DNA of 55,908 nt from a virus. Position numbers and translations under genes: made by a program. The stretch is from IMG/VR virus record IMGVR_UViG_3300034198_019998, positions 1 through 55,908 of that record. The stretch is one strand, 5' to 3'. Shown one piece after another: positions 1 through 55,908 of the stretch. The number at the start of each line of letters is the position of its first letter. Within the stretch, counting starts at the first letter, position 1. The notes under the pieces were generated by a model, which saw only the letters and a list, made by a program, of their open reading frames with translations, was not told the origin of the DNA and did not search any database.

Positions 1-193
1 CCAAGACATTATTCCGGACATTACCCCAGACATTGTCCTCGACATTATGCCGGACATTATTCCAGACATTGGTCCGTACGTTATTATTATCGACATTGTG
101 ACAGACAATAGACTCGGTGTCAGACAAGACATTGTTCCGGACATTTTGCATGACATTGCTACAGACGCTCTTTCTCACTTCTTCAGCATTCAT
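1..193 (-). CDS. tetrapeptide-repeat small protein, 3' end cut by window edge
   Basis: The frame opens with ATG at 193, overlapping the stop of the upstream gene as ATGA, and stays open to base 1, so the C-terminus is missing. The first 64 residues begin MNAEEVRKSVCSNV and become a regular four-residue repeat of the form x-x-N-V (for example NVRNNV, NVWNNVRHNVEDNV). The DNA repeats in 12-base steps. No catalytic motif is visible. It is the first of at least six related small proteins in this window. The minus strand is preferred because of the ATGA overlap and agreement with neighbours; the opposite strand is also open, as expected for a 12-base repeat. Function unknown. Confidence 0.6.
   Translation of the reverse strand, partial: MNAEEVRKSVCSNVMQNVRNNVLSDTESIVCHNVDNNNVRTNVWNNVRHNVEDNVWGNVRNNVL
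5..76. repeat. 12-base tandem repeat inside repeat-protein gene
   Basis: Six consecutive 12-base units begin with gacatt on the plus strand (5, 17, 29, 41, 53, 65), followed by more degenerate copies up to about 180. Read on the minus strand each unit gives x-x-N-V. This is coding repeat structure, not a CRISPR: there are no spacers. Confidence 0.85.
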
Positions 194-405
194 TCGGTAT
201 GTTTTTTAATCTGTGAAGAGACACTATAACGGACAATATTCTCGACATTATTCCGAATATCCCGTGCGACACTGTGTAGAACAGCGTACAAGACATTATC
301 ACGGGCATTATTATATACAGAGTTAAGAACATTGCGGTGTATATCGCTCTGGATTTTGTACCAGATATTTCCGAAGATGATGTCGTTTACTTCGTTGGCG
401 CTCAT
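190..405 (-). CDS. tetrapeptide-repeat small protein (71 aa)
   Basis: After a short head (MSANEVNDIIFGNIWYK) the protein runs in four-residue steps ending in V, I or A and often preceded by N, D or S, for example HRNVLNSVYNNARDNVLYAV. It has no membrane segment or recognisable domain. It overlaps the next gene by four bases (ATGA) and the previous one by four, so it is probably translationally coupled in a chain. Related in pattern to the proteins at 1-193, 402-638, 2587-2835, 2825-3079 and 3076-3315. The repeat could form a short solenoid or adhesive rod, but that is inference. Confidence 0.6.
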   Translation of the reverse strand: MSANEVNDIIFGNIWYKIQSDIHRNVLNSVYNNARDNVLYAVLHSVARDIRNNVENIVRYSVSSQIKKHTE

Positions 406-638
406 TTGTTATTCTTTGGAAAGTGGGACAGGACATGACGCGTAACATCATTACGAACATTGCTCATGCCATTACTCCAGACTTTATGCCAGATATCATC
501 CCGGATACTGACAGTCACATTATGCCGGGCATCGGTCTGGAAATTACATTGAACATTGTCCCAGACATTGCTTGCGACACCATCTTGGATACTGTGAAGG
601 ATAATGGCGCTGCGGAAGTGCTCACCCAGGATGATCAT
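402..638 (-). CDS. tetrapeptide-repeat small protein (78 aa)
   Basis: The protein has a non-repetitive head of about 20 residues and then x-x-N/D-V/I tetrads (SNVWDNVQCNFQTDARHNV). Tryptophan or arginine often follows the valine. The start at 638 overlaps the stop of the 86-residue gene upstream by four bases. No known domain recognised. The same stretch is open on the plus strand, but operon direction and overlaps favour the minus strand. Confidence 0.6.
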   Translation of the reverse strand: MIILGEHFRSAIILHSIQDGVASNVWDNVQCNFQTDARHNVTVSIRDDIWHKVWSNGMSNVRNDVTRHVLSHFPKNNK

Positions 639-895
639 TCTTCGGGTAGATAGTGTCCGTAGTACAGCATGTTAATCTGCTGCATTGAACGGCCAGACGA
701 ACTGAATTTTACGTGGCCCGGGATGCCATGCTTGTAACGTTTACAACGCCAGGTCATATGCGCTTCATGGCGTGAACGGACCCAGGCTATGATTTCTTGT
801 TCCTCGCAATGTAAAATACCCCAAGGTTCTCGTGAATGGGCTATTTTCGCATTCTGTATCAAATCTTCTATACGTATTTCTACTGCATCATTCAT
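635..895 (-). CDS. hypothetical protein (86 aa)
   Basis: The protein starts MNDAVEIRIEDLIQNAK and is basic and aromatic in the middle (WVRSRHEAHMTWRCKRYKH). Two cysteines occur, but no zinc motif. It is the first gene of the left-most chain, with a 266-base non-coding leader above it, so its promoter probably lies in 896-1098. I do not recognise the family. Confidence 0.6.
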   Translation of the reverse strand: MNDAVEIRIEDLIQNAKIAHSREPWGILHCEEQEIIAWVRSRHEAHMTWRCKRYKHGIPGHVKFSSSGRSMQQINMLYYGHYLPEE

Positions 896-953
896 AAGTA
901 TTTTATTATGTTGTACTTAGACAAAAAATGCGTCTCGTGTTTTCACTCGATCA

Positions 954-986
954 TTTATTCATAATTCTGCCTGAATTATGAATAAA
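954..986. repeat. perfect 14-base inverted repeat
   Basis: Arms at 954-967 (TTTATTCATAATTC) and 973-986 are exact reverse complements around a five-base loop (tgcct). No T-run follows on either strand, so it is a weak terminator candidate. It lies about 60 bases above the start of the 635-895 gene, which fits a regulator-binding site or a transcript hairpin. Confidence 0.6.
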
Positions 987-1098
987 CACATGGTCAATTT
1001 TATTTAAATATCCTCCTATTAATCATCCATACACGAACTCGATAATATCCATAAGTTCGTAGGAAGGTTCGCAATTAAATTGCAGAGGATATAAATAA

Positions 1099-1134
1099 AA
1101 ATAGCGCAGCATTATTTTAAATGCTGCGCTATTT
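1099..1134 (-). terminator. intrinsic terminator after DUF3307 operon
   Basis: A 14-base stem (1099-1112 with 1121-1134) has GC-rich centre AGCGCAGCAT and an 8-base loop. On the minus strand it is followed by a U-rich run. It lies 28 bases beyond the stop of the 1162-1611 gene, the expected place for a terminator. Confidence 0.8.
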
Positions 1135-1161
1135 ATTAGACCGTGTTTTTTTAGCTATCCG

Positions 1162-1611
1162 CTAACCGAACAGGACTTCCAACATCAACAAGCTCAAGAA
1201 AATATGAGCGCCATTATCTAGAACTACGTAGGTAACGGTGTTGAACGTATTCCTGACAACATTGATCCTGTCTGACTTCTTGCTCCTGGTTTCCAGATTG
1301 ATATAATCTGCCAAGTCCTCTCCCAGGACAAACTTCATCCATGAGCGGAAGAAGGATGTCTTATCAATCAGGTAATGACTCCCGAATACGAACGCGCTGA
1401 AGATAAGGATATCTTGCGTGCGAGTGTTCAGGTCAGATAGCGTCCAGACGTCCCACAGCACCAAAGACAGCACTGTACACGCCGTATATATCGCACAGTG
1501 CATCACACAGACCCACGGGCTGTAGATCTTCCTACGAGCCATGTGACGTGGCTGGAAGAGGTAATCTCCCAAATAATGCCCAAACAGAATAGCAATTAAG
1601 GTGTTGTCCAT
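1162..1611 (-). CDS. DUF3307-like integral membrane protein (149 aa)
   Basis: The N-terminus MDNTLIAILFGHYLGDYLFQP matches the H..GDY.FQP signature of the DUF3307 family of small membrane proteins found in bacteria and phages. The following MARRK...HCAIYTA segment also fits. Three to four hydrophobic stretches (about residues 30-53, 66-82 and 128-148) suggest membrane helices. The biochemical role of the family is not established. The start overlaps the upstream gene by 16 bases and a strong terminator follows, so it closes an operon. Confidence 0.75.
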   Translation of the reverse strand: MDNTLIAILFGHYLGDYLFQPRHMARRKIYSPWVCVMHCAIYTACTVLSLVLWDVWTLSDLNTRTQDILIFSAFVFGSHYLIDKTSFFRSWMKFVLGEDLADYINLETRSKKSDRINVVRNTFNTVTYVVLDNGAHIFLSLLMLEVLFG

Positions 1612-2171
1612 TCTACAATGCGGTCGGAGCTTCTCCAGTTGAGGTTAGTCCAGTCCGGGGTACGCCCTGCTGGGGTGTTTTCGATTTCGAACAGGACATC
1701 CTTAATACGCTTAGTGACCTCCTGTACGGGGACTTCAATTGTTCCTTCTGGATACCAGACCATTTGGGATTCCTCATATTCATCCTCGTAGATGATCATG
1801 CCCCAAACAGAGGAGTTACCTCCAAAGTACTCTGCCAGAGTAGCGCAAGTAACATCTCCATGAGCCACACACCCTTTTCCACAAACATAGGCTTGCTGTT
1901 CTCCGCTCATAAGTGGGATAGACTGTAATTCCCATTCAAAATCTTCCGGGAAGACTAATGGTAAGTGTCCCACTACGCAGGCGGATGTTCCACATCCTAA
2001 AGGTTGCTGCTTCTCGTATCGCTCTGCCCATTGCGCTATCGCCTCTTCACATGAAGACATGTCTGCGCTTACGAACCATTGCTTCAAATTGAAGGTTCTG
2101 GGTTCTGTAGCAGCAATATACTCCAAATGCTTGATGAGCTTTTGTAGCCGCTCTATTTGTTTCTGATACAT
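1596..2171 (-). CDS. hypothetical protein with CGTSAC.VGHLP motif (191 aa)
   Basis: An N-terminal helical segment (IERLQKLIKHLEYIA) is followed by an acidic region and the motif CGTSACVVGHLPLVFP near residues 59-74. The same motif occurs in the 3308-3760 protein, and the two align over the first 75 residues and again at the F/Y-GG/S-NS...W.MIIY segment, so they are paralogues. A cysteine-rich insert (CGKGCVAHGDVTC) is present only here. The C/H pattern could bind a metal, but this is not proven. Function unknown. Confidence 0.7.
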   Translation of the reverse strand: MYQKQIERLQKLIKHLEYIAATEPRTFNLKQWFVSADMSSCEEAIAQWAERYEKQQPLGCGTSACVVGHLPLVFPEDFEWELQSIPLMSGEQQAYVCGKGCVAHGDVTCATLAEYFGGNSSVWGMIIYEDEYEESQMVWYPEGTIEVPVQEVTKRIKDVLFEIENTPAGRTPDWTNLNWRSSDRIVEWTTP

Positions 2172-2174
2172 TTT

Positions 2175-2636
2175 TTATTTCAAGGGGTTCCAATCTTGCT
2201 CATCCAGTATGGGAGGTACCCAATTCTTGATTATACCTCCGCTTTCAATCTGCATGATGATGTAGTCTCCGTATCCGCGATCGGCGGTACAGAGAATATG
2301 GTCAGGCACATACTCATCCCGCCATTTGGCGATTTTGTTTAGTGTCTGGTCTGCCAACCAATAATTTCCTTCATCGGTCACTTTATAATGAACACGTACC
2401 TCAGTGGGTGCGGATTCATTCCAATTAAGGATATGACCTGTTCCAAGCTCGATAACAGGAGCCCATAAAGGCCCCCGTCTGCAGGGTATCAATTCCCCAC
2501 TAATATCGGCTACGGCGTTAACATGTGTGTCTTCCCAATTCCTGACGGGAACTTCCACGATCAGGGCATAGGAATTACTTATGATGTCATCTGTAATCAT
2601 GTGTACGTAGTGTTTCAGTGTTGTCCTGTACCGCAT
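2175..2636 (-). CDS. hypothetical protein (153 aa)
   Basis: An unrecognised soluble protein with many aromatic and acidic residues. The listed start (ATG 2636) overlaps the preceding gene by 50 bases. An internal ATG at 2600 (MITDDIISNSYAL) gives a more usual 14-base overlap and may be the true start. It sits just above the 191-residue CGTSAC gene with a 3-base gap. No signal peptide, repeat or catalytic motif stands out. Confidence 0.6.
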   Translation of the reverse strand: MRYRTTLKHYVHMITDDIISNSYALIVEVPVRNWEDTHVNAVADISGELIPCRRGPLWAPVIELGTGHILNWNESAPTEVRVHYKVTDEGNYWLADQTLNKIAKWRDEYVPDHILCTADRGYGDYIIMQIESGGIIKNWVPPILDEQDWNPLK

Positions 2637-2835
2637 TAGATATAGCTCGTATACTCACGGATACAGGAGTCCTTAAATATCCAAGAAATGTATGACAGAT
2701 GGGCGACGTAATATTATTACAGCAATGCTGCCAAATATCGCGCCGCACATTTTTCCATTCCTCTTCGCGTGCATGCTCCCACATATCTTCCCAGATAACT
2801 GGATCTGCCTGCCTCTGCTGCTGGCTATCTGTCAT
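2587..2835 (-). CDS. divergent tetrapeptide-repeat protein (82 aa)
   Basis: After MTDSQQQRQADP the sequence WEDMWEHAREEEWKNVRRD shows the four-residue rhythm with W, V or M at every fourth position, then decays into less regular tetrads (ICHTFLGYLRTPVSVSI). It overlaps the next gene upstream by 11 bases. It groups by pattern and size with the other tetrad proteins. No function known. Confidence 0.55.
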   Translation of the reverse strand: MTDSQQQRQADPVIWEDMWEHAREEEWKNVRRDIWQHCCNNITSPICHTFLGYLRTPVSVSIRAISNAVQDNTETLRTHDYR

Positions 2836-3079
2836 TATGAAAGGCGTTTTTTATTGCGAGGTGCGTCGGCCTTATCATACTATCCCAAACATTGGTCAAG
2901 ACATTTTCCCAAACTTCACTCGACACGTGGGGAGCGGTATTAGGATGTAGGTTATCCCAGATAACACCGTCGATTATTGGTAATAACTCCAACAACATAC
3001 GATCCCGGACCTTGATCTGGGCTATATCCAAAATATGGGAACTATTCTCGATGCAGGTGCCTTGAGATAAATCTCTCAT
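2825..3079 (-). CDS. tetrapeptide-repeat small protein (84 aa)
   Basis: The N-terminal half is only loosely periodic (MRDLSQGTCIENSSHILDIA); the C-terminal half shows clear tetrads (VSSEVWENVLTNVWDSMI). The start overlaps the stop of the 3076-3315 gene by four bases (ATGA). No recognised domain. Confidence 0.55.
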   Translation of the reverse strand: MRDLSQGTCIENSSHILDIAQIKVRDRMLLELLPIIDGVIWDNLHPNTAPHVSSEVWENVLTNVWDSMIRPTHLAIKNAFHNDR

Positions 3080-3315
3080 CGGGGCTCGACACCATCATTT
3101 GGGAAATAGATCCGAATGTTGTTCACGATATTGTCGGTTACCTGGCTATATAGATTCTCCCAAATGTGATTACAGATACCAGTCGCAAGGTGTGAGTTTC
3201 CACGGGTTATCAAAGGCGCCCAAGCACTGTACCAGACATCGTCCCGCACAGCATTATTGAGGGCGTACTCCAACTTGCGGGTCGTACTTACAACACTGTA
3301 AGGGTATTTACTCAT
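3076..3315 (-). CDS. tetrapeptide-repeat small protein (79 aa)
   Basis: I chose ATG 3315 (MSKYPYSVV), which overlaps the end of the upstream CGTSAC gene (stop at 3308-3310), over a longer frame reaching 3369. The body has x-x-N/D-V/I tetrads near both ends (NNAVRDDVWYSAW; HIWENLYSQVTDNIVNNIRI). It is the third of three tandem tetrad genes in this cluster. Confidence 0.55.
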   Translation of the reverse strand: MSKYPYSVVSTTRKLEYALNNAVRDDVWYSAWAPLITRGNSHLATGICNHIWENLYSQVTDNIVNNIRIYFPNDGVEPR

Positions 3316-3760
3316 AGTCTTTACAAACAAGTTCCTCTTCGTGCAGTTCGTACATCCTGTCCAGGACATCCTGGAGTGTGGGCGGTTTTTGGTAATGCTC
3401 GGGGTAAATGATCATTTTCCAATTTTCCGCAGAAGATCCGAAGAAATCCTCCAGGACCATCTCACAGACAAATTCATTATTTTCCTTTAGCCTTACCAAG
3501 GCGTTACGCACATTTTCACCACTGCTCCAGAAGAAGCTATCCGGGAACAGTACGGGTAGGTGGCCTACCAAACAGGCAGACGTACCACACTCAAGCTTAC
3601 GCCCGCGGCGGTGGCGCTCAGGCCACTCTTCGCGTGCAGTCTCAAGGTCATGCGGACTGGCGGCCGAAATATAAGTTCCAATGTTAAAACGCTGCGGCTC
3701 ATCTTCCATCAAATTGTGGAGGTAATTGAGCAATTTAGTTCGCCTTTCAGCTTTGTTCAT
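3308..3760 (-). CDS. CGTSAC.VGHLP paralogue (150 aa)
   Basis: A helical N-terminus (MNKAERRTKLLNYLHNLMED) leads to the motif CGTSACLVGHLPVLFP around residues 58-73. A later FFGSSAENWKMIIYPEHY segment matches the 1596-2171 protein. It is shorter, lacking the cysteine-rich insert. The pair flanks a group of tetrad-repeat genes, which suggests duplication of a small gene cassette. Function unknown. Confidence 0.7.
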   Translation of the reverse strand: MNKAERRTKLLNYLHNLMEDEPQRFNIGTYISAASPHDLETAREEWPERHRRGRKLECGTSACLVGHLPVLFPDSFFWSSGENVRNALVRLKENNEFVCEMVLEDFFGSSAENWKMIIYPEHYQKPPTLQDVLDRMYELHEEELVCKDYE

Positions 3761-3953
3761 ACTTTTTCACTTCTTGTTCGAGTTTACGTACCCTGCGAGA
3801 TCTGACGATCATCTGACCGATATCATCGAACAGCGACAGCAAGCCATAAGCGCAAAACACAAAGCCCAATACCAGGCTTTGAAAATATAACAAAATGAAA
3901 AGAATGCCCGTGCAACTAGCAAGGAGCAAGGTTTGGTACTTCCAATTATTCAT
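3747..3953 (-). CDS. small membrane protein (68 aa)
   Basis: Residues 6-22 and 26-42 form two hydrophobic segments (LLLASCTGILFILLYF; LVLGFVFCAYGLLSLF), followed by a basic, probably cytoplasmic tail (RSRRVRKLEQEVKKYEQ). It overlaps both neighbours by a few bases (13 and 4) and follows another membrane protein gene. Hairpin-type small phage membrane protein; function unknown. Confidence 0.65.
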   Translation of the reverse strand: MNNWKYQTLLLASCTGILFILLYFQSLVLGFVFCAYGLLSLFDDIGQMIVRSRRVRKLEQEVKKYEQS

Positions 3954-4636
3954 GCCTTAAACTTACAATGACGTAAGGGGGTGTTAGCGTCCCGGTCTTG
4001 CCGGAGTTTCTTAGCTTTGAATTCCTCGAACATTTCCCAGGAAACAGGGAAGTGCGTTTGTAGAGCTTCGTTAACAGAGTCAACGTTATAAACTTCTGCA
4101 AACACACGATCCATGTTCCGGGCATGCCGTAGAATTTTGGCCAGCGAATCAATGAGCCCCTCGGGGACTGCCCCTCGGTAACCCATTACTTCTGGTAGGC
4201 GATACAGGAGCGGAAGTCTCTCCGCGTCAGATAGGGTGCACAGGAAATGTGCTACATCCAATCTTCCCATAGCGCTCACGCACTGGACCAACTTTCGAGA
4301 TTGTCTGCTAGTGACGGCAAAGCTCGTGTCGAACCCATGATCCTGCAGACTTCTCAGCATTATTCTTCGTGTCCTTTCAGGTAACACAAGCAACGCTAAA
4401 GCTGCAGCGCACCTGTCCATTTGTAGCAAGCGATCGACTTGTCGCTGGTAGTACTCGCTTTTCAGTAACTCAATTTCATCGTAAGCGCGGTGCGACATAA
4501 CGAAGAAAATAAAAAAAAGCGCAGAGGTGCCTATCGCTACCGCCGCAGCCAGATCCTGAATGTTATACGCGGCGTACACCGCATACGCTATTGCAGCAAG
4601 CGCCGCCAGGGCGCAGAACCATCTCATCATATTCAT
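3950..4636 (-). CDS. membrane-anchored hypothetical protein (228 aa)
   Basis: Two N-terminal hydrophobic segments (about residues 5-25 and 30-48) are followed by a large soluble, helix-rich domain with many leucines and basic residues. No enzymatic motif seen. The stop overlaps the next small membrane protein gene by four bases, and the start overlaps the upstream stop by four bases, so the two membrane proteins may act together. Confidence 0.65.
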   Translation of the reverse strand: MNMMRWFCALAALAAIAYAVYAAYNIQDLAAAVAIGTSALFFIFFVMSHRAYDEIELLKSEYYQRQVDRLLQMDRCAAALALLVLPERTRRIMLRSLQDHGFDTSFAVTSRQSRKLVQCVSAMGRLDVAHFLCTLSDAERLPLLYRLPEVMGYRGAVPEGLIDSLAKILRHARNMDRVFAEVYNVDSVNEALQTHFPVSWEMFEEFKAKKLRQDRDANTPLRHCKFKA

Positions 4637-5007
4637 AGTATGTTTTCTTTCTTTGCGCGATTTATAATCAACTTTGCAACTTTGCTACGAAAACAATAGT
4701 CCTCGTCCGTGCAAAGCATTTCGAACAACTCCGGGTCGTTGGCTATCATGTCGTCCTCTATGTCGATCAGTCTTTGGAAAATACCAAATCCTGCGTCGTC
4801 GGGACTGATATCATAATAATGCGCTGCAAACATTGATATTTGCATCGCAGGCTCATCCGAAGCGAGCATGGACTCCTGGTATTTCTCCAATTCGTCCTCG
4901 GGCGTAGCCCATATTGTCTCCCCGGTGACGGGGCAAAGCTTGGCGACTTCGTTACCAAGTGGTCTATCGAAGTCGCCAAGCACAGGGCGAGCTATCCTAA
5001 TGTGCAT
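4633..5007 (-). CDS. hypothetical acidic protein (124 aa)
   Basis: An acidic protein starting MHIRIARPVLGDFDRPLG, with a single C..TGETIW segment and a helical C-terminus rich in D/E. Its start lies within the last codons of the 57-residue gene upstream (16-base overlap). No known family recognised. Confidence 0.6.
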   Translation of the reverse strand: MHIRIARPVLGDFDRPLGNEVAKLCPVTGETIWATPEDELEKYQESMLASDEPAMQISMFAAHYYDISPDDAGFGIFQRLIDIEDDMIANDPELFEMLCTDEDYCFRSKVAKLIINRAKKENIL

Positions 5008-5165
5008 AAGGTGCGATGTAACGCGCCAGCAATGCGTTTAGATAAGCTGCCGATGTTTGAGCGGTCAACCTTGCCATGTGCATTCAATGTGTCCTTCAGC
5101 GCCCCTGCAACGAGGCGCTGAAGTGTATCCTTGTCTAAGGGATGCTTGTCTGTTTGTGTAATCAT
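4992..5165 (-). CDS. small hypothetical protein (57 aa)
   Basis: A short frame with ATG at 5165 and stop TAG at 4992-4994. It begins MITQTDKHPLDKDTLQRL and has a repeated helical phrase (VAGALKDTL, then IAGALHRTL). A clear Shine-Dalgarno core GGAGG lies about 9 bases above the ATG, which is unusual here because few genes have one. It fills the only gap in this part of the operon. Function unknown. Confidence 0.65.
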   Translation of the reverse strand: MITQTDKHPLDKDTLQRLVAGALKDTLNAHGKVDRSNIGSLSKRIAGALHRTLCTLG

Positions 5166-5169
5166 TCAC

Positions 5170-5820
5170 TCAACCTCCGGAAGGAGGGTTCTCATCCATG
5201 AATTCCAGGGACTCCCAGAATTCCATAGAGTCCGCCAGCACGGTTGTCGGTAGTGCTGGTACCTTGATCTGGCCCGACAAGAACTGCTCTCTTGTAACCT
5301 TCTGGGTTACGAGCACCTCTGCATCGAAATGGGCATGTGGCGCAGCCTCGGTCACAGGGGAAGGAAACACGGTTTTCACGCGCATATACTCCAAGACCAT
5401 GACATCGAAGTCATATTGCTTATCCCGTGAGTTCCCCGCACCAAAGATACCTTGATAGATATCTGGAACAGCCTCCCGCACCATGGTCGCCCTTACAAGG
5501 ATTTGCTCTGGTGCGACATCATTGTCCGTGTCCGGGGCGAACTTCACGGCGGTGAAGGTACCCGGGCACAGGTTACTCAGGTAACTCCCTGCCCAAGGAA
5601 ATTTTTCCTCGTAGGCCGTGTCACCTCCGAACTTGGAGACGACCTCACCTGTGGAGTTCAGCGCCACTGCCGTCACACCCGCCCTGAAGGCTAGTTCCGA
5701 AAAACTATTCATGGCGGCTTCCAGCTGGTTTACATATTGTTCCATTTCTTCCGGCACGGAAGAAGAATTTGTCATACCCAAAAGGGCTGCAAATAATTTC
5801 TGCATTTGTTCTTCACTCAT
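5170..5820 (-). CDS. hypothetical protein (216 aa)
   Basis: I chose ATG 5820 (MSEEQMQKLFAALL) rather than a GTG at 5859 that overlaps tmk. The protein has a helical first 60 residues and then a beta-rich body (AGVTAVALNSTGEVVSKFGG...). No known domain recognised. It ends in a short glycine/proline tail. Its stop is 4 bases above the 57-residue gene. Confidence 0.65.
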   Translation of the reverse strand: MSEEQMQKLFAALLGMTNSSSVPEEMEQYVNQLEAAMNSFSELAFRAGVTAVALNSTGEVVSKFGGDTAYEEKFPWAGSYLSNLCPGTFTAVKFAPDTDNDVAPEQILVRATMVREAVPDIYQGIFGAGNSRDKQYDFDVMVLEYMRVKTVFPSPVTEAAPHAHFDAEVLVTQKVTREQFLSGQIKVPALPTTVLADSMEFWESLEFMDENPPSGG

Positions 5821-5842
5821 CAAATAGCATGGACTCCCATAC

Positions 5843-6508
5843 TTAAGTATGTAACACACTTTTCATGATTATTTCACGAATGGAGTCATACACCTCGTCT
5901 GCTGTCTGATCCGTCGTATCCACCTGCAAGCAAGGTACACCGTCGGAGAAAACCATAGGACGAGCGTACGCCTCGTGCAGTCCCTTGAAATAATTCAGTT
6001 GCCCTTCCGCGGCTAATTTTGACGCCTCGTCGCTTTCCGCTGATTCGTCTTGCTGGGCAGCTAGTGCACGCTCCATCAACACCTCAGGCTTAGCATTCAG
6101 TACGACATAAAAGTTAGGCGTAGCGGAAGGGTGAGGTAACGCCGCCTGTATAAGCTTCTCAATCGCATCTGGAGGACGATTAGCCATAAACGATTGGTAG
6201 ACACGCGCACTCATCAGCCACCGATCCGCGATTACATTAATGTTTCTTGCGAAAGATGGGAGAATAATGGCTTCGAAACAGTCAACTTCTGCTGCCAAGA
6301 ACCCAAGGAGCTCGGCCTGCTTACTCTCAACAATTCCAGAGAACACTAAGGAACGCAAGGCGTCCGCAAAAGGAGTACCTCCGGGATTGTGGGTGGGGTT
6401 AGTTGGAATCTTTAACTCCTCGTTCAGCCAAGAAGCAATACGCGTGGTGAGAGTTGTCTTGCCAGCCCCATCCGGCCCTTCGAACACGATAAAACTAGGT
6501 TTATACAT
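5843..6508 (-). CDS. tmk: thymidylate kinase
   Basis: Phosphorylates dTMP to dTDP with ATP, supplying precursor for phage DNA synthesis in the host cytoplasm. The N-terminus IVFEGPDGAGKTTLTTRIA carries the thymidylate-kinase P-loop (FEG.DG.GKTT). A DRW triad (about residue 95) takes the place of the usual DR-Y/H/W motif, and the lid region is rich in A/S/E. At 221 residues it has the length of a bacterial enzyme. Its neighbours are small hypothetical genes, so it is not part of a larger nucleotide operon here. The next gene (5170-5820) begins 22 bases beyond its stop. Confidence 0.9.
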   Translation of the reverse strand: MYKPSFIVFEGPDGAGKTTLTTRIASWLNEELKIPTNPTHNPGGTPFADALRSLVFSGIVESKQAELLGFLAAEVDCFEAIILPSFARNINVIADRWLMSARVYQSFMANRPPDAIEKLIQAALPHPSATPNFYVVLNAKPEVLMERALAAQQDESAESDEASKLAAEGQLNYFKGLHEAYARPMVFSDGVPCLQVDTTDQTADEVYDSIREIIMKSVLHT

Positions 6509-6525
6509 AGATTTGTTTTTGGTTG

Positions 6526-6756
6526 TTAACTTTTAATACGGAACTCTCTGACGGCACCATGATAGTTACAGTTAGTGCACAGGATGAAACTTTCATCGGT
6601 CCAATCAGAATCATACATGTCAGATGTTCCTTCGTCTGTGATACGCACCATTGCGCGAATCTCAATTTTGAACTCAGAATAGTGCGCGCACACGGGGCAC
6701 TCTATATCGTACAGGCAATTATCGTTTCCGTTTTTGTCGCAGTAATTTTTAGTCAT
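6526..6756 (-). CDS. small zinc-ribbon protein (76 aa)
   Basis: Starts at ATG 6756 (MTKNYCDKNGND), overlapping the stop of the next gene by four bases. Two CxxC pairs (CPVC and CTNC) separated by about 40 residues suggest a zinc ribbon. No other domain. It is one of four CxxC proteins in the window; such proteins often bind nucleic acid or partner proteins. Confidence 0.6.
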   Translation of the reverse strand: MTKNYCDKNGNDNCLYDIECPVCAHYSEFKIEIRAMVRITDEGTSDMYDSDWTDESFILCTNCNYHGAVREFRIKS

Positions 6757-7043
6757 GACGAACACCAACCGCCGACGACCCAGCCCTTAGTCTGTCCGTC
6801 TTTAAACGACGCCGCAAGAGCGAATTCCCACTTATCGTGGTGCTCCTCTACATATTCTTCTGCAAGCTCGGCGCTAGATTTTTTGACATCTTTCCAGGAG
6901 ATCTCGCCCGCAAGCATACCGATCTCACCAGAGTAAGAATAGCCATCTTCGAGTAATGACTTTGACGTCATCTCGTTCCACTGCGCTTGCACTTCTTTCT
7001 TGTCTGAAGTCTCGAACTTCACCGCGTTAAATATAGCACCCAT
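6753..7043 (-). CDS. hypothetical protein (96 aa)
   Basis: A soluble acidic protein beginning MGAIFNAVKFETSDKKEVQ and ending in the aromatic, glycine-rich tail GWVVGGWCSS. No domain recognised. It is followed directly, with a 4-base overlap, by a zinc-ribbon gene. About 60 non-coding bases lie above its start, with a possible TACAAT -10 element but no good -35. Confidence 0.6.
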   Translation of the reverse strand: MGAIFNAVKFETSDKKEVQAQWNEMTSKSLLEDGYSYSGEIGMLAGEISWKDVKKSSAELAEEYVEEHHDKWEFALAASFKDGQTKGWVVGGWCSS

Positions 7044-7106
7044 GAACTAGTATTGGTTTGATTGGGGACATTGTATTTCTTTGCGTATATTGCGCAAGTG
7101 CAACAA

Positions 7107-7640
7107 TTAAACAACCGACAGCCCGGAAATCTTATCCGGGGACAGGTTGAGCTGCCCGCGATACTTACCCATGGGAGTTTGGTCGGTGATGATTTTTTTA
7201 GCACGTACCAGAGGGGTTGCACTCTCCTTACGAGCTACAGAATGTACGTTGCTGCTTTGTACAACAGAAACGTGCTTGATCACTACACAGCCGGACTCAT
7301 TCACGGTATAACCTTGTTTAACCAATTCTTCGTAGTTCAAGGTATCCTTGAACTGTCGCTCTTTCTGTAAGCCGGACAACGATTTCGCCCAACTTACAGC
7401 CAGCGCCGCTGCCGCTTGAGCGCCGACCAAAACGCCGTCGGGATTTTCCAAGGATATTTCACCATCTTGAATAAGCTTCAAAGATTTTTCTAGAACTCCG
7501 TTGTAGCCATCGGGTCCTAGGAACTCCACCACCATGTCAGAAATATTGCCGTCCGTAGACGTGTAACCTTCTATACGCAAACATTTACGCTCGCTGTAAG
7601 CTTGGTTAACTGTGTTTTTTATTTCATCTAAATGTATCAT
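7107..7640 (-). CDS. hypothetical protein (177 aa)
   Basis: ATG 7640 (MIHLDEIKNTVNQAYSERK) is preferred to an in-frame TTG two codons earlier. The protein is soluble, with an alanine-rich helix in the middle (VGAQAAAALAVSWAKSLSGL) and a basic C-terminal third. No family recognised. It starts two bases beyond the stop of the small zinc-finger gene above it. Confidence 0.6.
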   Translation of the reverse strand: MIHLDEIKNTVNQAYSERKCLRIEGYTSTDGNISDMVVEFLGPDGYNGVLEKSLKLIQDGEISLENPDGVLVGAQAAAALAVSWAKSLSGLQKERQFKDTLNYEELVKQGYTVNESGCVVIKHVSVVQSSNVHSVARKESATPLVRAKKIITDQTPMGKYRGQLNLSPDKISGLSVV

Positions 7641-7642
7641 TA

Positions 7643-7837
7643 TCAATCAGGCGTAGGTGTAGCACTCTCCGCTTTAGGGATGTCTACCCATCTCGGGAAA
7701 GCCATCGCACCGCACGTCATACACTCAGCATCGGTGTAGGTGTCGCCAGGCTCAAACCTGAGATAGGCGTCACGAATATCGTTAAAGACATTGCGCGCTC
7801 CCGTGAAGCCGCAGTTTGCACATGTATAAACTGTCAT
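7643..7837 (-). CDS. small zinc-ribbon protein (64 aa)
   Basis: Starts at ATG 7837 (MTVYTCANCGFTG), which overlaps the upstream stop as ATGA; a longer frame to 7900 would run deep into that gene. CANC and CMTC pairs about 31 residues apart are typical of a zinc ribbon. The tail is short and proline-rich (ESATPTPD). Probably a nucleic-acid or protein-binding accessory factor. Confidence 0.65.
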   Translation of the reverse strand: MTVYTCANCGFTGARNVFNDIRDAYLRFEPGDTYTDAECMTCGAMAFPRWVDIPKAESATPTPD

Positions 7838-8055
7838 TTTCTCGTATTCGGATTCGATTCGCATAAAACAATTTTTAATTTGGTCTGACATGCGGGGCAT
7901 TGAAACGATAGTTTCAATTGCATGTCATTGATATCTTCGTTAGCAGGCTCTAGGCAATAAGCTAACTTTTTTTCAGGCTGCAACACATGTTGTGTAGTTT
8001 TGCAGCGATGACAATACACCATCATGCTGACCACATGCGGTGGTAACTTGGCCAT
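7834..8055 (-). CDS. small zinc-ribbon protein (73 aa)
   Basis: MAKLPPHVVSMMVYCHRCKT carries CHRC near the N-terminus and CPAC near the C-terminus, again a zinc-ribbon spacing. Coupled by ATGA overlap to the next zinc-ribbon gene. It lies just after a DUF1064-like nuclease gene with a 9-base gap. Confidence 0.65.
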   Translation of the reverse strand: MAKLPPHVVSMMVYCHRCKTTQHVLQPEKKLAYCLEPANEDINDMQLKLSFQCPACQTKLKIVLCESNPNTRK

Positions 8056-8064
8056 AAACAGATA

Positions 8065-8586
8065 TTATTTACGGTGTATTTTATTCAAATATTCGTCCAT
8101 AACCTGCTGGAGTGTCTTGATATTTTTGACCAACACCAGGCGGGTTCTGTACTTATAAGAAAACATTTTAGCCTTAATTCGGAACACATCAGTCAGATGG
8201 CCCTTGGCGTCAATGACCACATTGCCGGGATGTACGGGATCTGTGGCATTTTTTCTTTCTGGTCCCAGTAAGAAATCTGATTTGTAAGTTATGGAACGAA
8301 TTGCCGCCCCATCCACATCACGAAATCCTTCCTGTAACTGGAACTCAGGTTGAAGGTGTAGATGTCCTTCGGGAATGTTTTGTTTTAAGATCGTGTAGAA
8401 CTTTGCCTCAAGTTTTGAGGCGAAAACAATACCTCCCACCGTACGCTCGGAAGCCTTCGACACTTTTATCCTCCCATGTTTCGACACGGCATCTTCCAGC
8501 AAATCTTTATCAGTGATCTGCTCGATAGCCTCGGAGGAAAGATCCGAGAGTTTTACTCTAAGTCTTCTGGCTTGTTTTCTGCCCAT
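8065..8586 (-). CDS. DUF1064-like phage nuclease (173 aa)
   Basis: The pattern GGIVFASKLEAKFYTILK...QPEFQLQEGF...ITYKSDFLL...VVIDAKGH matches DUF1064, a phage family with a PD-(D/E)XK-like nuclease core. The conserved E (KLEAKFY), D (YKSDFLL) and D-x-K (VIDAKG) can serve as metal ligands. It is likely to cut branched or specific DNA during replication or recombination; this is family-level inference. The N-terminal 50 residues are basic and helical. It overlaps the end of the large virion-type gene upstream by 34 bases. Confidence 0.75.
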   Translation of the reverse strand: MGRKQARRLRVKLSDLSSEAIEQITDKDLLEDAVSKHGRIKVSKASERTVGGIVFASKLEAKFYTILKQNIPEGHLHLQPEFQLQEGFRDVDGAAIRSITYKSDFLLGPERKNATDPVHPGNVVIDAKGHLTDVFRIKAKMFSYKYRTRLVLVKNIKTLQQVMDEYLNKIHRK

Positions 8587-9884
8587 TGCCCTTCGCCTCC
8601 GGCGATACTACCCATCAAAGAATCTACAGCATCTTCGTCTTCGGCCTCACGCTCGTCTGCCCGAGCATCCTCAGCTTGCTCCTCATAATCCTCGTCTGCG
8701 TCTGATTGGGATTCAGACATGTCAGATTCGGTCTCTATGTTGATAGGAGTTTGCGTAGGATCTTCTTCAAATAAAGCCTCATCCAGCAGCGATGCCAGCT
8801 CAGGATCCTCGGCGGCCGGTAAAGCCATCGATGCCACTTTGGAAAATTCCTCGTCCCCTAATTTTTCGGACCAAAAACTATAACGGTCGCTCGTGCCGAG
8901 AATAGCGGCAATCTTTACCAACGCGTCCCTGGATTCTTCGCTAAAGCTAGAAGCCAGCTTCACGCTAGCAGGCGCCATATCATAAAACTCAGCGCAGGCC
9001 AATGTTTCAACAATGGGACGCAGATAGGCAGACTTCACGCAACGCGTGACCGCCATTTGTATACGAGAAGCATCCGTAACCTTAGAGGAAGCAGACTTGA
9101 CTACGTCAAACATGCTCTCGACCCCCAGACTCAGACCATGCTCGCAAATTTCCTGATGCCTACCCTGGGCGACTGCATGAACGATGTCGCGCAAATCCGA
9201 ATGTGCAGAAGAATTGCTCATGGCAATTTTCACCAAAGATTCCAGCGCGTCGTCGTCCATGCTGGAAGCCTTGTACATATCGTCTTCGGACATACTCTCC
9301 TCAGTATCTTCTTCGGGATTTTCGGTTGCTTTTCGACGAACAACTACACGCTTAGGACCAATGGACTTTGGTGGTTTGGCACCTGGAAAATATTTGTTAA
9401 GTCCCTTGTACGTAAGCGCACCACTGGCGAGCATCGTAAGCAATAAACCAGCTATCGGCGTAGCCAATGTAGCATCGCCAGGATATATAGGTGCACCCGG
9501 GGCATCGGAGGCTTTTTTCGTTTTCTGCGCCTCTGCCTCCTCTAGGATTCTTTTAGTGTATGCGACTTGCGCATTATCCAGTCGCTGTTGCAGCTCACGC
9601 TGCTTGATACGCTGTTGAATCTCCCGTACCAAGGCAAGCGAGCCTAAGCCTGTAAGTACCGCCCCAGTCAAGCCAACCGCAGTCGCCGCAGTAGCCTTTT
9701 TCGCGGTACCGTCGGCGGGCAAATCGATATACAAAACATCGTCGTCCGCGCCAGTTTGAGTTTTAGTCTCCTTGGAAAGAGAATTCAAAAAATTGGCCAA
9801 GGCGATTGAAAGCCCCACAGAAGTACCTGCGGCAGCTCCGCCCGTGAGAAGCTTGACGATTTTTTGTTTATCTCTAGGATCCAT
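8553..9884 (-). CDS. putative virion membrane protein with K-x-A motifs (443 aa)
   Basis: N-terminal hydrophobic, glycine/alanine-rich segments (about residues 12-34, 62-85 and 138-158) suggest membrane insertion or a flexible internal virion protein. The central part repeats short motifs of the form h-K-x-A-A/S (YKASSMDDD, VKIAMSNSS, VKSASSKVT, VKLASSFSE, SKVASMALP). The last 80 residues are very acidic. No enzyme motif seen. It sits in the portal-containing operon, so a structural or ejection role is inferred. Confidence 0.65.
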   Translation of the reverse strand: MDPRDKQKIVKLLTGGAAAGTSVGLSIALANFLNSLSKETKTQTGADDDVLYIDLPADGTAKKATAATAVGLTGAVLTGLGSLALVREIQQRIKQRELQQRLDNAQVAYTKRILEEAEAQKTKKASDAPGAPIYPGDATLATPIAGLLLTMLASGALTYKGLNKYFPGAKPPKSIGPKRVVVRRKATENPEEDTEESMSEDDMYKASSMDDDALESLVKIAMSNSSAHSDLRDIVHAVAQGRHQEICEHGLSLGVESMFDVVKSASSKVTDASRIQMAVTRCVKSAYLRPIVETLACAEFYDMAPASVKLASSFSEESRDALVKIAAILGTSDRYSFWSEKLGDEEFSKVASMALPAAEDPELASLLDEALFEEDPTQTPINIETESDMSESQSDADEDYEEQAEDARADEREAEDEDAVDSLMGSIAGGEGQWAENKPEDLE

Positions 9885-9894
9885 GTTGGTGTGG

Positions 9895-10392
9895 TTAGTT
9901 CTTTTCTACGATCTTAAGATACTTGAATTTGTATACTTGTGCTAGAATTTTCCAATTTGCAGTCTTTTCACTCCATTGCTTGTCCAGGATCAATACCATA
10001 GACCTGGGAGCATGATGTGACTGTGCTCCGGCCATAAGCTTATTTAGCTCAAGTACACTGTCCGGGCTGGCGAGGTCGAATACCTCCATTAAGGGCCCTA
10101 CCTTCCTTACGGTCTCAGGATATCTCGTATATTGGTCCGCGTAAGACGGATCGTCCGAATACTCCTTCTGATTTCCCTCCCCCAGGAAGAAGTCGTACGG
10201 ACGCGCAGGGTCGCGTGAGGCTTTGCTCTCTGGGGTGTATTCGTATTCTAAAGAAGGCTCCTCTTGCGGCAACAACTCTTCAGGAACAACCTGTCCGAAG
10301 TGCAACGCGGAAGGATCTTTTGCTACGCCCCCTCCCAAATCAAAATGCGTATCAATTTCTTCTAACTCTTCTGGCGTCAAAACAGCATTCAT
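9895..10392 (-). CDS. hypothetical protein (165 aa)
   Basis: A proline- and acid-rich N-terminal half (about residues 1-90) looks disordered. The C-terminal half (VFDLASPDSVLELNKLMAGA...) is probably folded. It contains one EKTANW motif of the K-x-A type. It sits in the virion-gene operon between two membrane-type proteins. Function unknown. Confidence 0.6.
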   Translation of the reverse strand: MNAVLTPEELEEIDTHFDLGGGVAKDPSALHFGQVVPEELLPQEEPSLEYEYTPESKASRDPARPYDFFLGEGNQKEYSDDPSYADQYTRYPETVRKVGPLMEVFDLASPDSVLELNKLMAGAQSHHAPRSMVLILDKQWSEKTANWKILAQVYKFKYLKIVEKN

Positions 10393-10421
10393 ATTACAGG
10401 GTAAAAAAATAACATTCTAAT

Positions 10422-11057
10422 TCAAATAATATCCCTGGTAATGCGCGACAGCTCTTTTTCTGAAACAGGGCTTTTTTTCGCTGCAAGCTGGGCTTCAATT
10501 TCATCCGTCAGCTGGTTGTAATAATCTACCTTTTGCCTCATTGCTTCCAGCTTAGGCTCATCTTCAGCAATACTGCGGTTAGCCAGCCAAGTCAAGGCCC
10601 CACCGCCCACTCCGGTAGCCGCCCCTAAAGCAAGAATCGATTTTATTGCCTGAGGTGTTAAGTTAAACAGCGCAGATGCAGTCGCCGTAGCAGGACCCAT
10701 CGCAGATTTTTCAAAACGAAGATCGTTATCAGTGACCATTGCTTCCTTACGTATGGTTTGATGCACTTTGCCGACAGCCGAAACTGCAGCATCGTAATAG
10801 TTATCAAGTGTCGGCCACCACGGATTTGCTTCAGCAAGCTCCGAGTATACATGGAATGCCAATTTATCCATATTCCCCGAGTTACGGTAAGCATCAGCGG
10901 CATACTTACACATCATACGCTGCACCGCACCGTAACCAGGTAGCTGGTGGTTTGAGATTGTTTCCGTAGTAGCTTTTTTATACAGCACTTCCTCCGGATC
11001 GCAACCCGACACAGCAGCGGCGACAGCCATCCCTAAACGATATGAGTGAGTTTCCAT
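10422..11057 (-). CDS. putative virion-associated protein (211 aa)
   Basis: A helical protein with several K-x-A motifs (LYKKATTE, CKYAADAY, IRKEAMVT, FEKSAMGP) and one hydrophobic stretch near residues 130-155 (ALFNLTPQAIKSILALGAAT). The C-terminus forms a charged helix. No enzyme motif. It has the same composition style as the 8553-9884 and 11069-12208 proteins, consistent with a structural or ejected protein. Confidence 0.6.
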   Translation of the reverse strand: METHSYRLGMAVAAAVSGCDPEEVLYKKATTETISNHQLPGYGAVQRMMCKYAADAYRNSGNMDKLAFHVYSELAEANPWWPTLDNYYDAAVSAVGKVHQTIRKEAMVTDNDLRFEKSAMGPATATASALFNLTPQAIKSILALGAATGVGGGALTWLANRSIAEDEPKLEAMRQKVDYYNQLTDEIEAQLAAKKSPVSEKELSRITRDII

Positions 11058-11068
11058 TGAGCTATAAG

Positions 11069-12208
11069 TTAAAACCTTCTCCCACTAAAATCAATCCCAG
11101 ACATAGAGGGCCTTCCTGTAGAGGTGCGAGGTTGGGAATTTCCAAATAAAGCATTACCCATAACACCGCCTAGCATAGCCCCGAGAACCGTGGCGCCTAG
11201 TCCTTTACCCATCAGGAACCTTGCGACGATTACACCAATAGCCGCACCACCGGACATTGAAACGAGGCGTTGAAGCTCGCGGGCAGAATTTGCGTCAAGA
11301 GAACTTACCCCTGACATTAACTGTGCCCGCTGATTGAACGACAACCCAGGCGCAGCTTGGAGCATAGACATCAGAGAGCGTACAGAAGCTTGCGCTGCTT
11401 GCGTATTCATTTCAGGACTACGCCAAGCAGAAGCTTTTTGCAGTTGGGAGGGAGGCGGCGGCTGAAATTTGTCACGCAAAGAACGCAGCTTCTCAATGAG
11501 ATCCCCTGCAGGGATGCCTAAAAACTTAGGCTGTGCCCCTTGAGTAGATGTTTGTTGGGGAGAACTGAATTCTGCACCACTGCCGGGTAAGTATCTGGGG
11601 GTATCCGCAGACGGCGCACCGATCGGAGCTTGTACCGGTAAGGTCGGGTTACTTTCGGGAGCGTATTTGGGGAACTTATTTTGATAATACTGGCGGTGAT
11701 GTGAACCCCCCAAACCTGCAGCACCCCCAATCCCAGCCCCAAGCAGTGCTGATTGCCAGTAGGGCATTTCCGACTTGCCTTGCGCTCGAAGCACGGCATT
11801 CAACAGCAAACCAGCGACTGTACCCGTAGCCGCTCCAGCAGCACCACTCTGCCCATAACCTTGCCCCCATAAAAAATCCGAAGCCTTGGAAACCCCGGAC
11901 AAAATACCTGGGCCGAGTTTGTTCCCTATGGCATATGCTGGATTAGCTTGGGGCTGCAGCGGGTGCCGATATGCCTGCATGTGGTCAAGCATAGATCCTT
12001 TACCTTGCCGCACACGTTCTGTAGCCTCCGCTACAGGGGTGTACATCAGTGTCTCCCTTTTCAAGGAAGAATGAGGATCTTTTACTTTCGTATAGGCACC
12101 AGGGCCCATAGCCGCAGACAAGACAGAGTCCGCTACTAGCGGTAGAGCCAAAGCGCCCACCGCGGTCGCCGTTTGAGAAATTTCAGCTTGCTTGTGTAGA
12201 CCTTTCAT
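11069..12208 (-). CDS. glycine-rich virion/membrane protein (379 aa)
   Basis: Starts at ATG 12208 (MKGLHKQAEISQTATAVG), touching the upstream stop; an in-frame TTG lies one codon earlier. Several glycine/alanine-rich hydrophobic segments (about residues 120-140, 155-170 and 325-355) are separated by a proline/serine-rich linker (about 185-260). Two K-x-A motifs occur (HKQAE and QKASAW). This composition is common in phage ejection or tape-like internal proteins, but no family is recognised. Confidence 0.6.
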   Translation of the reverse strand: MKGLHKQAEISQTATAVGALALPLVADSVLSAAMGPGAYTKVKDPHSSLKRETLMYTPVAEATERVRQGKGSMLDHMQAYRHPLQPQANPAYAIGNKLGPGILSGVSKASDFLWGQGYGQSGAAGAATGTVAGLLLNAVLRAQGKSEMPYWQSALLGAGIGGAAGLGGSHHRQYYQNKFPKYAPESNPTLPVQAPIGAPSADTPRYLPGSGAEFSSPQQTSTQGAQPKFLGIPAGDLIEKLRSLRDKFQPPPPSQLQKASAWRSPEMNTQAAQASVRSLMSMLQAAPGLSFNQRAQLMSGVSSLDANSARELQRLVSMSGGAAIGVIVARFLMGKGLGATVLGAMLGGVMGNALFGNSQPRTSTGRPSMSGIDFSGRRF

Positions 12209-12501
12209 CAAAGATACTGCCGTTTACGTTCCAATGAAGGACCATAACCATTACCTGTAATAATCTGGTCCGTATTAAATTCCGGGTCTGTGGGTAACAA
12301 GTGCTGCGTGGGGCGTTGCGGGTCCGTTTCGTCGGAGTTGCGCGGGGAGTTGGGAATGCCCCTGATGTTATCTTGCGTGGGGTGCGGTGTGCTGCCCCCA
12401 GACATGCGAGTTGTCTTAGCTACTTGTCGAATTGTCCGGGCCACTGCAGCGGCCTTTACGCTAACATAGGCTTTCCTAAGAGCTTCGCTTCGAATTTGCA
12501 T
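12208..12501 (-). CDS. hypothetical protein (97 aa)
   Basis: ATG 12501 (MQIRSEALRKAYVSVKAAA) is preferred to a TTG at 12534 with no ribosome-binding site. An alanine-rich basic helix is followed by a hydrophilic tail rich in proline and asparagine (TPHPTQDNIRGIPNSPRN). It directly follows the portal gene, where small head-connector or chaperone proteins are often found. No family recognised. Confidence 0.5.
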   Translation of the reverse strand: MQIRSEALRKAYVSVKAAAVARTIRQVAKTTRMSGGSTPHPTQDNIRGIPNSPRNSDETDPQRPTQHLLPTDPEFNTDQIITGNGYGPSLERKRQYL

Positions 12502-12539
12502 TAGAAAGTATACAGCGAATTCTTCGAAAACCAAGTTTA

Positions 12540-14339
12540 TTACCCTTGCACCATTTGAGGTGCCGAAGCGCGGCCTTGGGATGCCGCATCTCTGCGAATG
12601 TCCTCCATGAATTTCCGCACCAGAGCTTCCATATTTGGATTCACTGCCAACTCCGCTAGCTTTTGGCGAGTTACCTGTGGATCCGCAGCAGCGATAAGTT
12701 CTTGAGCAATAGACATTGCTTCCTCCTGAAGTCGTACAGGGTTTCCGCTGCCGACAGGACCGCCACCCCCACCAGGAGCACCACCGCCACCTGCTTGTTG
12801 TGCCGCAATAACGCCCTCCATAGAACCTTCCTGCATTTCCTTCTGGGCTTGCTGCTGAATTTTGGAAACCTCTTTCTGGATCTCCGCATCTTCCTGTGCG
12901 CGTTGACGTGCAGCTTCGACAGGGTCGTCGATGCCCAGAGGGCGGTACGCCACTTGTCGCGGGATTTCGGCCCCAGCCGCAAGTTGCATGTAAATGCTTC
13001 TCTTCTCAAGATCATCAGCCATTCTGGGAAGCTGAAGGCTCACACCAATTTGCTCACGTCCCATATAGTCCAGAACACGCTCTGTGGTCCACTTCAGTAG
13101 ACGGTCGAATCCACGATGTAGGAAGTGAAAGCTATTCTCGAACAGACGAAGAGCCGTAGGCACCTGCTGTACTTGCAGGGACCCACGGAAAAGCTCCGCT
13201 GGGTAACCCATGGAGTCCAGGAGATCATTCACTTGGAACTCCATCAAATCCTTAGGCGTCAAGGATTTGCCTTGTGATCCCACCTCTTGATAAGTAACCG
13301 GGAAGGGCAGGGCGTACATTGAGAAGGGATCCTTCCTGCGCTCCTTGATCATCCGACTCATCTCTGCCCGGTAAGGTCCGAACAAGGTTTGAATGGTCGC
13401 ATCTTGCACATTACCACTCACCTGTGGAGAGAAAATACGGAAAGGAAGCATGTAGTCCATGCCCACCACTTCGTCGATTTTCTTGTAAACTTGCAATTGG
13501 TGTATGGATCTGTAATTAGCGATGATCTCCGGAAGCCCCCAACCGTAATTCGATATACCTGAAATAGTGGGCGCCTTGAGATGGAAAATCTGATGCTCCT
13601 TAAACAGGAAGTCTTTGTCTTCCGCAATAGCTTGAAGCATAGGCATCGGAAGATCATTGACTTGATATAGCGTGCCGTCTTTTACAGCCTTAGCCAGCTC
13701 GGGCTCAAAGCGCCAAATGACTTGCGTACGCTTACTAGTCCAAGAATGCTGGAGAGTAACGTATCTGGGATCCAGCTTGTGGAATCTAATCTTGGACATG
13801 TCCTTAACTGGACGATCGATAAACTTCAGTTTAATCGTCTTTTGGGCACTGCCACCATTCGGAGTATGCATGGGGTCTGGAACCTCGTACACCATCTCCT
13901 TCCAGTGGTACTTGACCTTGGAGGTAGGGAACATGCTCAAATCATATTCTTTGTACTTACCTCGGGGGTCGCGTAAAAAGCGGTTGAAGGGAAAATCCAG
14001 GCGTACGAATCCATTACCGTAAGCCGCCCACTCTTCTCCCAGCTCCAACATCGTACCCCAGAGGTCCAGATCGGTAGCTAAGAATTTTCTCAACTCGTCC
14101 CGCTCACGTTCGTCCCCGGCTTCGCCAGTGAAGTTAACGTCAGTAACGAAGTGGCTGACCACTCGTATGGAAGCCCTCCGATACTGAGGGTTCATGTAAT
14201 AAAGGTATAAACAGAAATCCAAAGCAGTCTCCAACTCAGTTGGAAACGAAGCATTAGACGGCAACATGAAGGGATCGCTAAATTGCTTTCCCGTTGTTCC
14301 GTTTGTGAAAGGGGCCAGATAATCGCCGTTGGCTGCCAT
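12540..14339 (-). CDS. portal-like protein (599 aa)
   Basis: Forms the dodecameric DNA gateway at a head vertex in family terms. Supporting sequence: an early YYMNPQYRRASIRVVSHFV segment, EEWAAYGNGFVRLDFPFNR, then IFHLKAPTISGISNYGWGLP with a helix IIANYRSIHQL, and a late crown-like helical region with a glycine-rich hinge and charged coiled coil (EIQKEVSKIQQQAQKEMQ). Length and domain order fit phage portal proteins. It lies in the virion operon but 31 kb from terL. No protease motif. I am fairly confident, but a profile search would settle it. Confidence 0.75.
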   Translation of the reverse strand: MAANGDYLAPFTNGTTGKQFSDPFMLPSNASFPTELETALDFCLYLYYMNPQYRRASIRVVSHFVTDVNFTGEAGDERERDELRKFLATDLDLWGTMLELGEEWAAYGNGFVRLDFPFNRFLRDPRGKYKEYDLSMFPTSKVKYHWKEMVYEVPDPMHTPNGGSAQKTIKLKFIDRPVKDMSKIRFHKLDPRYVTLQHSWTSKRTQVIWRFEPELAKAVKDGTLYQVNDLPMPMLQAIAEDKDFLFKEHQIFHLKAPTISGISNYGWGLPEIIANYRSIHQLQVYKKIDEVVGMDYMLPFRIFSPQVSGNVQDATIQTLFGPYRAEMSRMIKERRKDPFSMYALPFPVTYQEVGSQGKSLTPKDLMEFQVNDLLDSMGYPAELFRGSLQVQQVPTALRLFENSFHFLHRGFDRLLKWTTERVLDYMGREQIGVSLQLPRMADDLEKRSIYMQLAAGAEIPRQVAYRPLGIDDPVEAARQRAQEDAEIQKEVSKIQQQAQKEMQEGSMEGVIAAQQAGGGGAPGGGGGPVGSGNPVRLQEEAMSIAQELIAAADPQVTRQKLAELAVNPNMEALVRKFMEDIRRDAASQGRASAPQMVQG

Positions 14340-14354
14340 ATTATTTAGGGTATA

Positions 14355-14561
14355 TCAATCAAGGCCTGCCCACTCCCGTAAATCATCGGATTGGGAAGTG
14401 GTAGGTTTTACTAAAAACAAATCAGAATCGGTTTCGGACAAAGAAGCTTTCTTACGTAACTCATCTTTGCACACAGTTTCACCTTCGTGCTCGACATCTG
14501 AAGGTCGTCCAGAATGAATCGAGGGGGTACGTCCTATTTCTACGCGGGCATTCTTTTCCAT
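14355..14561 (-). CDS. small hydrophilic protein (68 aa)
   Basis: Starts at ATG 14561 (MEKNARVEIGRTPSIHSG), eight bases below the previous stop. A longer frame to 14654 would lie inside the upstream gene. The protein is charged and contains RKKASLSETD, another K-x-A-S motif. It lies just above the portal gene, so it may be a small head protein or assembly factor. Confidence 0.55.
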   Translation of the reverse strand: MEKNARVEIGRTPSIHSGRPSDVEHEGETVCKDELRKKASLSETDSDLFLVKPTTSQSDDLREWAGLD

Positions 14562-14568
14562 ATGTTTT

Positions 14569-15081
14569 TTACGCAGGAGTTTTTTCTTCCGGGGTATTGA
14601 CACGGAAGAACGAAAGGAATGTAACAGGTATTTGCTTAAAGGTAAAGAGACCACCCCCGTAAATCACTTCTAGTGTTTGCTTCTCGATTTCCAGTGTCAG
14701 CTCTGTACCGAAAGCAGGTTCAATCTGCGTATCATCTTTCGACAAGATGAGTCCTACGCCTGTAGGGTTGATGGATACATGTAGCGCTTTGAGTGTAATA
14801 ACACCTATCGACGTCCTTACCCTGACATCTTTATGCTCTCCATACTCTTTGAGTAGACTGGAAAATATCTCCAACGGATCCTTACTAGTCGAGGTGAACG
14901 CTGCGTTGGGTATAGATTTGGGTAAATGCTGCACACGCTCGACATCACTTAAATCTGTGTCGGGAGGTAGCGCAGCGTCATCCGCATCAGTCGTCATAAG
15001 TTTTAATTTCTGTTGTTCACGTACACGTACCATTTGTGGTGCATTGTCCGTACGAGGATCTATAGACTGAGAATTTAACAT
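14569..15081 (-). CDS. hypothetical protein, weakly PilZ-like (170 aa)
   Basis: The first 70 residues are hydrophilic and possibly disordered. The rest is beta-rich, with VRVRTSIGVITLKALHVSIN and PTGVGLILSKDD followed by a strand-rich tail. The arrangement faintly recalls PilZ-like beta-barrels (strand, N/S-x-x-G, strand), but the RxxxR motif is absent, so the resemblance is weak. It lies in the virion operon; function unknown. Confidence 0.6.
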   Translation of the reverse strand: MLNSQSIDPRTDNAPQMVRVREQQKLKLMTTDADDAALPPDTDLSDVERVQHLPKSIPNAAFTSTSKDPLEIFSSLLKEYGEHKDVRVRTSIGVITLKALHVSINPTGVGLILSKDDTQIEPAFGTELTLEIEKQTLEVIYGGGLFTFKQIPVTFLSFFRVNTPEEKTPA

Positions 15082-15109
15082 TCTGATATTAAGATATTTA
15101 TTTTACCAA

Positions 15110-15868
15110 TCACCGTATCTCGACAGGAATAATTTCAGCCTGGTCCAGTCTTGGTGGGCGGGCAACCACTTTGAGTCCGGCAGCATATTTATTTTTCTCC
15201 TCCATACAGTCTGCAAGAAAGTTTTTTGTGAATCCCTTGGAGAAAGCACCTTGATACAAAATACTATTGTCCTGGGAATAGTTACCGGGCATGTAACGCA
15301 GGGCTGCGGCCTGTATCTTGTTGTCATAACCCCAAAGCCTGGCTGCATAGTTGAAACATCCCAGTTCGATACTTCCTACTTCTACGTGAATGACGTGGTT
15401 TACTTGATAAGCCGTACCATCGAATACAAGCCGTACGGGGAGTCCTAGCTCGTGCAGGTGGTGGAAGAACAAACTAACCAGTGACTCCAGTACAGTGTCC
15501 GCGCGGATAAAATCGTGCACTTTGGAATACTCTTGGTATTTGCTCCGAAGCCTATCGTAAGTAGGCCTCTTGGCGTGCGATTCTGGGCGTTTAAGAAAAT
15601 CAGGGTCACCCACTATGTCCGGTAGATTTTTACCTATCCGCCTGGCGCAGCGCTCCATGCTGCGATACGTAGGTTGAAATTTCTTCGACTTCCATTGGCG
15701 CAATGTCCCTTCGGACATTTGAAGGCGCTTAGCTAAACCATTGATCGACAGTTTATTTTTGGCTTTATACTCAAACAGTACCGCCAGAAAACAAGTCACG
15801 GCACGGTCTTTTGGATTATCAACATACATACGCAAAATAACCTCAGGGTTACCTGAGGTTAATCGCAT
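15110..15868 (-). CDS. helix-turn-helix protein (252 aa; 239 aa from inner start)
   Basis: Residues about 28-85 (YKAKNKLSINGLAKRLQMSE, then TLRQWKSKKFQPTYRSMERC) form an XRE-like helix-turn-helix. The remainder is a larger unassigned domain, so this is not a minimal repressor. ATG 15868 has no ribosome-binding site. An inner ATG at 15829 has GAGG 11 bases upstream, inside the right arm of a perfect hairpin (15839-15860), so the inner start is plausible and may be controlled by that structure. It probably regulates transcription of phage genes. Confidence 0.7.
   Translation of the reverse strand: MRLTSGNPEVILRMYVDNPKDRAVTCFLAVLFEYKAKNKLSINGLAKRLQMSEGTLRQWKSKKFQPTYRSMERCARRIGKNLPDIVGDPDFLKRPESHAKRPTYDRLRSKYQEYSKVHDFIRADTVLESLVSLFFHHLHELGLPVRLVFDGTAYQVNHVIHVEVGSIELGCFNYAARLWGYDNKIQAAALRYMPGNYSQDNSILYQGAFSKGFTKNFLADCMEEKNKYAAGLKVVARPPRLDQAEIIPVEIR
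15839..15860 (-). promoter_or_regulatory. hairpin overlapping possible ribosome-binding site
   Basis: Perfect 9-base arms (AACCTCAGG and CCTGAGGTT) around a four-base loop. On the minus strand the distal arm contains GAGG, placed to serve ATG 15829 of the helix-turn-helix gene. Folding would hide it. Alternatively it is a DNA operator for the same protein. Confidence 0.5.
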
Positions 15869-15880
15869 GCGTTAAACGCA
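15868..15880. promoter_or_regulatory. short palindrome, possible operator
   Basis: TGCGTT-A-AACGCA: six-base arms around one central base at the ATG of the helix-turn-helix gene. Short palindromes of this kind are typical regulator sites, and the nearest regulator is the gene itself. Support is only positional. Confidence 0.3.
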
Positions 15881-15899
15881 CAAGATAATTTTGAATCAA

Positions 15900-16100
15900 T
15901 TATTCACCGCCACTAATGGCTTCACGAAGCCCGTGGAGGTATTGATCACGAGCTACCGAGTCCTGTACGTAACGATCGTGCAGATGCGCGATTTCGTTGG
16001 CGGACTTACCCATCGCGTGGAGGTGGGTGATAAATCCGTGCTGTCTAGCCGCGGAGATAAGCGCGTAAGCTTGCTTTAATTGTTCTTCTTGGGGATTCAT
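15900..16100 (-). CDS. small helical protein (66 aa)
   Basis: MNPQEEQLKQAYALISAARQ...: an all-helical, charged small protein with one K-Q-A motif, filling the gap between the beta-rich structural gene and the helix-turn-helix gene. No family recognised. Spacings of about 30 bases on either side fit an operon. Confidence 0.55.
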   Translation of the reverse strand: MNPQEEQLKQAYALISAARQHGFITHLHAMGKSANEIAHLHDRYVQDSVARDQYLHGLREAISGGE

Positions 16101-16133
16101 AAATGATTATAGTGGTTGGTTACAATCTAAACA

Positions 16134-16940
16134 TTAACGCCCGTAAGCGATGACAATAACCTGCGAAGTCGACGCAAGATCCGTACTATTGTTGTCATCA
16201 AAGAAAATGCACCCGCCCGTGACGGTCTTCGTACCGTCATAACTAAGAGTAGTACCATCAGCGTTCAGAGTAATCGCAGTATAGTGCACGATCGTAGTAA
16301 ATCCGGTCTTCACTACCAGAGTAGTACCATTCACGGCAGGAACATAAATAATCTGCTGCCCGAGCGTTTCGTTGGTGTTTGCCGCGACCGTGCTGACCGC
16401 GAAGCGCGCGGTGACAGAAGATTCAACGGTAACAGCAGTAGCCGCTACGTTTCCAGTCGCCTTTACGAGTACCCAGGACTCAACCGTACCAGTTGTGTGG
16501 TTGACAACTTCATCAGCTTCAAACCCCGCGGCAGTAAGCACGGTGTTAGCGTTAAAAGCTGTTTTGAGGTTGGCGGCCGTAGCGCCAGCGTTAGCTCCGA
16601 TAGTCACAGAAGTTGCATCTGCAATCGTGAGCGCCCCGTTGCTATTCAGCTCAAATATTTGAGGAGATTTTCCAGGGAGAGTGAAGGTGATATAGTCGCC
16701 GTCAGTACCAGCAGCCTTGACGTGGACAAGAATATGACTTGGAGTCACCGCGGCAGTACCCAAATCCGAAATCGCAGGACCTTTCACGACCTGGATAAGC
16801 CCACGAGAAAAATAATCCGAAACATTAGCAATGGTCTTAGGATCTTCCGCTAAAGTCAGCGTCCCATTCGACGCAACAGTGTGCGTGTAGCGCCCAAAAC
16901 TAAGTGTAAGGGTTTTTCCAGAAATGTTTTTAATAGTCAT
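16134..16940 (-). CDS. beta-rich virion structural protein (268 aa)
   Basis: I chose ATG 16940 (MTIKNISGKTLTLSFGRY) over a TTG at 17000. The protein is dominated by threonine, valine and alanine in short strands, with almost no charged helices (TIGANAGATAANLKTAFNAN; TTLVVKTGFTTIVHYTAITL). This composition is typical of phage head-decoration, tube or fibre proteins. No HK97 capsid motif seen. It directly follows the RNA polymerase fragment gene in the same operon direction, which argues that the operon is a late, virion one. Confidence 0.6.
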   Translation of the reverse strand: MTIKNISGKTLTLSFGRYTHTVASNGTLTLAEDPKTIANVSDYFSRGLIQVVKGPAISDLGTAAVTPSHILVHVKAAGTDGDYITFTLPGKSPQIFELNSNGALTIADATSVTIGANAGATAANLKTAFNANTVLTAAGFEADEVVNHTTGTVESWVLVKATGNVAATAVTVESSVTARFAVSTVAANTNETLGQQIIYVPAVNGTTLVVKTGFTTIVHYTAITLNADGTTLSYDGTKTVTGGCIFFDDNNSTDLASTSQVIVIAYGR

Positions 16941-17007
16941 TATATTTAAACTGTTCGTGCGGTGATAACTCAACTTAAAGGAACCTGCAGGAAAAGGCAA
17001 ACAATTT

Positions 17008-17724
17008 TTAATCAGGCAATTTCAAAGTCTTTCCATCCAGATCTTCTGGGCTCATGTACTTTAATTTGCCGGTACTTCTTTGACGGAAAAGTTGGTATAG
17101 TTTCCCGTCAGAACCGATCTTAGTTCCCCACGCCATCCGCGTGTCGATACCGATCTTTTCCGATTCTGGACCTTCAAGCGTAGACAAGAATCCGAACTGA
17201 GATCCATGAATGGCCTGCATATCTTCAGTAATTGCCTGGTCACTACCAATACCCCCTGGTCCCATCTGGGTCGCTCTCCTGGACTGCTCCATTAAATGTA
17301 GAGGGTTTATCTCCTCCAAAGGCGCACTGAGGGGATTACCCAGAAGCATACCATTTGCGTACCCATCAAACATGAATGGATGCAACATTTTTAGGTTTTT
17401 GCGTTTAGCCGACATGTACATGAGCTTTTGGCGAGTCTTGTCAGCATCGAGCTTTACGCGCTCCGCCAAAAGCTTATCCGTGGTATGAAATCTTTTGAAT
17501 ACCAAGCTGTCACGTTCGTCCGTAGGCTCTAAGCCTCTATTGACAGCAAGAAGCTTCTCCGTCGCAGCCAGTAACCCGTCCACACCTACGGGGGCGTATT
17601 CTTCCCCATCGTCGTCAGGATCCTTGCGAGGTTGCACCTCGGGTACTGTTTTACGTAATGCATTTACGACAGGTGATACCGCAGCATTCTTCGTAATAAT
17701 GTTATATATGTCTTCCCGGGTCAT
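17008..17724 (-). CDS. rpoB: RNA polymerase beta subunit, central fragment (238 aa)
   Basis: This is the part of a multisubunit beta subunit around fork loop 2. Residues 140-158 (NPLHLMEQSRRATQMGPGG) align without gaps to NPLSEITHKRRISALGPGG of bacterial RpoB. Residues 172-193 (IHGSQFG...LEGPESEKIGID) align to the VHP.H.GR...ETPEG.NIG segment. Upstream, PTDERDSLVFKRFHTTDKLL matches the D.ID.LGNRR region. The residues equivalent to E. coli H526 and S531 are Q147 and T152, so rifampicin resistance is expected. The fragment stops about 45 residues beyond that segment. No catalytic C-terminal beta or beta-prime is present here. Gap of 18 bases to the kinase-fold gene. Confidence 0.8.
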   Translation of the reverse strand: MTREDIYNIITKNAAVSPVVNALRKTVPEVQPRKDPDDDGEEYAPVGVDGLLAATEKLLAVNRGLEPTDERDSLVFKRFHTTDKLLAERVKLDADKTRQKLMYMSAKRKNLKMLHPFMFDGYANGMLLGNPLSAPLEEINPLHLMEQSRRATQMGPGGIGSDQAITEDMQAIHGSQFGFLSTLEGPESEKIGIDTRMAWGTKIGSDGKLYQLFRQRSTGKLKYMSPEDLDGKTLKLPD

Positions 17725-17742
17725 TGTGGGATGTGGGGCGAT

Positions 17743-18591
17743 TTAGAGGTTTGCCAATAGACGCCGTAAATAATCGATAGGATTCCTTCCTTCCGTTGTG
17801 GCTTTGTGCTCTCCCCTTAGTTTTTCAAGAGGTTGAAACTTGAAAGGCATGGGGTCGCTAATTACTGGGCGACCTTCTGCAGTCCACATTACATTGTGTG
17901 GGCGCCTAGTGTCTAAATTAAAATCCCTAATCTTATACCTCTCAGTATCGGTTTTAGCGACCAATTCGCCTCGGGTGTTTTTCTTGGAATTGAGGAGCGA
18001 ACGTAAAGGTTCTACACTTTTAGCCTCCGGCCTACCGGTACGCCAAAGATTCCGTATCTCGTCATTTAAGTAGCCGCGCTGCTCCGTCCGATACGGAGTG
18101 GTTTCAAGTTTTTGCAAATTCTTCGACGCCTGCACTAAACTGCGCATTCGTGCACGCAGAGCGGAAGAAGATATACCTTCCTGCAATCGCTCTACAGTGT
18201 AGCCGGTTGGATGCTGCGCGAACACCTTGGGAAAGATGTCCGGATTACTCTTCATGATGTTAACCCGCGTGGGGATATCAACGTCACTCAGCATGCTAGT
18301 AACTTTGCCAGGACCGAGTACGTTAGGGCTAGTAAACTCCGAAGATAACGGACTCTTGAAGAAAGTCTTGGTTGCCGTAGGCCCAACGCCTCCAGTGAAT
18401 GAGGGGAATACGGCACCCTCAGCGCCCACGCCGAGAGGGTTCTTGGACGTCAGTCGTACTTTGCCTGCCGGGATGACATTAGCCAACCTGTGCTGATTAC
18501 CTCGCGACAACTGCTCAACCACGCGCAGCCACTTGGGGGAAGCCGCCTTTATGAGTTGGGAGATCCGCACTGGGCTTTCAACGTGGTTCAT
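17743..18591 (-). CDS. kinase-fold protein between RNA polymerase pieces (282 aa)
   Basis: A protein-kinase-like fold is suggested by a glycine loop at residues 54-62 (GVGAEGAVF), a lysine pair at 75-79 (TKTFFK), a hinge-like YTVERLQEG at 131-139, a catalytic-loop-like DFNLDTRRPHNVMW at 223-236 (D227, N233) and ISDPMPF at 244-250 in the position of DFG. HRD and DFG are altered, so activity is uncertain. An N-terminal LIKAASPK carries the K-x-A-A/S motif of this operon. It overlaps the beta N-terminal gene by ATGA. A role in modifying RNA polymerase or host proteins is inference. Confidence 0.6.
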   Translation of the reverse strand: MNHVESPVRISQLIKAASPKWLRVVEQLSRGNQHRLANVIPAGKVRLTSKNPLGVGAEGAVFPSFTGGVGPTATKTFFKSPLSSEFTSPNVLGPGKVTSMLSDVDIPTRVNIMKSNPDIFPKVFAQHPTGYTVERLQEGISSSALRARMRSLVQASKNLQKLETTPYRTEQRGYLNDEIRNLWRTGRPEAKSVEPLRSLLNSKKNTRGELVAKTDTERYKIRDFNLDTRRPHNVMWTAEGRPVISDPMPFKFQPLEKLRGEHKATTEGRNPIDYLRRLLANL

Positions 18592-21290
18592 GAATTAAGG
18601 CGTGCGCGTGCTTGTTCTAAATCTTCGGATGCTTGCTTAAGCATTTGGGAAAAGGATGCAGCTTTCTCAACCGGCTGCGGCATCCACGAGTAAGGCATCT
18701 CTTCCCCTCTCAGTTGTCGCGCGGCCCTCTCCGGGACGTGTCCTACCAATCCTTCGGGTGTGTCTTCCAGTCGGTAGCGTATCGCGATATCCTTCCGGTG
18801 TTTGTCCGCCGGAGTTATGTCGGTATCGTTTGGGTCGAAGTGAGAGCTGTTTAGGTATGCGTTGTAGTGTGCATACCTCAGCTTCTCCAGCGTAGCGTTA
18901 TCGACGGTGATTGGCTGTAAATCCGATGAGTGCGTAGAAGGGGTGTAAAAAATATCCTTACCCTTCCTATCCTTGATGCGCTTTACCAGTTCGTCCAATA
19001 CCGTACTTGGATCTTCCACGTCGACAGACAATTCGACTTCATTAGTGTGCGGGTTGTTCACGGCCAGACCTTTATGTCCCAGCTCTTCCAGTATCTGGTG
19101 GAACTCCTTACGCAGGCCCATCCCTTGAGTCTGCTCGCCGGAAACAACGAAGTTATATGCAGCTTTCTCCTGGCCCGGGTATTTAGCTAGATACCCATGG
19201 TCCCCCCAAGATTGGAAACCCCTGTCTTTATAGAATTTTAGAAGTACGTCAGCCGGTACGGCTTTATCGGCCATTGGATCTGGCTTCACTACAAAAGCTC
19301 TGTCCTGCCCCTCTAGCATGTCTAATAGTGTGACCAGCGCGGAAGCCAACCCCTTACGCCTATGGTCCGTGCGGGTTTTTAACGCTGTTATCTCAGACAC
19401 TTTGTCAGAAAAATCTTGGACGGCGATATGCGCTCTGGGTGATTGATCAACGTCGTCCTCAGTCGCAGGTAGCGCATATACTCGAGATTTGTCATTTATA
19501 CGCCCAAGGACCAACGTATCCGGGTTACCGCCAATATCCAGATCCCAAGACTCTTCAATGTCTGGAGTAGCAAGCATAGTTTCCCGCCCGCTGTCAGTTT
19601 CACCATAATTACGTATAACATTCGCTGTCTTAGCCAGGATGGCCTGCCTAGAATCCTCAGCGACGGCTTGTTTCGATAACGCATAAGCTTCGTCTACTTG
19701 TATTGTAGGCGGAATTTTAGAAGATGCCATGTGCAATCTGAAGCCAGTAGGCACATGGGTGACTCCTGGATACGGGCCTCCGGGAGAGTCGATGACCCAT
19801 TCGGTGGGGCGATCTGTCATTGAGCGCTGTATCAGAAAATGCTTGTGCCCGTAGCGCTTGGCGTCTGAGTGCGACTTGGCTTCGAGTAGCAATTGCAATT
19901 GTGCTGCTCTGTCATCTTCGCTAGCAGCTTTTTTGAATTTGCTGGATTTATATTCATCCATCTGACGCTTCAAAACGTCAGCGGATGATTCGTCCAGATA
20001 TACCAAAGGGTCGACCGCCCAGTTACGTAAGGCGTAGGCTCTTCTGGGGGTTGGGTTTTTCAGGAATTGAGACAAGTGTCTAGCCTTAAAGGACTTCCAT
20101 CTCTTTATCTGTCTATCGTCATCTCCCGTACGCTTACCATCAGCGTATCCGTAATACCAGTCTAACCAACCTAGTTGGTTACTACCAGGAGGCATCCATT
20201 CCTTTGGCCAAGAGCTCATCCCTGCAAGTCTATTACCTACGCGCCCATACAGGTTGCTGTATTGTTCTTGCAGATCAGAAGGTTTGAGATCCGGAGAAAA
20301 ATTCGTGTCAGGTCCGGTGTTATCAATTTCGTCCCACTCTTCCCCAGCACACTTAAACATGCACATATCCGTGAAGGCTTCAAAGCATTCGTCGGGAGAT
20401 AGGTCCGGCTTGAACTTCTCGGTGTGTGCGCGAGATGCAATTTTCTCCATCATTACTTCCCTGCCCGCCCAACGTGCCTGCCACTCCGCAGATTTGGACA
20501 TCGAGAAAAGATTAGGTAAATTCTTGCTGATTACCTTGGCGTTGACCTGTGCGTCGTCCAGTGACATCCTGACAGCTTTGACCTTGTCCTCACGACTAGC
20601 ATCAGCGGATCGCATCCTTGCAGGCACAAGCCTCTCGTAAGCTTTATCAAACACACGGGAGTCGTATTTAGCAGCATTTGCAGAAAATATCTCATCCCCC
20701 CACATTTTTTTGAGGCGATCGTCGGGTACTCCAAGGTCTTTAAGCAGGGAGTACATGTGCATGTTAGCCTGCCCAAGCTTAAGCCTGTATTGAGTGGTAT
20801 CGGGTTCGAAGCCTACCCGAAAAGCACCCCTGGACTGTTTAAGATTAAACTGCGTTTCCAGATTACCGTTGTTCTGCCTGCGGGTGTAAACCCCGGGAAG
20901 AAGGCGGGACTGCATGATGGTGGTGTACTCGTTACCACCATGGATAAAGGTTCCGCGATTGGTGAGGTAAGGTACCCGCATCAGGGATACCTTGTTCTCA
21001 TCAAGCATATCACCTGTCTTCTCATCAAACAGACGTACAGTACCGCGTAGTCGGCGGGACAAGTGGCGTTCCTCTAATAGTGCCTTTTTCTGCTCGTCTA
21101 ACGTGAAATTCTCCGGCCCGTCGTAATCAACATCTGCTACTTCCATACGCACACCTCCCCAAGACATGGGGTAAGATGAGATCAAAGCCTTTTTGGTGCG
21201 GTCGTAGATATCTGTCCGCGCAGTGTCAAAATCGCTAAAATCCCGCAATTTGACATTGGGGGGCATTTCTATTTCTTCGGGCGCAGGCAT
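18588..21290 (-). CDS. rpoB: RNA polymerase beta N-terminal piece fused to GNAT-like domain (900 aa)
   Basis: Starts at ATG 21290 (MPAPEEIEMPPNV); a longer frame would run through the terminator and promoter above. Residues about 60-200 match the RpoB N-terminal region: MRVPYLTNRGTFIHGGNEYT and LLPGVY (104-135) align to IPLMT..GTFVING.ER...SPGVF, followed by F..GFEPDTTQYRLKL. Residues about 357-430 (GWLDWYYGYADGKRTGDDDR...RRAYALRNW) look like an uncharacterised viral domain. Residues about 585-705 resemble a GNAT acetyltransferase, with EITALKTRTDHRRKGLASAL as the acetyl-CoA motif. K-x-A-A/S motifs recur (KKAASEDD, VEKAASFS, MLKQASED). The usual beta-2 lobe appears replaced. It probably acts in a phage RNA polymerase; the remaining subunits are not in this window. 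Confidence 0.75.
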   Translation of the reverse strand: MPAPEEIEMPPNVKLRDFSDFDTARTDIYDRTKKALISSYPMSWGGVRMEVADVDYDGPENFTLDEQKKALLEERHLSRRLRGTVRLFDEKTGDMLDENKVSLMRVPYLTNRGTFIHGGNEYTTIMQSRLLPGVYTRRQNNGNLETQFNLKQSRGAFRVGFEPDTTQYRLKLGQANMHMYSLLKDLGVPDDRLKKMWGDEIFSANAAKYDSRVFDKAYERLVPARMRSADASREDKVKAVRMSLDDAQVNAKVISKNLPNLFSMSKSAEWQARWAGREVMMEKIASRAHTEKFKPDLSPDECFEAFTDMCMFKCAGEEWDEIDNTGPDTNFSPDLKPSDLQEQYSNLYGRVGNRLAGMSSWPKEWMPPGSNQLGWLDWYYGYADGKRTGDDDRQIKRWKSFKARHLSQFLKNPTPRRAYALRNWAVDPLVYLDESSADVLKRQMDEYKSSKFKKAASEDDRAAQLQLLLEAKSHSDAKRYGHKHFLIQRSMTDRPTEWVIDSPGGPYPGVTHVPTGFRLHMASSKIPPTIQVDEAYALSKQAVAEDSRQAILAKTANVIRNYGETDSGRETMLATPDIEESWDLDIGGNPDTLVLGRINDKSRVYALPATEDDVDQSPRAHIAVQDFSDKVSEITALKTRTDHRRKGLASALVTLLDMLEGQDRAFVVKPDPMADKAVPADVLLKFYKDRGFQSWGDHGYLAKYPGQEKAAYNFVVSGEQTQGMGLRKEFHQILEELGHKGLAVNNPHTNEVELSVDVEDPSTVLDELVKRIKDRKGKDIFYTPSTHSSDLQPITVDNATLEKLRYAHYNAYLNSSHFDPNDTDITPADKHRKDIAIRYRLEDTPEGLVGHVPERAARQLRGEEMPYSWMPQPVEKAASFSQMLKQASEDLEQARARLNS

Positions 21291-21302
21291 AATGTCGTAG
21301 TT

Positions 21303-21332
21303 ACTATAACCCCACTCAAGGCAAGTTATCAA
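21303..21332 (-). promoter_or_regulatory. sigma70-like promoter for the RNA polymerase operon
   Basis: On the minus strand TTGATA (21327-21332) and TATAGT (21303-21308) are separated by 18 bases, each one mismatch from consensus. Transcription would start near 21296, giving an almost leaderless message for ATG 21290. It lies just below the terminator of the previous operon. Confidence 0.6.
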
Positions 21333-21347
21333 TGAGCGAATACATAA

Positions 21348-21381
21348 AAACAAAGGCCAGGATTTATCCTGACCTTTGTTT
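21348..21381 (-). terminator. intrinsic terminator
   Basis: Fifteen-base arms (21348-21362 with 21367-21381) around a four-base loop, with one G-T pair. On the minus strand it ends in a run of five T's. It ends transcription of the 323-residue gene 11 bases beyond its stop and isolates the RNA polymerase operon. Confidence 0.8.
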
Positions 21382-21391
21382 CTTTGTTCTA

Positions 21392-22363
21392 CTACTTACA
21401 CCCCAGAGATTTCAGGGAGCGCAACTGCTCGAACAGGAGCGGCGAAATGCTCTCCTCTCCGTAGCGGTCAGCGTCGCTCCACACCCAAGGCAGTTCGATC
21501 AGCCCCTGAGGGAGATCTTTACTGCTGGTGATCATGCGCTCTTCGAGAGAAACATATCCCCAGGAGGAGATACAGTTCTGCGCATAAATCCACTGAGCGT
21601 CGGTACTGTCGAGTAATGCCTCGACGGCCTCTGCGTATTCGAACGCGCAGAAGTCTTCGCCGACCACGTCGGTGGCCATCTTCCAACCGATTGGGATACC
21701 CGTCGGCTGAAGATTCTCCACGCGTTTTTTCGTGAGGGGGTTGTAACCCCAACTATTTTCCGCAGCCATACCGAACAAGCCCCCCGTGGAGGAGGCTTCC
21801 TGCGCAGGGATCACCCACCGAAACGGCTGGTCTCCCTTTGTTATGGGGTGGCCCGCGTACCGATTAATGAAGTCCGGCGCCTGAACCTGATACTTGTTCA
21901 GAAGCTCATACGACAAGTCGGGCCCCGGATATTGGGCCAGCCCTACCGCCACAGGCACCCGGGGGTGGGGGCGGACAATGTGACGACCGCCTGGGCTGGA
22001 TAATAACGTGTGCCGATTCGGTTGCTGCTTACGCGCAACCTCGAAGCTGGGCTTCTTATCGCCCATTACCCAGATGCGCCCTTTGTTAAGCGGGAGGACT
22101 TCCGCGCGAAACTCCAGGCCGTTTAGAACCTGGAACCACTCGCCTTTCTTCTTCTGATAGACAGGAATAACCTGCCCTGGGGCTACGAAGAAGGGAGCTG
22201 TGTCCTTCCGCAGTCTTGCGACCATTTCGAACCGCACCAACAAGTGCGGTGTATGCTTTAGGATGTCCGTGAAGGTTTCGGTATATTCAATACCATCCAT
22301 TCCCTCAATTACTGCGGAGAATTCGCTGCCCTCAAACCATTCTACATTTTCCAAGTCGTCCAT
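21392..22363 (-). CDS. hypothetical protein (323 aa)
   Basis: A soluble protein starting MDDLENVEWFEGSEFSAVIE, rich in tryptophan, proline and glycine, ending SLKSLGCK. It has no membrane segments and no motif I can assign. It is flanked by a terminator below and by a small membrane ORF above, so it may be a single-gene unit. Its position between the recombination and the RNA polymerase regions gives no clear hint of function. Confidence 0.65.
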   Translation of the reverse strand: MDDLENVEWFEGSEFSAVIEGMDGIEYTETFTDILKHTPHLLVRFEMVARLRKDTAPFFVAPGQVIPVYQKKKGEWFQVLNGLEFRAEVLPLNKGRIWVMGDKKPSFEVARKQQPNRHTLLSSPGGRHIVRPHPRVPVAVGLAQYPGPDLSYELLNKYQVQAPDFINRYAGHPITKGDQPFRWVIPAQEASSTGGLFGMAAENSWGYNPLTKKRVENLQPTGIPIGWKMATDVVGEDFCAFEYAEAVEALLDSTDAQWIYAQNCISSWGYVSLEERMITSSKDLPQGLIELPWVWSDADRYGEESISPLLFEQLRSLKSLGCK

Positions 22364-22375
22364 TGTTTTTTAGGG

Positions 22376-22528
22376 TTAGTAGTTCCACATCGCTGCCGCA
22401 AATATTACAGGTACAGCGATGACTAGCAGCGGGTACATGACCTTAACTGCCGATATTATATGCAACAAAATAGGGCTGATCGCGTATATTGCGATCAGCC
22501 CTATCATGACGAGTAACACACTCTTCAT
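22376..22528 (-). CDS. possible small membrane protein (50 aa)
   Basis: From ATG 22528 (MKSVLLVMIGLIAIYAISPI) the frame is almost entirely hydrophobic, enough for two membrane helices, and stops 12 bases above the next gene. However, its coding part contains a 13-base perfect hairpin with a T-rich tail that looks like a terminator, and no ribosome-binding site is seen. It may be a real small gene, or open by chance. Confidence 0.4.
   Translation of the reverse strand: MKSVLLVMIGLIAIYAISPILLHIISAVKVMYPLLVIAVPVIFAAAMWNY
22471..22503 (-). terminator. strong hairpin, likely terminator
   Basis: Perfect 13-base arms (TAGGGCTGATCGC at 22471-22483 with 22491-22503) around a 7-base loop. On the minus strand it is followed by TTTTGTTG. 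Its position about 65 bases beyond the stop of the 22567-23169 gene fits an operon end. Confidence 0.65.
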
Positions 22529-22566
22529 CAGAGTTATGTAACACAAGCAGATGCCCTGTAGCAGGG

Positions 22567-23169
22567 TCAATCCATTTGCGTTACACGCCCTGCGGAACCC
22601 CTACTTGGAGGAGAGATCTTGACACGATTGCCCTGAAGTTCGTGCACGTAGAACGCACCACCAAGAGTATCACCGGCCTGAATCATATCGACTTTATCCA
22701 GTTCCCCGATCAGCTGTTGGAGCTGTTGCTTGGATACTCCCACAGGCACGGCTACAAATTCAACTTCACCCGTAGACACATTGATTACAACTTCGATATG
22801 TTGCAAATCATGTAGCGCTGCGGGCGCAGAAGTCTTAGACGTGTAAGCATTAGAGGGAAGGATATCCACGGCAATAATCTTTCCGTCTTTCTCGTGAAGG
22901 AGAAAGTCCCGGGAAGAAGAAAGCGTGTCAAAGCCATTCCGTACTACTCCAGGACCAGCCTGCCCCTCGGCTCGCTTCCAAACATGCTTCGTACACTCGC
23001 TAGAAACTGGTTTGTAATTTCTAGAAACGTAGTAAAAGAAGAATTGCGTATCGCCGCCTCCCTCCTCGTCCATTTTAAAATCTGGAGGTAAAACTCTTAC
23101 CGCGTAGATCTTTTTAGTTCCAATGCGTTTTACTTTACGCAATCCCACCTCAGGTGTTGTTGTAGTCAT
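22567..23169 (-). CDS. hypothetical protein (200 aa)
   Basis: Starts at ATG 23169 (MTTTTPEVGLRKVKRIGTKK), two bases below the previous stop. It has a basic N-terminus, a middle part with aromatic strands and a C-terminus of beta type (GGAFYVHELQGNRVKISPPS). No domain recognised. It is probably the last gene of the recQ operon. Confidence 0.6.
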   Translation of the reverse strand: MTTTTPEVGLRKVKRIGTKKIYAVRVLPPDFKMDEEGGGDTQFFFYYVSRNYKPVSSECTKHVWKRAEGQAGPGVVRNGFDTLSSSRDFLLHEKDGKIIAVDILPSNAYTSKTSAPAALHDLQHIEVVINVSTGEVEFVAVPVGVSKQQLQQLIGELDKVDMIQAGDTLGGAFYVHELQGNRVKISPPSRGSAGRVTQMD

Positions 23170-23171
23170 AA

Positions 23172-23654
23172 TCAATCTATTATTTCATTTTTCTCGTAAG
23201 GAATGCCATTGGCCTCATAATAAAGCATCATCTCGATGATGTCAGACTTAGTCAAACCCTTTTTACAAACAGCGCAAGAACCCACATGGTAAAAGTGCTT
23301 CTTGTCAAAACGGAACCCATGAGGGTCTACACAAGGATCTAGCCACCCAATCACCGAACGACATCTCACGCAGACCAAGCGCGCCTGGTCTACGAAATCG
23401 TTACGGCAAGGAGGACACACCGGGTCAATTGCGGTTATGTGCCCCGTGTTTACAATTGCTACCCGCTCGCAGGGAACGAGCTTGTTACACGCACACCTAA
23501 CTTTACTAGGGTCCGCTTCGGGATCTGCAACCGTGCTAGGCTTGCCCATCTGCGCAAGCAAACCAACAACGTCTTCAGCTGTTGGTTTCGGGTGCGTCTT
23601 TGACCATGCCAGAAACACTTCGCGCTTTTTGGTGGCTTCTTCTTCAGGATTCAT
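23172..23654 (-). CDS. multi-cysteine zinc-binding protein (160 aa)
   Basis: Cysteine pairs occur as CAC, CPPC, CVRC and CAVC (with single cysteines between) across residues 53-130, enough for two zinc sites. The N-terminal 50 residues are helical; the C-terminus (KSDIIEMMLYYEANGIPYEK) is a helix. It overlaps the start of the recQ region by 11 bases. Possibly a nucleic-acid-binding partner of the helicase, by position only. Confidence 0.6.
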   Translation of the reverse strand: MNPEEEATKKREVFLAWSKTHPKPTAEDVVGLLAQMGKPSTVADPEADPSKVRCACNKLVPCERVAIVNTGHITAIDPVCPPCRNDFVDQARLVCVRCRSVIGWLDPCVDPHGFRFDKKHFYHVGSCAVCKKGLTKSDIIEMMLYYEANGIPYEKNEIID

Positions 23655-26301
23655 GTACGCGGAAATAGGATTCGATGAACTCGTGTTTTTCCGAGTCTGG
23701 TAAATTTACATACTTCAGCACGTCGTCAAGTTTACGGTAAGCATCATCCCGTTTTAAAGCGAGGCGATCAAAATCAACAAGAGAAAGGTCTCCGATGATT
23801 CTAGTCTCTGCCCCAACATAAGGATCGCAAAACCTAATGAAGCCGCTCTCAGCCCAACGCTTAAACCAGCCCCTCACAGTGCTGTACCCTACGCCTACGG
23901 TGTCGGCAAACTCGTTCAAATCGAACTCATAAAATCCTTCATCGTTCGGAATACCTAAGCTATCTACTACACGCATGTAGTCGTGGTATCGCTCGTTGTC
24001 GGAAGGTACATCCGCATCTGTTTCACGAAGCTTGCATATTTTTTTATCTACCTGGTCACGTACGATAACGTTAGAGCCCTTGAGGGTCTCAAATATAGCC
24101 CGCATACCAAATTTTGAAACATTCGCTTTAGTAGATATTTCATCGGCCGTGATCTTGCATACGCCCGATCGATCAGCAGAGAGTTTCAGCGCGTGGTAGA
24201 CTTTCTTTATGTCGCCGACAGGAGGATGTCCTGTACGTAAGAAGAAGTTCTGCGTTTCCAGACTGTCCTGAGAAAAGTATGTAATACAGATCGAGTATTT
24301 ACCGTCACGCCCGGCACGGCCTACCTCTTGAGCGAGAGCTTCGATAGTACCAGGAATATCACGGTGAATAACAGCTCTAACATCGGGCTTATCCACGCCC
24401 ATACCAAAGGCGTTAGTTGCCACAACAATGTTCGCGCGGCCTTCCATGAAATCATCTTGGTTCGCACGTTTAGCCCCTGGAGAAAGATCCCCGTGGAAAA
24501 TTCTTACTTGTTTACCTCGTAAGTTCCGCGACAAAGTTTCAGCCAGCTCCTCAACTTTTCTGCGAGTGGAACAGTAAACGATAGTGCTACCTTCCGTCTC
24601 CCTGATTTTATCAGCTATAGAAATATCACTTACTAGATTATCGCTCCTAAGATCCAGATTTGTGCGCCGGGGATAGAAGGTGAGTTTGCGTGCGTGCGCT
24701 AATCCCAGTACGCGGCGAACATCGTTCTCCACCTGCTGGGGACACGTAGCTGTAAAAGCGGCTACCACCTTGGGATTGTATTCCCGAATGAAATCGCCCA
24801 CCTTACAATAGCTATGCCTAAAATTGTCACTCCACTGGGATAAGGTGTGACAATTTCCAACTACCAGGGCTTTCCCAGAACCGCGTACAATAATGTTCCC
24901 ATGCGGTACGCGCACGCAATACACCAGGCCGTCATAAGATTCCTCGGTGCGGGACAAACACTGAGTACCAATCCAATCACGCTCAGTGTTTACAAAAAGA
25001 CGCCATACTGTGGAGTAATTGGCAGACCTTTCATCGTGCTGGGGTACTAAATTTGTTTTATATCCTGCTAATATCGCTACAGCCTGTACGAAGTCTACGT
25101 TCTCCTTAATTATGGAGGAGTAGTACAAGCAACCCTGGTAAGGTTCACTACCATCCCATAGAGCGACCTCGCGGATAAACTCTGCAGCTACTTCCGAGGT
25201 CATAGATGCAAAGTCAAACATATTGGATAGGACCTTAGAGAATCCAGAAACCTTGTGTACCAAGAATCTTCTGCGAGGGATACGATTACCCGTATCCAAT
25301 TTCTCTCTTTCATTGGTCACCTCACTATATGAAAGTCCGGTGAGCTCAAGTAAACTTAGAAACCTACTTATTTTGCGCTCCTTTGAAAAAGAAAATGCAG
25401 CAGTGATACTTTCGTCGGGATGTACATAATGCGAACTACCATCAGCCTGGTAAGCGATGCAAAGCCTATCCATAGCGGTAAGCTCGGTTTGATTGCCCGC
25501 TTCATGTTTTGCCGCTACGAGAAGTCTTTTCGTGTGATTGAACTTAATCCTTGAGACTGTCTCCTTTTTCCAGCGATCTCCGTAGAAAGCCAGTAGCTCA
25601 TGATTTGGGGTCATACGCAAATCACAAAGCTGCCCAGAGTGCAGGCGTATAAGGTCTCCCTTGTATTCCTGACGAATCACCTTATCAGGGGAAACAAAAG
25701 ACAAGGTCTTAGTATCTGGATCGACCTGAGCGACTTTCGCGTCGTCCTGTAGTGCGTCAAAGCGAACAAACCCTTTGTCTGTAAATATTTCTACTTCCGG
25801 GGCAAAGCATTCGTCCATCACAACAAAGTCGGGATTAACGTGCCCCATGGCGGTTTTGAATGCCTCATTATTGAGGCGTTCGGGTGCGACATATAGGAAA
25901 TTTAATTCCCCGTCCTGCCAACGCCTGGCCGCATCAAGATTTTCCCCATCTGTCTGCATCCCAGACATCGCAGCGGCGGGAATACCCATACGATGCAATC
26001 CTTTAACTTGGTCACGCATTAGCGCTACCAGTGGGCTGAAAACAATAGCCTTCCAATCCATACATAAAGTCGGGATTACAAAACATGCAGTCTTCCCGGT
26101 ACCAGTAGGCAAAATACATATAGTATCCGCCTGCGACATGATCCGCATGATTACGGGCTCCTGACCTTCCCGTAAGCCGTCATATTTCATACGCTGTAGC
26201 ACGGGGGCCAAATTGGCTAGTCCCTTGCGTACAAGTTCCCAATCGGGCTCGTCCGGGCGATCAGGCCAACGGTCTCTTATACTTAATTCTAAATTATTCA
26301 T
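23644..26301 (-). CDS. recQ: RecQ-family DNA helicase precursor containing an intein (885 aa)
   Basis: A 3'-5' ATP-dependent DNA helicase for recombination and fork repair. Motif I LPTGTGKTACF (residues 64-74), Ia VFSPLVALMRDQV, a split Walker B (VMDE at 161-164 continued by CHTLSQWSDNFRHSY at 484), FTATCP, and motif VI ALAQEVGRAGRDGK are visible. Residues 165-483 are an intein. Without it the protein is 566 residues, a normal RecQ core with a helix-turn-helix-type C-terminus (STKANVSKFGMRAIFE). The helicase cannot be active until the intein splices, because it splits the DECH box. Confidence 0.88.
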   Translation of the reverse strand: MNNLELSIRDRWPDRPDEPDWELVRKGLANLAPVLQRMKYDGLREGQEPVIMRIMSQADTICILPTGTGKTACFVIPTLCMDWKAIVFSPLVALMRDQVKGLHRMGIPAAAMSGMQTDGENLDAARRWQDGELNFLYVAPERLNNEAFKTAMGHVNPDFVVMDECFAPEVEIFTDKGFVRFDALQDDAKVAQVDPDTKTLSFVSPDKVIRQEYKGDLIRLHSGQLCDLRMTPNHELLAFYGDRWKKETVSRIKFNHTKRLLVAAKHEAGNQTELTAMDRLCIAYQADGSSHYVHPDESITAAFSFSKERKISRFLSLLELTGLSYSEVTNEREKLDTGNRIPRRRFLVHKVSGFSKVLSNMFDFASMTSEVAAEFIREVALWDGSEPYQGCLYYSSIIKENVDFVQAVAILAGYKTNLVPQHDERSANYSTVWRLFVNTERDWIGTQCLSRTEESYDGLVYCVRVPHGNIIVRGSGKALVVGNCHTLSQWSDNFRHSYCKVGDFIREYNPKVVAAFTATCPQQVENDVRRVLGLAHARKLTFYPRRTNLDLRSDNLVSDISIADKIRETEGSTIVYCSTRRKVEELAETLSRNLRGKQVRIFHGDLSPGAKRANQDDFMEGRANIVVATNAFGMGVDKPDVRAVIHRDIPGTIEALAQEVGRAGRDGKYSICITYFSQDSLETQNFFLRTGHPPVGDIKKVYHALKLSADRSGVCKITADEISTKANVSKFGMRAIFETLKGSNVIVRDQVDKKICKLRETDADVPSDNERYHDYMRVVDSLGIPNDEGFYEFDLNEFADTVGVGYSTVRGWFKRWAESGFIRFCDPYVGAETRIIGDLSLVDFDRLALKRDDAYRKLDDVLKYVNLPDSEKHEFIESYFRVHES
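24853..25809 (-). mobile_element. intein in RecQ Walker B motif (319 aa)
   Basis: The insertion begins with Cys (CFAPEVEIFTDKGFVRFDAL), has a block B (DLRMTPNHELL), and ends YCVRVPHGNIIVRGSGKALV-VGN before the +1 Cys of CHTLSQ. The penultimate residue is Gly rather than His, a known variant that can slow or alter splicing. The central about 200 residues are long enough for a LAGLIDADG homing endonuclease; only LCIAYQADGSSHYV resembles its first motif, so it may be degraded. Insertion at a catalytic DExH box is typical of intein target choice. Confidence 0.85.
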
Positions 26302-26849
26302 TGTAATCTTGCAGCTAAGCCGTGTAACAAGGCGTGCTCAGCTGATACATCCGACGTTGATATCTTCAACCATTCTTGAATATCATCCGCGCAAAAACTT
26401 GTACGCTCAACATACGAGAGTACCGCAGGATAGTGAAACGCCTCGCACAAGTCTATCGTTATTTTTGCGACATCGCTCAGGTGAGAAGCTACCATGGAAT
26501 TCTGATGCTTTCGTAACCAATACCAACGGTACATTCTGGAAAAAACGGACTTTGCGTGAACCGTAAAAAATCCATAAATGTTCTGTTGATATACGCTACT
26601 GACCAAGTTTCCCAAAACTGATACAATATCCTCTTCGGCATTTGTATGAAAAGTTAAAGGTACTTCAGCAGGCAATGCGACCCCGGAAGGTCCAACATAC
26701 ATCCAAGAAAATTTCAATTCCCGAACGTCCGACGGATTGTGCGGGAATAACAATTTATTATCGTCCGAAACATATTGTGGCGAATAGATAAAAGCGTAAG
26801 CCCGCAGGGTGGGATCAACCACCCTGCGAACCATAGTATAGTCATTCAT
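26298..26849 (-). CDS. hypothetical protein (183 aa)
   Basis: Starts MNDYTMVRRVVDPTLRAYAF; mostly helical in its second half (SRMYRWYWLRKHQNSMVASH). It overlaps the recQ start by four bases and the gene above by eight, so it is in the same transcription unit. No known family recognised. A DNA-metabolism role is suggested only by location. Confidence 0.6.
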   Translation of the reverse strand: MNDYTMVRRVVDPTLRAYAFIYSPQYVSDDNKLLFPHNPSDVRELKFSWMYVGPSGVALPAEVPLTFHTNAEEDIVSVLGNLVSSVYQQNIYGFFTVHAKSVFSRMYRWYWLRKHQNSMVASHLSDVAKITIDLCEAFHYPAVLSYVERTSFCADDIQEWLKISTSDVSAEHALLHGLAARLQ

Positions 26850-27252
26850 TCTTGTACTTTAAATAGAACGAATCGAACATTCTGGGCAACGTCATAATAC
26901 CCAAAGGTGTATCCGGTATGCACTGAGCATAGCAATCCGGACGTTCCCATTTCTTGATAGTATCCGGTGGTAGTAATACTACCGTAACTATTCGTTTTTG
27001 TTCGGTACCACAGAAGTTGATTATATCGTAAGATTTTAACCCTTGCGGGAACTCTTCGTTAGGATCTTTGAATTGTCTGTACACATCGAATGGTGTGCAG
27101 TATTCGCACATAGGAAGTATAGAACCTTTACGCTCATAATACTTTTCCAATAACTGCGAAAAATTGGTTGGCTTCGGGGCAGCATTCTTTCTGAATAAAA
27201 GCTCGATCCAACCTTGGAATAAATCTGCGTCTTGTTTATGGCTATCCGGCAT
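26842..27252 (-). CDS. hypothetical protein (136 aa)
   Basis: MPDSHKQDADLFQGWIELLF...: one CEYC pair and further single cysteines might bind a metal, but no standard zinc motif is complete. Overlaps both neighbours. Function unknown. Confidence 0.55.
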   Translation of the reverse strand: MPDSHKQDADLFQGWIELLFRKNAAPKPTNFSQLLEKYYERKGSILPMCEYCTPFDVYRQFKDPNEEFPQGLKSYDIINFCGTEQKRIVTVVLLPPDTIKKWERPDCYAQCIPDTPLGIMTLPRMFDSFYLKYKNE

Positions 27253-27703
27253 TCGGAAACGAAGTTAGAGCGCCTGCAAAAAGTATACCAAAACGCGGGT
27301 GCGTATTTAGCATGTATTTTGCTTGGCGCATGCGGTCTATCCAGACCTGATGTGCATTGGAATCAAGATCACCTTGCATCACAATGAACAATCCTTCTGG
27401 TCCAGAGAGACCAGCATCATACATTAAAAATGGAGACTCTTGTGCGTCTCCCAATATGGAAAGTAAAATGTCTCTAGGCCTAGGGTTAAAGACATTAAAT
27501 AAAATTGGCAGTCGTTCATAAGCGACAATCAATTTCGAATATATGCAGGGTAAGTCCAGCAACGTGTGAGGAACTTGGTCAAGATACTCTAAGTAGTCCC
27601 GCAGCCCCAGCCCTTTGGCTGGTACTGCGGAGAGCTTCTCCAAAGCCGACACAAACATGTGGTCACTAGCCTTGGGGATGCTGTTATTAGAACTTCTACT
27701 CAT
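27242..27703 (-). CDS. hypothetical protein (153 aa)
   Basis: I chose ATG 27703 (MSRSSNNSIPKASDHMFVSA), overlapping the recA-like stop by eight bases. A longer frame would go 44 bases into that gene. The protein has PILFNVFNPRPRDILLSILG and a C-terminal GILFAGALTSF segment. No domain recognised. Its coupling to the recombinase gene suggests a recombination accessory role (inference). Confidence 0.55.
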   Translation of the reverse strand: MSRSSNNSIPKASDHMFVSALEKLSAVPAKGLGLRDYLEYLDQVPHTLLDLPCIYSKLIVAYERLPILFNVFNPRPRDILLSILGDAQESPFLMYDAGLSGPEGLFIVMQGDLDSNAHQVWIDRMRQAKYMLNTHPRFGILFAGALTSFPNAG

Positions 27704-29243
27704 ACACCTCGACAATGTCTTCTGCGTCCGATCCCGCAAACTCTTCTACGTATTCTTCATACGTTGCCGGAGGTTCTGGGGGGATAACATTCACTTCCTG
27801 GGAAGCAGCAGCGCTTTGAGATATTAGCTCGGCCCGTATTTTTTCTACGGTATCCAGATAACCTTCAATCCTAAGCATACTACCTACCTGCGTGCGGAGT
27901 TCATCACTCTGATGAAACACTCGGTGGAATTCCGCAGCATCAACTGCGCGTAGCCCCATGTCCTCACAAGTGAAGGTGTCTCCGCTCGTGTCCATCTTCG
28001 AACCAAGATATTTGTTCGTTGTAAACCAGCGAGCAAAGCTATCTTCGAAATGCAAACCTGGCTCTAGGTATACTCCGGGTACATCCTCGCGGTGCTCCGC
28101 GCGAATCTCGAAATACATCTTCTTGGCTTCAGCTCCGATAGAATTCTTTACCACGGCCATGTTTACATTCTTACCAGAAGCCGTCTTGTCGGCAAACTTC
28201 GCGTTACTCCTTTTGGTCATTACCCATTGCTGAGTTGCCCACTGGTGCAATGCACGCCCTCCGATATGCGTTTTGTTAGAAAGCCCAGTAATGGATTCTG
28301 GTAAAACAATCTTTGGCCCGTAGCTCATGGCCATGGCTGACTTCAAGTCTTCGGTTTGGTGCTGCGTCAGGATGAGGATAAGGTTGTCCTTGGCGGCCAT
28401 ATAAGCCAGACGTCGACACCAGGCGGAAGCAAACTGAGCATGCCCAAGTTTTGTCCCGGTATTGGTCTCCTTGTACTTATTCTTTTTGGCATCAAGGTTA
28501 TCGCCGTAATCGTAGAACATCGCAGCCTCGTCCTGGTTCATCAGGCGCGACCACGGATCTACAATGATCACCAGCGGGATATGATTCGGTACGTGTACAG
28601 GATATTCCTTGAGAGGCTTTCTGCCACGCATAGCATCAACGTAATCGATGATGAACTTGTTTAGGTGCTCCAGGGAAGAGATACTCTCCACCCGAAGACG
28701 GTCCAGCATCAGCAGCGCCTTTTTAGGGTCAGAGCTCAACATACGTACAATGCGCGAAGGAGGCATTTGCTTACCCTCGCACTCCACGTATACAACTGGA
28801 GCGCCGACGTTCATTGCCCAACCTGCAATGGTGAAGACGAGTGAAGTCTTACCAACACCTTCCGGGGCAATGAGCTCCGTCATGCTGCCGTGAGGGATAC
28901 CAACGAACCCCATCGTGTGTTGAAGCTCAAACTCAGGCACCCAGAGCACATTCTGACGAATCTCGGACGCCGGAGCCATACCAATGCTTTGATTCTTTCT
29001 TCTAGCTACGACAGAAGACAAAACCTTGGCAGCATTAGTCATGATATCATTCTTGGGATCCAGAATATCAAACCCGAGATCCGGTGCTCTACTAGCAATA
29101 ACGTGATTGCGTTCGCTGTCATATTGGAGCGGCGAATCCGCAACTACAGCCTCGCCTACCAGCGCGTCGGATTTTTTCTTCCTTCCGCGTTTCTTTGGTG
29201 GCTCTGCCACAGCGACATCGACTATTTTCTTTGGTCTTGGCAT
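27696..29243 (-). CDS. RecA/UvsX-like recombinase (515 aa)
   Basis: An ATP-dependent strand-exchange protein. Walker A IAPEGVGKTSLVF at about 125-137, catalytic-Glu region VVYVECEGKQMP (151-162) and Walker B VIIVDPWSRL (226-235) are in RecA order. ILTQHQTEDLKS carries the conserved glutamine of loop L1. Lysine-rich N-terminal 30 residues and an acidic C-terminal tail flank the core. At 515 residues it is longer than bacterial RecA (about 350). Its start follows a terminator-like hairpin with no leader, so expression may depend on read-through. Confidence 0.85.
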   Translation of the reverse strand: MPRPKKIVDVAVAEPPKKRGRKKKSDALVGEAVVADSPLQYDSERNHVIASRAPDLGFDILDPKNDIMTNAAKVLSSVVARRKNQSIGMAPASEIRQNVLWVPEFELQHTMGFVGIPHGSMTELIAPEGVGKTSLVFTIAGWAMNVGAPVVYVECEGKQMPPSRIVRMLSSDPKKALLMLDRLRVESISSLEHLNKFIIDYVDAMRGRKPLKEYPVHVPNHIPLVIIVDPWSRLMNQDEAAMFYDYGDNLDAKKNKYKETNTGTKLGHAQFASAWCRRLAYMAAKDNLILILTQHQTEDLKSAMAMSYGPKIVLPESITGLSNKTHIGGRALHQWATQQWVMTKRSNAKFADKTASGKNVNMAVVKNSIGAEAKKMYFEIRAEHREDVPGVYLEPGLHFEDSFARWFTTNKYLGSKMDTSGDTFTCEDMGLRAVDAAEFHRVFHQSDELRTQVGSMLRIEGYLDTVEKIRAELISQSAAASQEVNVIPPEPPATYEEYVEEFAGSDAEDIVEVYE

Positions 29244-29251
29244 AAAAAATT

Positions 29252-29274
29252 AGCCCGAATTTTCGGCTCGGGCT
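29252..29274 (-). terminator. terminator/attenuator immediately before recombinase start
   Basis: Seven-base GC-rich arms (AGCCCGA and TCGGGCT) with a nine-base loop, followed on the minus strand by a six-T run ending one base from the ATG of the recombinase gene. It would reduce transcription from the ssDNA-binding-type gene into recA. Confidence 0.65.
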
Positions 29275-29292
29275 CACACCGTTTATGCGGAA

Positions 29293-30864
29293 TTACAGCG
29301 CTCCGTAAATGGTATTCAACTCCAAGTACTCACGCGTTTCTTCAATCGAGAGATTGGCGTATCCTTTTTCCGAAAGCTCAGTAAAACGAGTTTGCTGGAT
29401 TTCGGTACGAGGAAGCACGTTACCCGCCTGGATAGCCAGTGACATCTCTATTGCACTTTTAGCTTGCTGCGGCAACTCCGGAGTCGGAGGTGCAGAAGGC
29501 ATAGACATGGGTACAACAGGAGCAACTGGCGCTACAGGTGCCGCAGGTGCAGGCATAGCTGCGGGTGCCGCAGGTGCGGGTGCCGCAGGTGCGGGCATAG
29601 CCACAGGCGCTGCGGGTGCAGGTGCTGCGGGTGCCGGAGGCATAAATCCAAACGTAGAGGCTGGCATCCACCCGCCAGACTGATCCTCCGACATCAGGAA
29701 ATATTGAGCCCCCTGCGACACTTTCTCGGCGACATCCTGTTCTGTTTGAAGACCAGAAAGTACCGTGTTGGTTGTCATATCAGTCACCCAGAACTTCTTC
29801 CCTGCAATGAATGCAGGAGCAGGAGCAGGGGGAGCAGGTGCGGGAGCGGGCGTAGGAGGAGCAGGCATCGCGTTGGACACCACATCTGCTGTCTGCCATG
29901 GTTGCGTAGCTGCCGCGAACGAAGTTGGCTTTTTACCAACATTGGAACGACCACCACAAGCTTGCTGTACCAGCTCGTAGGGAATAGCCCCATCCTCTAC
30001 GAGGAAATCCACAAGCTCCTGATAAGTGTAGATCTTCAGACAATCCGAAGACCAAATATTGTAACGCCCCTGCACCGCCTGAGGGGGCACAGCCATACGC
30101 TGCACTCCCTGCGCCGACTTATGAGTCCCGCTGGTCAAAGTGAAGCCGCTGAAAGCCTGTGGGTTACCTGGAATCTGTGCTGCAGTTGTCAGCAATCCCG
30201 TCTCGGGGTGAGTAATGTCACCAAAGAGATAGTCAGGCCATTCCGTATCCACAACCGATTCAATACCGGGACGCCACTCTGAGAGTTTGTCGACGAGGTC
30301 AGTACCGCCGGTGTCGGATACGACAATCACGGCGTTTTTCCACCCATGCTCGGTCACATCGTGGCCATAATAGTTGAACAGACACTTCCATCCTGGGTAG
30401 GGGAGCACCGGGCCTTCCTTGGCGGAGACGGGCTTCTTGGCCAAGTTCTTGATGTCGGGGTTCGCGCTTTGCAGTGCAAAATTGCGTACATCAGTAACAG
30501 GGTCCCACAGATCGGAAGCTTCGTAAGGCTCCACCATATTACGACGCGCAGCTGGAGAGAGAAACCGCGCCTTCGCATTGCCGAACCAGGAATAGGCAGG
30601 CACACGAATGAAGAAGGAGTTGAGCACTCCTTGTTTGGTTTCTGGATCCTCCGTAGCGGAATCACGATAAGGGATTACTGCGTTTTTGAACTCAGCGCTA
30701 TCCGCAGGGAAGCGCCAGTCGAAGCCGGGAAGAATCCTCCCTACGAACGTTTTCTTTGCCGTAGGTACGAAGGCCGTAACTCCGGGTTGGAAGTAATCCA
30801 TCCAAGACCTTGCGGTCTCTTTATTGAACGAGGGGCGAGGAGGCCCCATTTGGTTATTTTGCAT
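29293..30864 (-). CDS. putative ssDNA-binding protein with Pro/Ala linkers (523 aa)
   Basis: The first 330 residues form a folded aromatic/basic domain (KKTFVGRILPGFDWRF; PGWKCLFNYYGHDVTEHGWK). Two proline/alanine-rich linkers follow, at about 340-360 and 410-450, the second built from PAAP/APAAP repeats. Between them is FIAGKKFWVTDMTTNTVLSG, resembling a small GYF-type or display domain. Location between RecA and DNA polymerase, and the domain type, suggest a T4 gp32-like role binding single-stranded DNA; no family motif proves it. Confidence 0.5.
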   Translation of the reverse strand: MQNNQMGPPRPSFNKETARSWMDYFQPGVTAFVPTAKKTFVGRILPGFDWRFPADSAEFKNAVIPYRDSATEDPETKQGVLNSFFIRVPAYSWFGNAKARFLSPAARRNMVEPYEASDLWDPVTDVRNFALQSANPDIKNLAKKPVSAKEGPVLPYPGWKCLFNYYGHDVTEHGWKNAVIVVSDTGGTDLVDKLSEWRPGIESVVDTEWPDYLFGDITHPETGLLTTAAQIPGNPQAFSGFTLTSGTHKSAQGVQRMAVPPQAVQGRYNIWSSDCLKIYTYQELVDFLVEDGAIPYELVQQACGGRSNVGKKPTSFAAATQPWQTADVVSNAMPAPPTPAPAPAPPAPAPAFIAGKKFWVTDMTTNTVLSGLQTEQDVAEKVSQGAQYFLMSEDQSGGWMPASTFGFMPPAPAAPAPAAPVAMPAPAAPAPAAPAAMPAPAAPVAPVAPVVPMSMPSAPPTPELPQQAKSAIEMSLAIQAGNVLPRTEIQQTRFTELSEKGYANLSIEETREYLELNTIYGAL

Positions 30865-30913
30865 TTGCTGTTAATGACGTTATTGGTCCGCAACGTCGGC
30901 GGTGTTTTTTTCT

Positions 30914-33900
30914 TTACGACAGAACGCTATCGAGTTCAAGCCTTTCTTCGGCGTTTGGTTTCGTGCTCCATCGTTTTACGTAATCCGTGTCAATAGGGTA
31001 ATTGAATGTCCTATTTTCCACTGTCCAAGTGTTCATATCGCACATAAAAATTTGGTGCATTTCCGCAACCTTTTGTGCTTCCGATATCGGACACAGGGTT
31101 ACTACAGAATCATATAACACAATAAGGGGCCTTGCTTGCATGGCGTTGGCTACAAAGTAATCCAACAACCAATTGGCGGCCCTTGCGGCGGTGTCCGCCA
31201 CGTTATTTTGCATCGGGAAATTTCTCATTTCCCGCCCAAGAGATGCGAGGTAATTTTTCGCATCTCTTCCCACGGCGGTAGCCATGGGGCAGTGACGTAT
31301 ACGCCCGGAAGGACTTCGATAATGTCCCACTTCCGCGGGAACATTTTCCATGTGCTCCAAGAATGCTACAGCCACAGGCTGGCGTAACCGTAGCGCATCT
31401 AGAACCGCTTGCCCAGTACCTTCTTCGGGTTTTACGCCAGTATCTTGCTCAATCTTTCGCTCTAGGGTCGTAGGAGAAGCTCCGTAGGCAGAGGAGAAAT
31501 TTCCCACCTTACCGAGTCCCTTACGCTCTACATCCTTATTCAATATTTCACGAGGCTTGTGCGTAACCATTTCTGCCAGAGACCAGTGCAAGTCTGCTTG
31601 TGGAGAAATGTAATTACCTTCCGCATCTACATCGAAGTCGGCGTCGGGCGAAAGAAGGTGCCCGTACAATTCCTCTGAAATCCCGAGCAAATTGTCAAAC
31701 AGAACTCGAACAAATTTAGCCTGCCCATTCTCTGTTTTTATCTTTCTATATTGCTGGTCGGGTTCAGTCATGATGCGAATGAGATTCTCATCGCCGCTGA
31801 TGAACGCCAACCCTCTGATCTCAGCAGTCTGGTAATCGGATTCCACGAAACACCAGCCATCCGGAGCTTTGACGCAAGAACGTATGGATGGAGGTTTGGT
31901 TTCCAAATATTTCCGGAAAGCTTCAGGCAAAGTGCCAATTGCATCCGCTTGCTTTAGAGCAATCTGGATACCCTCAGTGATCTTGTCGTTAACCCAGGAA
32001 GGCCAGTTAAGAATATTTGGATTCCAGCTTCTTGGGCGTCCGGTCTCCGTTGTACTCATCTGTCCGTGGACACATCCGTCCGAACAAAGCGACTCATGTA
32101 ATCCTCGTTCTTGGGTGATGTTGCCTTCATCGTCGGTAATGGGCTCCTTGAGGAATTGCTTAGTAATATTACCCACAGCGTTAAGGCGGATCAAATATCC
32201 CAAAACCGAATCATTATGAGTCTCATACAATATCTCCAAGGTTTGTATGTCTGTGGAAGGAGAATACTCTTTACGAGCTTCCGGCGGCATCCTTATAACC
32301 CGGTCCCAAGAAACCGAAGGCAATCCTTTTTCCTTTTTGTTGGTGGATTTAATAGGCATGTAGCCTTTGACCTCGAAAAGCCATCGCATCATTTGAGGCT
32401 TGCTTCTGAGATTAAAACTTGGCGAAGCCACTAAATGATCGAAGAACGGTTTTATCCGGGCAACTCCTGATACGCCGACGTAGCGCTTCACAAGCATCCA
32501 AGGATCGTCTACATCGTCACCTGTAGCTATTTGCCCAATAACTTCCTTATGCAGCTCAAGTAGTTCCACAGTCTGCGGGCCTGTAAGGTTCCCTTTGATC
32601 AAGAACATTTCACGCAGCAGCAAACTTTTAGCCTCCTCGTGCATTGCAATGCGAAGAGCTACTTCCAAGTTCTGCCTAGCAAAACTGTAGAGCTCACGAA
32701 GTTCTGACATTTGCTCAATGTCGATAGGTAGTCCGAGCAAAGAGAACGTCGTGAATATATTAGACGTAAACGGTAAGAATATTTCGTGGTAGTAGTCGAG
32801 CAATCCCTGTTTACGTAAGTTATCATAAATGTAAGGATAAGCCCGCATTACAGTGTCCACGTCACGGCAAGCATACGGAATAAGTATCTCATCCGGTACA
32901 CGCCCATATCCACCCGAGGACAAGCCTTTGCTTTGTTTTTTCCACAAAGTCAGCTCAATGTCATAACGCCCCAAATCCGTGTACTTCATGGCCAGGCGCT
33001 CAAGGCCTAGTTCCTCATATTCGTCGGCGGTCTGCTGTGCGAACTCCGTGTCAAAGACGCACTTGTTGTACCAATCCAATCCTAGCCACGAATACATCCA
33101 CGGGGCATCCGCAGGAAAATGGTGCCCTATGTATTTGCATTCTGGTCGGTTCAGCCAGGAACCAAGAAGCATACCCGCCTTTTGGTAATCCACGTCGAAC
33201 ACATAGTTCAAGGCATCATCCATGAACCTGATGTAAACCGCTTCGCCTGGAGCCCAGCAAAATTGGATAGACCTAAGCTGTCCGTTCACGTGGTTACTCC
33301 CATGCCACTCACAGTCTACCGAAAACAATCTTATATTTTTGGAAGCCCACATGGCTACCAACTTCTGCATCTCATTAGAATTATTAATGGTGATGTAGTT
33401 CGTTGGCTGTGTGTAAACATCAATGCCGGAAAGTGACATGGACAACCTACAGATACTGCGTAGATCCACGCGAAACTTTTCCAGATACTCTGGCTTTATG
33501 AGAGGTAAAGCCATGTTCTCCATCAGATACACCTTGGCGCCGGAGTCGTGATGGAGAAACCAACCTCCACGGACATCCTTGGCTTTCACTGTAATACCGG
33601 AGAGCTCATCAAATATTTTCTTACCTCCAAGGCAAACAATGATTGCAGGTTTTACTTCTTGAATCTCCCGCATGAGAGCCTGCCTTCCCCAATCCATTTG
33701 CTCGTTGGTGGGATTGCTCCTGTTATTTTTAGGAAGCAACCATTTACACCAGGCAGTGAAATAGCATTCCTGCATTTCTATACCCACGCTGGAAGCCAAG
33801 TCTTTGAAAACCGCGCCCGCCTGTCCGCGTAAGTAAGCACCGTCTTGCGTAATAGTACGCCCAGTGACACTTTCGGCTTTCGTGGCGGCTTCCTCCTCAA

Positions 33901-34078
33901 GGAGAGAAGGTGCGATAAACATAATCTGCGCAGGCTTTGGACCTACCCCGGCCACGTAATAGATACCGCCTTTTTTATATCCGGTGGAATCTATTTTGGT
34001 GGGCGGACGCTCACCGTAGTCTGGTTGTTTTGGGTCTGGAGGACGTTCGTTCCTGTAGACTCGTTTCTGATATTCCAT
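30914..34078 (-). CDS. polA: family A DNA polymerase fused to UDG-like domain (1054 aa)
   Basis: Replicates phage DNA. Residues about 45-215 resemble family 4/5 uracil-DNA glycosylases (IMFIAPS; RGQAGAVFKDLASSVGI; NNRSNPTNEQ; IIVCLGGKKIF). Residues 248-415 form a 3'-5' exonuclease (FSVDCEW with D255/E257; YIGHHFPADAPW; YACRDVDT). The polymerase part has motif A FVESDYQTAEIRGLAF, motif B KVGNFSSAYGA and motif C VLYDSVV (D990). Motif C lacks the usual His and Glu of HDE. SPO1-type phage polymerases have a similar N-terminal fusion. Whether the glycosylase is active or binds uracil is unknown. Confidence 0.9.
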   Translation of the reverse strand: MEYQKRVYRNERPPDPKQPDYGERPPTKIDSTGYKKGGIYYVAGVGPKPAQIMFIAPSLLEEEAATKAESVTGRTITQDGAYLRGQAGAVFKDLASSVGIEMQECYFTAWCKWLLPKNNRSNPTNEQMDWGRQALMREIQEVKPAIIVCLGGKKIFDELSGITVKAKDVRGGWFLHHDSGAKVYLMENMALPLIKPEYLEKFRVDLRSICRLSMSLSGIDVYTQPTNYITINNSNEMQKLVAMWASKNIRLFSVDCEWHGSNHVNGQLRSIQFCWAPGEAVYIRFMDDALNYVFDVDYQKAGMLLGSWLNRPECKYIGHHFPADAPWMYSWLGLDWYNKCVFDTEFAQQTADEYEELGLERLAMKYTDLGRYDIELTLWKKQSKGLSSGGYGRVPDEILIPYACRDVDTVMRAYPYIYDNLRKQGLLDYYHEIFLPFTSNIFTTFSLLGLPIDIEQMSELRELYSFARQNLEVALRIAMHEEAKSLLLREMFLIKGNLTGPQTVELLELHKEVIGQIATGDDVDDPWMLVKRYVGVSGVARIKPFFDHLVASPSFNLRSKPQMMRWLFEVKGYMPIKSTNKKEKGLPSVSWDRVIRMPPEARKEYSPSTDIQTLEILYETHNDSVLGYLIRLNAVGNITKQFLKEPITDDEGNITQERGLHESLCSDGCVHGQMSTTETGRPRSWNPNILNWPSWVNDKITEGIQIALKQADAIGTLPEAFRKYLETKPPSIRSCVKAPDGWCFVESDYQTAEIRGLAFISGDENLIRIMTEPDQQYRKIKTENGQAKFVRVLFDNLLGISEELYGHLLSPDADFDVDAEGNYISPQADLHWSLAEMVTHKPREILNKDVERKGLGKVGNFSSAYGASPTTLERKIEQDTGVKPEEGTGQAVLDALRLRQPVAVAFLEHMENVPAEVGHYRSPSGRIRHCPMATAVGRDAKNYLASLGREMRNFPMQNNVADTAARAANWLLDYFVANAMQARPLIVLYDSVVTLCPISEAQKVAEMHQIFMCDMNTWTVENRTFNYPIDTDYVKRWSTKPNAEERLELDSVLS

Positions 34079-34096
34079 ACGCTAACATTCTTTTGT

Positions 34097-35326
34097 TTAA
34101 GTTGGGATGTGTTCTTTTACCAGATCCCAAGCGTCTCCGCGAATCATCTCGCCAACGTCTTTAAAGTTGGCAGGGACGGACGCTTTTCGGAGATCTACTT
34201 TACCGTCCAGGGAGCGCAAAATAGAGGCTTCAGATTCTCTTCCCGCGGCGTCATTGTCCGTAAGGTATATAACCCGGCGGAAGGCTTTTGCAATCAAATC
34301 GCCCTGACCCTCATTTAAATATTTTCCTAGAAACGCGCAAGCAGGAGGCCCAAACCTCCCGGCGTCTAGTGGCCCTTCCACCAGTATACAAAATGGCGAG
34401 CCGGGGAAGTAGCGTTTGTTCCAGCTAACAGCCGCATCGTAGCCCATGACAACGCGACTACGCTGCATCGCATTCGCAGATCTGTATTTAGAAGGTTTCC
34501 AGATGTAAGGGCAATTTTGGTATTCCGGAAGTAACACCCAGTTATTACCATCTAGTACGTGCGTAAGCACCCACCTCCAGGCGTAAGGGTGCCAGTGGTA
34601 CTTGTGATTACCCTCAGTTTTTTCCAATATGCGTGCCTGCCAGCCCTCCTGTACACCATGTACGTCGACGTGGAAAACAAGACGACCTTGCGGAGTGTCT
34701 TTGAAACCTCCTGGTAACTTCTTGTAAAACAATTTTATGTCTGCGTTTTCAGGCGTCTCGGTTTGACAGAAACCGCAGCGAAACTGGTAGGCTAGCACCG
34801 CAGGATCGTACCCCCTGGAGCGAATGTAACCGATAGCAGGGTGATCCGCTGGGAGCTCCATAACCGGGATTATCGTACCTGGGTGATTCGGGATACGATG
34901 CCCTAAGCCGTCGTCGATAAGATATTTTTCACGATCTACCGCGTTGTTAAGCACAGTTCTTTTTACGTCCTGCACCCCTCTTTGCTCCAACGGAGGAAAT
35001 TGCTGCAGGTCGGATACGCTGAATTTGGTACCGTACTTATGGCAAACAGCAGACCGATCACGGTCGTAAGTCCCGACTCGGTTCTGCCATTGACCTCGCC
35101 CTAAGTACCTATCAGCATTAACAGTGAGGTGACGGCTTTGGATTTCTCTCAGGCCATCCCTCTCAAGCGCCGTGGGGCTAGCCATATAGAGGTGTAGTCC
35201 GTGGGCTTCGTTACGCACAACGACCTCACCGTGAATTCTAGCCAGAGATCTGGCCAACAACATAACTTCCCTTGGGATGTCGGACTCTGCCAAGCCTTCT
35301 GACTTGGAGACATTTTCTGAGTGCAT
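34097..35326 (-). CDS. TOPRIM primase without zinc finger (409 aa)
   Basis: Synthesises RNA primers for lagging-strand replication. The TOPRIM fold is at 312-372: ILVEGPLDAGRFG (E317) and RRVIYLTDNDAAGRESE (D357, D359). The first about 100 residues have no CHC2 zinc motif, unlike bacterial DnaG, and the middle contains a CGFC pair. It sits between DNA polymerase and a wing-helix-containing gene; the DnaB-like helicase lies 1.8 kb upstream. The missing zinc module could be supplied by the 49812-52298 protein (inference). Confidence 0.82.
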   Translation of the reverse strand: MHSENVSKSEGLAESDIPREVMLLARSLARIHGEVVVRNEAHGLHLYMASPTALERDGLREIQSRHLTVNADRYLGRGQWQNRVGTYDRDRSAVCHKYGTKFSVSDLQQFPPLEQRGVQDVKRTVLNNAVDREKYLIDDGLGHRIPNHPGTIIPVMELPADHPAIGYIRSRGYDPAVLAYQFRCGFCQTETPENADIKLFYKKLPGGFKDTPQGRLVFHVDVHGVQEGWQARILEKTEGNHKYHWHPYAWRWVLTHVLDGNNWVLLPEYQNCPYIWKPSKYRSANAMQRSRVVMGYDAAVSWNKRYFPGSPFCILVEGPLDAGRFGPPACAFLGKYLNEGQGDLIAKAFRRVIYLTDNDAAGRESEASILRSLDGKVDLRKASVPANFKDVGEMIRGDAWDLVKEHIPT

Positions 35327-35332
35327 TTTAAA

Positions 35333-36907
35333 TTATTCACAACCTTCGGAGCTTTCCGCGCTCACGTATCCGTCAACAACACGCTGGTAGTCCAAGCCAA
35401 ACATAGCGCACTCCTGCTGCAAAAGAAACTTCTCCCGATGGCGTAACGAGTTAGCGCACGATTTATCGAAGAAGAACACGTCTGGATCAGATTTGTAGCA
35501 ACGGGTCATGCTACTCCAAATCAAGAAGTTATCCGCCATCTCCTGCTCCAAGCACAGCTCACGTCTGGACTGAAACTCCATGGCAAGATCTCTGTAACCC
35601 ATCTCGTTAAGGCACGCCAGCAAAGCGTAGCGCGGGATGGCTGCAGAGGTCGTCGCAAACACATTCTCGTAGTCCACTTCATTTCTGGAATGTAACAAAC
35701 GAAGCAAGTTCTCGGCGACCAGAAGGTCCGTGTGAAGCCTTGTGTAATTACCAAAAACAAAACTGGTGATTTTATTCTCCAGAATTTCTTGCTCGGCCTG
35801 CAGGAGAGCCGATTTGTTTTCCAGATACGCTACGCCGCGGAATATCAAATAACGCAAGCTAGTTTCCTCTGGCTTGGTTTCCAACACTTTACGCAACTTC
35901 AACACTACACCGGGGGTGATAACTCCGGACTGCCAGCGCTTGAACAAGGCCCGGGCAAGAGGACCTGTCCACTCAATCTGGTTAGACATATCAAGTAGCC
36001 TAGTAGCAAGTGTACGCCCTTCTGGATGAGAGTTTATCCAGGCTAATGCGTTAGCCTGTGACGCTTTGGCCGTAGGCCAATGAATCGCAGCATGCTTTGA
36101 GGACTTTACCTTGGTTTTAGCTTTTTCCGGGCCGTCTGTGAGGCTGGGATTTTCTTTCCGCTTGCGGCGTTCCGCCGCAGCTTCGTCCACCTCTTCGTAA
36201 AGGTAGATTGACTTGAGTTTGTTTTTCCAACCTGAAGGTCTTCTCGAATCTATCTGTATTTTGTTAACAGTAGATTTTATGTCTCCCACAGGCTGGACCA
36301 AAGATTGAGCAGCAGATCTAGCATGGCTTTGAGCCTTAGTGATCCTACCTTTCCCGGAACTCTCGTTAGACCCCTCTTCATTCCTCTCACCGACTTGGTC
36401 GGTGAGGTTAGGAGTAGAATCTAATAAGATTCTATTATGTTGGGAATTTTTCCCATAGGGGGTCAAAAAGAGAGTCTCAAGGAGGTAGCGGTAGTACCCA
36501 CCATTTCGCCCGGCAATGTGTTCCCGCCTGATATAACCTTTTTTCTCAAGTATGTTCAGATACCTAGCGGCTGTTTTTACGTCCGCCTTCTTTGATCCAT
36601 CCTTTGAGAGTAATCGACGCACCGTACCCATGGTGTGTTCGAAAACAGGAGCAGACGTCATCATCGACGAAAGAATGATTTTCTCTGCCATTCCCAATCC
36701 GTCACGCTGCATAATCTCCTGCACAGGAGCAACAGACACAGGCTGGGTTTCAGTCCACAGAGGCTTGGCTTCCTCCAGGAGTTTCTCGCGCACTGCCCGA
36801 GGCACAGAGCGGAAAAGATTGCGATGTTTTTTCGATTTTTTTCCCTTGCTTGTTTTTGTAAGCTGCGCTTTAATGGCCGGGTCGTGAGCTGTGTCTAATG
36901 TGATCAT
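35333..36907 (-). CDS. winged-helix replication-region protein (524 aa)
   Basis: ATG 36907 (MITLDTAHDPAIKAQLTKTS) is preferred; ATG 36934 and TTG starts further up are also open. After a lysine-rich head, residues about 55-150 show a winged-helix pattern (RDGLGMAEKIILSSMMTSA...ARYLNILEKKGYIRREHIAG). A basic disordered linker (about 175-300) and a helical C-terminal domain follow. Its location between primase and DnaB suggests a helicase loader or origin-binding role, but no AAA motif is seen. Function not established. Confidence 0.6.
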   Translation of the reverse strand: MITLDTAHDPAIKAQLTKTSKGKKSKKHRNLFRSVPRAVREKLLEEAKPLWTETQPVSVAPVQEIMQRDGLGMAEKIILSSMMTSAPVFEHTMGTVRRLLSKDGSKKADVKTAARYLNILEKKGYIRREHIAGRNGGYYRYLLETLFLTPYGKNSQHNRILLDSTPNLTDQVGERNEEGSNESSGKGRITKAQSHARSAAQSLVQPVGDIKSTVNKIQIDSRRPSGWKNKLKSIYLYEEVDEAAAERRKRKENPSLTDGPEKAKTKVKSSKHAAIHWPTAKASQANALAWINSHPEGRTLATRLLDMSNQIEWTGPLARALFKRWQSGVITPGVVLKLRKVLETKPEETSLRYLIFRGVAYLENKSALLQAEQEILENKITSFVFGNYTRLHTDLLVAENLLRLLHSRNEVDYENVFATTSAAIPRYALLACLNEMGYRDLAMEFQSRRELCLEQEMADNFLIWSSMTRCYKSDPDVFFFDKSCANSLRHREKFLLQQECAMFGLDYQRVVDGYVSAESSEGCE

Positions 36908-36983
36908 AGTGTAGGAAAGTTGTGCAGGCCGCATAACTACTAGAAAGCAAACAGACAACAACAGCTCGACAAAATAAACAGAG

Positions 36984-37009
36984 AGGGAGGGTGGGTTTCC
37001 ACCCTCCCT
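36984..37009 (-). terminator. GC-rich hairpin, possible terminator
   Basis: Eleven-base arms (AGGGAGGGTGG and its complement) with a four-base loop lie about 110 bases beyond the dnaB stop. The minus-strand tail (CTCTCTGTTT) is only moderately T-rich; the plus strand has a better TTTT. It most likely ends the dnaB transcript or acts in both directions. The rest of 36908-37116 shows no gene. Confidence 0.5.
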
Positions 37010-37116
37010 TTTCGTTTAATGATTTACAAGCCAAACGCATGTTCTGATTCTTCCCGGCGACGCTGCCGTGTAAGAGGCGGTGATATTAGCTGAATAGTGA
37101 GACTTCGTCAACTACC

Positions 37117-38556
37117 TTAGAGGACTCCGATGCGCTGATACCCGTAATCCCTTTTTACAGGGACGTTAGCACCAGGACCCTTACGAGTTTTGGGAACGCA
37201 CAAGAATTGTTTTTCTGCGTAAACGATCTGGGCGTGGTCGGTTTCGCGGTCCATGTCCCGACTCATCAAGGCCGTCAATCCTATTAGTGCCGTGATCCGC
37301 TCGGTCATGTTTTTTGCCTCAGCGAGATCCCGATGGTCCAAGGGATATTTGTTGATGGAGTTTCCTGGAGTAGCCTGTGCCAGGACAACGCCTGCGATAT
37401 CGTATTTTCTGGCAATCCCGCAGATCGAGTCTACGGCCTCTTTGTAAAGCCAACGTACGGCGGAGGGATCGCCTTTGGCCATTTGCTGTAGCGCGCCCCC
37501 GATCCAGTCAAAAATGAGGAAGTCAGGATTTTTACCGAACTCCTCTTTGTAATGAGTGATTTCGTTTTCTAAATCTGTAACCACATTCTTTGACCCTGGT
37601 ATCGTCCAGTCTACAAACATGACCGGAGCTTTGATGCTCTTACGCCATGTCATATAGTTGTGCGCGTGCTTCTCGGAGAGCGCAGCTGGATCCCACTTGC
37701 GGACGATATTCTTAAATGGAATGCCCGCAAAGTTTGACACCATACGAATTTCCAATTCGTCCTGGGTTTGCTCCGTGGTTACGAAAATACCACCGTAGCC
37801 TATCGAAGCCCAGTGTCCCGCTAGCTGACATGCAAAAATAGTTTTACCGCCACTGGGAGGACTAATAAGCATAATTGTTTCCTTGCGCCCAAAGCCTCCA
37901 GCCAAAGCATCATTGAGTCCTGGTATATTGGAAGGTAGTACATTGTGCTGCTCTACTACGATAGGGTTGTCGAGAAACTTACCCAACAGTCCACGGCTGA
38001 TAGTAGTTCCGTAATTGACGGGGGAGACTTGCTTCTCGATTTCTCCTAGGCGCCTGTAAATTTCATTGTAAGTCCATGCACCAAATGCGTACGGACTCTT
38101 GATAACTTTAAGCGTTTTTACACGACCAATCCATTCTACGAAATTAGCGTCCACATAAGAAATCCACTGCGCCACATCTACTTCATTCGCTTTTTTGAAC
38201 GTTGCGAGTGCTGTAGGTATTTCTTCTTCTAGTACACTATCCCCTGCTACCGCCTGGTTATGTAATAGCGTGTTTAACGTTGATTCCGCAATCGATATGA
38301 ATTTGTTCTCAGGATACTTTGCCAGCAAATTTTCCTGATTGCCGTTGTATCGAGAAACTATTCGGTAAACAATGTTTTTGTAGATGTCGGAAAAATCATT
38401 ACATAGTGTCTTCTTATCAAACTCTACATTTAGTACCTCTCGGACCTTTAAGTAAAACTTACGGTCCTTTATGATACACCCTAGTACCAAGTTCTCGTAC
38501 CATTCTGGGTTTTCCAAAATGTACGCATCTAGTTTTGATTTTAATTCTTCAGCCAT
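37117..38556 (-). CDS. dnaB: DnaB-like replicative helicase (479 aa)
   Basis: Hexameric 5'-3' fork helicase. The helical N-terminal domain (about 1-180) precedes PGLNDALAGGFGRKETIMLI, Walker A SPPSGGKTIFA (232-242), an EQTQDELEIRM segment after it, Walker B FLIFDWIGG and LAQATPG (H4-like Gln). The length matches bacterial DnaB. The end contains a charged loop and KTRKGPGANVPVKRDYG, where the arginine finger is expected. It is adjacent to the hypothetical gene 38541-39179 (16-base overlap). Confidence 0.88.
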   Translation of the reverse strand: MAEELKSKLDAYILENPEWYENLVLGCIIKDRKFYLKVREVLNVEFDKKTLCNDFSDIYKNIVYRIVSRYNGNQENLLAKYPENKFISIAESTLNTLLHNQAVAGDSVLEEEIPTALATFKKANEVDVAQWISYVDANFVEWIGRVKTLKVIKSPYAFGAWTYNEIYRRLGEIEKQVSPVNYGTTISRGLLGKFLDNPIVVEQHNVLPSNIPGLNDALAGGFGRKETIMLISPPSGGKTIFACQLAGHWASIGYGGIFVTTEQTQDELEIRMVSNFAGIPFKNIVRKWDPAALSEKHAHNYMTWRKSIKAPVMFVDWTIPGSKNVVTDLENEITHYKEEFGKNPDFLIFDWIGGALQQMAKGDPSAVRWLYKEAVDSICGIARKYDIAGVVLAQATPGNSINKYPLDHRDLAEAKNMTERITALIGLTALMSRDMDRETDHAQIVYAEKQFLCVPKTRKGPGANVPVKRDYGYQRIGVL

Positions 38557-39179
38557 TCTGTTATTTCTTTCATGTCAAATCCCAAGGAACACATCGCACG
38601 AAACACGTCCGGACGTTTTTGAAAGTTTTCCATGATTTCTTCTTTGTAATATTTTTTGACTGTTTCGTCCGGGTAAGACAAGATCAACCTTAGGTGCGGC
38701 GTCATAGGTAGCAATTCGCTACGTACGACGTCGATACCTTTGGGGCCGATCGGGGCCCAGTCCGTCTCCCCGGTAATCTGGTAAAGGGCGTTACGTAAAT
38801 GGGAGAGTTCTTTTTTAATATCCTCTACCGCTACGGTTTCTCCGACAGGAGGACTTTCTTCCTCCTCGGTTTTCTGGCGTGCATAGCCTGGGTTCTCCCT
38901 GCAATAGTTGTCCCACCAGGTTTCAGCAGCTTTCCCTGCCAGTGTATTTGGGAATGGTCCCGTAGATAGTTTGCAGTGTCTGAAAGCCGCATGCACATAA
39001 GCTTCTGCCGGGGCGCTGAGTCGTAACGCTTGATCTGCTGCACGCTGCCAATTTTCAAATGCTCTGTGACGTTCGTTGGGTTTCCAGGGACGCCCCATTA
39101 CTGCGGCTTTACGCTCACTGTATATTTTTCGTATTTCACGAGCTACAGCGTCTCTGTATTTTTCATCGAACTCAATCAT
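38541..39179 (-). CDS. hypothetical replication-region protein (212 aa)
   Basis: Starts at ATG 39179 (MIEFDEKYRDAVAREIRKIY), overlapping the upstream stop as ATGA; the TTG two codons earlier is less likely. Tryptophan-rich helices (RPWKPNERHRAFENWQRAA) precede an acidic linker and a basic C-terminal region. Position directly above DnaB is where helicase loaders often lie, but no such motif is visible. Confidence 0.6.
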   Translation of the reverse strand: MIEFDEKYRDAVAREIRKIYSERKAAVMGRPWKPNERHRAFENWQRAADQALRLSAPAEAYVHAAFRHCKLSTGPFPNTLAGKAAETWWDNYCRENPGYARQKTEEEESPPVGETVAVEDIKKELSHLRNALYQITGETDWAPIGPKGIDVVRSELLPMTPHLRLILSYPDETVKKYYKEEIMENFQKRPDVFRAMCSLGFDMKEITEWLKN

Positions 39180-40636
39180 AAACAAAGTTCTTTAAATAAT
39201 TCGTTAAGCTCGGAGAAACTCTTTACGATTTGGATGTCGTAGCCTTTACGCGTGTAGCAGTCCAATCTCTGTTTACTTTCGCGCACGAGATCCCAGGCAG
39301 AGCTTTGCTTGCTCTTGTGTTCCTCGCCCGCTTTTGGTACGAAATTGAAGTCAAACAACACCCCACAACGTTTACCGTCCCTCACTTCAACCACACGTCC
39401 TGGTTTTTGGATGGTGCTTGCATAAGGTCCACCTCCGGAAAGATTGAACACGGCACGGACATGGTTGAATGTCACGCCAGTGGCATAGATGTCAGTCGCG
39501 AGGCAACGTTTTATTTCATTGCTCTTCATCGCATGTGTCATCTGAAGTCTTTCTTTAGAGGTCATTTTTTTAGCCATAGCGATCGTACCTGCATCGCCGA
39601 TATGCTGCTTGAAGTGCTCAGCTTGCGCTTCATTCTTGATGAACATGATGGTTTGCCAGTCCTCGGGCAAAATCTCGTGAGAGATTCTCGCAACTAGTTT
39701 AGCAATCTTCTCGTTCTCGTAGAGTAGCGTCTTATAGGCGCGGGAGTGGTCGCCGTAATTTAGTATGTCCAGCCCAACCTCTAGCATAAACACGCGCAAC
39801 GGAGCTACCGCCCCCTCTTGCACTGCTTCAGCAAACGTACGTTCTGACAATACCGGACCAAACAACCCCTTTACGAGGATTCCCCGGTTATCGTAGCGTT
39901 CATCCAAGGTAGCGCCAAATCCCAGCCGTCTGGCTTTGTGGAATTCGTGTACGATGGGTAGTCGGCTGTCGGTTACCGCGGTATGGGGTTCGTCGATAAG
40001 CATCAATCGAGTCTTTCCCGGCTCGCATTTGTGCAAGCTATCAATACTGGCGACGGTGATGTCGTCATTCTGATACTTGGCTTTACCTCCACCACCGATC
40101 ATAACTACATCGCGTTGTGGCAAAGCTTGTCGGATATCGTCGTACAATTGTTTTACCAGATCCTTTCCGGGAGCGGCGACAATGGTTGGGATATCGGGAT
40201 AAGCCTTGAGCGTGTTGATGATTAGGAATGTTTTCCCATATCGTGTTGGTGCTCCTATTAGTCCGCTGCAGTCTGCCTGTAGCGCAGTTTCTAATAGTTG
40301 CTTTTGTTTAAACCTGAATCCGCTCATAACCTCTAATTTAGGTTTTGGGAACGGGAGACGGTTATCGTGCAGATAGACTGTGTGTCCTTGTTGCTCCAGA
40401 AATGTTTTTATATGAAGCCATAGACCTTGATACGTCGTCGCGGAACGATGTTCCGGAGAAACGTTGGGTAGGGGTCTTAATACCGTTTCGTTGGTGTAAA
40501 CGGTACGCCGATCCCAAGGTTTATTGGGATCGGGGGCTTTAAAACTTTTCTCTCTGTATGTTAGTTCCCGCTCCAACTCGGGAATTAACGGAGCTACGGA
40601 CACGGCACAGTCATCCCATAACAGATGAATGTTCAT
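39176..40636 (-). CDS. SF2 helicase, UvsW-like (486 aa)
   Basis: An ATP-dependent DNA/RNA remodelling helicase. From ATG 40636 (MNIHLLWDDC), motif I GAPTRYGKTFLI lies near 128, motif II LMLIDEPHTA near 211, motif III-like LGFGATLDER, and motif VI STIQKPGRVVEV near the C-terminus. Among SF2 proteins this DEPH/GAT pattern is close to T4 UvsW, which unwinds branched intermediates. It overlaps 26 bases with the gene above. Confidence 0.82.
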   Translation of the reverse strand: MNIHLLWDDCAVSVAPLIPELERELTYREKSFKAPDPNKPWDRRTVYTNETVLRPLPNVSPEHRSATTYQGLWLHIKTFLEQQGHTVYLHDNRLPFPKPKLEVMSGFRFKQKQLLETALQADCSGLIGAPTRYGKTFLIINTLKAYPDIPTIVAAPGKDLVKQLYDDIRQALPQRDVVMIGGGGKAKYQNDDITVASIDSLHKCEPGKTRLMLIDEPHTAVTDSRLPIVHEFHKARRLGFGATLDERYDNRGILVKGLFGPVLSERTFAEAVQEGAVAPLRVFMLEVGLDILNYGDHSRAYKTLLYENEKIAKLVARISHEILPEDWQTIMFIKNEAQAEHFKQHIGDAGTIAMAKKMTSKERLQMTHAMKSNEIKRCLATDIYATGVTFNHVRAVFNLSGGGPYASTIQKPGRVVEVRDGKRCGVLFDFNFVPKAGEEHKSKQSSAWDLVRESKQRLDCYTRKGYDIQIVKSFSELNELFKELCL

Positions 40637-41120
40637 GTGGTTCAAGACTAATTAATTCAAAACGTCCATATCCGAAATGTCCTCCCCAAGGACTTAATCC
40701 GAGCATGGCTCCTACAAACTTAAATATTTGTGATAACTCTTCCTGGGTAGGAGGCTTGCTGGTAGATGTGTGTTGTGTCATCTGCCGTGTCACCAGTACT
40801 TGCATATTCAGTAATGTGTTCTCGCGAATAGCTTCGAAGAAGTCTTCCTGTTTTTGCGTACCTTGGCGCGAACTAAATCGGCGTCGATAGCTGGTCAGAG
40901 TAGGGGATCGAAATCCTTCCTCCATACGAATTGTTTTGATATCAACATGGGGCAGCTTCAACGCGTCACGCGCCTCCTCTAGAGTCCAGTACAACCTGGG
41001 CAGGTCAAAGGCTAAAATATCGGGTGTATTTCCCCTTTGAAATCTGCGGTGGGTGTCCTTGGCCCGTCTTATATCTCCGAGCCAAGGACTTGTGACTTTA
41101 ATCTTTAAATTATAAAGCAT
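40611..41120 (-). CDS. hypothetical protein (169 aa)
   Basis: A basic protein (MLYNLKIKVTSPWLGDIRRA) with mostly helical segments and a glycine-rich PWGGHFGYGRFEL loop near the end. No domain recognised. It lies between SbcC and the SF2 helicase, so a role in recombination is possible. Confidence 0.55.
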   Translation of the reverse strand: MLYNLKIKVTSPWLGDIRRAKDTHRRFQRGNTPDILAFDLPRLYWTLEEARDALKLPHVDIKTIRMEEGFRSPTLTSYRRRFSSRQGTQKQEDFFEAIRENTLLNMQVLVTRQMTQHTSTSKPPTQEELSQIFKFVGAMLGLSPWGGHFGYGRFELISLEPHEHSSVMG

Positions 41121-41141
41121 GACTTCTGGTGCGTAACTTCC

Positions 41142-43754
41142 TTACGCCAGATTTATAGTTTCGTGGAACGCCGCGTGCAATTCAGATTTGTGGTCGCATA
41201 CAATAACTTGCGCTTCCGTGTTCTGTAACTGCTCCCCAAGATTGAGGAACAACTCTTTCATTGCTTCAATGCCCTCATCATCGATGTGGGTGCTGGGCTC
41301 GTCAAGCACGAGGAACGCGATGTCCGGGATAATCAGCTGCTGTACGGCAAGCAGGAAAGCAATGCTAACCCGCACCTTCTGCCCCCCGGAGAGTTTACTC
41401 TGGGGCATCCAGCCGCTGACGTCGGAATTGAGCTTCATGAAGCGCAATGTCACGGGCTCGTCGGGGTCTACGGCGATAACGAAGTCCGCCCCAAGCATGT
41501 TCAAGTTTTCTTGTGCAACTGGCAGCAAATTCTCATAGATGTACTGGACGTACGTCTGAGGAATCCCCTTCTTCCCAAAAACATCTTTTAAGGAACGCAT
41601 TTCTGCGATCAGTAATTGCCGTTGCTGGTCACGATCGATTTGCAACTCTATTTCATTTCTACGAATTTGCAGTTGATCGGCGTGTTCTTTGGCTTGCCTC
41701 ACGGCACCTGTTAGTTCGTTGAAAGCATTCGTGTTTTGGGTAAGTATCTCTATGACGCTTGACGCGTCGTTTGATTGCTCACTCAGGAGATCGTTTAGCT
41801 GGGGTGTGAAGTTGCCGCTTTCTACTTTCGCATCATTGACATGCTGTAAATAAATATCTTGGAGCTGCTGTGACTGCGCTTCGATTTTAGATACGTCCAG
41901 GTGTATACTGGATATTGTGTCTAGGAAGTAGGTATCATCTCGCCCTAGGTTCACTTTCTTGTATGTGCTAAGAAGCTCTTCTAATTTTAACTCTGTGACC
42001 TGCAGAGTTCCCGGGGATAGACTTTCGGCAATCTCTGCATCCGAAACAGGTATGTTTTTCAAAGCTGATTGAATTCTAGAAAGCTCTTCAACTAGCATTT
42101 GTTGTTTTTGGTGCAGCTGGTATTGCTCTCTCTCCTGATCCACAAGTAAAGCCATTCTCAAACGCATAGCTTCCATTGCTTGTAAATCTACGGGGCTCGA
42201 TGCTTGTTGAATTTTTATTACTTCTTCTTGTCTATCTACCAACATGACGTTCAGGCGTGCTATCGCAGACTCCCGCAGCTGTATGTTACCCTGCATTACT
42301 TGTAGGGCCTGAGCTGCCGCTCGGTGCTTAGAGTGCGCTGTAATCAGCATGCGGTTGGTTAGGTCTAGTTTTTCTGACCAATCCTCCGTATGTCCTGATG
42401 TACACTGACCGCATACCGGGCACGAGCCTGTATTCTGATCGTCAATATTGACAATGATTTGGAGCGCTGTAGCCTGTCCTTTCAAAGCTACAACTTCTTG
42501 ATTTGCCGCAGCTTCGAAATCTAGGTAAACTTGCATTTGCGCCTCAGAAGGAGCATCTGGAAGTTTTGGGTTACCACTCAATACTTGATCGATTTCTGGA
42601 ACTCCCACCGCAAAGTCTATGACCCCGCTAGCCAGCGCTTCTTTTATTTTAGCCAGCATCGGCATATGAAACATATGCAGTTCGCCCTGCATTTTTTCGT
42701 GCAGCTCCATCGTGGCTAAATCTTGTCTAAGCGCCGCTATATCTTTTTGTATATCTGCAGTATTTATTCCTTCAGGTATATCGCTCAGATCTTTCAGGAT
42801 AGAGTCTTCTCTTTCTTTCAAATGCTGAATATTCCTGGAAATCTCAGCAATGCGCTTATACTCCGACACATCAATAGTCGCAGAGTTAATTTGCTGTTTG
42901 ATGTCGGTAACCTTTGCTTCTATCTCCTCGAATGTTAGCTCAGGTGCATCGTCGGAACCTCCCAACGCTAAAGAAATATCTTTGGTAATTTTCTTAGCGG
43001 ACAAGATTTTATCTTGGACGGAGATATCTATATTTTTTTTCTGGGAAATAATAGACACGGCCGCGTTTTGAATTTGTGCGTATCTTTCGAAGGCTTCTTT
43101 GTCAGCCTTCCAGTTATAGCTTTGGTTCTTCTGGTTTTCCAGTTGCGCATAAGTATCTTCTGCTGCTGCGTGCTGCGCCTTTACCTCTGTATGCAAGGAA
43201 GTATAGTCACGTACCATAGTACCAAGTATGGCACTTTGCTTTTCGCATAGCGTGGATATTTTCCCCATATATCCCACCAATAGCAATTTGCTGAACAATT
43301 CCATTCGTTCGGCTGGTGTACCGAATATAAGTTTGTCCAGAGATCCTTGCGGTGGGAATATGGCGTTACTCCTGGCTTCCTTGTCTGCCTCAAATATTTC
43401 CTTGAGTTTGTCTTCCACGTCAGCTGCTGACGTGTAAATCTCCCCGTCCCATTTCAGGTGCCGCTTAGTGGTGGAACCAATTTGCCGCATGATCTCACCC
43501 TCCTTGCCGTCTTTACGAAACCATCCGGTAACTTTGGCAAAGGAGGGCGTACCCTGCTCTTCGGAAAAAGTGTTTCTCACGTACGTTTCATTCTTGTCTT
43601 CTAATTCGTTAGTAAACAAAAATTTAACCGCTGAAAGTAACGTACTTTTCCCAGAACCATTCGGCCCCATTAGCCCGAGCACAGGTACATCTATTTCCTT
43701 ATCGATGGCTTTATGCCTACCGAAATTCTCAACTTTCAAACGTGTCAGTCTCAT
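41142..43754 (-). CDS. sbcC: SbcC/Rad50-like ATPase (870 aa)
   Basis: Partner of the SbcD nuclease in processing DNA ends. Walker A LMGPNGSGKSTLLSAVKF at about residues 28-45, a long coiled coil with a zinc hook (CPVC near 445-448, followed by GQC), signature motif KLSGGQKVRVSIAF, and Walker B IAFLVLDEPSTHIDDEG are present. Arrangement equals T4 gp46. It overlaps the sbcD gene by 26 bases. Confidence 0.9.
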   Translation of the reverse strand: MRLTRLKVENFGRHKAIDKEIDVPVLGLMGPNGSGKSTLLSAVKFLFTNELEDKNETYVRNTFSEEQGTPSFAKVTGWFRKDGKEGEIMRQIGSTTKRHLKWDGEIYTSAADVEDKLKEIFEADKEARSNAIFPPQGSLDKLIFGTPAERMELFSKLLLVGYMGKISTLCEKQSAILGTMVRDYTSLHTEVKAQHAAAEDTYAQLENQKNQSYNWKADKEAFERYAQIQNAAVSIISQKKNIDISVQDKILSAKKITKDISLALGGSDDAPELTFEEIEAKVTDIKQQINSATIDVSEYKRIAEISRNIQHLKEREDSILKDLSDIPEGINTADIQKDIAALRQDLATMELHEKMQGELHMFHMPMLAKIKEALASGVIDFAVGVPEIDQVLSGNPKLPDAPSEAQMQVYLDFEAAANQEVVALKGQATALQIIVNIDDQNTGSCPVCGQCTSGHTEDWSEKLDLTNRMLITAHSKHRAAAQALQVMQGNIQLRESAIARLNVMLVDRQEEVIKIQQASSPVDLQAMEAMRLRMALLVDQEREQYQLHQKQQMLVEELSRIQSALKNIPVSDAEIAESLSPGTLQVTELKLEELLSTYKKVNLGRDDTYFLDTISSIHLDVSKIEAQSQQLQDIYLQHVNDAKVESGNFTPQLNDLLSEQSNDASSVIEILTQNTNAFNELTGAVRQAKEHADQLQIRRNEIELQIDRDQQRQLLIAEMRSLKDVFGKKGIPQTYVQYIYENLLPVAQENLNMLGADFVIAVDPDEPVTLRFMKLNSDVSGWMPQSKLSGGQKVRVSIAFLLAVQQLIIPDIAFLVLDEPSTHIDDEGIEAMKELFLNLGEQLQNTEAQVIVCDHKSELHAAFHETINLA

Positions 43755-44883
43755 GCATTTCTATTTTTGAGTTTATATACTCACTTAGCAAATCCCTGTG
43801 AGGCGCATCCGGATGCACCAATCGCATTGCCAGTGTGTATAGATCTGTCTTTGGGTCGATATAATTCTCCACGAAGTCAGCGGGAGACTTTATGTGGTTT
43901 GCATCTAACGTTTCCGATCCTAAGCCAAGAAGCTTGTTCGCGTTTACGTCTGAGAATGCTGCGCATCGAAGAATAGACTTAGTGCCTGCGGTGACCGTCA
44001 TAAAAGCCATAGGTACGTTCACCATTCTTCTGTCGTACTTCACGACAATAATAGGATCTTGCTTTACGCATTTTTGTACATCCTGCAGTGCAGTGTCCAG
44101 GGCAATGTCGTCCCGTATTTGGTAGAACTTAGCTTCTCTAGTAGCGATGCTAAGTGTACGTGCTGGCAATGTAACCTGTAGCTTCCCGTCCTCAAACTCA
44201 AACAACGTGACATATTTCTCTATGTTCTCGTTACTCGAACACAGCTCCACAGACCCCGGGTAACCGATTACTGTGCCGTTAACAATTCTGTAAACGTTGG
44301 TGTGAATATCCCCAAGAAGTACGGCCTGGTATTTATCGCAAGGATAGTCTGCGATTGATAGGGATTCTTCTGAAGCTTGAAAAGCTGCAAACTCCTTTAC
44401 CAATTCGTGCGACATCAATATATCCGCCTCAGGCCAACTGGCCTGCTGGTCTCTGAACAATTTAGATCCTTTGTAAGGGGCGCCGTACAATGTTATTTCA
44501 GTACCGGGTATGGTGAGAAACTTGTCGTCCGCATCGATAATCCCGTAGATCTTCTTGTCACTGCGAGCACCATTAGTCTCCTCATCCACCAGACTGATCC
44601 AGCTAGGACTGGCCAGATCGTGGTTTCCGCTGATCACATACATTGGTATTTTTGCTTCCTGCAATCGTCTGTCGATTTCTACCAAGTCCCGTATATTTTT
44701 GGAGCTTGGTCTTTTGTTGTTCAGGATATCTCCAGAATTACATATAGCATTTACCCCATGCCCCATGGCAATGTCCAGTACATTGAATGCCGCCTTTGTG
44801 AAGTCGTCTCCTCTGGCTACAGTCGAATACTGACTATCACGTAGATGCCAGTCCGCTGTATGTAGTATCTTGCAATTCGCCAT
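43729..44883 (-). CDS. sbcD: SbcD/Mre11-like nuclease (384 aa)
   Basis: A metallophosphoesterase-type exo/endonuclease. The motifs ILHTADWHLRDS (I), CNSGDILNN (II), YVISGNHDLASP (III), DILMSHE (IV) and VLLGDIHTN (V) are in order with metal-binding D, H and N residues. With SbcC it should open DNA ends for RecA-driven recombination, as T4 gp47 does. It overlaps RNase H by 47 bases. Confidence 0.9.
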   Translation of the reverse strand: MANCKILHTADWHLRDSQYSTVARGDDFTKAAFNVLDIAMGHGVNAICNSGDILNNKRPSSKNIRDLVEIDRRLQEAKIPMYVISGNHDLASPSWISLVDEETNGARSDKKIYGIIDADDKFLTIPGTEITLYGAPYKGSKLFRDQQASWPEADILMSHELVKEFAAFQASEESLSIADYPCDKYQAVLLGDIHTNVYRIVNGTVIGYPGSVELCSSNENIEKYVTLFEFEDGKLQVTLPARTLSIATREAKFYQIRDDIALDTALQDVQKCVKQDPIIVVKYDRRMVNVPMAFMTVTAGTKSILRCAAFSDVNANKLLGLGSETLDANHIKSPADFVENYIDPKTDLYTLAMRLVHPDAPHRDLLSEYINSKIEMHETDTFES

Positions 44884-45433
44884 GCGCTTGTTCTGTTTGT
44901 AAAATTTCCATGTATTCTTTAATTAGAATTCTCGCCTCACTAGCAAGCCTGTCCACGTAAGCGTGGGTAGTTGTACTGTTGCGGGCGATCACATAAGGTG
45001 TAACCAAGAATATTTTTTCGTAATATTCGTACCTTGCCCACAGGTCTCCTTGCTTCTTGCGCTGGTAAACCGTGGTACCATCCTCTTGCCTCCATACGGA
45101 AAGCGCCAGGGATTCCCGGTCTGTGACCCAGCCAACCGTAAGCTTCCTAGGGCGCTGCTCTAAGGCAGCATAATCTGAAGGGGATTTCCATTGCATCATT
45201 TCTACGATGCTCTGTAACCCATTTAGTAAACCTTCAAACTCCGCCCTGTCGGTGGACGTATTGGAATAGGCCGCGAGATGTATCGCGCGTTTTTTATGGG
45301 AGTTACTTTGCACCAGGCAAGCACTACCCCCATACCCGTCCGCGTGACCGGACCCATCCGTGTATAAAATAAAGTCGTGAGTGTTGGGGTCAGGGTATAA
45401 CTCCCTGATCCGCGCGTGTATCTGCTGCGGCAT
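44837..45433 (-). CDS. rnhA: ribonuclease H-like protein (198 aa)
   Basis: Removes RNA from RNA-DNA hybrids, probably Okazaki primers. FILYTDGSGHADGYGG (first Asp), STDRAEFEGLLNGL (Glu), WVTDRESLALS (second Asp) and HAYVDRLASEAR (H and final Asp) match RNase HI in order. The catalytic four are therefore present. The final 30 residues extend past the domain. It completes the recombination and replication cluster. Confidence 0.85.
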   Translation of the reverse strand: MPQQIHARIRELYPDPNTHDFILYTDGSGHADGYGGSACLVQSNSHKKRAIHLAAYSNTSTDRAEFEGLLNGLQSIVEMMQWKSPSDYAALEQRPRKLTVGWVTDRESLALSVWRQEDGTTVYQRKKQGDLWARYEYYEKIFLVTPYVIARNSTTTHAYVDRLASEARILIKEYMEILQTEQAHGELQDTTYSGLAST

Positions 45434-45839
45434 CGTCTTCGTTCATTCGGTCCACATCCAATGCCAGTCCGAGTTCACTCTCAAACATGGGCAGCGGGGG
45501 ACGAGGTAAAATATTTTGTACGTTCTCTTGCACGTAATCGTGGAAGCGTCGGAACAGAGGCAATAGCATGCTGTTCTGTACGACTTCTTGAAACTGCTGA
45601 GGAATAACAGACTTATTTTCCTGGCGCATCGCGGCCGGGAACGAGGAGTTTCCTTTTATCTGGAACACCTCCCCGTCTGCACCTAGCAGGCGGATATCAT
45701 ACACCAAGGACAAATCGTCTTGTTCTAGAAACTCTAAAAAAAGCGCCAGCCTTTCAGGAGTTAAAGCGGTCTCTGACAGTTTTGGCTGGTGCGGTTCGTC
45801 TTGGCTTTTCTTCCGACGAGGTGTTGGGTTGTTGCTCAT
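45390..45839 (-). CDS. hypothetical protein (149 aa)
   Basis: MSNNPTPRRKKSQDEPHQ is a basic disordered head; the rest is helical and acidic (LEFLEQDDLSLVYDIRLL). It overlaps RNase H by 44 bases and is the first gene of the long minus-strand run, facing terL across 136 bases that must carry divergent promoters. No domain recognised. Confidence 0.6.
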   Translation of the reverse strand: MSNNPTPRRKKSQDEPHQPKLSETALTPERLALFLEFLEQDDLSLVYDIRLLGADGEVFQIKGNSSFPAAMRQENKSVIPQQFQEVVQNSMLLPLFRRFHDYVQENVQNILPRPPLPMFESELGLALDVDRMNEDDAAADTRADQGVIP

Positions 45840-45849
45840 TTTCTAACAC

Positions 45850-45878
45850 TTGACTGGTTTCTACAGGTACCATATCCT
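45850..45878 (+). promoter_or_regulatory. sigma70-like promoter for terL
   Basis: TTGACT (45850-45855), a 17-base spacer and TATCCT (45873-45878) on the plus strand, about 100 bases above terL. A spaced inverted repeat GGTAC...GTACC (45866-45884) covers the -10 region and may be an operator. Confidence 0.4.
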
Positions 45879-45975
45879 TGTACCATTTGACATGACGCAG
45901 TCTCGGTGCGCGAAATTGATTTGCGCTCCGTGCATCCAGGTACTTAACTGGAGAATTTGAATCAGCCACTCCTGT

Positions 45976-47847
45976 ATGTACATCGATATTAACTGGGAAG
46001 CAAGAACGAACGGTACATTTCGCCACAAACTTGACCAGCTCATTTCAGAAATTGATCTTAATGAGCGTAAAGGAAGTCCGAGCGCCTTGGAACGCGTTAA
46101 TCAGCTCACCATCGATGTGTACAGGCACTGTCACTACAATCCTGGGTTTCTAGTTCCTTATTTCTTCCCGCATTTCCATCCTTCGGTGAGCAAGGCGACA
46201 CCCTTGACCCTACAAGATCGTCCGTATGCGTTTGCAATTTTCTACTTTCAAATTGGGGGCTTTATCGTTTTCCGTGCCTCTCGTCAGATCGGTAAATCGA
46301 CGAGTATCGCCGCAAGGCAGCTGGTGAACGCCCACATTATCAGAAAATACAAAAGTCTTTACATTACACCGCACCAGGAGTTCTTGACTACCTATGCAAA
46401 CCGCTTACGCGATATGGAGCGGGAGTTTAGATTTGGATCTCGAAAGCATCCAGACTTAAGGAATAACCTAAAGTACAAAGAGCTTGATAATGGAAGCACG
46501 ATAACTTTGGTGAAATGTCTTACAGACTCTGCGGAAGCTCGTTCTAAAACTTCGGATGAGTTACTATACGACGAGTACCAATTACTGGACCCGGAACTGG
46601 AGCCGGACATTGAACAAACGCAAAAGGCGTCTAAAATGCCGTCCACAGTTTATGCGGGTACCAGTACCACTATCGATTCTCCGCTAGAATGCCGTTATCA
46701 AGAATCCAGCATGGCCATGTGGCACATTCGCGCAGGCGATGGTAAAAACTGGATTAACTGTGGTAACGAGGAGGAAGTACTCAAGATCATTCGCCCGGAA
46801 GGTCCTACCTGTCCCTGGACTGGACGTCGCTTAGACGTGACCGACGGTACTTTCGTACATGCGAATCAGTCTATGCAATACGAAAACCAAATTGGTTTCC
46901 ATATTCCACAGATCATCATTCCTGAGTACGCGAACGATATCGTCAAATGGCGAGAAATCTGGCGAGTATATAAAAAATATGACCACAAGAAATTTCTTCA
47001 GGAAGTTCTTGGTATCCCTACTGAAGAGGGCGCGAGAGAAATAACGCTTCAGGATATCCAGCGCATGTGTGCATTACCGGAACTTCCTGAGACGCTAATG
47101 AAGCGTGCTAAGTCAAACTACTATCGCCATATCATCAGCGGGTGTGACTGGGGTGGATCTGATTACAATCCTGCAGACCGCACCAAAGTTTCCTACACAG
47201 TTCACGCCATCCTCGGTATCACTACTGACTGGAAAGTGCATGTGCTCTTTATGCGCCGCTACAGCGGTATGGATTACAGATCCATATCTTCGCAAATTGC
47301 CGAGGATCACAAACGCTATGAAGGCAACGCCATAGGATCGGACTATGGCGTTGGTGGTGCTTATAACATGCTTCTGAGGGAATCCGGATGTGTCAATGTA
47401 GAAAGGCACCTGATATTCCAATATACCGCTCCGAACACGGCACCATTGGCACAGCCCTCAAACTCGGCGCTGTATAACCACTGGTGCCTTAACCGTACAG
47501 AATCGCTCACTGAGCTGTTCCGTGCGGTGCGTGAGGGAGATATTCTATGCTACCCGTTCGAGGAGGCCAAAGATCACCTTATGGATTTCCTCAACTTATA
47601 TCGTGTTCCCTCTGAGAACGCCGGTGGTCGCACAGGCTTTCTTTACAGAAGGCACGGCGCTAAACCTGACGATACCATCCACGCCATTAATTTTGCCTAC
47701 GCCATCGCCCGTCTTTACATGAAGCATCCAATTATGCACGATAAAGCGCTGGAAGTTACTGTACAAAGAAACCTTGGGGTTCTTTCGGGCGGCGGAGACG
47801 GCGACCTATTTGGGGGCTGGCCTCAGGGGGGACTGATCAAGGGCTGA
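45976..47847 (+). CDS. terL: terminase large subunit (623 aa)
   Basis: Packages DNA through the portal using ATP and cuts the concatemer. Walker A FRASRQIGKSTSIA at about 99-112, Walker B DELLYDEYQ at 194-202, and RNase H-type nuclease aspartates in ISGCDWGGSDY (D391), AIGSDYGVGG (D456) and the DDTIHAINFAYA region. At 623 residues it is a typical TerL. It is on the plus strand, unlike the portal gene, and no small terminase is evident beside it. Start ATG has no strong ribosome-binding site. Confidence 0.9.
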   Translation: MYIDINWEARTNGTFRHKLDQLISEIDLNERKGSPSALERVNQLTIDVYRHCHYNPGFLVPYFFPHFHPSVSKATPLTLQDRPYAFAIFYFQIGGFIVFRASRQIGKSTSIAARQLVNAHIIRKYKSLYITPHQEFLTTYANRLRDMEREFRFGSRKHPDLRNNLKYKELDNGSTITLVKCLTDSAEARSKTSDELLYDEYQLLDPELEPDIEQTQKASKMPSTVYAGTSTTIDSPLECRYQESSMAMWHIRAGDGKNWINCGNEEEVLKIIRPEGPTCPWTGRRLDVTDGTFVHANQSMQYENQIGFHIPQIIIPEYANDIVKWREIWRVYKKYDHKKFLQEVLGIPTEEGAREITLQDIQRMCALPELPETLMKRAKSNYYRHIISGCDWGGSDYNPADRTKVSYTVHAILGITTDWKVHVLFMRRYSGMDYRSISSQIAEDHKRYEGNAIGSDYGVGGAYNMLLRESGCVNVERHLIFQYTAPNTAPLAQPSNSALYNHWCLNRTESLTELFRAVREGDILCYPFEEAKDHLMDFLNLYRVPSENAGGRTGFLYRRHGAKPDDTIHAINFAYAIARLYMKHPIMHDKALEVTVQRNLGVLSGGGDGDLFGGWPQGGLIKG

Positions 47848-47924
47848 ATTTGCTTCCGTACTTCTGAAGCAGATCAAGGATAGAAACAGTCTTAGCCCCG
47901 GAAGCCACTACTGGCACTTCGGCT

Positions 47925-48635
47925 TCATGCCGTTGGGACTGAGCTATATAACGTTCCGTTTGACGGATAGGACGGCGCCGACTGGGCTTCTTGTTGTTGT
48001 CCATTTTCTTGTTCAATCATTCCGCTCTCATCGTGAGCTGGAGTCAAATCTACCAAAGCAAGCTTCCGTATAATTGCTTCTTCTATACCTAAAAGACGCA
48101 TGTCTTCGAACATCTCGGCTCTGGCTTCGGCCACATACTGTTCGTAGGCAGGCACGACTGATGTTTCTTCGACATTTAGTTCTTCGGCTTGCTCGGCCAC
48201 GGTTTGATCAATTACCGCTAATATTTCCTTGGCGAACTCTGGTTGGTCGTCTCTGTTGAGTTCGACCTCGTAAATTCCCCAAAGCATTTCCGGTACTGTC
48301 AGGTCTTCCATTAAACCGTCTACAAGGTCCCCAAGGTCTCCCTGGGAAAGCGACATGCAGATAGCAGTGAAAGCTACAGGATCGTCGTAGAATGCGTCAG
48401 TGCTGATAGCCAGCATCAGCGCATTCAACTTGTTTTCATTTTCTTCCGGTACCGTTACCCGGAAGTCTTCTCGAACACGTCCCCACAGTTCGACCGGGTC
48501 CATTGCTTCTGTATCTTCGTCGCCATACAGTTCATCGCCGTAGGCTGTCAAGACCATCGCATGTAAAACGGTCGCGGATGTATTTACGTTCGAAAATAAA
48601 TCTCCGGACGTACGTATGTCCCATGGGTAACGCAT
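47925..48635 (-). CDS. hypothetical acidic protein (236 aa)
   Basis: MRYPWDIRTSGDLFSNVNTS; then a long helical, very acidic protein (YGDELYGDEDTEAMDPVELW) with a glutamine/serine tail. No domain recognised. It lies 7 bases below the 373-residue gene and is convergent with terL across 77 bases that hold no clear terminator. Possibly a structural or scaffold-type protein. Confidence 0.6.
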   Translation of the reverse strand: MRYPWDIRTSGDLFSNVNTSATVLHAMVLTAYGDELYGDEDTEAMDPVELWGRVREDFRVTVPEENENKLNALMLAISTDAFYDDPVAFTAICMSLSQGDLGDLVDGLMEDLTVPEMLWGIYEVELNRDDQPEFAKEILAVIDQTVAEQAEELNVEETSVVPAYEQYVAEARAEMFEDMRLLGIEEAIIRKLALVDLTPAHDESGMIEQENGQQQEAQSAPSYPSNGTLYSSVPTA

Positions 48636-48642
48636 TCTAAAA

Positions 48643-49764
48643 TCACACTGCGTTGTTTAACACAATTTCTAAAAGTCTTTTCTGCTGCCACACAGGGAGA
48701 TCGGCCAAACTATTACTGTAGTCTGTGGCTGCGTATTTCTCGCGCATGAGATGCCCCACTCCGTCCAGTACGGATGCGATAGCCGTGTTAGCTTCGTCGG
48801 AGAACATGCGTTGCACTGCCTGCTTGACCGACTGCCCATCCTGGTCGTAAACCGCAGCGACAAACTCCTCTGCAGGAATCATGACGCCGTGCAGCACTAC
48901 GTGCGTGTTGGCAATCTTCTCTAAGTCTTGGTGCCGCATGCCCGTGTAGAAGCAATCGTAAGGACTTGGAATCAGCATGCCGTTGGCTTGCTTGCGATAG
49001 TCGATACCGTGCTGTTCGTCCAGGAGCAACCATAAGTCTGCAGCCTGCTTCGTTGCTTCGTCCGTACCTGCTTCCGCTGCTAGGCTTGCGCATTGCTTGT
49101 AGATCTCCAAACCTTCTTCGGAAACGCCAGCAAGTTTGCGGGTGTAAAGTAAAGTCTCTGCGTAACCGGGATTGGGATAGCGAAGCTCTCCAGCTTGCTG
49201 CACGGTCCAAGGAATCGAAGACAGAGGAACTTCGTTCTCGTGCGCAGCTTTCATGATATTGATTGCCCCCGTACGAAACAAATCAATAGGCATGCGATCT
49301 TCTGCGAAATCCTGGTCAATATTGACTGCCGCCTCTTTGACCTCTTCCGCATTGTTAAGCGGGTAGTAAGATCCTACTTCTGTTTCATTCCACTGAATTT
49401 GCACCGCCCACTTCTCTTGCGTCTGAGGCTCTTCTGTGGCGCTCTTGGTATGGTTAAAGACAGAAACTATCGCTTCGAGGTCTTTTTCGATTTGATGGAA
49501 TGCGCAAGCTTGCTTGGTCCGCTCCCAGACTTTATCGTCGGTGTGACCATTACCTGCTAGATAAATTGCGCTGAGCAGTGCTGCGGCTTTATTGTGCACG
49601 GGATGTAAGCGGTGCGCCTGGTCTGCAAATGCTGAGATATGCAGGCGATCCAGATCTTCTGGGGTAATTACCGTTGCTTGTTTGACATACTCAGGCAATC
49701 CTACCTGGGTATCTGCGTAGTAAATTGCTGTCGGATTATTATCGCGCACGAAGTCCTTGTCCAT
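48643..49764 (-). CDS. putative virion-associated protein (373 aa)
   Basis: A helical protein with repeated K-x-A motifs: YVKQATVI, TKQACAF, IMKAAHE, TKQAADLW, YRKQANG, VKQAVQRM. These resemble the motifs in the 8553-21290 operon, suggesting it belongs to the same virion set. No enzyme motif. Its promoter (49771-49799) gives an almost leaderless transcript. Confidence 0.6.
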   Translation of the reverse strand: MDKDFVRDNNPTAIYYADTQVGLPEYVKQATVITPEDLDRLHISAFADQAHRLHPVHNKAAALLSAIYLAGNGHTDDKVWERTKQACAFHQIEKDLEAIVSVFNHTKSATEEPQTQEKWAVQIQWNETEVGSYYPLNNAEEVKEAAVNIDQDFAEDRMPIDLFRTGAINIMKAAHENEVPLSSIPWTVQQAGELRYPNPGYAETLLYTRKLAGVSEEGLEIYKQCASLAAEAGTDEATKQAADLWLLLDEQHGIDYRKQANGMLIPSPYDCFYTGMRHQDLEKIANTHVVLHGVMIPAEEFVAAVYDQDGQSVKQAVQRMFSDEANTAIASVLDGVGHLMREKYAATDYSNSLADLPVWQQKRLLEIVLNNAV

Positions 49765-49770
49765 GTTACA

Positions 49771-49799
49771 ATTTTCGTTGAACTTTATTGAATGGTCAA
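49771..49799 (-). promoter_or_regulatory. sigma70-like promoter for 373-aa gene
   Basis: TTGACC (49794-49799), 17-base spacer and GAAAAT (49771-49776) on the minus strand, six bases from the start codon. The near-leaderless arrangement repeats that at 21303-21332. Confidence 0.35.
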
Positions 49800-49811
49800 G
49801 CTTAACTCAGT

Positions 49812-52298
49812 ATGAGAAACGTTCACGTTGAAACTTTGGAGCAAGCATGTTCCTCTATACATTTGGTAGCTGGTTTAGGGTTCGAACCTGTTAAGGATAC
49901 GAACACGAAAAACTATACCACAAATTGTCCGGTATGTCACAACCGCTTATTTGTACTTCCCCACGGTTTTTTGTGTGAGAACATGAATTGTGATTTGAAG
50001 GCCGGGGGCGTGGTAGACGTTTTACGTTACCAGCAAAACCTGCCGGATTACCACGAGGCTGTAAGTCGCTTGCTGGAAATGTTTCCCGAACGCTTTCACA
50101 GTCACGCATATCTCAGAGAACCTAAGATTCAGCGAGCGGTAGCAGGGCATTTACAGAAACGTCGTAATATTTTAGAGTTCTTTCTGCGCATTGCGCGTCA
50201 CGTACCCGCCACTAAATATGATTGCGATTTGCGTAACCATCTGCGGGCAGGCTTGGGGGAAGATCTTTTCACAAAGAGCCCGTATTTAATTTTCCCGATT
50301 TGGGAATCTATGCAAGATGCTTGGGAGGAATTTCTTACGGAGCAAGGCGTAAGGAGGTTGCCCAACCTCAATCGCAACTCCCGGCCTTTCATAATTCCTT
50401 ACTTTACCAATCACCACACGTTAGGTGCGCTATTATACAAGTCTAGGTTTGAGGATGACTCGCCTCAAATTTTTGAAGTAGAGCCTTCTAAGTATCAGTT
50501 TTCAGGTCTACTACAAGCGGGACCGTATACAAATAAGTATCACTTAGTGCCCAGCTACGTTGGGTTGGCCAAGCAAAATTTGGAATTTTCCAACTCAGCA
50601 CCTACAAACGTGGCCCTAGGATTCCTGTACAAGAGCAGTGAAGTCTCGATAAATTGGATGCCCGCCCAGGCTACTTATATCGAAAACAAGAAACGTGGAC
50701 ATAATAAGTGGACAACGCTTCTCAATCTCGGCAGAGACATGGATCTCCGGCTGAGTAATGGTCCCGGGCTATCGGAAGACTTGCCGATAGTTCAACGCAT
50801 TGTCGACGTTGTTTATGACACGCTATTGAGCGCGGGATTTACCCAGGAAACCTTGCAACTTATTGATTTGCTTCAACTTTACGATTCTGCTTCAGAAGCG
50901 CTCAAGGTGAAACTGTCAGCAGCAGGACATCATGAACTAACGCGGGGAGTAGTTGCCCATCTAAAGCACAAAGTCTTGGATGTTGAGGGTGAAGACAAGC
51001 TTATCCAGACAGAGGACGGATACATGCACTCTCGCAAAGGAGTGGATACTAGCATCAGTAATTTCGTGGTCGAGTTCAAACGAAGCATCCGATTCTACGG
51101 AAGTCCTGACGTGTATTACGATGTGAATCTAGTGAACTCCCAGTACACCGTACCGATGCTGCTTCCGCATCAGTCGTTACACCAACCACGACAGTTGGAA
51201 AAGAGTTTGCAGCAGTTTCCTAAAAACCTCATCACGGATCATGAGCGGAAACAAATTCCTATTCCTGTAATGCACGAAACCAGTGGGCGCCGCGTAGGCA
51301 TGCTCATGCGGGCGTTCAAGAAAGTATGTGGTAAACTTCCAATCGCAGAAGGCATTACTAGTTTGGGTTGGACTCCCGATCGTAAGACTTTCTTCGGCCC
51401 CTCGTGGGTGGCAGATGAGGACGGTGTGCGCTACGCCCGGATGGTATTCCATCCAGGGAATCCTATCCTGAGTCATTATGACCCCGAGGAAGCCCCTGTG
51501 AGAAAAGTTCACACACAACTACCTTTAGACGGGCAGCACATGATCGCGCAGATCATAGCAGTTATTTTCAGAAACTTTCATAATATACCGGTGATGCCGG
51601 TGGCAGTTCTGAGAGAAGTGGCATCCGAAACATTGCTTAGAAATATGTTTGCCGCTATAGGACAAAAAACTCCAATTCATTTTAACGAATCGCAATGGCT
51701 GCGTGGCGTGGATCTTCAAGGATTTCCTTCCTACGGTACTGGGTGTGAATACCCCAAAATAAAAAACATCAAGCAGGGGGTATTCATGTTATCCGAGCGC
51801 GGATGGAGTGCAGTGGACACTTACTCGTCGGATGTTTACGACTTAATGGGACAGACTTTACGTGCAGTCTTACATGAATGTTTGGACTGGATGCTCACCG
51901 GGGAGAACGTGACATTCGAATACCATCGTAGCGTGGACCCGACTTGTATCCTGAGTAAAGAAGGGAAGCGGGTCATCGAGCGTGCGCTGGGCATAGAATG
52001 GAATATAAGAACTCCGACTTATAATGCCCTGGATGGGTTGCTGTCGCAGATCCCATTTAATAAAACCCACGAGTTCATGAAAGAAGATCTCAACAGGCAG
52101 GTCTTCGAACTTAAACTTTCAGATCTAGTAGAGGTTGACTCTACAGACTTACAAATGGAGCTGCGGCAATTCGTTGGGGGTGTAGTAGTAAGCGACTCTA
52201 GTGTGACGGCTAACATTGCGGACATGCGGCAACTCGTCGCTACCTACTACCAGGATGTCCCGCACGTCGAACAAGTTTTCGTACCCCCTACTACATAA
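49812..52298 (+). CDS. zinc-finger protein, primase-related N-terminus (828 aa)
   Basis: Residues 38-92 (CPVCHNRLFVLPHGFLCE at 39-56, C60, then KAGGVVDVLRYQ) resemble the CHC2-type zinc finger of DnaG primases, with cysteines at 39, 42, 55 and 60. The remaining about 730 residues lack a TOPRIM and a Walker A. A late GWTPDRKTFFGPSWVADEDG hints at a DUF927-like helicase region, weakly. It is a single plus-strand gene with its own promoter region. The protein may act with the TOPRIM primase, which lacks a finger (inference). Confidence 0.55.
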   Translation: MRNVHVETLEQACSSIHLVAGLGFEPVKDTNTKNYTTNCPVCHNRLFVLPHGFLCENMNCDLKAGGVVDVLRYQQNLPDYHEAVSRLLEMFPERFHSHAYLREPKIQRAVAGHLQKRRNILEFFLRIARHVPATKYDCDLRNHLRAGLGEDLFTKSPYLIFPIWESMQDAWEEFLTEQGVRRLPNLNRNSRPFIIPYFTNHHTLGALLYKSRFEDDSPQIFEVEPSKYQFSGLLQAGPYTNKYHLVPSYVGLAKQNLEFSNSAPTNVALGFLYKSSEVSINWMPAQATYIENKKRGHNKWTTLLNLGRDMDLRLSNGPGLSEDLPIVQRIVDVVYDTLLSAGFTQETLQLIDLLQLYDSASEALKVKLSAAGHHELTRGVVAHLKHKVLDVEGEDKLIQTEDGYMHSRKGVDTSISNFVVEFKRSIRFYGSPDVYYDVNLVNSQYTVPMLLPHQSLHQPRQLEKSLQQFPKNLITDHERKQIPIPVMHETSGRRVGMLMRAFKKVCGKLPIAEGITSLGWTPDRKTFFGPSWVADEDGVRYARMVFHPGNPILSHYDPEEAPVRKVHTQLPLDGQHMIAQIIAVIFRNFHNIPVMPVAVLREVASETLLRNMFAAIGQKTPIHFNESQWLRGVDLQGFPSYGTGCEYPKIKNIKQGVFMLSERGWSAVDTYSSDVYDLMGQTLRAVLHECLDWMLTGENVTFEYHRSVDPTCILSKEGKRVIERALGIEWNIRTPTYNALDGLLSQIPFNKTHEFMKEDLNRQVFELKLSDLVEVDSTDLQMELRQFVGGVVVSDSSVTANIADMRQLVATYYQDVPHVEQVFVPPTT

Positions 52299-52345
52299 AT
52301 AAAAAGAACTTTGTAGCGTAGCTACTTAGCCACGTACAAGAATTT

Positions 52346-52367
52346 ATAACACGTCCTGGTGTGTTAT
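52346..52367. terminator. weak hairpin between convergent genes
   Basis: Seven-base arms (ATAACAC and GTGTTAT) around an eight-base loop lie between the zinc-finger gene and the glycosyltransferase gene. No strong T-run follows. It is flanked by two copies of GTAGC-nnn-GCTAC (about 52315 and 52371). Likely a bidirectional terminator. Confidence 0.35.
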
Positions 52368-52379
52368 TGCGTAGCGGAG

Positions 52380-53300
52380 CTACAGTTCCTGAGAAGGACT
52401 TGGGGAACGCACAAACAACACGCCTGTGTTCGTAGCCGCGAGCGCAACTCGGTTCCACGCGCTCGCCTGTTCCGGGTAGCTCATCTCTGCAAGGAACTCG
52501 TAGGTCTCCCGGCAGTCGGGGACCATCAGTAACGACCGAACCGCAGCTTCTCTGGCTTTATCTCCCTGCCGCATTTGCCAGTAGCACCGCGCCAAGTAAA
52601 GGAGAGCGTCACCGCACTCAGCTCGGTAACCAATAGACTGGGCACGGTCCTCAAATAGTTCCGCCGCTTTAGCCCATTCTTTTCGGTAATACCATTCGCG
52701 GGCCAGGTAATACAGCGTTCTCCTGGTAGGGCCAGAAGGCGTTGCCCACTGCTCGTCGTAGTCGAGACTAAGGAGCCTCAGTGCCCGGTCAGGGTCGTTC
52801 GCGTGCGCGGAGGAGTATCCATAGATCAGGGTTGCCCCATTGGCGAGAACATGGGAGTCGTGATTTAGCGTCTCGTGAATCCTCCCGGTCCAGTAGATGT
52901 CCGGGCATCTGAGGTGTGCTCTTACCATTTCGTGGATGTTACTTGGGCTGTGCTTGGCAATGCACTTGAAACGAAAAGTCTGGGCCGTTGGGTTTTCCCG
53001 AATCGCTTTTCGGAGAGCCGCGATAGCTCCCGGAGCGAGTTCTTCGTCAGCGTCGATGACTATACACCAATCCCCAGTAGCGTTGGCGAGAGCGGCATTT
53101 CGAGCTTCAGCGAAGTGATCCCCCCATTCGTGGTAGGCCAAACGGATACGCTCATCGTTGAGACCGTTCACGAGAAGGAGTGTGTCATCCGTTGATCCTG
53201 TGTCGCACACGATGATCTCGTCTACGTCTTGGAGAGATCTCACACAATCAATAATGTGATCTGCCTCGTTCTTGCAGATAATGGTGGCAGAGATTTTCAT
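52380..53300 (-). CDS. family 2 glycosyltransferase with TPR-like tail (306 aa)
   Basis: Transfers a sugar from a nucleotide donor. MKISATIICKNEADHIIDCV, IIVCDTGSTDDT and WCIVIDADEEL (DXD-type site) place it in glycosyltransferase family 2. The second half (about 185-280) has TPR-like helices (LYYLAREWYYRKEWAKAAEL). It overlaps the acyltransferase gene by four bases. It could decorate the tail fibre or alter host surface sugars. Confidence 0.85.
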   Translation of the reverse strand: MKISATIICKNEADHIIDCVRSLQDVDEIIVCDTGSTDDTLLLVNGLNDERIRLAYHEWGDHFAEARNAALANATGDWCIVIDADEELAPGAIAALRKAIRENPTAQTFRFKCIAKHSPSNIHEMVRAHLRCPDIYWTGRIHETLNHDSHVLANGATLIYGYSSAHANDPDRALRLLSLDYDEQWATPSGPTRRTLYYLAREWYYRKEWAKAAELFEDRAQSIGYRAECGDALLYLARCYWQMRQGDKAREAAVRSLLMVPDCRETYEFLAEMSYPEQASAWNRVALAATNTGVLFVRSPSPSQEL

Positions 53301-53806
53301 GCTTTTGTAATTTCGACTTTCTCGGCCGCGACAGACGGTTCCGGTGAGCGTCCACCTTCGCTACGCTGACGGGCAGGGTCACTACGAATCAGCGTCCCAG
53401 GGGGAACATCACGTGTAACGATCGCCCCGGCCCCGATGCGGGCTCCAGCCCCTATGCGCACGCCTGGGAGAACCACCGCTCCGGCCCCAATCGAAACATC
53501 GTTTTCAATGATCGGGGGTTCCGCGTGGTAACCAACGTTTCCTGCAACTGGATACCGATCATCGGTAAACGTGACGTTCGGGCCGATGAACACCCGAGAG
53601 CCAATCGCACTGTTCGCGGGAAGAAAAGTGCCAGAACCGATACGAGAGTCTTGCCCAATAAAGGACCCTCGCCCCACTTCGACACGAGAGCCGATGACCG
53701 TGTTCCGTAAAACAGTCACGTCTGCAAGCACCACCGTGAAGTGCCACACCGTGGCGGCCTCAGAGATATAACAAGATGGATCAACAAACGCAGAAGGGGC
53801 TACCAT
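53297..53806 (-). CDS. left-handed beta-helix acyltransferase (169 aa)
   Basis: I chose ATG 53806 (MVAPSAFVDPSC) because AGGTGGGGGG lies just above it. The body is made of hexapeptide repeats typical of acetyltransferases (VIGSRVEVGRGSFIGQDSRI; VSIGAGAVVLPGVRIGAGAR). It is probably a sugar O- or N-acetyltransferase acting with the glycosyltransferase. The C-terminal tail is charged. Confidence 0.8.
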   Translation of the reverse strand: MVAPSAFVDPSCYISEAATVWHFTVVLADVTVLRNTVIGSRVEVGRGSFIGQDSRIGSGTFLPANSAIGSRVFIGPNVTFTDDRYPVAGNVGYHAEPPIIENDVSIGAGAVVLPGVRIGAGARIGAGAIVTRDVPPGTLIRSDPARQRSEGGRSPEPSVAAEKVEITKA

Positions 53807-53843
53807 GCCCCCCACCTTATTTTGTTGTAGAGCAAAAGTCAAA

Positions 53844-54278
53844 TCACTCGTAAGTCATTGCTTCGGTGAACCAGTCGTCTACGTCGTCTGCGTCGATGAG
53901 GAGTTGCTGCCGGATCGCCTCGACTTTCGGGGAAGTTCGACGCACGGTCGGTGCATATTCAAACCACTCGGCCATAATCTCTCGAGTAGTAGGGTCTTGG
54001 ATAGCCGCGATAGCTGCGAGGACAGAAGATTTTATACCTCGGCGGATTAGCATCTCACCGAACTGGGCGCGGGTAAGGATCAAGTTTGCCCGTTTATTTG
54101 CGAGGGTCGTCGCCGCTAAGTGTGCCGCGTGGGCGATCTCAGCCGCAGGTCGGGCAGCTTCAATCTCTTCCATTGGAGGGACAGGGCCACCATCCCCTGC
54201 GGTGATCAGATCACCATCAACGATCCAACCTCCGCGATTTGGAAAGGTAAAAAAGAGAATGTCGTGAACTGTGATCAT
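53844..54278 (-). CDS. tail-fibre-associated protein (144 aa)
   Basis: MITVHDILFFTFPNRGG; the middle AATTLANKRANLILTRAQFG and then AAIAAIQDPTTREIMAEWFE resemble phage proteins encoded beside tail fibres (tail-fibre assembly or base proteins). It lies 6 bases below the fibre gene. The exact function is unproven. Confidence 0.6.
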   Translation of the reverse strand: MITVHDILFFTFPNRGGWIVDGDLITAGDGGPVPPMEEIEAARPAAEIAHAAHLAATTLANKRANLILTRAQFGEMLIRRGIKSSVLAAIAAIQDPTTREIMAEWFEYAPTVRRTSPKVEAIRQQLLIDADDVDDWFTEAMTYE

Positions 54279-54284
54279 AGATTA

Positions 54285-55908
54285 TTAGATGCGATAAACG
54301 CGCATAAAAGCTCCACCAGAGATCGTAACACTCCCCCCAGAGGTATTTTCAGTCCCAACTTGGAATTGAATAGTTCCTCCCTCGTCCGGGCCAACTTCTA
54401 CAATGCAAACAACGCGGAATGGAAAGGCGCTTGTGTTGCCCGAAGCATCGACCACCGCAGTAGCAAACGATGTTGCTTGGCTTGTTATCCTTGCGCCAGT
54501 TGTCGAAACCCACGCTTCGAGAAAATACATCACAGAAACCGTATTGGCCGGACCTGTAAACGCGATACGCATTCCCTCGATACTTGCGTTTGTGCTTTTT
54601 ACTCCTACGATTTCAATTAAAACTTTTTCGTTTGGTGAAACATTTACCGCAAAAGGTGTGACATTTGCAAGAGTAGCTGTTGATGTTGTAAAGGTATTCG
54701 TCCGTATGTAGTTTTCAATGGCCCCGGAACCAAGCTGCCACTGAGCGCCTCCCGCCCCGTCGGATGTTAAGACGGCGTTAGCTACAGCAGCACCAGCTCC
54801 GAAGTCCGCTGCATCGATAGCCGAGAGGGCATTTTGCCCCGTGCCACCGTTCGCGACAGGGAGTGTCCCTGTAACGTGCGCGGAAGCTGCGGTCAGGTTG
54901 ACTTGGTTGCGCGTGATAACTTGGTTCGCAATAGTCAGGTATGCTGGAGTCCCCGCGAGGGTAACATCTCCAGAGTTCGTTCCAGAAAGACTCCCTGTAG
55001 CATTGTCAGCAATCGTGATACCGCCAGTCTGGATGAGCTTTCCGGTCGTTCCGTCGAACCGAGCGATAGCGTTGTCGGCTACGCTTGATGGTCCTAAAAC
55101 ATCCCCAGTGATATAATTCGGACGAACGAAGACAATACCAGCCGATGCGTGGGCGCGGATCACAGCCATCACCTCAACAATGGGATTAGGCGCGGAAGGC
55201 TTGACATTAGTCAGTTTTACCGCATTTGTCCCGGCGTAGATAATCGCGCCGTTATCCCAGTCTTGCGCACCATAGTTATCCCCGTTGGTTTGGATGTCTC
55301 TAACTTTTCCGAAAGCGACTACGGAACCTTGGTGACCGTTTGTGAACTCTTCTGCGGTGATGCCCATGAACAGAGTCGCTGGGCCAGTCCCGTCCCAAGG
55401 CTTGATGAGCAGTTTCCCACTACCTCCGTTCGTTCCGGCGAACATAACGGGCGCACCCTTTGCGATAGTATCCCCGGTGCTGTTCTGAGCGTGGTAGATC
55501 AGGTGCTGTCCGGTGTGCATCACGAACCCGTCTAGCTGGAGATCGAGAGTCTCTTCGCCCACGTTCCAGATCAGGTCACCTACGGTTGTAGCAAGACCAG
55601 CAGGGGTCGTATCGAACTGAATCTTTTCGACTGCTCCAAGAGTATCGCCTGTGTGGGTGTGCGCGGCAGCAGCGTAGTCGGTTCCTGCGGTTGCGGCAGA
55701 GACTACACTGCCGTTACCTTTGAGTAGGCCTGTAATGTTAGTGGTCGTGGATGTAGTAACCGTGTTAGGTCCGGTGGGTCCCGTTGCTCCTTGCGGACCA
55801 GTAGCTCCTTGCGGACCAGTAGCTCCTTGCTCTCCCGTTGCTCCTTGGGTTCCAGTTGCTCCTTGGGTTCCAGTTGCTCCTTGGGTTCCAGTTGCTCCCT
55901 GGGGTCCG
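54285..55908 (-). CDS. collagen-containing tail fibre, 5' end cut by window edge
   Basis: The frame stays open to base 55908, so the N-terminus is missing; a GTG at 55562 is internal. The visible 540 residues begin with GXY collagen repeats (GPQGATGTQGATGTQGATG), then TNITGLLKGNGSVVSAATAG and AAAAHTHTGD, phrases common in phage fibres. Later come VANGGTGQNALSAIDAADFG (fibre linker) and a beta-rich C-terminal domain. This protein recognises the host surface. No chaperone or endosialidase motif is seen. Confidence 0.82.
   Translation of the reverse strand, partial: GPQGATGTQGATGTQGATGTQGATGEQGATGPQGATGPQGATGPTGPNTVTTSTTTNITGLLKGNGSVVSAATAGTDYAAAAHTHTGDTLGAVEKIQFDTTPAGLATTVGDLIWNVGEETLDLQLDGFVMHTGQHLIYHAQNSTGDTIAKGAPVMFAGTNGGSGKLLIKPWDGTGPATLFMGITAEEFTNGHQGSVVAFGKVRDIQTNGDNYGAQDWDNGAIIYAGTNAVKLTNVKPSAPNPIVEVMAVIRAHASAGIVFVRPNYITGDVLGPSSVADNAIARFDGTTGKLIQTGGITIADNATGSLSGTNSGDVTLAGTPAYLTIANQVITRNQVNLTAASAHVTGTLPVANGGTGQNALSAIDAADFGAGAAVANAVLTSDGAGGAQWQLGSGAIENYIRTNTFTTSTATLANVTPFAVNVSPNEKVLIEIVGVKSTNASIEGMRIAFTGPANTVSVMYFLEAWVSTTGARITSQATSFATAVVDASGNTSAFPFRVVCIVEVGPDEGGTIQFQVGTENTSGGSVTISGGAFMRVYRI
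55783..55908. repeat. 18-base collagen-type tandem repeat
   Basis: Seven exact-length 18-base units (starts 55783, 55801, 55819, 55837, 55855, 55873, 55891) code for G-A-T-G-x-Q on the minus strand and run off the window. Such repeats expand and shrink easily. Confidence 0.85.

Follow-up and report, generated by a model that had tools for sequence, protein, structure and literature searches.

A probable kinase-fold protein encoded between RNA polymerase beta fragments of a metagenomic phage

The T7 protein gp0.7 phosphorylates the RNA polymerase (RNAP) beta' subunit among other proteins, and a separate shut-off domain forms its C-terminal part (PMC4858673). T7 gp0.7-like kinases, described as nearly confined to Autographiviridae, disarm several bacterial defences, with the homologue JSS1_004 phosphorylating several defence proteins (PMC12345140). 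The protein detected most in virions of Salmonella phage Arash is its RNAP beta, gp206 (PMC10585845). We found that in Arash and Vibrio phage D69 the N-terminal and middle regions of beta (beta-N and beta-middle) adjoin each other within a single polypeptide (Arash gp206 12-250 and 259-469), which contains beta and the start of beta'. Here we compare with these systems a kinase-like gene located between two beta fragments in the window, i.e. the whole 55,908-nucleotide stretch of metagenomic viral DNA that was analysed.

The split beta locus and its variants

The kinase-like ORF (17743-18591) starts with ATG and encodes 282 aa on the minus strand, a detail missing from the first-pass annotation, which was otherwise correct on the ORF. 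It sits between the beta-N ORF (18588-21353, minus strand), whose stop overlaps its start in an ATGA (18588-18591, minus strand), and the beta-middle ORF (17008-17724, minus strand). The earlier reading of both neighbours as pieces of beta holds. Specifically, the 238-aa downstream product matched Rpb2 domain 3 (PF04565, E 2.6e-7) and corresponds to Arash gp206 259-469, and the first ~285 aa of the 921-aa upstream product (likely start ATG at 21290, minus strand; beta part at residues ~22-289) matched RpoB, i.e. RNAP beta chains in the PDB (E 4e-6), as well as Arash/D69 beta. The 921-aa product also has an unannotated domain (~300-448) common to Vibrio phage pVa-21 and a weak GNAT-like match (638-714). 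A portal-like protein is encoded in the same cluster (12540-14339, minus strand; tblastn to the Arash/D69 portal, E 1e-34 to 2e-36). The window is contained in a longer contig from this phage (73 kb), with which it is identical wherever their overlap was compared, and the other beta and beta' parts were not found in these known 73 kb; G002, a related phage of 204 kb, has them as separate pieces, one at 92.6 kb and one at 106.6 kb. An assembly artefact was rejected as the source of the kinase/beta arrangement, which is identical in the second contig and similar in the IMG/VR contig G010.

A syntenic orthologue of 347 aa, 37% identical over the full alignment, was recovered on G010 (201-1244, minus strand) by a DNA pattern for N-[VIM]-M-x4-G-x2-x-x-x-D-P, and because it has kept its synteny we regard 17743-18591 as coding. 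No additional orthologues were found in IMG/VR and genome_contigs. The order common to the two phages is beta-N, a 278-aa ORF (in G010), the kinase-like gene and beta-middle. The 278-aa ORF is zinc-metallopeptidase-like (Zn_peptidase_2 match at E 2e-5, below the cut-off), and it is to this gene that the kinase-like gene of G010 is ATGA-coupled. In a third split-beta phage (L019/G002), a DUF3008 gene takes the place of the kinase-like gene, no kinase-like homologue was detectable, and beta-N is fused in the first split to a 2H phosphoesterase (PF13563, E 1.8e-9; Acb1, E 8e-4, below the cut-off). The ATGA coupling to beta-N had been read as a sign that the two products function together, an argument that is weak since the upstream coupled gene is not the same in G010 and DUF3008 stands there in L019/G002.

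Across these related phages, one and the same split in beta is occupied by unrelated proteins, namely GNAT-like, zinc-metallopeptidase-like, 2H phosphoesterase with weaker Acb1 similarity, and DUF3008. Among 54 IMG/VR loci with both beta regions, a count that includes some duplicates and leaves out the window phage and G010, beta-N and beta-middle were contiguous at 53 and split at one. Given the differing genes and domains at the split and the contiguity elsewhere, the region resembles a site of variable insertion within a single phage sublineage. The C-terminal extensions of beta-N vary as well (L019:5661-7205, L232:2077-5124 and window 18588-21353), being a 2H phosphoesterase with weaker Acb1 similarity, unannotated, or weakly GNAT-like. 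In addition, apparent intein-like inserts, in some cases more than one, were observed in RNAP beta/beta' proteins of relatives (L019:7932-9383, L064, L067 and L070).

Several other features of the window were noted. Virion and RNAP-cluster proteins repeatedly contain the short motif K[AQEKVIMS]A[SAEVT] (window 18588-21353, 17743-18591 and 8553-12534; L232; L005). Defined post hoc, it occurred 18 times at 8-22 kb of the window against 4.3 in shuffles, 11 times against 3.3 in G010 and 24 times against 7.1 in D69; no enrichment was found in Arash, L019 and L067. In the 921-aa ORF it tends toward inter-domain positions, and it is a candidate prohead-protease or targeting site. One instance, KAAS in the N-terminal leader of the kinase-like protein (residues 15-18; 18538-18549, minus strand; KEAS in the orthologue), may be a maturation or capsid-targeting signal. 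A RecQ-like helicase (23644-26301, minus strand) contains an intein-like insert of ~314 residues (~165-478) absent from its G010 orthologue, and an ORF at 30914-34078 (minus strand) fuses a uracil-DNA-glycosylase-like domain, a 3'-5' exonuclease and a family A DNA polymerase. Many small ORFs based on N-V-x-x-N-V-W/R-x-N-V repeats, present at 1-895 and 2587-3369 and in L008 (1533-5058), seem to form a family of tandem paralogues.

Kinase motifs and distant relationship to gp0.7

Direct searches of Pfam and PHROGs matched neither the 282-aa protein nor its G010 orthologue to a family (PHROGs: none at E up to 1 and at 0.1, respectively), and the 282-aa protein had no match among PDB sequences, in the phage collection (tblastn) or among genome_contigs. 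An exact DNA pattern search for PHNVMW recovered the same phage alone. A weak phrog_15752 match in G002 (E 0.037), in a virion-fibre-like protein, appeared to be a chance one.

All the motifs quoted by the first-pass annotation were located, namely GVGAEGAVF (residues 54-62), K75, YTVERLQEG (131-139), LDTRRPHNVMW (226-236) and ISDPMPF (244-250). On the minus strand, the G-loop LGVGAEGAVF (residues 53-62) lies at 18406-18435, with G54 and G56 on family-conserved columns; the VAIK-type Lys75, shared by 52 of the 54 sequences in the alignment and by the orthologue, at 18367-18369; FPKVF...ERL, corresponding to beta4-beta5 and the hinge (residues 120-136), at 18184-18234; the catalytic-loop equivalent DFNLDTRRPHNVM (residues 223-235) at 17887-17925; and the DFG-equivalent VISDPMPF (residues 243-250) at 17842-17865. 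The glycine-rich loop and beta3 lysine (G54, G56 and K75) are all kept in the G010 orthologue, and the metal-binding N233 and DFG-equivalent D246 are invariant in alignment A4, as is P247. The blocks kept between the two proteins are the leader MNHVE...KxASPxW, the G-loop, TK75, FPKxFxQH...ERL, RDFN....PxNxM and VxSDP. The motifs go beyond what chance would give, the DNA pattern for N-x-M-x4-G-x2-x-x-x-D-P having occurred once in the window and not in 100 shuffles.

In IMG/VR, the pattern that recovered the G010 orthologue matched at least 119 stretches (80 of them listed), against 25 chance stretches with a mis-framed version that served as an unplanned negative control, and it revealed a broad phage family with D-L-H-x-x-N-[VI]-M...D-P. 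We found that 46 of 48 aligned members matched PHROG 15752, which carries the T7 gp0.7 kinase annotation, so that the earlier choice of T7 gp0.7 as a reference was apt. The family HMM, into which at least one T7-like relative (L188) went, matched T7 gp0.7 with 110 bits (E 5.6e-36), and a family profile search of the PDB recovered kinases. Such gp0.7-like kinases (L112-L190) were observed on many IMG/VR contigs, contrary to the described near-exclusivity to Autographiviridae; some contigs exceed 200 kb, far too long for T7-like phages. Two tandem copies are present in L152, L158 and L184.

With hhalign, the two orthologues aligned with this family over the N-lobe (residues 37-141, P 1.9e-5, probability 78%), which falls outside the region used for collecting the family, whereas two unrelated alignments gave P values of 0.23 and 0.26. 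All the family-conserved N-lobe columns are present in order (L53, G54, G56, V61, K75, P121, E134 and L136). Local profile alignment of the part ahead of the catalytic loop was better than 1000 of 1000 shuffles for both orthologues (z 5.7 and 5.2), compared with z of at most 3.5 for 74 chunks from other window proteins. The shuffle test depends on gap costs, z for the 282-aa protein falling to about 1.6-2.0 with stiff ones, and a column-shuffled pair-profile test was weaker (z 3.3, 8/1000). A HMMER search with the family N-lobe HMM gave no match. The N-lobe match to the gp0.7-like family, together with motifs in kinase order, bears out the kinase reading, and the 282-aa protein probably has a kinase fold.

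Structure prediction, the check proposed earlier, gave a divided answer. Given the two orthologues and nothing else, AF2 failed to produce a fold (pLDDT 36), but with a 52-sequence kinase-family alignment it yielded a kinase fold with a core pLDDT of about 85-93, comprising beta1-3, alphaC, beta4-5, hinge, helices, beta6, catalytic loop and beta7-9. The top PDB matches of this model were all kinases, Rio2 (Z 9.4) being the best and PRPK scoring 8.6; Foldseek E-values were weak (best 5.6e-3), and the named top matches among viral structures include T7-like phage protein kinases. Because the borrowed alignment consists of kinases, the model indicates consistency and is not independent proof.

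Catalytic residues and possible function

The explanation that we favour, with about even confidence, is that the 282-aa protein is a strongly diverged kinase-fold protein, distantly related to T7 gp0.7 and encoded in the virion-RNAP gene cluster of a large Arash-related metagenomic phage, which would bind ATP-Mg and be packaged, injected and act on host proteins. ATP-Mg would be bound through the G-loop, K75, N233 and D246. The protein would be produced along with the virion proteins, enter the particle together with the RNA polymerase and then be injected, whereupon it may phosphorylate, otherwise modify or bind host proteins, thereby disarming defences or redirecting host functions. If packaged, it would act ahead of any phage gene expression.

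Whether it transfers phosphate is less clear. The Asp five residues ahead of the Asn, found in 72 of 74 members from the pattern scan, is replaced by T228. D227, proposed earlier as the catalytic residue, lies one residue farther from N233 than usual, so that a one-residue insertion in the catalytic loop is required, and its equivalent in G010 varies with the alignment, being either Ala or Asn; the assignment is thus not secure. D223 is kept in G010 by direct pairwise alignment. With the catalytic Asp displaced here and absent in the orthologue, phosphotransfer is uncertain, and it is an even question whether the protein is an active protein kinase. Instead, the protein may be a pseudokinase, or it may use a kinase fold for other chemistry, in either case having kept nucleotide binding (K75, N233 and D246 being conserved) and lost the HRD-type Asp; SelO-type AMP transfer is an example of such chemistry. 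We regard this as a serious alternative, though on balance rather unlikely, since two family members (L176 and L143) have an Asp at the same shifted position, and the AF2 model places D227 after a short strand (beta6, 224-226), where the HRD Asp would lie.

The location of the gene could also mean that its product acts on the split RNAP of the phage itself, for example by phosphorylating beta-N and beta-middle or holding them together, as in both phages with the gene it lies between the two in a tightly packed operon. This is improbable, because L019/G002 has the same split and another gene there, the contiguity of the two regions at nearly all IMG/VR loci makes such a factor unneeded, and the immediate upstream partner is not the same in the two phages. 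Slightly less probable still is a chance resemblance of the motifs in an orphan phage protein, which would fit the lack of a database family match and of an AF2 fold from the orthologues alone but not the independent N-lobe profile match or the fact that it is precisely the kinase positions that the two orthologues have conserved.

As to the target, action on host RNAP had been suggested after T7 gp0.7; the C-terminal shut-off domain of gp0.7 (PMC4858673) is, however, without counterpart here, since the ORF ends 35 residues past the DP motif, and a direct role on phage or host RNAP is unsupported. By analogy with Arash, whose homologous gp206 is abundant in virions and so points to a virion RNAP, the RNAP genes of the window phage are probably virion genes, and it is plausible, from Arash alone, that the 282-aa protein is packaged cargo. 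Since the homologous Arash beta is a major virion protein and JSS1_004 sets a precedent in phosphorylating defence proteins, we favour a packaged and injected protein that probably serves in host takeover or counter-defence rather than in running the phage's own polymerase. More tentatively, and on balance unlikely, the beta split site may be a cargo dock in one phage sublineage, where enzymes (kinase-like, GNAT-like, metallopeptidase-like, and 2H phosphoesterase with weak similarity to the anti-CBASS Acb1), whether joined to beta-N or encoded by genes lying between those for beta-N and beta-middle, would enter the capsid along with the polymerase and be injected as a first strike against the host. 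The split-beta island offers a short list of candidate injected effectors.

Comparison with known kinases and RNAP-encoding phages

The 282-aa protein shares with T7 gp0.7 and JSS1_004 (PHROG 15752) the same motif order and columns, L-G-x-G, K, P, E-x-L, N-x-M, G and D-P, and its DFG-equivalent block, NVMWTAEGRPVISDPMPF, is similar to NIMFSNGDVPYITDPVSF in T7. It differs from the gp0.7 family in having no direct HMM match, a displaced or absent catalytic Asp and a long, poorly modelled insert (~140-220). In addition, it lacks the shut-off domain of T7 gp0.7, which is not present in all gp0.7 relatives either, and its gene adjoins virion RNAP genes, whereas gp0.7 is in an early region. The atypical kinases RIO, COQ8 and PRPK were the best structural matches to the model from the borrowed kinase alignment but have the fold alone in common, with sequence identity of ~15%. 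Kinase-PolyVal (PF18762) of injected polyvalent proteins resembles the present case in the idea of injected enzymes, and one broad-family member had a weak, sub-threshold match to it (E 0.0069); the 282-aa protein, however, had no match and is encoded as a separate ORF.

Metagenomic RNAP-encoding Caudovirales (PMC7481178) are offered for comparison and not as a phylogenetic placement. As in Arash-related RNAP-encoding phages, the portal gene adjoins RNAP beta, and the beta pieces are homologous to Arash gp206. In contrast to the single polypeptide of Arash and D69, beta of the window phage is split at two places, with other genes or domains in the first split, and what appears to be a diverged gp0.7-like kinase lies inside a virion RNA polymerase operon.

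Follow-up and report, generated by a model that had tools for sequence, protein, structure and literature searches.

The split beta locus of the window

The window (the whole stretch of 55,908 nucleotides analysed here, from IMG/VR virus record IMGVR_UViG_3300034198_019998) encodes a protein of 900 residues that begins with an N-terminal piece of an RNA polymerase (RNAP) beta subunit, referred to as beta-N, and continues into a tail of 640 residues holding a conserved domain X, a GNAT-like acetyltransferase domain and an acylphosphatase-like domain (Table 1). The reading frame is open throughout from the beta N-terminal domain into the GNAT-like segment, and codon log-odds preferred the beta frame all along the tail, segment by segment, with the GNAT part included. 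Residues 61–283 matched the rpoB profiles of NCBIfam (E = 5e-8), beta-N matched beta chains in the PDB from E = 4e-6, and it is 27–31% identical to the single-ORF beta proteins of phage Arash and Vibrio phage D69. Together with the second beta piece downstream, the locus carries the signatures of a cellular-type multisubunit RNAP beta subunit, both the beta N-terminal and the Rpb2_3 regions. The proposal of the initial annotation that one polypeptide holds both a phage beta subunit and a GNAT-like domain was borne out by rpoB and GNAT-type matches within one uninterrupted frame. Part of IMG/VR contig 3300032267_001178 has the same sequence as the window, and the exact fusion is known from one population, therefore this contig does not provide an independent second copy.

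Table 1. Features of the beta locus and its gene cluster, with positions in the window.
Feature	Position (nt)	Strand	Basis
900-residue ORF (beta-N and tail)	18588–21290	minus	Single uninterrupted frame
Beta-subunit N-terminal piece, residues 1–263: start of protrusion and most of lobe	20502–21290	minus	Sequence matches
Domain X, residues ~330–450, conserved	19941–20303	minus	42–54% identity to segments in split-beta clade
Short conserved segment, residues ~462–531	19698–19907	minus	30–33% identity to post-beta-N segment of L086, L087, L089–L091
GNAT-like acetyltransferase domain, residues ~585–705	19176–19538	minus	Pfam GNAT clan, AAC(3)-I-type profile, motifs, MSA-conditioned AlphaFold2 model
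Acylphosphatase-like domain, residues ~708–780, with GMGLR and AVNN	18951–19169	minus	Pfam, AlphaFold2/Foldseek, clade homology
C-terminal part of acylphosphatase module, residues ~781–880, ARQLRGE	18651–18950	minus	Aligns with L101 and L107
ORF between beta pieces, 282 aa	17743–18591	minus	Resemblance to kinase motifs, seen by eye only
Second beta piece (protrusion return and fork, Rpb2_3)	17008–17724	minus	Pfam RNA_pol_Rpb2_3, E = 2.6e-7, over cut-off
Portal protein, same gene cluster	12540–14339	minus	BLASTP E = 3e-44 to annotated Arash portal

The alignment to beta continues to residue ~263 of the 900-residue protein and picks up again at residue ~40 of the second beta piece, which aligns with residues 259–469 of the Arash protein. 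In Arash, D69 and approximately 48 IMG/VR relatives a single ORF covers both regions without a break, whereas in the window they are separate ORFs with the tail and the 282-aa ORF between them. Alignment, read with the domain limits usually given for beta, puts the junction close to the lobe's C-terminal edge. The lobe is therefore largely kept and the tail is not its replacement, so the earlier proposal that the GNAT domain stands in place of the beta-2 lobe does not hold; the domain is part of an added C-terminal tail. The 282-aa ORF had no family, phage or PDB match, and a kinase identity, suggested by G-loop-like and DFG-like motifs seen by eye, found no database support and was set aside.

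As in Arash, the portal gene lies on the same strand and in the same cluster as the beta pieces. The remainder of the polymerase, the C-terminal part of beta (beta-C) and beta', was not found in either the 55.9-kb window or the 72.9-kb contig that contains it, each being a fragment. In larger contigs beta-C has its own ORF (G002, G023–G026, G032 and G033), as does beta' (G002 and G023–G026), and the enzyme is therefore in at least four pieces there. Defence-system models had no match. Elsewhere in the window, a DEAD-box helicase gene (23644–26301, minus strand) has an intein-like interruption (Pfam Intein_splicing E = 5e-4, below cut-off), and a run of small ORFs that look paralogous lies at ~2587–3369, with many D-N-V repeats and long antisense frames; similar ORFs are present at 15000–20000 of L013 (~55–60 kb in the parent contig G001).

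Domains of the C-terminal tail

The motifs of a GNAT enzyme lie at residues ~585–705, where the initial annotation had placed them, and in frame with beta: SEITALKTR at residues 632–640, RRKGLA at 644–649 and FYKDRGF at 686–692 (nt 19397–19215). RRKGLA agrees with the pyrophosphate loop of motif A, [Q/R]-x-x-G-x-[G/A], and FYKDRGF supplies the motif B tyrosine ahead of an x-G-F turn, aligning with LYTKLG of AAC(3)-I-like GNATs. The interval originally drawn for the domain, 18885–19540, includes the GNAT but spans residues 584–802, so that the acylphosphatase-like domain is also inside it.

When scanned in isolation, as had been suggested as a check on the annotation, the segment matched three models of the Pfam GNAT clan, namely FR47 (E = 0.0012, 19.2 bits against a gathering score of 22.1), Acetyltransf_7 (E = 0.0064, 17.3 bits against 27) and Acetyltransf_1 (E = 0.012, 16.3 bits against 20.7); none of the three matches reached its curated cut-off. 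The GNAT scored more weakly in a scan of the whole protein (FR47 E = 0.007), and a single-genome search gave E = 1.9e-4. A phmmer search of the PDB with the segment gave matches at E ~0.3, all of them aminoglycoside GNATs. Against a profile built from six AAC(3)-I-like GNATs the segment scored 28.5 bits, whereas 20,000 shuffles of matched composition reached 9.8 bits at most; this difference overstates independence, as the six members were fetched with patterns derived partly from the window's own segment. Peptide-pattern scans found no close homologs of the segment in 2.9 million viral contigs or in the genome collection, and patterns seeded with AAC(3)-I returned only bacterial AAC(3)-I-type GNATs.

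Structure prediction was another check that had been put forward. With the available phage homologs of the tail and no GNAT relatives in the alignment, AlphaFold2 gave no fold for the GNAT part (pLDDT 25–42). With an AAC(3)-I alignment the strands and helices came out in GNAT order, but at low confidence (pLDDT 52.8, pTM 0.49), and a confident fold model was not obtained. Foldseek matches to this model were mostly GNATs among the top ranks, with a TM-score of ~0.4 and none at E ≤ 0.001. Because the model was conditioned on GNAT sequences, it is consistent with a GNAT and is not proof of one. Taking the motifs, profiles and model together, residues ~585–705 very probably adopt a GNAT fold; catalysis by the domain is rated lower than its fold.

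The region that follows, residues ~708–780, looks acylphosphatase-like. It matched Pfam Acylphosphatase at E = 0.015 (16.0 bits against a cut-off of 22.5), and AlphaFold2, using an alignment of phage sequences only, modelled it as beta-alpha-beta-beta-alpha-beta with pLDDT 52–69, to which Foldseek matched solved acylphosphatases (TMt ~0.58, rmsd ~3 Å). A homologous module, matching window residues 708–879 with 32.6% identity (E = 2e-12), is carried on the second beta piece of L101–L107, and the arginine of GMGLR and the asparagine of AVNN, candidate counterparts of the catalytic Arg and Asn of acylphosphatases, are kept in L101 and L107.

Domain X occurs in most of the split-beta clade described below, either fused to beta-N or as an ORF of ~136 aa; L025 and L093, the pair that branches off first in the clade, gave no match to it. 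It is rich in tryptophan, and weaker relatives are present in Vibrio phages (jumbo) and rhizobial plasmids.

The split-beta clade and its cargo

Relatives with the same split were found by alignment-guided scans. In a maximum likelihood tree of the beta-N domain, 17 of the 35 rows are split and fall on one side of a single branch (support 100/99), consistent with one change. The tree thus shows that the split of beta near the end of the lobe arose once in the clade.

The domains predicted at the split are not the same in all relatives. In L025 the cargo matched the 2'-5' RNA ligase superfamily (E = 5e-10) and was Acb1-like at E = 1.5e-4, and in L094 and L099 it matched NUDIX at E ~1e-3. Family matches therefore show that the cargo at the split varies between relatives. 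The L025 domain (6456–7202) is fused to a phage RNAP beta piece and could be a counter-defence enzyme; Acb1 is known for anti-CBASS activity as a family. Further resemblances noticed by eye, HAD-like in L094, zincin-like with HELIH in L086 and L089, and NlpC/P60-like in L087 and L091, were unconfirmed by Pfam where scanned and are given no weight here. The second beta piece is interrupted by intein-like insertions, at two positions, in L086, L088, L089, L091, L094, L105, L107–L109, L025 and L070, and L091 appears to hold two of them.

GNAT domains scored above the Pfam cut-off in 7 of 15 related contigs. In G024 and G025 the GNAT forms the N-terminal part of a long ORF whose end is 0–4 nt ahead of the beta-C ORF; its distance from beta-C is at most ~3 kb in G023, where the GNAT is below cut-off, and in G032 and G033. 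No kinship was detectable between the GNAT of the window and the GNATs adjacent to beta-C in relatives (rank 692 among 20,000 shuffles). GNAT cargo near polymerase pieces therefore appears to recur by separate acquisition, and this recurrence is at best convergent.

Peptides of the form K-x-A, which in the window occur between domains and resemble processing sites, were considered as cleavage sites of a head protease and rejected, being enriched in the window but not specific across the clade. The enrichment in the window's virion-type genes and beta was 2.0-fold, with one protein grouped after its count had been seen, whereas in clade cargo K-x-A was enriched 1.44-fold against 1.60-fold for R-x-A. 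A 373-aa protein of the window with no family assigned (48643–49764, minus strand) contains 13 K-x-A tripeptides where shuffles gave an expectation of 2.1.

A putative effector tail and its relation to known systems

The explanation favoured here, with moderate confidence, is that the tail may be a polyvalent effector fused to a split phage polymerase, which would travel with the RNAP and acetylate a substrate. It builds on four things shown by comparison of sequences, namely that beta is split, that the split arose once, that the cargo varies and that the reading frame is shared. In one clade of RNAP-encoding tailed phages, the beta gene would have been divided a single time close to the lobe's end, and the split point would have become a site where enzyme domains join the flanking beta pieces or sit between them. 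In this phage the N-terminal piece would have gained domain X, the GNAT and the acylphosphatase-like domain. Polyvalent proteins of phages and conjugative elements include GNAT, 2H phosphoesterase and RNAP modules and are predicted to be injected (Iyer et al. 2017, PMC5512222). From this precedent and the portal gene in the same-strand cluster, we infer that the tail represents an effector payload of this type, tied to the polymerase, that would be carried with it and act early. The tail would probably be delivered in the virion together with the polymerase, a reasonable reading of the genomic context. The GNAT would use acetyl-CoA to acetylate an amine, more likely on a host protein than on the phage polymerase.

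A GNAT fold that is catalytically dead or structural, filling space near the lobe or aiding assembly of the split RNAP, is of rather low probability. Weak family scores, fast divergence and the lack of close homologs would fit such a role, and domain X, being kept in nearly all clade members, suggests that some of the added parts are structural. However, the RRKGLA pyrophosphate loop and the FYKDRGF tyrosine are retained, and motifs of both types are usually functional in GNATs; in addition, the GNAT is not common to the clade, as a structural subunit would be expected to be, and cargo elsewhere in the clade is enzymatic. Distinctly improbable is a tail directed at the phage polymerase itself, phage nucleic acid or metabolites instead of the host, for example through self-acetylation as an early-to-late switch of the RNAP. 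The covalent fusion to the polymerase and the position of the GNAT-bearing ORFs beside the start of beta-C in G024 and G025 speak for it, but the variety of domains fused in close relatives (2'-5' RNA ligase-like, NUDIX and GNAT) is hard to square with one conserved regulatory role.

Two further alternatives were considered. A chance match in a region of another fold is very unlikely: sub-threshold Pfam scores and the absence of a fold in the AlphaFold2 model made with no GNAT sequences are what it would predict, yet three GNAT-clan models and the GNATs of the PDB converge on the same residues, both hallmark motifs are present at the correct spacing, and the profile score is far above shuffles, even if profile members were picked partly with window patterns. 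That unrelated phage fragments were joined into a chimera during sequence assembly is scarcely credible. The exact 900-aa architecture does come from one population only, but beta-N is fused to domain X in several other contigs, the acylphosphatase module is found again at this locus in L101–L107, and the protein lies in one open frame with uniform codon statistics.

If the tail is indeed an effector fused to the polymerase, a polymerase subunit would double as a vehicle for host-modifying enzymes, with the GNAT physically tethered to the polymerase in a way that is testable. The region between beta-N and the second beta piece could then serve as bait for new phage effectors; comparison across the clade at the split already gives 2'-5' RNA ligase/Acb1-like, NUDIX, acylphosphatase-like and unassigned domains. 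The clade would also be a single-origin case of a universally conserved RNAP gene that has been broken up and presumably still works. A more speculative extension, held only tentatively, is that the lobe-edge split evolved as a loading dock, by which a virion RNAP made up of several beta and beta' pieces might bring swappable effectors (GNAT, 2'-5' RNA ligase/Acb1-like, NUDIX and acylphosphatase), built into its subunits, into the host.

Several elements of the arrangement are already known, including split phage betas (PMC7598289), a phage beta piece with a fused HD phosphohydrolase (PMC7824862) and injected phage GNATs (PMC5512222). The novelty claimed in the initial annotation is narrowed accordingly, as injected GNATs and enzyme–RNAP fusions have precedents (PMC5512222, PMC7824862), whereas no description of their combination with a split multisubunit beta, or of a lobe-edge beta split whose enzyme cargo varies and includes a GNAT, was found in the main text of open-licence papers. 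Like polyvalent proteins (PMC5512222), the 900-residue protein unites several biochemically unrelated domains in one mobile-element polypeptide, here beta-N, domain X and the GNAT-like and acylphosphatase-like domains. The RNAP modules among polyvalent proteins are N4-like virion RNAPs fused to a metallopeptidase, ART, lysozyme or PBECR, whereas the carrier here is a single piece from a split multisubunit beta, and Pfam found no metallopeptidase in the 900-aa protein.

As in the multimeric RNAP-encoding Caudovirales, or mReC (Weinheimer and Aylward 2020, PMC7481178), to which the window is likened by description only, beta and beta' homologs are recognisable against cellular RNAP; a word search of the main text of that paper found no such split or cargo described. 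Division of beta into separate polypeptides is shared with the vRNAP and nvRNAP of phiKZ-like jumbo phages (PMC7598289, PMC7824862), but the beta of the window is much closer to cellular beta and its lobe-edge split carries variable cargo. The virion RNAP of Thermus phage P23-45 (PMC10770324) is likewise fused to another functional protein and is carried in the virion, as proposed for the polymerase here, although it is a single-polypeptide two-barrel enzyme on the tape measure with no effector tail of the kind seen here. Rac, the GNAT of a phiKMV-like phage that acts on the alpha subunit of host RNAP, is proposed, as cited in PMC7824862, to redirect host transcription; from that account Rac is free-standing, whereas the GNAT of the window is fused to the phage polymerase.
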